Source of the DNA: a virus
DNA length: 21,039 nucleotides
Direction: 5' to 3' (one strand)
Virus record (IMG/VR): IMGVR_UViG_3300020187_000266
Location: 1 to 21,039 of that record
In this document: piece by piece, positions 1 through 21,039 of the stretch
Position numbering within the stretch: position 1 is the first letter of the stretch
Layout: every line of letters starts with the position of its first letter
The notes under the pieces: generated by a model
Databases searched by the model: none
The model's input: the letters and a program-made list of their open reading frames with translations, nothing else
What the model was told of the DNA's origin: nothing
Position numbers and translations under genes: made by a program

Positions 1-798
1 CTTATAAAGCCGGTATTAGTTTCATTTCGACCATACATATATTTCCCATCGTGTGAAAAACTAGGATAGTATGTTGCTGGTATAGTTATAGCACCTGTAT
101 AACTGGCTGTACTTAGATCATATGCAGTTGTCATTGTATATTTGTGTAGATTAGTATTTGCTGAATGTCCATGCATATATAAATGCAATCCATCTGAACT
201 GATTTCAAGTGAATAAGGATTGAGATCTTGGGTTCCAACATAAAATTCATTACCTGCCCAATATGCAGTGCTTACGTCAAATGGCGTTCTCATTATGTAT
301 TCTACAATCTTATCTGAACCAGTACCAACTACAAACATTTTCTTACCATCATAACTTAATACCAAATCACGTGGTGCACTGAAATGCGGCGCTACATGAA
401 AGTAACCTGTTTGTGTAACTGAAGTAAGATCATATGGCGTTGCCAATGTAAATTGATAGACATAATCATTGTGGGAAGATATATAAAATTTTGTACCATC
501 TGGTGTAAATTCTATACTATTTGCATTACTGTGCCCGATCTGATAATATAGATCATAATGTCGTACATATGTTGCAGTTGATATATCAAAAGGAGTTGAT
601 AGGGTATGCTCATACAGATAACGACTAGCATGCATAACAAACAATTTAGTACCATCTATTGAGATTCTACTATTGTACATATCACCAAACTGGAATGTTT
701 TTAAATCAAATACAAAATCTGTTTCAGTAAATTCCCATGTGGTTACAGAAGGAGTTGCGACTACTGCCGTAGTAGCCGAGCCATCTACTCTGAATTGG
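1..798 (-). repeat. Direct repeat copy A (798-nt period) in the propeller fibre gene
   Basis: Position 1 begins a sequence (cttataaagccggtattagt) that recurs at 799. The two stretches align without a length change for 798 nt (266 codons), with scattered substitutions only. Copy A probably continues beyond the window, so its true boundary is unknown. The period is an exact multiple of three, so the copies keep the frame and encode the same series of about five blades ending in a DGSATTAV-type linker. Confidence 0.85.
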
Positions 799-3383
799 CT
801 TATAAAGCCGGTATTAGTTTCATTTCGACCATACATATATTTTCCATCATGTGAAAAACTAGGATAGTATAATGCTGGTATAGTTATAGCACCTGTATAA
901 CTGGCTGTACTTAGATCATATGCAGATGTCATTGAATATTTGTGTAGTTTGGTATTTCCTGATGAATGTCCATGCATATATAAATTCAATCCATCTGAAC
1001 TGATTTCAAGTGAATAAGGATTGGAATCTTGGACCCCGACATAAATTTCATTACCTGCCCAATATGCAGTGGTTACATCAAATGAAGTGTTCATCACGTA
1101 TTCTATAATCTTATCTGAACTAGAACCCAATACAAACATTTTCTTACCATCATAACTTAGTACCAAATCACGTGGTGCAGTTAGATGTGACGCTACATGA
1201 AAGTTACCTGTTTGTGTAACTGAAGTAAGATCATATGCGTTTGTCAATGTAAATTGATAGACATAATCATTGTGGGAAGCTATATAAAATTTTGTGCCAT
1301 CTGGTGCAAATTCTATACTATTTGCATTACTGTACCCGATCTGATAATATAGATCATATTGTTGTACATATGTTGCAGTTGATATATCAAAAGGGGTTGA
1401 TAGGGTATGTTCTCGTAAATAACGTTGAGCATGCATAACAAACAATTTAGTACCATCTATTGAGGTTCTACTATTGTACATATCACTAAACTGTAATGTT
1501 TTTAAATCAAATACAAAATCTGTTTCAGTAAATTCCCATGTGGTTGCAGAAGGAGTTACAGCCACTGCTGTAGGAGTTGAGCCATCTGTTTTATATTGAT
1601 GTTGGTAGTTACTTGAAGACCGAAAATATGTATATGTACCGTCTGATGACATTGATAAATTTTCCAAAGGAGCATCAAAGTAATGTATTGTTGGATTGTT
1701 AATATTAGCTGTTGCTACTGCAAAGGGACTAGTTAAAGTATATTCATATAAAGCATCTGTCGTTTTACCACCCATATACAACTTGTTTCCATCATTAGAA
1801 TACTTTATAAAGCAAGGAGTATCATCTTGTATTCCTATATAAGTTCTTGCACCGGTCCAATATGCAGTTGCAATATCATGAGGGGATGGCATCACGAATT
1901 CATATACACGATCTGTCGCCGTGCCAGCAAAGATAAGTTTTTTACCATCTTCTGTAACATTCATCGCAGTTATTGATGATTCCAAATGACCCACATATAA
2001 TTTTACCTTTGAAGAATTATCAACAGTTGTTATATCATATGGTGTTGAAAGTGTCCATTGTGCAATATATCTATATGAAGTATGTGGATTGAACATATAT
2101 ATCTTTGTTCCATCATCTGATATCTGACAAAAATTTACTGACTGATTATCTAGTTGGGTTTTACAATTCCATTGACCGATATAGTTCGCAGTTACAATAT
2201 CAAATGCTGATGATAATTGATATTGATTTACATATGTTTTATTATCTGATACAGTATATAGGTTTAATCCATCACGTGAAAATGACAAATCTGAATTTCC
2301 CACGAATGTTCTTGCATCACTAATCACACTAGTAATATCAAATTTCCAAGTGTCTGAGGATGCAGTTGGTGTTACAATATCATCTGTTGTAGATGTTAGA
2401 CTATATTGAACCATTACTCTATTTTCTGAAGTGTAAAGTTTGGACCCATCAGATGATATAGTAGCATGTTCTGCACCTTTAATCCAGGTTTGTACATTAT
2501 TATATACTGTGGTGGATATATCAAACGGAGTTGATAAATCATATTCATATAACGTATCACTACCTGCATCAAAAATATACATTTTTTCGCCAGTTTTTGA
2601 CATAACTATGGAACGTGCATCTGTTACTTGATTACTAATATCAAATTGTGCATCATCAAAAACTGCGGTTGTAATATCATAAGGAGTTCCCAACGTAAAC
2701 TGGTGAACTTCATCACTATTACCACCAGTTGTAAACATTTTGGTTCCTGCTGCGTTCATTATCATAGAATATATAGTATTCTCATATGTCGAAATTTGTA
2801 AAGTTTTCGATGCATTACTTGCAGTTGAAATATCATATGGTGTACTCATATCAAGAGTTTGTATTGACGTAGATCCACCCAAATAAAGATGTTCGCCGTT
2901 TCCTGATATTGTTATCATTTCAACTTCAACTGCCATTTCTCCATAATAATAATAATTATCAACATAGGCAGCAGTTGAAAGATCAAATGGTATAGACATA
3001 TTGTATTGGAATACACGCTGTGATTGAGCAATATACATTTTAGTACCATCGTCACTCATACTCATATTATTAACATGTGCGGGTGTACCAGCAGAACCAG
3101 ATGATACTAGTAGACCTTTGTCTACCATCAAAGTTTTAAAGTCTTTATTTGTTTTTTCTAACTTTGCAGACCAAGCAGGGGTGACTAAACTAGTATTATC
3201 ACTTAGATGAGAAATATCAGTAGGGATATCTGATAACTTTGCAACTGCAAATCCAGAAACAGTAGTACCATCATGTGCAACCAATCTATTTGTGGTTGTG
3301 TCAAATGTAACTTCTCCCTGTTCACCAGTAAAGGTAGTATGTTCAGATGTTGATCCTCGTCTAAATTGAATTGTATATGCCAT
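1..3383 (-). CDS. Large tail-fibre-like protein: Mtd-type N-terminus plus beta-propeller repeats (3' end outside window)
   Basis: The frame is open from the ATG at 3383 to the left edge (first whole codon at 3), giving at least 1127 residues with no stop. An AGGAG-like site (GGAGA) lies 8 nt upstream of the ATG. Residues 1-45 (MAYTIQFRRGSTSEH, then TGEQGEVTF and AHDGTT) match the N-terminal domain of the major tropism determinant family and closely resemble the start of the neighbouring gene at 4018. From about residue 105 the protein consists of roughly 50-residue repeats. Each has an S-x-DGTK-hydrophobic-Y core, a Q/E-Y-x-L strand and an STPFDISTA-type turn, the pattern of beta-propeller blades. 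The last two visible blocks are 266-residue near-copies holding about five blades each. Known of the family: the Mtd N-terminus anchors receptor-binding proteins to the tail. Inferred: a receptor-binding or adhesin fibre at the tail tip. The true C-terminus, which may carry the receptor-contact domain or a maturation domain, cannot be seen. Confidence 0.8.
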   Translation of the reverse strand, partial: MAYTIQFRRGSTSEHTTFTGEQGEVTFDTTTNRLVAHDGTTVSGFAVAKLSDIPTDISHLSDNTSLVTPAWSAKLEKTNKDFKTLMVDKGLLVSSGSAGTPAHVNNMSMSDDGTKMYIAQSQRVFQYNMSIPFDLSTAAYVDNYYYYGEMAVEVEMITISGNGEHLYLGGSTSIQTLDMSTPYDISTASNASKTLQISTYENTIYSMIMNAAGTKMFTTGGNSDEVHQFTLGTPYDITTAVFDDAQFDISNQVTDARSIVMSKTGEKMYIFDAGSDTLYEYDLSTPFDISTTVYNNVQTWIKGAEHATISSDGSKLYTSENRVMVQYSLTSTTDDIVTPTASSDTWKFDITSVISDARTFVGNSDLSFSRDGLNLYTVSDNKTYVNQYQLSSAFDIVTANYIGQWNCKTQLDNQSVNFCQISDDGTKIYMFNPHTSYRYIAQWTLSTPYDITTVDNSSKVKLYVGHLESSITAMNVTEDGKKLIFAGTATDRVYEFVMPSPHDIATAYWTGARTYIGIQDDTPCFIKYSNDGNKLYMGGKTTDALYEYTLTSPFAVATANINNPTIHYFDAPLENLSMSSDGTYTYFRSSSNYQHQYKTDGSTPTAVAVTPSATTWEFTETDFVFDLKTLQFSDMYNSRTSIDGTKLFVMHAQRYLREHTLSTPFDISTATYVQQYDLYYQIGYSNANSIEFAPDGTKFYIASHNDYVYQFTLTNAYDLTSVTQTGNFHVASHLTAPRDLVLSYDGKKMFVLGSSSDKIIEYVMNTSFDVTTAYWAGNEIYVGVQDSNPYSLEISSDGLNLYMHGHSSGNTKLHKYSMTSAYDLSTASYTGAITIPALYYPSFSHDGKYMYGRNETNTGFISQFRVDGSATTAVVATPSVTTWEFTETDFVFDLKTFQFGDMYNSRISIDGTKLFVMHASRYLYEHTLSTPFDISTATYVRHYDLYYQIGHSNANSIEFTPDGTKFYISSHNDYVYQFTLATPYDLTSVTQTGYFHVAPHFSAPRDLVLSYDGKKMFVVGTGSDKIVEYIMRTPFDVSTAYWAGNEFYVGTQDLNPYSLEISSDGLHLYMHGHSANTNLHKYTMTTAYDLSTASYTGAITIPATYYPSFSHDGKYMYGRNETNTGFI
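799..1596 (-). repeat. Direct repeat copy B (798-nt period) in the propeller fibre gene
   Basis: This is the partner of the copy at 1-798 and is nearly identical in DNA. Differences cluster in a few codons, for example YLYEHT against YLREHT and DGSATTAVVATP against DGSTPTAVAVTP. Upstream in the gene (about 1597-3080) the same blade pattern continues but is clearly more diverged. The duplication that made copies A and B is therefore younger than the repeat family itself. Confidence 0.85.
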
Positions 3384-3438
3384 TTATATTTCTCCGGTAT
3401 GGGTTTAATAGAATTAACTAATATTAATTTGTTAATCA

Positions 3439-3446
3439 TATTTATC
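3439..3446 (-). promoter_or_regulatory. Candidate late promoter GATAAATA, proximal copy
   Basis: The minus strand reads GATAAATA, matching the NATAAATA late motif known from T4-like phages, about 56 nt upstream of the ATG at 3383. It lies just after the terminator at 3478-3507, where a new transcript would be expected to begin. A second copy stands 16 nt further upstream. Confidence 0.55.
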
Positions 3447-3454
3447 TTCAATTA

Positions 3455-3462
3455 TATTTATC
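3455..3462 (-). promoter_or_regulatory. Candidate late promoter GATAAATA, distal copy
   Basis: This is a second GATAAATA on the minus strand, 16 nt upstream of the first and about 72 nt before the ATG at 3383. The same octamer occurring twice in a non-coding gap supports a promoter, though such AT-rich words also arise by chance in this DNA. Confidence 0.5.
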
Positions 3463-3477
3463 TCTCATTACGAATGG

Positions 3478-3507
3478 AAAAACTGCGACTTATAAAGCCA
3501 CAGTTTT
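3478..3507 (-). terminator. Intrinsic terminator after the 156-aa fibre gene
   Basis: The minus strand folds an 11-bp stem (AAAACTGTGGC with GTCGCAGTTTT, two G-T wobbles) around a 7-nt loop, ending in a run of five T. It lies about 40 nt downstream of the stop at 3548 and just before the two candidate promoters of the next gene. Confidence 0.75.
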
Positions 3508-3547
3508 AAACTATTTTAAAGTATAAATATTATTTAAAAATAATAGA

Positions 3548-4018
3548 TTACCAAGATGTTTGAACAACGGATCTTACCCAAAGATTTGGCGCTATGCATA
3601 CATACATAAATTCTCCTACTACTCTAACATCACCTTTATTTCCGTCAGAATTTGGCGAAGATGGAGCAGATGTGTTATTGTATACTTCCATACTACGATC
3701 AACATTATCACTACTCATGCTTTTATCACCAATATGAATAGTTCCTGCACTAAGATAAAGGTCTCTGAATTTCTTCTCTGCACTACCAAGATCATACGCT
3801 TCGTTAGTATCTGGTTTAATGTGACCATCCACGTTGCCATTTAAAAAGGTTGAAACGTCACTATCAGTATATGCTGCTTGGCTATGACCACCTGCAGTAG
3901 TCCCGTCATGAACAACCAATGAATTAGTTTCTGTATTTACTGTAACTTCACCGATCTCACCAGTAAAGGTTGAATGTTCAGCCGTTGTACCGCGTCTGAA
4001 TTGTACTGCATATGCCAT
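3548..4018 (-). CDS. Short tail-fibre protein with Mtd-like N-terminus
   Basis: This 156-residue protein starts at an ATG preceded by AGGAGA. Residues 1-45 (MAYAVQFRRGTTAEH, TGEIGEVTV, VVHDGTT) form the N-terminal docking domain of the major tropism determinant family. They are almost the same as the start of the gene at 3383, so the two are paralogues at this end. A middle segment near residues 68-95 (KPDTNEAYDLGS, KFRDLYLSAGTIHIG) is a motif common in tail-fibre and structural proteins of marine T4-like phages. The end (EFMYVCIAPNLWVR) is a short strand-rich motif typical of the same proteins. There is no receptor-binding C-type lectin domain, so this is not a full Mtd. It is probably a small fibre or adaptor protein of the tail tip. 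It lies between two propeller genes, with its own candidate promoter upstream and a terminator downstream. Confidence 0.8.
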   Translation of the reverse strand: MAYAVQFRRGTTAEHSTFTGEIGEVTVNTETNSLVVHDGTTAGGHSQAAYTDSDVSTFLNGNVDGHIKPDTNEAYDLGSAEKKFRDLYLSAGTIHIGDKSMSSDNVDRSMEVYNNTSAPSSPNSDGNKGDVRVVGEFMYVCIAPNLWVRSVVQTSW

Positions 4019-4071
4019 GATATGTTTCTCCTATTAATTTTAATGAATAATTTAATATTCTTGTATACTAT

Positions 4072-4079
4072 TATTTATT
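4072..4079 (-). promoter_or_regulatory. Candidate late promoter AATAAATA
   Basis: The minus strand reads AATAAATA in the gap before the 156-aa gene, about 54 nt from its ATG at 4018 and just after the hairpin at 4084-4111. It matches the NATAAATA late consensus. Its placement parallels the other module starts in this window. Confidence 0.5.
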
Positions 4080-4083
4080 ACTA

Positions 4084-4111
4084 ATTGTATGCCTATTATA
4101 AGGCATACAAT
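4084..4111 (-). terminator. Perfect 10-bp hairpin downstream of the giant propeller gene
   Basis: ATTGTATGCC and GGCATACAAT pair perfectly around an 8-nt loop, starting 18 nt past the stop of the 3180-aa gene. On the minus strand the 3' flank is not T-rich. The T run (tctatttttta) sits on the other side and would serve the plus strand. It may still end or protect the long minus-strand transcript, but a classic intrinsic terminator in the needed direction is not clear. Confidence 0.5.
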
Positions 4112-4128
4112 CTATTTTTTATATTGTA

Positions 4129-7100
4129 TCACAATGAAGTGAAAATGTAAGATTTACCTGAATTACTACCAAGAGCGTCATCTTCATATCGTGCACCGAC
4201 AATAAGTTTTTCATTTGAAACTGCAACTGAGTAACCGAATTGATCACTATCTCCACTGCCATCTGCATTTATGTTATCAATAGTTCTAGTATGATTACCT
4301 GTTAATGCATCAAATATGAATACTTTTCCACTATCAGTAACACCGGTTTCATCTTCTAGATAAGAACCCACAATGATTTGGTTATCTGAAATGTCTATTG
4401 CATTAGCAAATGCATCTCCTGTAGAATTATTTGGATTATCTATTGTATGCAATAGAGACAATGTGTGTGTGTCATACACATATGCTCTACCTTTACCAGC
4501 ATTTGCATTTTGTGCACCAACTACAAATTTATCACCATCAATTGCAACACTTAGACCGAAATACTCCTGGCCTACGCCGGCTGGGTTGTAGATTGGTTGA
4601 ATAGTGTTACTTGGTATGTGCATTATATATATTGCACTGGAGTAACTATCGGTTCTAACATATGCAGCACTCCATATTGCATAATCACCAGAAACATCAA
4701 CCTCACGCCCCATATTAAATCTCTGTGTTCTGGATGGATTGTCATATTTCTTGATATGATTAGTTGGGTTAGTACCTGTCATGTCATATATATAAACTGC
4801 GCCACCATTTGCATCACTAGCATTGTAATTTACACCAGATTGTTCTTCACCAGGAGCACCTACAATTGCGTATTTCCCGTCAATCGCAACAGAATTTCCA
4901 AAATTATCATATTGTTCATTTGGACTCGGATGTGGTATATGATGCAGCAACGAATAATCACTTCTATTAAATACATAAACAGAACCAGACCCATACATGC
5001 CAGTTGTTGATTTATCGTTATTTGCACCAACTATAATATAATCTTCAGATATATCTACTGAATACCCAAATTGATCACTTGATTTTCCATTGGCTAATCC
5101 ATCTGGATTAATAAGTGTATGCAGTAATGCACCAGTTGATGAATTTACTACGTATACAACACCAGAATTGCTTTGACCACTAGCATCTTCTGCATATGCA
5201 CCAATTACTGCTGTATCGCCATGAACTGCTACTGCGGAACCGAAGTAATCATTTGCTGTACTATCTGTTTCATTGAAATTGTCAATCGTCAATGTAGAAG
5301 ATATAGAAGTCCAATCGTAATCTGCAAACCTTTCAACACTACCACTACCACTAGTAACTGGTATACCTGCATTGCCATATGAGTCTGTAAATGCAATACT
5401 ATAAGTTACGTTACCTAGAGCATCGTTGGTATCTACTATATATGATGCAGTCCATTTGTTAGTATATCGTTCGGTATTAACATAAGATGATGATGTATTG
5501 GTTACAGTTGCACCTCCAGAATAGAATGTAACTACTGGTGTACCAATTATTTTATCAGCAATAAATGTAACTGTAACTTCATTTCCTGTTACCGCTCTAG
5601 TAGAGTCTTGATTACTTGATGCTAAATTAACATCTGATAATGTTGGTAATGTAGTAGAATCATCTGCGATTGAATCAAATATATATGCTTTTCCTGAGTT
5701 ATTACCAGATGTTTGAGATAATGCTTCCGCGTCATCTTCATATCTTGCACCAACAATGATCCTTTCATATGATATTGCAACTGAGTAACCGAATTCGTCA
5801 GAGGTTTGGTCTGGGCCAAATGCATTTGGATTATACAATGTCTTCAATTCTGAACCAGTTAATGCATCAAATATATATGCCACGCCCGCAGATTCTTGAT
5901 AATCTGTATTCCAAGGACCTGAATTATATACGTCTTCTAGATAAGAACCCACAATAACTCTATTATCTGAAATGTCTATTGCATTAGCAAATGCATCTCC
6001 TGTAGAATTATTTGGATTATCTATTGTATGCAATAGAGCTAATGTGTGTGTGTCATACACATATGCTCTACCTTTACCAGCATTTGCATTTTGTGCACCA
6101 ACTACAAATTTATCACCATCAATTGCAATACTTAGACCGAAATACTCCTGGCCTATGCCCGCTGGGTTGTAGATTGCTTTAATATTGTTACTTGGTATGT
6201 GCATTATATATATTGCACTAGAGTAACTATCGGTTCTAACATATGGAGCACTCCATATTGCATAATCACCAGAAACATCAACCTCACGCCCCATTTGATA
6301 TCTCTGTGTTCTGGATGGATTGTCATATTTCTTGATATGATTAGTTGGGTTAGTACCTGTCATGTCATATATATAAACTGCGCCACCATTTGCATCACTA
6401 GCATTGTAATTCACACCAGATTGTTCTTCATTTGGTGCACCTACAATTGCGTATTTCCCGTCAATCGCAACAGAATGTCCAAAATTATCATATTGTTCAT
6501 TTGGACTCGGATGTGGTATATGATGTAGTAATCCATAAGTAGCCCTATTAAATACATAAACAGAACCAGCCCCATACATGCCAGTTGTTGATTTATCGTT
6601 ATTTGCACCAACTATTATATAATCTTCAGATATATCTACTGAATACCCAAAATTATCACTTGATTTTCCATTGGCTAATCCATCTGGATTAATAAGTGTA
6701 TGCAGTAATGCACCAGTCACTGAATTCACTACGTATACAACACCAGAATTGCTTTGACCACTAGCATCTTCTGCATATGCACCAATTACTGCTGTATCGC
6801 CATGAACTGCTACTGCGTAACCGAAGTAATCATTTGCTGTACTACCTGTTTCATTGAAATTGTCAATCGTTAACATTGAAGGATGTGCTGACCAATTTGC
6901 TATGCTTTGTATATCAACACTACCACTACCACTAGTAACTGGTATACCTGCATTGCCATATGAGTCTGTAAATGAGATACTATAAGTTACATTACCTTTA
7001 GTATCATTAGTATCTACTATATATGTTGCAGTCCATTTGTTAGTATATAGTTCGGTATTAACATAAGATGGTGTATTGGTTACAATTGCACCACCAGAAT

Positions 7101-10100
7101 AGAATGTAACTATTGGTGACGATATTAATTTATCTGAAATTAAAGTTATTATAACTTCATTTCCTGCTACTGCTCTAGTAGAATCTGTATTGTTTGATGC
7201 TAAATTAACATCTGATAATGTTGGTAATGTAGTAGAATCATCTGCGATTGAATCAAATATATATGCTTTTCCTGAGTTATTACCAGATGTTTGAGATAAT
7301 GCTTCAGCATCATCTTCGTATCTTGCACCAGCAATGATCCTTTCATATGATATTGCAACTGAGTAACCGAATTGGTCATCGGTTTGGTCTGGGCCAAATG
7401 CATTTGGATTATATAATGTCCGCATTTGCAAACCAGTTAATGCATCAAATATATATGCCACGCCCGCAGATTCTTGATAATCTGCATTCCAAGGACCTGA
7501 ATTATATACGTCTTCTAGATAAGAACCCACAACAACTCTATTATCTGAAATGGCTATTGCATTAGCAAATGCATCTCCTGTAGAATTATTTGGATTATCT
7601 ATTGTATGCAATAGAGCTAATGTGTGCGTGTCATACACATATGCTCTACCTTTACCAGAATTTGCATTTTGTGCACCAACTACAAATTTATCACCATCAA
7701 TTGCAACACTTAGACCGAAATACTCCTGGCCTATGCCGCCTGGGTTGTAGATTGCTTTAATATTGTTACTTGGTATGTGCATTATATATATTGCACTGGA
7801 GTAACTATCGGATCTAGTATAAGGGGCGCTCCATATTGCATAATCACCAGAAACATCAACATCCTGCCCCATGCGATATCGATGTGTTCTAGATGGATTG
7901 TCGTATCTCTTGATATAATTAGTTGGGTTAGTACCTGTCATGTCATATATATAAACTACGCCACCATTATTGTTATTACCATCAGTGTTGCTCACATTAT
8001 ATTGTTCTTCATTTGGCGCACCTACAATTGCGTATTTCCCGTCAATCGCAACAGAATGTCCAAAATTATCATAAGTTTCATTTGGACTCGGATGTGGTAT
8101 ATGATGTAGTAATGAATAATCACTTCTATTAAATACATAAACAGAACCAGCCCCATACATGCCAGTTGTTGATCTATCGCCACTTGCACCAACTATAATA
8201 TAATCTTCAGATATATCTACTGAATACCCAAAATTATCACTTGATTTTCCATTGGCTAATCCATCTGGATTAATAAGTGTGTACAGCAATTCACCAGTCA
8301 ATGAATTTACTACGTATACAACACCAGAATCGCTTTGACCACTAGCATCTTCTGCAAATGCACCAATTACTGCTGTATCGCCATGAACTGCTACTGCGTA
8401 ACCGAAGTAATCATTAGCACTTGCACCAACCGAATTTGGATTGTCAATCGTTAACATTGAAGGAGTTGCTGACCAATTTGCTATGTTTTGTATATCAACA
8501 CTACCACTACCACTAGTAACTGGTATACCTGCATTGCCATATGAGTCTGTAAATGCAATACTATAAGTTACATTACCTTTAGTATCATTAGTATCTACTA
8601 TATATCTTACATTCCATATATTACTATTGCGATCAATTGTATTCTGATATATGTCATATTGGGCAGCAGTTGATACATTAGTAACAGAATTTCCGCCAGA
8701 ATAGAATGTAACTACTGGTGTGCCAATTATTTTATCAGCAATAAATGTAACTATGACTTCATTTCCTGCTACCGCTCTAGTAGAATCTGTATTATTTGAT
8801 AGTAACTTAACGTCTGATAATGTTGGTAACGTAGCAGAATCATCTGCGATTGAATCAAATATATATGCCTTTCCTGAGTTATTACCAGATGTTTGAGATA
8901 ATGCGTCAGCATCATCTTCATATCTTGCACCAGCAATGATCCTTTCATATGATATTGCAACTGAGTAACCGAATTGGTCATCGGTTTGGTCTGGGCCAAA
9001 TGCATTTGGATTATACAATGTCTGTAATTCTGAACCAGTTAATGCATCAAATATATATGCAACGCCCGCAGATACTTGATAATCTGTATTCCAAGGACCT
9101 GAATTATATACGTCTTCTAGATAAGAACCCACAATAACTCTATTATCTGAAATATCTACTGCACTAGCAAATGCATCTTCTGTAGAATTATTTGGATTAT
9201 CTATTGTATGCAATAGAGCTAATGTGTTTGTGTCATATATATATGCTCTACCTTTACCAGAATCTGCATTTTGTGCACCAACTACAAATTTATCACCATC
9301 AATTGCAAGACTTGTACCGAAATACTCCTGGCCTATGCCGCCTGGGTTGTAGATTGCTTTAATATTGTTACTTGGTATGTGCATTATATATATTGCAGGG
9401 GCGAAATTGGTGGTTCTAACATATGGAGCACTCCATATTGCATAATCACCAGAAACATCAACATCACGCCCCATTTGATATCTCTGTGTTCTAGATGGAT
9501 TGTCGTATCTCTTGATATAATTAGTTGGGTTAGTACCTGTCATGTCATATATATAAACTACGCCACCATTATTGTTATTACCATCAGTGTTGCTCACATT
9601 ATATTGTTCTTCATTTGGCGCACCTACAATTGCGTATTTCCCGTCAATCGCAACAGAATGTCCAAAATTATCATAAGTTTCATTTGGACTCGGATGTGGT
9701 ATATGATGTAGTAATGAATAATCACTTCTATTAAATACATAAACAGAACCAGCCCCATACATGCCAGTTGTTGATCTATCGCCACTTGCACCAACTATAA
9801 TATAATCTTCAGATATATCTACTGAATACCCAAAATTATCACTTGATTTTCCATTGGCTAATCCATCTGGATTAATAAGTGTGTACAGCAATTCACCAGT
9901 CAATGAATTTACTACGTATACAACACCAGAATCGCTTTGACCACTAGCATCTTCTGCAAATGCACCAATTACTGCTGTATCGCCATGAACTGCTACTGCG
10001 TAACCGAAGTAATCATTAGCACTTGCACCAACCGAATTTGGATTGTCAATCGTTAACATTGATGCAACACTAGACCAATTTGCTATGTTTTGTATATCAA

Positions 10101-13100
10101 CACTACCACTACCACTAGTAACTGGTATACCTGCATTGCCATATGAGTCTGTAAATGCAATACTATAAGTTACGTTACCTAGAGCATCGTTGGTATCTAC
10201 TATATATGTTGCAGTCCATTTGTTAGTATATAGTTCGGTATTAACATAAGATGGCGTATTGTTTACAATTGAACCACCAGAATAGAATGTAACTATTGGT
10301 GACGATATTATTTTATCAGCAATAAATGTAACTATGACTTCATTTCCTGCTACCGCTCTAGTAGAATCTGTATTATTTGATGCTAAATTAACATCTGATA
10401 ATGTTGGTAACGTAGCAGAATCATCTGCGATTGAATCAAATATATATGCCTTTCCTGAGTTATTACCAGATGTTTGAGATAATGCTTCCGCGTCATCTTC
10501 ATATCTTGCACCCACAATAGCATAGTCGCCACTTAGCGAAACTGAGAAACCGAATTGGTCATCGGTTTGGTCTGGGCCAAATGCATTTGGATTATATAAT
10601 GTCCGCATTTGCAAACCAGTTAATGCATCAAATATATATGCAACGCCCGCAGATTGTTGATAATCTGCATTCCAAGGACCTGAATTATATACGTCTTCTA
10701 GATAAGAACCCAAAATAACTCTATTATCTGAAATATCTACTGCATTAGCAAATGCATCTTCTGTAGAATTATTTGGATTATCTATTGTATGCAATCGAGC
10801 CAATGTGTGTGTGTCATACACATATGCTCTACCTTTACCAGAATTTGCATTTTGTGCACCAACTACAAATTTATCACCATCAATTGCAAGACTTGTACCG
10901 AAATAATCCTGGCCACTGCCGCCTGGGTTGAAGATTGGTTTAATAGTGTTACTTGGTATGTGCATTATATATATTGCAGGGGCGAAATCGGTGGTTCTAA
11001 CATATGGAGCACTCCATATTGCATAATCACCAGAAACATCAACATCACGCCCCATTTGATATCTCTGTGTTCTAGATGGATTGTCATATTTCTTGATATA
11101 ATTAGTTGGGTTAGTACCTGTCATGTCATATATATAAACTGCGCCACCATTATTGTTATAACCATCAGTGTTGCTCACATTATATTGTTCTTCATTTGGT
11201 GCACCTACAATTGCGTATTTCCCGTCAATCGCAACAGCATGTCCAAAATTATCATAATTTTCATTTGGACTCGGATGTGGTATATGATGTAGCAACGAAT
11301 AATCACTTCTATCAAATACATAAACAGAACCAGCCCCAGAATATGAAACTTGGGCATGGTCACCACTTGCGCCAACTATGATATAATCTTCAGATATATC
11401 CACTGAATTCCCAAAATTATCATTTGCTTTTCCATTGCCTATTCCATCTGGATTAATAAGTGTATGCAGTAATGCACCAGTCAATGAATTTACTACGTAT
11501 ACAACACCAGAATTGCTTTGATTACTATAATCTTCTGCATATGCACCAATTACTGCTGTATCGCCATGAACTGCTACTGCGTAACCGAAGTAATCATTTG
11601 CTGTACTACCTGTTTCATTGAAATTGTCAATCGTTAACATTGAAGGAGTTGCTGACCAGTTCGGTATCGGCGAAAGTGTTACATTTCCGGTGATATTATT
11701 TGATGCAGTATCTCCCGCGATCCCATCAACATCCGTAAATGTAATACTGTATGTTATATTTCCAGGAGTATCATCTGTATGTACTACGAAACTTGCTTTC
11801 CATGTATCATTAAACGCATTGAGACTTTCGTAAGTTACTGTATTAGTAATGTCATACTCAACTTCATTATTGACAGTTTTAAATGTTACTGTGGGCTGTG
11901 GTATATTTTTTGATGCTTTCATGGTAACACTTACTATATTACCTTCTACTGCATTAGTAGGGTCTTGATTGCTTGAAGAAAGTATTATACTATCTAATGT
12001 TGGGCTTGCACCTACTAATCTTGGCACAGAATCAAATATGTATGCTTTTCCTGATCTACTACCAGATGTTTGGGATAATGCATCTTCATCATCTTCTTCC
12101 CACGCACCACCAATTGCATAATCACCACTTATTGCTACTGAGTAACCGAACTTGTCGCTTTCATGTACACCAAATGCATTTGGATTTGAAATAGTCTGCA
12201 TGTGTGAAAAATCTGTTCTTGAGAATATATATATTTCGCCTGAATTTTCATGTGTATCTACATTCCAAATACCTGCTTGAGATTCTGATATATACGGAGA
12301 ACCAACTATGATATAATCTTCTGAGATATCAACTGAAGACCCAAATCGGTTGCTCGTAAGACTACCCGTGCGAGGATTGTTCAATGTCCCTAGTAATGCG
12401 CCAGTTTCAGTGTTATAAACATATGCGATACCCTCATCGGTAGTATTATTAACTGTATCATCATAATTATAAGCGGTAACTACTGCATGATTGCCCATAA
12501 TTGCAACTTTGGCGCCAAAATAAGAATTCGCTGTCCAACTGGCAGTTGGTGGGGTGATCAAAGATGTTGTATTAGTTACAATGTTATGTATATAGAACCC
12601 GGCTCTGCCAGAGGTACCCCTAGCATAAGGGGCGCCCCATACTGCATAATCACCAGAAACATCAACATCAAGCCCCATATTATATCTAGCAGTTCTGGAT
12701 GGATTGTCATATTTCTTGATATAATTAGTTGGGTTAGTACCTGTCATGTCATATATATAAACTGCGCCACCATTTGCATCACTATCATTGGCTCCCACAT
12801 TATATTGTTCTTCATTTGGTGCACCTACAATTGCGTATTTCCCGTCAATCGCAACAGCATGTCCAAAACGATCATAATGTTGATTTGGACTCGGATGTGG
12901 TATATTATGTAGCAACGAATAATCACTTCTATCAAATACATAAACAGAACCAGCCCCAGAATATGAAACTTGGGCATGGTCACCACTTGCGCCAACTATG
13001 ATATAATCTTCAGATATATCCACTGAATTCCCAAAATTATCATTTGCTTTTCCATTGCCTATTCCATCTGGATTAATAAGTGTATCTAGCAATTCACCAG

Positions 13101-13671
13101 TTGATATATTTACTACGTATACAACACCAGAATTGCTTTGATTACTATAATCTTCTGCATATGCACCAATTACTGCTGTATCTCCGTGAACTGCTAATGC
13201 GTAACCGAAGTAATCATTAGCACTTGTACCAACCGAATTTGGATTGTCAATCGTTAACATTGTAGGAGTTGCTGACCAATTTTGTACACCATCTACACCT
13301 TGACTTGCCGGAATTATCACAGGTCCACGTTTGAATCTACCACGGTTAGAATAAAACATTGTTTGGTCAATTGCTACTGTATTTTCTGATACAATGCCGT
13401 TATCCCATTCACCACGTAAAGGGTTTCCAATTATACCAAAATCAATAGAGTCGTCTGAACTAGGAGATCCAAATTTTTCTTTTGGTTTATTGGGAATTTT
13501 TTTTCTATGACCTGCTCCAATTGCACCGGACAGTTGGTGAGCCTCTGTAATAGAACCACGGTCTGCTATTTCTAAAAAATCTAATAGTTTTCTAACTTTA
13601 ATTTTACTCAGCGTAGTGTCTGGTGAAAATTGCCCTTTAATATCCAACCCATTGATCCGTATCTTTGACAT
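4129..13671 (-). CDS. Giant 3180-residue FG-GAP beta-propeller protein, probable tail fibre or adhesin
   Basis: The ATG at 13671 follows AGGAG by 8 nt and a TATAAATA by 30 nt. Residues 1-130 form a unique N-terminus of unknown fold. Six blocks follow, starting near residues 131, 671, 1198, 1732, 2259 and 2786. Each block holds seven repeats of the FG-GAP type (for example FGYAVAVHGDTAVIGA, FGYSVDISEDYIIVGA, MGREVDVSGDYAIWSAPY), a number that predicts one closed seven-bladed propeller like that of integrin alpha chains. Blocks 1-5 end in a domain of about 100 residues (ending near YSIAFTDSYGNAG) that looks Ig-like. Block 6 is only the propeller and closes the protein (YIFTSL). No signal peptide, membrane segment or enzyme motif is visible. 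D/N-rich loops (NTDGNNNNGG) recall metal sites but are not canonical. The context of tail genes upstream and Mtd-N fibres downstream suggests a virion fibre for host contact. A large cell-surface adhesin made late in infection is less likely. Confidence 0.85.
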   Translation of the reverse strand: MSKIRINGLDIKGQFSPDTTLSKIKVRKLLDFLEIADRGSITEAHQLSGAIGAGHRKKIPNKPKEKFGSPSSDDSIDFGIIGNPLRGEWDNGIVSENTVAIDQTMFYSNRGRFKRGPVIIPASQGVDGVQNWSATPTMLTIDNPNSVGTSANDYFGYALAVHGDTAVIGAYAEDYSNQSNSGVVYVVNISTGELLDTLINPDGIGNGKANDNFGNSVDISEDYIIVGASGDHAQVSYSGAGSVYVFDRSDYSLLHNIPHPSPNQHYDRFGHAVAIDGKYAIVGAPNEEQYNVGANDSDANGGAVYIYDMTGTNPTNYIKKYDNPSRTARYNMGLDVDVSGDYAVWGAPYARGTSGRAGFYIHNIVTNTTSLITPPTASWTANSYFGAKVAIMGNHAVVTAYNYDDTVNNTTDEGIAYVYNTETGALLGTLNNPRTGSLTSNRFGSSVDISEDYIIVGSPYISESQAGIWNVDTHENSGEIYIFSRTDFSHMQTISNPNAFGVHESDKFGYSVAISGDYAIGGAWEEDDEDALSQTSGSRSGKAYIFDSVPRLVGASPTLDSIILSSSNQDPTNAVEGNIVSVTMKASKNIPQPTVTFKTVNNEVEYDITNTVTYESLNAFNDTWKASFVVHTDDTPGNITYSITFTDVDGIAGDTASNNITGNVTLSPIPNWSATPSMLTIDNFNETGSTANDYFGYAVAVHGDTAVIGAYAEDYSNQSNSGVVYVVNSLTGALLHTLINPDGIGNGKANDNFGNSVDISEDYIIVGASGDHAQVSYSGAGSVYVFDRSDYSLLHHIPHPSPNENYDNFGHAVAIDGKYAIVGAPNEEQYNVSNTDGYNNNGGAVYIYDMTGTNPTNYIKKYDNPSRTQRYQMGRDVDVSGDYAIWSAPYVRTTDFAPAIYIMHIPSNTIKPIFNPGGSGQDYFGTSLAIDGDKFVVGAQNANSGKGRAYVYDTHTLARLHTIDNPNNSTEDAFANAVDISDNRVILGSYLEDVYNSGPWNADYQQSAGVAYIFDALTGLQMRTLYNPNAFGPDQTDDQFGFSVSLSGDYAIVGARYEDDAEALSQTSGNNSGKAYIFDSIADDSATLPTLSDVNLASNNTDSTRAVAGNEVIVTFIADKIISSPIVTFYSGGSIVNNTPSYVNTELYTNKWTATYIVDTNDALGNVTYSIAFTDSYGNAGIPVTSGSGSVDIQNIANWSSVASMLTIDNPNSVGASANDYFGYAVAVHGDTAVIGAFAEDASGQSDSGVVYVVNSLTGELLYTLINPDGLANGKSSDNFGYSVDISEDYIIVGASGDRSTTGMYGAGSVYVFNRSDYSLLHHIPHPSPNETYDNFGHSVAIDGKYAIVGAPNEEQYNVSNTDGNNNNGGVVYIYDMTGTNPTNYIKRYDNPSRTQRYQMGRDVDVSGDYAIWSAPYVRTTNFAPAIYIMHIPSNNIKAIYNPGGIGQEYFGTSLAIDGDKFVVGAQNADSGKGRAYIYDTNTLALLHTIDNPNNSTEDAFASAVDISDNRVIVGSYLEDVYNSGPWNTDYQVSAGVAYIFDALTGSELQTLYNPNAFGPDQTDDQFGYSVAISYERIIAGARYEDDADALSQTSGNNSGKAYIFDSIADDSATLPTLSDVKLLSNNTDSTRAVAGNEVIVTFIADKIIGTPVVTFYSGGNSVTNVSTAAQYDIYQNTIDRNSNIWNVRYIVDTNDTKGNVTYSIAFTDSYGNAGIPVTSGSGSVDIQNIANWSATPSMLTIDNPNSVGASANDYFGYAVAVHGDTAVIGAFAEDASGQSDSGVVYVVNSLTGELLYTLINPDGLANGKSSDNFGYSVDISEDYIIVGASGDRSTTGMYGAGSVYVFNRSDYSLLHHIPHPSPNETYDNFGHSVAIDGKYAIVGAPNEEQYNVSNTDGNNNNGGVVYIYDMTGTNPTNYIKRYDNPSRTHRYRMGQDVDVSGDYAIWSAPYTRSDSYSSAIYIMHIPSNNIKAIYNPGGIGQEYFGLSVAIDGDKFVVGAQNANSGKGRAYVYDTHTLALLHTIDNPNNSTGDAFANAIAISDNRVVVGSYLEDVYNSGPWNADYQESAGVAYIFDALTGLQMRTLYNPNAFGPDQTDDQFGYSVAISYERIIAGARYEDDAEALSQTSGNNSGKAYIFDSIADDSTTLPTLSDVNLASNNTDSTRAVAGNEVIITLISDKLISSPIVTFYSGGAIVTNTPSYVNTELYTNKWTATYIVDTNDTKGNVTYSISFTDSYGNAGIPVTSGSGSVDIQSIANWSAHPSMLTIDNFNETGSTANDYFGYAVAVHGDTAVIGAYAEDASGQSNSGVVYVVNSVTGALLHTLINPDGLANGKSSDNFGYSVDISEDYIIVGANNDKSTTGMYGAGSVYVFNRATYGLLHHIPHPSPNEQYDNFGHSVAIDGKYAIVGAPNEEQSGVNYNASDANGGAVYIYDMTGTNPTNHIKKYDNPSRTQRYQMGREVDVSGDYAIWSAPYVRTDSYSSAIYIMHIPSNNIKAIYNPAGIGQEYFGLSIAIDGDKFVVGAQNANAGKGRAYVYDTHTLALLHTIDNPNNSTGDAFANAIDISDNRVIVGSYLEDVYNSGPWNTDYQESAGVAYIFDALTGSELKTLYNPNAFGPDQTSDEFGYSVAISYERIIVGARYEDDAEALSQTSGNNSGKAYIFDSIADDSTTLPTLSDVNLASSNQDSTRAVTGNEVTVTFIADKIIGTPVVTFYSGGATVTNTSSSYVNTERYTNKWTASYIVDTNDALGNVTYSIAFTDSYGNAGIPVTSGSGSVERFADYDWTSISSTLTIDNFNETDSTANDYFGSAVAVHGDTAVIGAYAEDASGQSNSGVVYVVNSSTGALLHTLINPDGLANGKSSDQFGYSVDISEDYIIVGANNDKSTTGMYGSGSVYVFNRSDYSLLHHIPHPSPNEQYDNFGNSVAIDGKYAIVGAPGEEQSGVNYNASDANGGAVYIYDMTGTNPTNHIKKYDNPSRTQRFNMGREVDVSGDYAIWSAAYVRTDSYSSAIYIMHIPSNTIQPIYNPAGVGQEYFGLSVAIDGDKFVVGAQNANAGKGRAYVYDTHTLSLLHTIDNPNNSTGDAFANAIDISDNQIIVGSYLEDETGVTDSGKVFIFDALTGNHTRTIDNINADGSGDSDQFGYSVAVSNEKLIVGARYEDDALGSNSGKSYIFTSL
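7883..8460 (-). repeat. 578-nt identical segment, copy in repeat unit 4
   Basis: Compared by eye base for base with 9485-10062 (offset 1602), no mismatch is seen over 578 nt, while both flanks differ at once (the low-coordinate flank gcgatatcga against gatatctc; the high-coordinate flank aggagttg against tgcaacac). It covers blades 1-3 and the start of blade 4 of the propeller. Identity at synonymous sites marks a very recent copy or conversion. Confidence 0.85.
9485..10062 (-). repeat. 578-nt identical segment, copy in repeat unit 3
   Basis: This is the partner of 7883-8460. Beyond the identical segment, units 3 and 4 diverge in blade 4: unit 3 has the TTNFAPAIY variant and unit 4 the SDSYSSAIY variant. 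The identity therefore does not extend over whole units. Confidence 0.85.
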
Positions 13672-13700
13672 TCTGGTTACTCCTAATTATTATTCATTAG

Positions 13701-13708
13701 TATTTATA
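13701..13708 (-). promoter_or_regulatory. Candidate late promoter TATAAATA for the giant gene
   Basis: The minus strand reads TATAAATA, an exact match to the T4 late promoter octamer, 30 nt upstream of the ATG at 13671. It is followed by an AGGAG ribosome site. It sits directly after the terminator at 13739-13765, as expected for a new late transcription unit. Confidence 0.7.
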
Positions 13709-13738
13709 ATAATATAGCAATTAATATATATTAATATA

Positions 13739-13765
13739 AAAAAGGTACCATAATGGTACCTTTTT
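13739..13765 (-). terminator. Bidirectional intrinsic terminator ending the tail/packaging operon
   Basis: AAAAAGGTACC and GGTACCTTTTT pair perfectly around a 5-nt ATAAT loop, so a T run follows the stem on either strand. It is about 33 nt past the stop at 13798 and separates the seven-gene operon from the giant fibre gene. Confidence 0.85.
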
Positions 13766-13797
13766 ACTTTTACAACTAAATTTATATTTTACTATTA

Positions 13798-14376
13798 TTA
13801 TCTGTAGTATCTTGGTGCCTTTGGTCTTTCTGTGCCTGGAGTACTTTTAAATTTTGCAGGTCCAGTCTTATCTGTGAAGGGGTAAGGCCCAACATAAATA
13901 CCTTTCGGATCATTGCCACCTTTTGTATCTTTCGATGTATTTTTTCTTGGTTTAGTATTTTTGACTGGCCATTTTATAATTTCAGATTCTTCTAAGTCAA
14001 AGTCTGCTATTAAAGCTTCATAAATTTCGTCTTCATTTACTGAATACTCAAGTGGGTTATCACCTGCACTTGGCTTTAGTGTTTTCTTTTGGCGTGAAAT
14101 GGAGTTAGCAGTCTTTTTAGAAAAATCGTCTAAGTCAAGTTCGTCATTAGCAGGTGTTGCTTGATATTCTGCTGCTGCGTCCAGTCTATGTGGTTCATCA
14201 TCGCATCCGCAACTATCATCACATCCACAGCCACTGTCCATTGGTGTAATTTCAACAGTCTTACCTGCAAGTGTTAACATTCTCATTAATTCTTCTGGAT
14301 GCTCAGTACTCACGTTTGTTGTAGTAACGGCTTTTCCGTTATTATCAGTCATAGTTAGGTTATAATGTTTGCTCAT
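13798..14376 (-). CDS. 192-aa protein with CxCxxxCxC cluster, function unknown
   Basis: The ATG at 14376 overlaps the previous stop as ATGA, with GGAG a few bases upstream, so the two genes are probably translationally coupled. Residues 1-45 look like a small folded segment (TEHPEELMRMLTLAGK helix flanked by strands). Then SGCGCDDSCGCDDE places four cysteines at about residues 50, 52, 56 and 58 between acidic residues, suggesting a metal site. The remainder is low-complexity and charged, with a Pro/Gly/Tyr-rich end (GIYVGPYPFTD, PRYYR). No family is recognised with confidence. Its place as the last gene of a tail/packaging operon suggests a virion or head-assembly protein, but this is inference from position alone. 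Confidence 0.75.
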   Translation of the reverse strand: MSKHYNLTMTDNNGKAVTTTNVSTEHPEELMRMLTLAGKTVEITPMDSGCGCDDSCGCDDEPHRLDAAAEYQATPANDELDLDDFSKKTANSISRQKKTLKPSAGDNPLEYSVNEDEIYEALIADFDLEESEIIKWPVKNTKPRKNTSKDTKGGNDPKGIYVGPYPFTDKTGPAKFKSTPGTERPKAPRYYR

Positions 14377-14948
14377 TCTTCATCTCCTGATATAACAGAT
14401 TCGCTTGTTTTTTCATCGGTGTCCATTTGTTCTGATACGTCATCCTGTTTTGGTTTTATACTCAATTCATTTTCTACTGTAACTTCATCTCTTTTACTAA
14501 GAGATTTTAAGAAATTATCAATAAATCCTCTACCATAATTTTCGCCATTATCAGATTCATCGCCATATTCTGGAGTATCTAGCAATGCTTTTTTATCACC
14601 ATCTTCTTCAACTTCTTCGATTGGTTCCCATCCTTCGGGATGAACAGCGATATGTGACATATTCATTTCTAATAGATCAGATAATTGAACTCTTAGGATA
14701 TCAGCGGAAACAGGGTATCCAGTTTTAATTTCTATCTTAGAAACTTTTGTGTTAGCTACATCATCAGAAAAAAACAATGGATTTTTGGTAATAGGTGTAG
14801 TTGCCGTACGCGATATTGAAATCAAATCATACTTACCTAGAAAACGTTCAATACGATTTATATCTTCTTCATTCAATTCTGCTGCGAATCGCAAGGTTAA
14901 ACAACATTCCCTAGTTGACTCTGTTAAATATTCTCTAAAACTTTTCAT
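14373..14948 (-). CDS. 191-aa protein with T4-type capsid-targeting N-terminus, possible internal head protein
   Basis: The reading frame could open at a TTG at 14960, but that codon lies against and partly inside the ribosome site (GGAGAG, 14953-14958). The ATG at 14948 stands at the right spacing and is chosen. This start gives MKSFREYLTES, which fits the capsid-targeting sequence of T4 internal proteins, followed by a leucine-x-glutamate (LTE, residues 8-10) where the T4 prohead protease family cuts. Residues about 14-100 alternate strand and helix in the order of a ferredoxin-like fold (ECCLTLRF; NEEDINRIERFLGKY; LISISRT; VSKIEIKTGY; ADILRVQLSDLL; SHIAVHP). The last 80 residues are acidic and probably disordered. 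Inferred: packaged into the prohead and processed there. The biochemical role is unknown. The packaging neighbours support a head role. Confidence 0.75.
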   Translation of the reverse strand: MKSFREYLTESTRECCLTLRFAAELNEEDINRIERFLGKYDLISISRTATTPITKNPLFFSDDVANTKVSKIEIKTGYPVSADILRVQLSDLLEMNMSHIAVHPEGWEPIEEVEEDGDKKALLDTPEYGDESDNGENYGRGFIDNFLKSLSKRDEVTVENELSIKPKQDDVSEQMDTDEKTSESVISGDEE

Positions 14949-14952
14949 TGGT

Positions 14953-14958
14953 CTCTCC
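14953..14958 (-). promoter_or_regulatory. Ribosome binding site GGAGAG that fixes the start at 14948
   Basis: The GGAG core ends 6 nt before the ATG at 14948. It overlaps the alternative in-frame TTG (14958-14960), which could not use it, so the longer 195-residue reading is rejected. Confidence 0.75.
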
Positions 14959-14969
14959 AATTTATATTC

Positions 14970-15494
14970 TTATTTATCACCATTTGAAGAATCGTTAACA
15001 TTTGATATTCTTCTAAGTAATTCATTTCTATCTATAACAACTGATCCGGAACCATCAATTTCATTTTTATTTGATTTTTGTTCTTGCTTTTCTATCTGAT
15101 GTTCAAGTTTTGCTTTCTGCATCTGCAAATTAATCATCTTTAATTTTCTATCAACTTTGCTATCTTTGGCTTCCATTGCAGTTTTCAACATAGAGTTTGC
15201 AGTTTCCATAAGTTTTGCACCTGCATGTACTTCAACATTCATACCTAATTGAAATAATTCTTCGAATGCACTTAATGCTTTTGTATGAATTTCATCCATC
15301 TCTCTATCATGCTGATTTAAGTCTTGAACCATCGGAAGTGCAGCATCAATCTTATCAGTTGTATCAATCGCCGAATTTAACATAGCAGTTAGTTCGTTTG
15401 ATTGTTCAATCTTTATTTCAGATTCTTTAACATCCACGTGTTCTTCTTCTACTTTTGGTGCTAAGTTAAATGTTTCTTCTAACTTTTTAGTCAT
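14970..15494 (-). CDS. 16: Probable terminase small subunit (gp16-like)
   Basis: The 174-residue product is close in size to T4 gp16 (164). It starts at an ATG after an AGGAT-type site. The N-terminal 50 residues are acidic. Residues about 58-140 are strongly helical and coiled-coil-like (QDLNQHDREMDEIHTKAL; AGAKLMETANSMLKTAMEAK; KLKMINLQMQKAKLEHQIEK), with the ME-TA-x-S-ML / AKDSK pattern that resembles the central helical pair of T4-type small terminases. The tail is polar. Small terminases recognise viral DNA and regulate the large motor subunit gp17, which is not in this window. The adjacent gp4-like nuclease supports a packaging role. The call is by pattern and position. A scaffold or other coiled-coil head protein remains possible. 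Confidence 0.6.
   Translation of the reverse strand: MTKKLEETFNLAPKVEEEHVDVKESEIKIEQSNELTAMLNSAIDTTDKIDAALPMVQDLNQHDREMDEIHTKALSAFEELFQLGMNVEVHAGAKLMETANSMLKTAMEAKDSKVDRKLKMINLQMQKAKLEHQIEKQEQKSNKNEIDGSGSVVIDRNELLRRISNVNDSSNGDK
14971..14978 (-). promoter_or_regulatory. Candidate late promoter GATAAATA inside the end of the gp16-like gene
   Basis: The last codons GAT AAA TAA of the small-terminase gene read as GATAAATA, 23 nt before the ATG at 14948. The position suits an internal promoter for the last two operon genes, but the amino acids Asp-Lys-stop also account for the sequence, so chance is possible. Confidence 0.35.
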
Positions 15495-15503
15495 TATATT
15501 ATC

Positions 15504-15965
15504 CTATTTCTTCTTTCTAGGCTTGCGTACTTTTGGTTTTTTTGTATTTTGGTATATATCACCTTCATTCAAAACTCTGAATTTCATTCCTCTTTTTTTG
15601 GCCCAGGATGTTGCGGCTTCCCATTTTGCATAATTTATTGCAACTTGTGCTTGGTCACCCCTACCCTTTGCAAACTCTAGTTTTGTTTGCGACGATGGTT
15701 TTATTTCTACAAGTTCGGCATGCTTTTTTCCGCTTGCATCTATATATGTTATAACAAAATCAGGAACATATCCTGTAACTTTTCCGGTAAGTGGGTTCTG
15801 ATATGTTATTTTTACAGGTTCACTGGCCCAAGCAACAATGTTTGGATTTTCATCACAAAAATTCATAAATGTATGTTCCCAACTACTTCTAAAAGTAGGA
15901 GTCTTTCCGCCAGCATATTTCTGGGCGTTTTTAATCGGATACTTACCTTGATGAAATTTAGTCAT
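15504..15965 (-). CDS. 4: Head completion protein, gp4-like nuclease of the TnsA type
   Basis: This 153-residue product is nearly the length of T4 gp4 (150) and follows its layout. The N-terminal GKYPIKNAQKYAGG is followed by FRSSWEHTFMNFCDENPNI and W-A-S-E-P. The acidic and lysine residues expected of the nuclease core are all present: E30 in the SWE motif, D69 in PDF (68-70), and E87/K89 in EIK (87-89). The WEAATSWAKKRGMKFRVL segment near residues 113-130 matches the C-terminal part of the family, and a very basic tail (KKPKVRKPRKKK) could bind DNA. In T4 this protein completes DNA-filled heads before tail joining. The start overlaps the previous stop as ATGA. Confidence 0.85.
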   Translation of the reverse strand: MTKFHQGKYPIKNAQKYAGGKTPTFRSSWEHTFMNFCDENPNIVAWASEPVKITYQNPLTGKVTGYVPDFVITYIDASGKKHAELVEIKPSSQTKLEFAKGRGDQAQVAINYAKWEAATSWAKKRGMKFRVLNEGDIYQNTKKPKVRKPRKKK

Positions 15966-16225
15966 TTAATAATCGCTCTTGCAATATATTTATTCGGTTT
16001 TTTTTCTGACATTTTACCAGTAACATACCCATATCGCAAAGCGTTATTAATAATGAATGATCCTAGATCATTGAGTTTAAAATCAGTTGATACTTGATCA
16101 ACTAGATACGAAGCATCAACTCCATATTGTTTGGCGGTTGTTAATATTTGATTGGCAAAAACTTTAGCACGTTCAACCGAAAATCCTTTTTTTACAAGTT
16201 TAGCAACAAGAACATCAATATTCAT
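15962..16225 (-). CDS. 87-aa small helical protein, function unknown
   Basis: The ATG at 16225 overlaps the stop of the upstream gene (ATGA) and is preceded by GGAGG, and its own stop overlaps the next start in the same way. These two couplings make it a real gene despite its size. Residues 1-40 form probable helices (DVLVAKLVKKGFSVERAKVFANQILTTA has a heptad-like spacing). The end is basic (YVTGKMSEKKPNKYIARAI). No known domain is recognised. Position between a tube-like baseplate protein and a head-completion nuclease suggests a small virion or assembly protein. Confidence 0.7.
   Translation of the reverse strand: MNIDVLVAKLVKKGFSVERAKVFANQILTTAKQYGVDASYLVDQVSTDFKLNDLGSFIINNALRYGYVTGKMSEKKPNKYIARAIIK
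15987..15994 (-). promoter_or_regulatory. Weak candidate late promoter AATAAATA inside the 87-aa gene
   Basis: The minus strand reads AATAAATA within codons for Asn-Lys-Tyr, 22 nt before the ATG at 15965. The spacing resembles the other sites in this window, but it is wholly coding and may be accidental. Confidence 0.2.
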
Positions 16226-17883
16226 CTAATGCCTCCTGTTTTATTTCTTAAATTTGTTATATTATTTTGAGTGGCTGAACGAGACTTAGAATCAAATTGA
16301 ATTCCAGGTGCACGCAAATCTTTATCTGAGAAATCTGAACTTGGCGTAGAAAATGTCGGCGAGGTTGATACAACGGTAGTACGTGGTCCTGTTGTATTAT
16401 TTCCAAGCCTAGTAGATTTTAATAATGCATCTCTTATAAAATCACCACCGACACCGAATTTACTTTGGGAAGTTTCTAGTGCAGTTTGTATTCTACCAAT
16501 TCCAGTATTACCGCCCAGTATTCCCTGTGCAATCGGGGATGTTATGTTATCTAAGTTAATTGATCTTCCATTTAAAAACGAAGTTACCAATTCGTTTGAT
16601 ATTAAATTTGCTAGATCGATGCCAGTGAATCTATCAGTGCCGCCATTCGCAAGTCTTGCATTTGGAAAACCAGCAACATTGGGATACAATATATCACTAG
16701 AGTACGGATTATCAGGAAATCTATTCCTACTATTTAAAGCATTTTGCATCTCACCGAAATCATCATACTGCTTCAATGAAGATGCTGGCATAGGTATAGC
16801 CGATGCAATCTCATCAGCAAATAGCTTTTCTGCTTCTGCTTTTTCTTCTGGTGTTGCATTTTGATTTGATTTTACATATTTTAAAGTACCACTTAATTTT
16901 TTAAGTCTACTTAATTGTTCTCTTGCGTTGGTATCAGAAGAAACACCAAAAACTTCATTATTTTCAGCGATTTGATCTAGTCCATTAAGATCATTATCGA
17001 TCTGTCCTAAGTTTTTACCATCTGCTAATCCAGAAATCATCGAGTCTAATTTTTCATTAGTTCTAATGTTAGAAAGAAGTTTTAATGCATTGTTCACACT
17101 GTTACTTGGATCTAAATCTTCTAAAATAAATTCTAGTCCTTGTTTCATCCAGTCTGGAACAACAACATTATTTTGTGGTATTCCAAATATAATATTCTCA
17201 GGTTGCAATTGAAGATCAATCGTTCGCAATGATGAATCTGCATAATCACTACCACTAAATGTAATATTGGTTAAAAGAGGATTTATTATTTCTATTTTTT
17301 GAATAGAACCATTTGAGGTAGTATCAACTTGCTCTAATTGTTCTCTTCCTCTTGGATCTCTATCTATTCCTTGTCCGAATGATCCAAAGAAATGATATAT
17401 AACTATTTTTTTAAAACTTCTGTAATATCCTGTGTCTTCGGCATTCGATGGGAGAACACGACCAGAGGTTCTATCTCTAATCGTACTATCCAAAACACCC
17501 GCTTCTGTGCCAAGATTGGCATTTTTGAAAAAGTTACTGTAAAGTTCATTCGCAACTGTAAATCCACTTCCATCAGTCTTATCATAAAGACTGATGGAAA
17601 CTTCAGGAAAATTAACGTAAATGGGCAAGTGTACTTTTTTGCCATATTTGTCAACCGTTACTGTTTCAGTTGAAATAGTTATTGGCGAAACTGTTTTGGC
17701 AAATGATGACATACCAGATGATAAACCAGTTATAGTATCTATAAATTCTACAAACCACATGTCACCCATTTTGGGAGCATTTGTGATATATTCACCAGAA
17801 AAACCAAACTTGCTGGCGGCTTGATTACTACCTGCTAGAATGGTCCTATCTGTACGTTCATTTTGTAGAGACTTGTTCGCCAT
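16222..17883 (-). CDS. Tail-tube-fold baseplate protein, gp54-like (tentative)
   Basis: The 553-residue product begins at an ATG 13 nt after the tail tube gene. Residues about 40-235 look like the tail-tube fold shared by gp19 and the baseplate tube initiator gp54. A strand-rich start (MWFVEFIDTIT) leads to PITISTETV, then LPIYVNFPEVSISLYD followed by the helix NELYSNFF, and later IQKIEIINPLLTNITFS with a closing LQLQPENI. The rest (240-553) is longer than in T4 gp54 (320 residues total) and mixed helical and polar, with Asn/Gly-rich stretches near the end. Known of the family: gp54 nucleates tube polymerisation on the baseplate. Location directly after the tube gene fits a tube-contacting role. 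gp48 (tube cap) is an alternative. Confidence 0.55.
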   Translation of the reverse strand: MANKSLQNERTDRTILAGSNQAASKFGFSGEYITNAPKMGDMWFVEFIDTITGLSSGMSSFAKTVSPITISTETVTVDKYGKKVHLPIYVNFPEVSISLYDKTDGSGFTVANELYSNFFKNANLGTEAGVLDSTIRDRTSGRVLPSNAEDTGYYRSFKKIVIYHFFGSFGQGIDRDPRGREQLEQVDTTSNGSIQKIEIINPLLTNITFSGSDYADSSLRTIDLQLQPENIIFGIPQNNVVVPDWMKQGLEFILEDLDPSNSVNNALKLLSNIRTNEKLDSMISGLADGKNLGQIDNDLNGLDQIAENNEVFGVSSDTNAREQLSRLKKLSGTLKYVKSNQNATPEEKAEAEKLFADEIASAIPMPASSLKQYDDFGEMQNALNSRNRFPDNPYSSDILYPNVAGFPNARLANGGTDRFTGIDLANLISNELVTSFLNGRSINLDNITSPIAQGILGGNTGIGRIQTALETSQSKFGVGGDFIRDALLKSTRLGNNTTGPRTTVVSTSPTFSTPSSDFSDKDLRAPGIQFDSKSRSATQNNITNLRNKTGGIR

Positions 17884-17896
17884 TTTATATTACCTA

Positions 17897-18493
17897 TTAT
17901 CCAGATAAACTTGAATCATTAGTGAAGCCAGGGGATGGCATCAAATCGGTATCAGTTAAAACAGCGTTATCATATTGAAGTGTCAAATTGATTGTAACTG
18001 CATCTGACACTGAGTAATCACTTTGTGAATAATCTGTGTTTGTTAGGAAACAACCTTCTAGTTGCCACTGCTCAATTGGATTACCATCATTGCCATTTAG
18101 TGTTTCAATAAGTGTCGAAAATTTGTAGTTTGTTCCTGCAAGTGGACCAGTTTGATTTCTGTGATCTAGTTGTGATTGTACTTGACGGCCAACTAATTTA
18201 GTTAGTGAGTTAGCAACATCATCACGTAGTGTGATTGTGATTGGTTCCCAAGTGTGCTTTCCCATCATGTACATACGAGAGTTGTATGAATCAATTGGAA
18301 TAGACTCGTGTGAGACTTTGGGACGGGTTACATTCATAACTTGTCTTGTGAAGTCTGTTGTATTCTCTGATAGGCCACCAAAACCTGCAACTTGTACTCT
18401 AAAACGATAGTTTAATTTAGGCTGTAGAATACCTGTACCTGTTGCAGCGCCGCTATCTGTTGGAACACCGAAATTTTGTAATGTTCTTGCCAT
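17897..18493 (-). CDS. 19: Tail tube protein, gp19-like
   Basis: The 198-residue product starts at an ATG with AGGAGA about 10 nt upstream. After a short flexible N-terminus, residues 25-45 (KLNYRFRVQVAGFGG) open the tube-protein barrel. They are followed by VTRPKVSHESIPIDSYNSRMYM and WEPITITLRDDV, then WQLEGCFLTNTDYS and VTINLTLQYDNAVL, the core strand order of contractile-tail tube proteins. It is somewhat longer than T4 gp19 (163). It lies right after the sheath gene, the usual gp18-gp19 order. Its product forms the inner tube through which DNA passes. A terminator upstream and a late promoter at 18530 make it the first gene of a seven-gene operon, suited to high expression. Confidence 0.9.
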   Translation of the reverse strand: MARTLQNFGVPTDSGAATGTGILQPKLNYRFRVQVAGFGGLSENTTDFTRQVMNVTRPKVSHESIPIDSYNSRMYMMGKHTWEPITITLRDDVANSLTKLVGRQVQSQLDHRNQTGPLAGTNYKFSTLIETLNGNDGNPIEQWQLEGCFLTNTDYSQSDYSVSDAVTINLTLQYDNAVLTDTDLMPSPGFTNDSSLSG

Positions 18494-18529
18494 AATAATA
18501 TCTCCTGATATAGTTTTGCGTTATACAAG

Positions 18530-18537
18530 TATTTATC
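18530..18537 (-). promoter_or_regulatory. Candidate late promoter GATAAATA for the tail tube operon
   Basis: The minus strand reads GATAAATA 37 nt before the ATG at 18493 and just past the sheath terminator. A weaker variant, ACTAAATA, lies next to it at 18540-18547. The non-coding position and spacing support a late promoter driving gp19 and the genes after it. Confidence 0.6.
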
Positions 18538-18568
18538 AGTATTTAGTAAAATTAAAGTTGTAGTTAAT

Positions 18569-18593
18569 AAAAAACCCGACATTACTGCCGGGT
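18569..18593 (-). terminator. Intrinsic terminator after the tail sheath gene
   Basis: The minus strand forms an 8-bp stem (ACCCGGCA with TGTCGGGT, one G-T wobble) with a GTAA tetraloop, followed by six T. It lies about 30 nt past the sheath stop at 18623 and is the only strongly GC-rich word in the gap. Confidence 0.85.
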
Positions 18594-18622
18594 CTCTTAA
18601 AGTTATTGTTTTTAATACTATA

Positions 18623-21039
18623 TTATAATTCTTCACCAGTATTACGAATACGTAGAGGAATATAGATAAATTCAACTGATTTGACTGGCTGAATTGCAAT
18701 ATCTACCCATAATTCATTTCTATCGATACGTGCCGGTGTATTGTTTGATTCATCACAAACTACTAGGAAGTCATATAGACCTCGATTAGTAACTAGACCG
18801 CCACAGAAACGCTCAACCGCATCTCGCATGTTGTCACGTGTGATTTTATCATTTTGTTCAAACAAGAAGCCTCTTGATAGTTGATCTAAACTATAACGCA
18901 TGTGATTAACTAGTCTTGCTACGTTGATACGATCAAGTGCAGATGCGAATGATTGCTGCGTCTTTTGGCCATATACAACTAAGCCTGTGCCCGGCATATC
19001 TGCGATTGGATTCATACGGTTTGCATACATTACATCACGCTGGCCTTCTGTAAGACGAACCCGAACAAATTCATTTTCATCATTTACATATCCAACTTGT
19101 GATGCATTAGTAACAACACCACGTGTTAAACCTGCTGGAGCAAACCAAGGGAAAGATACTTGATCTGAGAAAGCTATAGTACGCAATGCAATTGCTGATG
19201 CTGGCATAACAACTTCATTGCCAGATAGATCAGTGGTTAAACCATGTGGATAATAAACACCTGCGTATGCATCTGTTACTGTATTATTATCTGCCCAGGC
19301 TTTAATATCTGTTGCAGTACCTTTTAATGTCATTGGAGTATCACCGATAACAAATGCTATTTCTTTTTTGTCTTTGTTTAGACCAACCATTTCATCTGTT
19401 AGTTCTGGATAACCTGGTGCGGCAATCAAATTGAAGTATACTGCTTCTGCACGAATACCTTCGTTTGCTACTAGTGCTGCTGACATTGCTTCAGAAACCA
19501 TATGACGCTGTGCCGATGAACCAAATTTGCCTGAACCATCTAGATTTACGCCTGATACCCATTCCCATTTTCCATCTACATATTGTTTGACATTGTATGT
19601 TGTATAATCCATGTTAACCATTAAGATATTTTCTGGAAGTAGTTCTGCATTTGGTGTATTTTCATGTACGTCACGCGCACTTTCATTGCCCAGTGTGTCA
19701 TACGGTGCGTCCGCTGAGTAGTGACCGAAAATCATACCATTGGATGACGACTGATCAGCATTATCTAGTTTTACCCATTCTAACCCACTATAGCGCCACA
19801 TTACTGGATAATTTGCTGCATCTGTATCTACCCAAATATCACCAGCAATCAGCGCAGATGATCCATCTTTACGTGCGGTCGGACGTGATGAACGTAATTG
19901 TAGTTCATTAGCATATATACCATCATTGTCTTCTGACCAAGCATATTTTACCCATTGCTGTTCGCCACCAACATATTCAACACGTAGTAATTCCATTTTT
20001 AAATCAGCATTGTACCATAGTGTATCCGGAGCGATATCGCCTTTTGGCGCTAGTGTACTTGATTCATATGAAAGGTCTTCCCATACTGTTGCTATAAATG
20101 TACTCGCTGAAGTGAATCCCATATCGTTTGCACCTGCAGAGAATGACAATGTTAGCATTTTACCATCAGTTTTGATGAGTCTAATTTTATTTGTGCCAAC
20201 TTTTTCAATCTTTACATTATTATTATTCAAGTCAGAGTTATTCTGCATTGATGTAATCACAGTATCGATTGATGCGGTTGTGAAAGTAAAGGCCGTTACA
20301 TTGCCATCCACTGAAACAGTAAATGATGAAGTTATGGATGTAGTATCTGCTATAGAAATTTCACTTTGAATTGAAGTTGTAGTTCCACCAGTATGTCTAC
20401 GTAATTCTACCACACCTTTTGTTTCATCGCGTCTAGCGTATACGTCACCAAGAGTTATCAATGAATTATTCATTGCAATATCATCGTTAGCGTATGTTGA
20501 AACTTGTAATGCTTGGAATGCACCCGATACTGAATTATAATTTGCAAGTTTGATATCTAATCCGCCGCCTTGTTTTGTTAAGCGAACATAAACATCACCT
20601 GTGATTGCACTTGCTGGTGCAAAGTTTGCGAATGAGAAATTTGGCGAACCAATATCACCTAGTAGAACCCAACTAGTTGAAATTTTCTTCCAATAGGTCA
20701 TTTTTATTGTTGACGTAACAACTGCAAAATCACCTGCAGAACCAAATGTATTCACCGGAGCTGCATAACCAGATGAATTCATCGGTTCAACATTGCCTGT
20801 ACCTGGTTCATCCATTAATACTGTTGGTGTGATTGCAACCCAAGATGTGCCATTATATTCAAATAGTCCATAATCTGAAGCAGTTGCTTCATGCCAATAT
20901 GTGCCATTTACTAAAACACCAACTGGCTCTTCGGTGCTTGCTTCTAATTCTGCTAGATCAATATCTGCACGAATAATATAAGCATTATTTGAAACGCCTA
21001 GATATTGATATGCTGCTAGTAGTCCATATTCACTTGTTT
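18623..21039 (-). CDS. 18: Contractile tail sheath protein, gp18-like (5' end outside window)
   Basis: The frame is open to the right edge (first full codon ends at 21037). The internal ATG at 20815 is therefore not the start; YQYLGVSNNAYIIRADIDL and further coding precede it. The visible 804 residues already exceed T4 gp18 (659). The conserved C-terminal sheath domain is plain in the last 200 residues: LVNHMRYSLDQLSRGFLFEQ, ITRDNMRDAVERFCGGLV, LYDFLVVCDESNNTPARID, ELWVDIAIQPVKSVEFIYI. These strands and helices lock neighbouring sheath subunits and bind the tube. The middle carries extra material, including a segment rich in Ser/Thr strands (about residues 215-320 of the visible part) and several W-x-(n)-Y-x-G-x-x-W-V motifs, probably outward-facing domains. 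Function: forms the contracting outer tail layer. Confidence 0.92.
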   Translation of the reverse strand, partial: TSEYGLLAAYQYLGVSNNAYIIRADIDLAELEASTEEPVGVLVNGTYWHEATASDYGLFEYNGTSWVAITPTVLMDEPGTGNVEPMNSSGYAAPVNTFGSAGDFAVVTSTIKMTYWKKISTSWVLLGDIGSPNFSFANFAPASAITGDVYVRLTKQGGGLDIKLANYNSVSGAFQALQVSTYANDDIAMNNSLITLGDVYARRDETKGVVELRRHTGGTTTSIQSEISIADTTSITSSFTVSVDGNVTAFTFTTASIDTVITSMQNNSDLNNNNVKIEKVGTNKIRLIKTDGKMLTLSFSAGANDMGFTSASTFIATVWEDLSYESSTLAPKGDIAPDTLWYNADLKMELLRVEYVGGEQQWVKYAWSEDNDGIYANELQLRSSRPTARKDGSSALIAGDIWVDTDAANYPVMWRYSGLEWVKLDNADQSSSNGMIFGHYSADAPYDTLGNESARDVHENTPNAELLPENILMVNMDYTTYNVKQYVDGKWEWVSGVNLDGSGKFGSSAQRHMVSEAMSAALVANEGIRAEAVYFNLIAAPGYPELTDEMVGLNKDKKEIAFVIGDTPMTLKGTATDIKAWADNNTVTDAYAGVYYPHGLTTDLSGNEVVMPASAIALRTIAFSDQVSFPWFAPAGLTRGVVTNASQVGYVNDENEFVRVRLTEGQRDVMYANRMNPIADMPGTGLVVYGQKTQQSFASALDRINVARLVNHMRYSLDQLSRGFLFEQNDKITRDNMRDAVERFCGGLVTNRGLYDFLVVCDESNNTPARIDRNELWVDIAIQPVKSVEFIYIPLRIRNTGEEL

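Follow-up and report, generated by a model that had tools for sequence, protein, structure and literature searches.

A 3180-residue chain of six predicted integrin-like propellers behind a modular N-terminal anchor, a candidate virion adhesin of a jumbo-type phage group

The DNA analyzed here (the window) is an entire virus record of 21,039 nt, and it carries a gene for a 3180-amino-acid protein composed of a distinct N-terminal region followed by six predicted seven-bladed propellers of the integrin alpha type. The protein is probably, with a chance of about two in three, a modular late virion adhesin in which an anchor carries a multivalent chain of binding heads. The coordinates of the gene, its parts, and the nearby features are collected in Table 1.

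Table 1. Coordinates of the six-propeller gene, its parts, and neighboring features in the window
Feature	Position	Strand	Remarks
Gene for the 3180-aa six-propeller protein	4129..13671	-	ATG start, one open frame, no internal stop
N-terminal region, residues 1-130	13282..13671	-	First ~110 aa form a shared docking-type module (alignment A3)
Block 1, residues 131-670	11662..13281	-	Propeller and Ig-like linker; second half of another subtype than blocks 2-6
Block 2, residues 671-1197	10081..11661	-	Propeller and Ig-like linker; modeled singly
Block 3, residues 1198-1731	8479..10080	-	578-nt exact repeat with block 4
Block 4, residues 1732-2258	6898..8478	-
Block 5, residues 2259-2785	5317..6897	-
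Block 6, residues 2786-3180	4132..5316	-	Terminal propeller without linker; blades 6-7 unlike other blocks
TATAAATA, exact T4-type late promoter sequence	13701..13708	-	At -37 relative to the start codon; identical in L009 and L010
Terminator-like hairpin, GGTACC-ATTAT-GGTACC, then a T run	13737..13765	-	Read from sequence; splits the gene from the upstream module
Upstream neighbor of the gene, final gene of the conserved module	13798..14376	-	132-408 aa among relatives
Conserved structural module: tail tube, second tube-like protein, small protein, gp4-type head-completion protein	15504..18493	-	Pfam, PHROG, relatives

The whole protein was matched to the Pfam family FG-GAP_2 (PF14312) with an E value of 4.3e-280 and 904 bits against a cut-off of 23, and its repeats, seven per propeller, scored over the curated threshold, placing it within that family. 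A repeat model made from the protein's own sequence returned 42 strong FG-GAP repeats (E ≤ 2e-17 each) together with one chance match at E = 0.16. The strong repeats grouped by seven into six blocks, of which the first five are each followed by an Ig-like linker of ~110 to 115 aa, while the sixth terminates at the stop codon; residues 1 to 130 are unique and nonrepeated. The count of 42 repeats, the five linkers, and the unique N-terminus put forward in the initial annotation were therefore all borne out. Protein identity to block 2 was 62 to 86% for the remaining five blocks, and the composition is strongly acidic (362 acidic versus 151 basic residues), with no cysteine. Neither Pfam nor PHROG gave a match to the T4 long or short tail fiber families (gp12, gp34-gp37), and by Pfam the Mtd_N domain (PF18454), found in two downstream genes, is missing from the N-terminus. 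Weak PHROG and Pfam matches of the repeats (Rhomboid, ETM, toxin, and others) were rejected as compositional noise, with no stretch passing on its own.

A sequence search of the PDB gave no credible relative for either a block or the anchor, and a fold search was therefore needed. Block 2 was modeled with AlphaFold using ten related sequences (pLDDT 77.8, pTM 0.76). The model contained 28 propeller strands as seven sets of four, with the N-terminal first strand completing blade 7 as its final strand and so closing the propeller, followed by a beta sandwich of six to seven strands. In this block, the one modeled singly, the expected closure of seven blades was thus predicted. The best-matching solved structures were integrin alpha heads (Foldseek E value of 1.8e-17; Z of 35 to 37, ~3.0 Å over ~355 residues), so that the proposed comparison with FG-GAP and integrin propeller families came out positive for both. 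When the linker was included, ~430 residues aligned at 9 Å, indicating that the angle between the propeller and the Ig-like domain differs from that in integrin. A model of residues 1 to 1088 formed two propellers with the intervening linker, in support of the suggested beads-on-a-string order with Ig-like spacers; its confidence was low (pLDDT 66.8, pTM 0.45), so that the relative placement of the beads in it is tentative, and residues 1 to 137 had no fixed fold in it (pLDDT ~25).

The likeness to integrin alpha lies in the seven-bladed FG-GAP propeller and in the Ig-like domain that comes after it, as in the integrin propeller and thigh. Unlike integrin alpha, the phage chain lacks calcium-binding loops, calf and membrane parts, and a beta partner, and it has six heads per chain, the last of which stops at the stop codon. 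No DxDxDGxxD calcium motif and no RGD was found in the 3180-aa protein, and in the block 2 model strands 1 and 2 are joined by hairpin loops of 2 to 3 residues. Calcium-dependent binding of the integrin type was dropped as a candidate given the absent DxDxDGxxD motif.

The N-terminal region was found to behave as a module separate from the propellers. Residues 1 to 110 aligned (alignment A3) with small proteins and with the starts of larger ones encoded at the corresponding gene position in related phages, and at least one copy of this anchor was present in 34 of the 45 related contigs reaching beyond the upstream neighbor, a count that does not represent 34 independent events since some contigs and loci overlap in origin. 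The anchor occurred alone, as a protein of 85 to 116 aa (L027-L031, L041, L053, L057, L083, L088, and L092), or fused to proteins of 262 to 432 aa without known domains (L072, L094, and L105), to propeller proteins (L058 and L059), or to the array type (L009, L010, and the window). In L113 it preceded exactly seven FG-GAP repeats, that is, one propeller, in a protein of 529 aa. In one pair, L059 and L058, the ~480 nt that begin at the start codon of the anchor gene are ~85 to 98% identical in DNA, against ~40 to 58% on either side. This is one anchor with different heads and apparent recombination at both edges, the pattern of swapped receptor-binding proteins, and a conserved N-terminal anchor with an exchanged C-terminal part is also what marks the modular receptor-binding proteins of phages. 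The idea that the N-terminus is a docking domain was accordingly strengthened by its occurrence alone or fused and by the L059/L058 swap.

Searches with the anchor gave little outside this group. It had no Pfam family match, and the single PHROG match among the forms tested was nonsignificant (E = 0.018); a tblastn search of 50,697 phage records found nothing, and a profile run against 17 chosen records gave matches in this phage group and in L113 alone. When alignments A1 and A2, of the block and the anchor, were used to search viral contigs, only L009 and L010 came back, and alignment A3 was too diverse to serve as a query.

FG-GAP propellers as such were found in several other phages, and by their BFVD matches the proteins of the S-TIM5 and Atu_ph07 type have the same fold as those of the window. 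The protein of cyanophage S-TIM5 (H6WG31, 407 aa), annotated as virion structural, likewise has a propeller built of seven FG-GAP_2 repeats (26% identity, TM-score 0.71 by target, 3.3 Å) but differs in having a single propeller, no common anchor, and other gene surroundings. The "hemagglutinin" of Agrobacterium phage Atu_ph07 and Sinorhizobium phage AP-J-162 (gp213/gp214, 375/394 aa), which was likened to human integrin 3VI3 in AP-J-162 (PMC11242549), is also a single integrin-like propeller from a T4-related jumbo phage, but with one propeller per protein and 20% identity. The 3692-aa and 3162-aa hypothetical proteins of the cultured Sinorhizobium phage Phosso are giant FG-GAP arrays of another jumbo phage, with divergent repeats without clean near-identical blocks, LamG or glycine-rich parts, another genome location, and no common anchor. 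The two Phosso genes are adjacent (L112, 18339-38979), and one has a LamG-type end. A 1480-aa protein of C48C1 (Kyanoviridae), encoded near a baseplate hub/tail lysozyme gene, has about two tandem FG-GAP propellers, in contrast to six, and a different N-terminus. FG-GAP repeats also occur in Vibrio phage nt-1 ("FG-GAP repeat protein") and S-SCSM2R, and a 7022-aa virion structural protein of S-MbCM6 (L025, 1-15215) includes a single short stretch with five to six FG-GAP repeats. FG-GAP propellers are also present in giant viruses of eukaryotes, for which a role in attachment has been suggested (PMC11467894). Among the papers searched, none dealt with FG-GAP in phage tails. Given the proteins of S-TIM5, nt-1, Atu_ph07/AP-J-162, and Phosso, the label of an undescribed system was too strong, and an undescribed architecture is the better description: the propeller unit is already known, and the new parts are the regular six-head chain, the recombination of its blocks, and the shared anchor. 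Both the anchor module and the regular recombining chain appear to be undescribed so far.

The genes of the window lie on the minus strand. A sheath gene, truncated at one window end, is followed by genes for the tail tube, a second tube-like protein, an 87-aa protein, the gp4-type head-completion protein, and three small proteins; the 3180-aa protein comes next, and a pair of Mtd_N proteins closes the series, the second of them truncated at the other window end. The tail tube was assigned to phrog_4542 (E = 3e-55) and the gp4-type head-completion/head-closure protein to phrog_218 (E = 8e-40), and the order of sheath, tube, second tube, and head completion recurs in PA5oct and GAP32. The placement in a T4-like tail region therefore held as to the sheath, tube, and head-completion genes upstream, but the 3180-aa gene adjoins that module and is not among baseplate or long-tail-fiber genes. 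The upstream neighbor of the gene has an insert of ~76 aa in L009 relative to L010. By tail tube, the nearest isolates were jumbo phages of the Phosso/PA5oct/Atu_ph07 kind (43 to 48% identity; Phosso, 48%; Atu_ph07, 44%), and a stretch of sheath DNA is common to the window, GAP32, and CBB. Contigs with tubes 80 to 99% identical to that of the window reached 342 kb, and the group is therefore of the jumbo type; it is probably marine, judging from related contigs and isolates and not from the sample record. A search of genome contigs gave nothing related to the tail tube, and hence no host was assigned.

An exact late-promoter sequence stands ahead of the gene (Table 1), and [TG]ATAAATA was found in the upstream region of most other anchor genes. 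Since the motif was found twice in the AT-rich window against 4.65 expected by chance, the argument rests on position and conservation, which point to late expression. The hairpin between the gene and the upstream module was not flagged by a consensus scan.

The propellers were found to evolve faster than their surroundings. Between the window and L009, dN/dS was 0.43 in propeller 1, compared with 0.31 in the N-terminus and 0.10 in the linker, and it ranged from 0.01 to 0.13 across seven neighboring genes, including those for sheath, tube, and head completion. In integrins, the ligand face is made up of the 2-3 and 4-1 loops. In two between-phage comparisons, these loops had 63/184 and 65/184 variable positions (34 to 35%) versus 7/48 and 6/48 (13 to 15%) for the opposite 1-2 and 3-4 loops (Fisher p = 0.008 and 0.0025), and among the blocks inside the array the bias was weak (p = 0.2 and 0.049). 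Change between phages therefore seems to concentrate on the predicted integrin-type ligand face, a pattern that is suggestive only, because loops vary fast in many proteins and the comparisons were two.

The blocks themselves form a mosaic. Blades 1 to 3 of block 1 were 84 to 100% identical in DNA to block 2 and 75 to 83% identical to the same place in L009, whereas the second half of block 1 was ~48 to 73% identical to block 2 and 82 to 98% identical to L009. In L010, the second half of the first block matched block 2 of the window and not block 1. Together with the 578 nt shared by blocks 3 and 4, this mosaic is characteristic of blocks that convert one another and undergo unequal exchange.

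A mechanism can be proposed on this basis. The N-terminal ~110 residues would anchor the protein on the particle, at the tail, neck, or head, and the remainder would be a flexible chain of six integrin-alpha-like propellers with Ig-like spacers, each showing its variable 2-3 and 4-1 loops to the host cell. Six weak contacts could then sum to a firm, multivalent attachment, and recombination between blocks would alter their number and content, with the anchor receiving whole heads by exchange. The repeat architecture, the fold, the modularity of the anchor, block recombination, the late-promoter signal, and the one-sided change are read from sequence or structure prediction; that the protein sits in the virion, that it binds a ligand and does so multivalently, and what the ligand is, we infer. 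In Pseudomonas phage PA5oct, mass spectrometry has detected homologues of the sheath, the tube proteins, and g14373. FG-GAP propellers have nonadhesive roles too. Close relatives lack the 3180-aa gene or keep nothing of it but the anchor, which means that the phage group can do without it.

Thin hairs on the capsid or tail, serving in spacing, diffusion, or nonspecific sticking without a specific receptor, would be an unlikely alternative. Related jumbo phages do have whiskers, on the capsid in Atu_ph07 and on the tail in CBB (PMC6102473), the former related through its tube and the latter through the common stretch of sheath DNA, and the gene comes after the neck/tail module and not in a fiber cluster. 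Propellers that evolve far faster than their own linkers, and mostly on one face, argue against such a passive structure, as does the swapping of heads behind an anchor, which fits recognition better. The anchor was also not found near the Atu_ph07 tail genes or in GAP32, the relative of CBB that was searched. FG-GAP proteins are known from bacterial surfaces, and the product might instead be a late protein released from the infected cell or shown on it, such as one that binds surface polymers when the cell lyses or that blocks superinfection. This is distinctly improbable, since no signal peptide or membrane segment was evident (highest 19-residue hydropathy, 1.55), the gene lies behind structural genes, and relatives are annotated as virion proteins.

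An adhesin of six heads also presupposes that the array is real and not the product of blocks duplicated, collapsed, or misjoined in assembly. Blocks 3 and 4 share 578 identical nucleotides, against at most 179 nt for other exact repeats between blocks, and the L009 and L010 contigs break off where block 1 ends or close to that point. Part of the identity of blocks 3 and 4 could come from assembly, and as the 578-nt repeat is longer than a short read, a miscount at these blocks is possible. Nevertheless, the blocks differ (68 to 93% DNA identity) with distinctive first and last members, the frame is open across 9.5 kb, and L009 and L010 have the same gene in the same place, reaching at least the start of a second unit or its linker. 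An artefact, which the initial annotation had named among the things that would refute it, is thus very unlikely; the architecture stands on the block differences and the open frame, and the exact count of six carries the caveat of the 578-nt repeat.

If the adhesin reading is true, phages use integrin-type heads for host binding on a multivalent chain whose length recombination can change. A propeller-chain type would be added to the mostly trimeric, fibrous adhesins of T4-like phages, and a handle would be gained on host recognition by marine jumbo phages. The natural series of 0, 1, and 6 heads behind one anchor makes the effect of valency on attachment testable, and the anchor may serve as a marker for adhesins missed by standard family libraries. 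More tentatively, there may be a wider integrin-like-head adhesion system in which a so far unnamed docking module bears anything from no propeller to several and block recombination tunes how many heads there are and what their faces are like, and which possibly forms the whiskers of related jumbo phages.

Other repeat proteins were noted nearby. Downstream in the window (3-3383, minus strand), a 1127-aa protein truncated at the window end begins with Mtd_N and continues in WD40/PD40-like repeats whose period is 267 aa, a second and different propeller-like array in the same phage; its relative in L028 has at least 2575 aa and a 264-aa period. Between the two arrays lies a 156-aa Mtd_N protein (3548-4018, minus strand), and in that slot the relatives L027-L031 and L041 encode an Mtd_N-like protein of 216 aa and lack an FG-GAP array. 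In L113, a 1081-aa protein (6990-10235) seems to join divergent, FG-GAP, and GTKMY-type propellers, and a 913-aa protein (15799-18540) has long AARxAAEEAE repeats and a C-terminus that by eye resembles an outer-membrane barrel.

Follow-up and report, generated by a model that had tools for sequence, protein, structure and literature searches.

The window analysed here is a complete 21-kb IMG/VR record (21,039 nt) and represents a fragment of a tailed-phage genome. On the minus strand it encodes a tail sheath, a tail tube, a gp4-like head-closure nuclease, several small structural-type genes and a gene for a 3180-aa repeat protein, which is followed by a 156-aa Mtd_N protein and by a long Mtd_N protein that runs off the window end (Table 1). 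The tube and sheath genes place the locus in the structural region of a myovirus. In database comparisons the sheath is most closely related to those of jumbo phages, e.g. SCTP-2, PA5oct and Phosso, and the tail tube is 81% identical to that encoded on a 342-kb contig (L077). A terminator-like hairpin, AAAAAAGGTACC-ATAAT-GGTACCTTTTT (about 13735-13765), lies in the gap upstream of the gene for the 3180-aa protein.

Table 1. Features of the window, and segments of the unit alignment with the grouping of units favoured in each by AU tests (25/34 denotes U2 with U5 and U3 with U4, and so on).
Feature	Position	Strand	Remarks
Second probable fibre gene, Mtd_N + PD40/WD40-like propeller array	3..3383	-	PF18454 E 1.1e-14; open at contig end
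156-aa protein with Mtd_N, from a neighbouring fibre gene	3548..4018	-	PF18454 E 6.6e-15; phrog_9648 tail
3180-aa repeat protein, probable tail fibre/adhesin	4129..13671	-	single ORF without stops; 33 FG-GAP_2 (PF14312) stretches
U6	4132..5316	-	C-terminal propeller without Ig-like domain; blades 6-7 divergent
U5	5317..6897	-	propeller + Ig-like domain
U4	6898..8478	-	propeller + Ig-like domain; unit used for structure model
U3	8479..10080	-	propeller + divergent Ig-like variant; 578-nt exact match to U4 across blades 1-3
U2	10081..11661	-	seven-bladed propeller + Ig-like domain
U1	11662..13281	-	blades 1-3 homogenised with U2; blades 4-7 + Ig-like domain of divergent type
N-terminal 130-aa domain, likely virion anchor	13282..13671	-	88% identical in L009/L017
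Border of swappable fibre cassette	13797		window/L010 nucleotide identity of 96.1% ends
Tail tube + tail sheath genes	17897..20815	-	phrog_4542 E 3e-55; phrog_10581 E 1e-174
AU segment	columns 1-72		25/34 favoured, delta lnL 66; rivals p<=0.03
AU segment	columns 201-250		23/45 favoured, delta lnL 18.9; rivals p<=0.03
AU segments	columns 346-372 and 456-500		24/35 favoured, delta lnL 16.6 and 13.6; rivals p<=0.03
AU segment	columns 501-550		25/34 favoured, delta lnL 15.0; rivals p<=0.03

The match of the 3180-aa protein to the FG-GAP_2 profile lies far above the curated cut-off (E 4.3e-280, 904.5 bits vs a cut-off of 23). The protein consists of a 130-aa N-terminal domain followed by six seven-bladed FG-GAP propellers (U1-U6), five of which are followed by an Ig-like domain. 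PHROG and NCBIfam searches returned no family that names it a fibre, NCBIfam returning nothing at all. Weak Pfam matches to Rhomboid, DUF5749 and ETM were set aside, none of these domains passing on its own, as was an antibody light chain, the sole match in a PDB sequence search (E 0.007). In distant relatives (L037, L038 and L040) other large proteins have a related N-terminal domain, in some cases together with FG-GAP-like repeats; identity to the N-termini of the same-locus proteins in L037/L038 is 32-34%, and two of these proteins bear such repeats. L037 has two consecutive large genes of this kind (14329-18591 and 18690-20120), and the product of the second aligns to the FG-GAP protein at 25% identity.

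A structure model of U4, built from a 33-row alignment (mean pLDDT 81.8), predicts seven four-stranded blades in a ring closed by the N-terminal strand and then a beta-rich Ig-like domain, which corresponds to the "linker" of the preliminary description of this DNA. Among solved structures, integrin alpha headpieces come closest (Z 36-38, propeller rmsd 2.8); one of them is 3v4v_C with Z 38.1 and rmsd 2.8 over 355 aligned residues. The DxDxDG calcium motifs of integrins are absent from all 3180 aa, so that the likeness is one of fold and the protein is not a member of the integrins.

Overall DNA identity among U2-U5 is 89-93%, with pairwise values along the unit ranging from about 61 to 100%. 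The preliminary description had proposed that variants do not follow one tree, and this is borne out by AU tests, in which segments of the unit conflict significantly and each of the three possible topologies of U2-U5 is backed somewhere (Table 1), the Ig-like domain included. Among 68 informative nucleotide sites in U2-U5, 36 support the 25/34 grouping, 18 support 23/45 and 14 support 24/35. These sites fall into only 9 contiguous runs where 42 are expected, the minimum seen in 20,000 shuffles being 27 (p<5e-5). The PHI test is likewise significant (U2-U5, p=0.0002), and at least 8 recombination intervals (Rm) are present in U2-U5 and at least 12 in blades 1-3 of U1-U6. Synonymous sites alone, at 15 too few to give much power, are non-significant for U2-U5 (runs p=0.12, PHI p=0.32).

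The motifs on which the shuffling proposal had been built are present in the units named, with the one correction that U4 carries LISSPIV and not IISSPIV. In the U4 model the NPNSV site forms the closing strand and the D-A loop ahead of blade 1, while STTGMYG and FAPAIY/YSSAIY correspond to the B-C loops of blades 2 and 4, respectively. Where a variant is shared, its codons are shared as well: the NPNSVG block reads CCA AAT TCG GTT GGT in U1, U3 and U4 alike, HAQVSYS has the same codons in U1 and U2, and TNDALGNV is ACC AAC GAT GCT CTA GGT AAC GTA in both U2 and U5. This identity extends to multi-nucleotide and synonymous choices, indicating that the blocks were inherited and did not arise by convergence. 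Ordinary duplication without any exchange, with loop motifs shared through convergent selection on the binding face, would accord with the strong selection on loops described below and with the non-significant synonymous-only tests. It does not account for the codon-identical blocks, for conflicting topologies within the Ig-like domain, or for a related contig, L017, that changes unit type for the remainder of a unit, and we consider this explanation largely refuted and highly improbable.

Further evidence for exchange comes from synonymous differences, which crowd around variable codons (16.5% of the invariant codons next to them vs about 3% at a distance of at least 5 codons; permutation p=0.0004), as predicted if short divergent tracts were pasted into a homogenised background. 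The exchanged tracts span about 10-190 codons and their borders fall inside blades. Thus, while shuffling between units is confirmed by the runs, PHI and AU results, the blade is not its unit, and "segmental exchange" is a better name than "blade shuffling". When U1 is compared with U2 in 40-codon windows, blades 1-3 are 84-100% identical in nucleotides and blades 4-7 plus the Ig-like domain 47-78%, with U1 of a different type past column 220. Two other stretches stand out by divergence. The Ig-like domain of U3 (8479-8800) is about 61-68% identical in nucleotides to that of U2 and has a 7-residue insertion; it was possibly imported from another phage. The C-terminal half of U6 (blades 6-7, 4132-4500) is far more diverged (54-69%) than its first half, which we read as indicating that homogenisation does not reach the end of the array.

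When viral contigs were scanned with U4, with the unit alignment and with the N-terminal and Ig-like domains, L009 and L017 were the only close homologous contigs. They are siblings, 98-99% identical in nucleotides in sheath, gp4 and N-terminal domain. The first unit of L009 matches window U1 along its full length. The first unit of L017 tracks that of L009 through blade 3 (90%); beyond this point identity is down to 48-66%, since the remainder of the L017 unit is of the U2-U6 type, its Ig-like domain being up to 95% identical to that of window U2/U5 despite a backbone-gene dS of about 0.5-0.8. This crossover sits in a framework block in which about 26 nt are conserved across all units. A comparison of the FG-GAP gene with its orthologs for concerted evolution was weak (8 vs 3 sites, p=0.11), since the second unit is available for 41 codons only.

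Both the mosaic and the L017 junction could be chimeras created when short reads from near-identical repeats or co-occurring strains were joined. All contigs are metagenomic assemblies, in which repeats invite such chimeras, L009 and L017 both terminate inside the array, and the exact match of 578 nt between U3 and U4 exceeds Illumina read length and may be a collapsed repeat. However, the 9.5 kb ORF is intact, and at most breakpoints units match exactly over no more than about 13-60 nt, which makes chimeras unlikely to account for the whole pattern; at the L017 junction the two types have only about 26 nt in common. Loop-confined variation moreover recurs in independent contigs, and a second fibre array is equally homogenised in the window and in another contig (L010, see below). 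We therefore regard an assembly artefact as a rather improbable source of the mosaic, while noting that assembly error is the main caveat, above all for the U3/U4 identity.

The preliminary description had further proposed to map variable positions on a predicted propeller and see whether they fall on one exposed face. In blades 1-3 of L009 and L017, 29 of 96 positions in the loops of the predicted top face (B-C and D-A) differ, compared with 3 of 103 elsewhere (p=5.8e-8); these 3 comprise 2 of the 26 positions in A-B and C-D turns and a single one of the 77 strand positions. Expressed as variable fractions, this corresponds to 0.30 for the top, 0.08 for the bottom and 0.01 for strands (p=0.010). 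Among U2-U6 the fractions are 0.41, 0.21 and 0.23, respectively (p=0.005). Variable residues thus concentrate in B-C and D-A loops and are not confined to buried positions. The bias is weaker in U2-U5 alone (p=0.09), and certain of the shuffled blocks belong to the bottom face (the C-D turn of blade 6) or to the Ig-like domain.

Selection was assessed in one ortholog pair, L009/L017. The top loops have a dN of 0.226 and a dS of 0.084 (dN/dS 2.7, dN>dS p=0.019), whereas outside them dN is 0.029 and dS 0.109 (dN/dS 0.27), and the N:S contrast between top and rest is significant (p=0.001). Hypervariable surface loops could also be the work of a diversity-generating retroelement (DGR) or another targeted mutator, and the neighbouring genes do carry Mtd_N, the N-terminal domain of Mtd, the classic DGR target. 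Yet no reverse transcriptase (RVT_1) is present in the window or in 11 related contigs of up to 342 kb (the genome being incomplete), variable sites are not enriched in adenine (0.183 vs 0.169 for other bases, p=0.51), and the variation spans many loops and moves in blocks. A targeted mutator is scarcely credible on these data, in keeping with the earlier proposal of diversification without a retroelement.

At the level of whole genes the locus is also variable. Between 21039 and 13797 of the window, nucleotide identity with L010 is 96.1%; homology stops at 13797, where the gene preceding the repeat gene ends. Beyond this border, at which the hairpin described above lies, L010 encodes another Mtd_N protein together with a propeller array that has diverged, its fibre genes having been replaced wholesale. 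The FG-GAP gene is absent at the same place in L012, L013, L015 and L020. The second array (3-3383, minus strand, in the window; 16008-20594 in L010) consists of units whose nucleotide identity to one another is 91% in the window and 86-94% in L010, compared with about 64-76% between the two phages. That units are closer within than between phages points to a second, unrelated family of propellers evolving in concert at this locus, and we regard the nucleotide comparisons as strong evidence that the fibre locus evolves in this manner.

A location downstream of sheath and tube, beside Mtd_N genes and at a site of replacement in L010 is that of a tail-fibre or receptor-binding gene. It is conceivable that the protein instead decorates the virion or cell surface and sticks to particles or polysaccharides without setting host range, in which case the shuffling would be mainly neutral concerted evolution. 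Many bacterial proteins that are not receptors have FG-GAP propellers, and here the Ig-like spacers are shuffled too. But dN exceeds dS only in the top loops of the sibling phages, and the gene occupies a swappable place among genes of tail-fibre type, which makes mere decoration unlikely.

Taken together, we believe that the 3180-aa protein is probably an adhesin of a jumbo myophage, most likely a tail fibre, in which recombination between copies of a propeller array and selection on the top loops shift host-surface specificities without a retroelement. Its location on the virion and its binding to a host are suggested by locus and fold. We envisage a bead-on-string adhesin of a marine jumbo myophage, with an N-terminal virion anchor and six integrin-like propellers with Ig-like spacers between them. 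The framework DNA, being nearly identical, would let the units recombine among themselves and with those of co-infecting relatives. Homologous recombination, by enzymes that the window does not encode, would be the simplest source of exchange, with L017 arising by unequal crossover and the short tracts by gene conversion or double crossover. In this manner tracts bearing loop variants would be reshuffled and the array would stay open to remodelling of the kind seen in L017. In the intervals between exchanges, the B-C and D-A loops of the top face, the one used by integrins for ligands, would be altered by diversifying selection, and the likely outcome would be changing specificities upon a constant scaffold. 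The observation of the preliminary description was thus right and its interpretation largely so, with the role as a host-binding adhesin argued from context.

Diversification of phage fibres is usually put down to gene swapping, point mutation or DGRs. The locus described here adds a further route, in which a repeat array acts as its own donor pool and variation lies mostly on the face that corresponds to the ligand face of integrins. It is possible, though rather less likely than not, that jumbo phages of this group hold an internal library of complete propeller domains in their fibre genes and that homologous recombination between copies is a dedicated, retroelement-free diversifier of host recognition, drawing in two or more unrelated families of propellers at the locus (FG-GAP and PD40/WD40-like). 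Each of the ingredients is known; their combination in phages was not found in the literature searched, which included no paper pairing "jumbo phage" with "FG-GAP".

Phage-borne FG-GAP propellers also occur in cyanophage S-TIM5, phage C48C1 and Phosso, at 25-31% identity, and the S-TIM5 copy is annotated as a virion structural protein. In metaviromic islands of marine phages host-recognition genes vary amid near-identical genomes, as at this locus (PMC3909814). Those islands reflect replacement at the level of genes, whereas here exchange also takes place inside one gene, between its own repeats. The gp38 adhesins of T-even phages, which together with the fungal HET propellers considered below come nearest as precedents, are receptor-binding proteins with a conserved framework and variable surface loops, in which hypervariable segments lie between glycine-rich motifs (PMC12892980). 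Unlike the array, gp38 has a single PGII-sandwich tip domain, and its exchange occurs across phages and not among tandem copies of one gene. Tetart et al. reportedly described recombination between conserved gp38 motifs in 1998.

The integrin alpha headpiece, like each complete unit of the array, is a seven-bladed FG-GAP propeller followed by an Ig-like domain, and loops of its upper surface recognise ligand and make up part of the ligand pocket (PMC5076510). By analogy, the variable top-face loops of the phage protein may be the ones that bind. The phage protein differs from integrin alpha in having neither DxDxDG motifs nor a beta partner, in sharing only about 15-19% identity with it, and in its tandem arrangement in a phage.

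The closest parallel in evolutionary mode is found in the HET-D/HET-E (HNWD) WD40 proteins of Podospora anserina (PMC1805685, PMC2873952). Here too a propeller recognition domain is built of near-identical repeats, exchange occurs between repeats, and no retroelement is involved. Positive selection in HET-E acts on sites in the top-face d-a loop and b-c turn (PMC1805685), the two classes of loop in which selection is seen in our one ortholog pair. The two systems differ in that the HET proteins are products of eukaryotic NLR allorecognition genes, for which RIP mutagenesis has been proposed, and in that their repeat is a single WD40 blade within a propeller, while that of the array is a whole FG-GAP propeller with its Ig-like domain. 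A Pfam scan found neither WD40 nor NACHT in the 3180-aa protein, so that the likeness is one of evolutionary mode only. The closeness of this parallel with fungal non-self recognition genes suggests that arrayed propellers may be a general answer to the demands of fast-evolving recognition.
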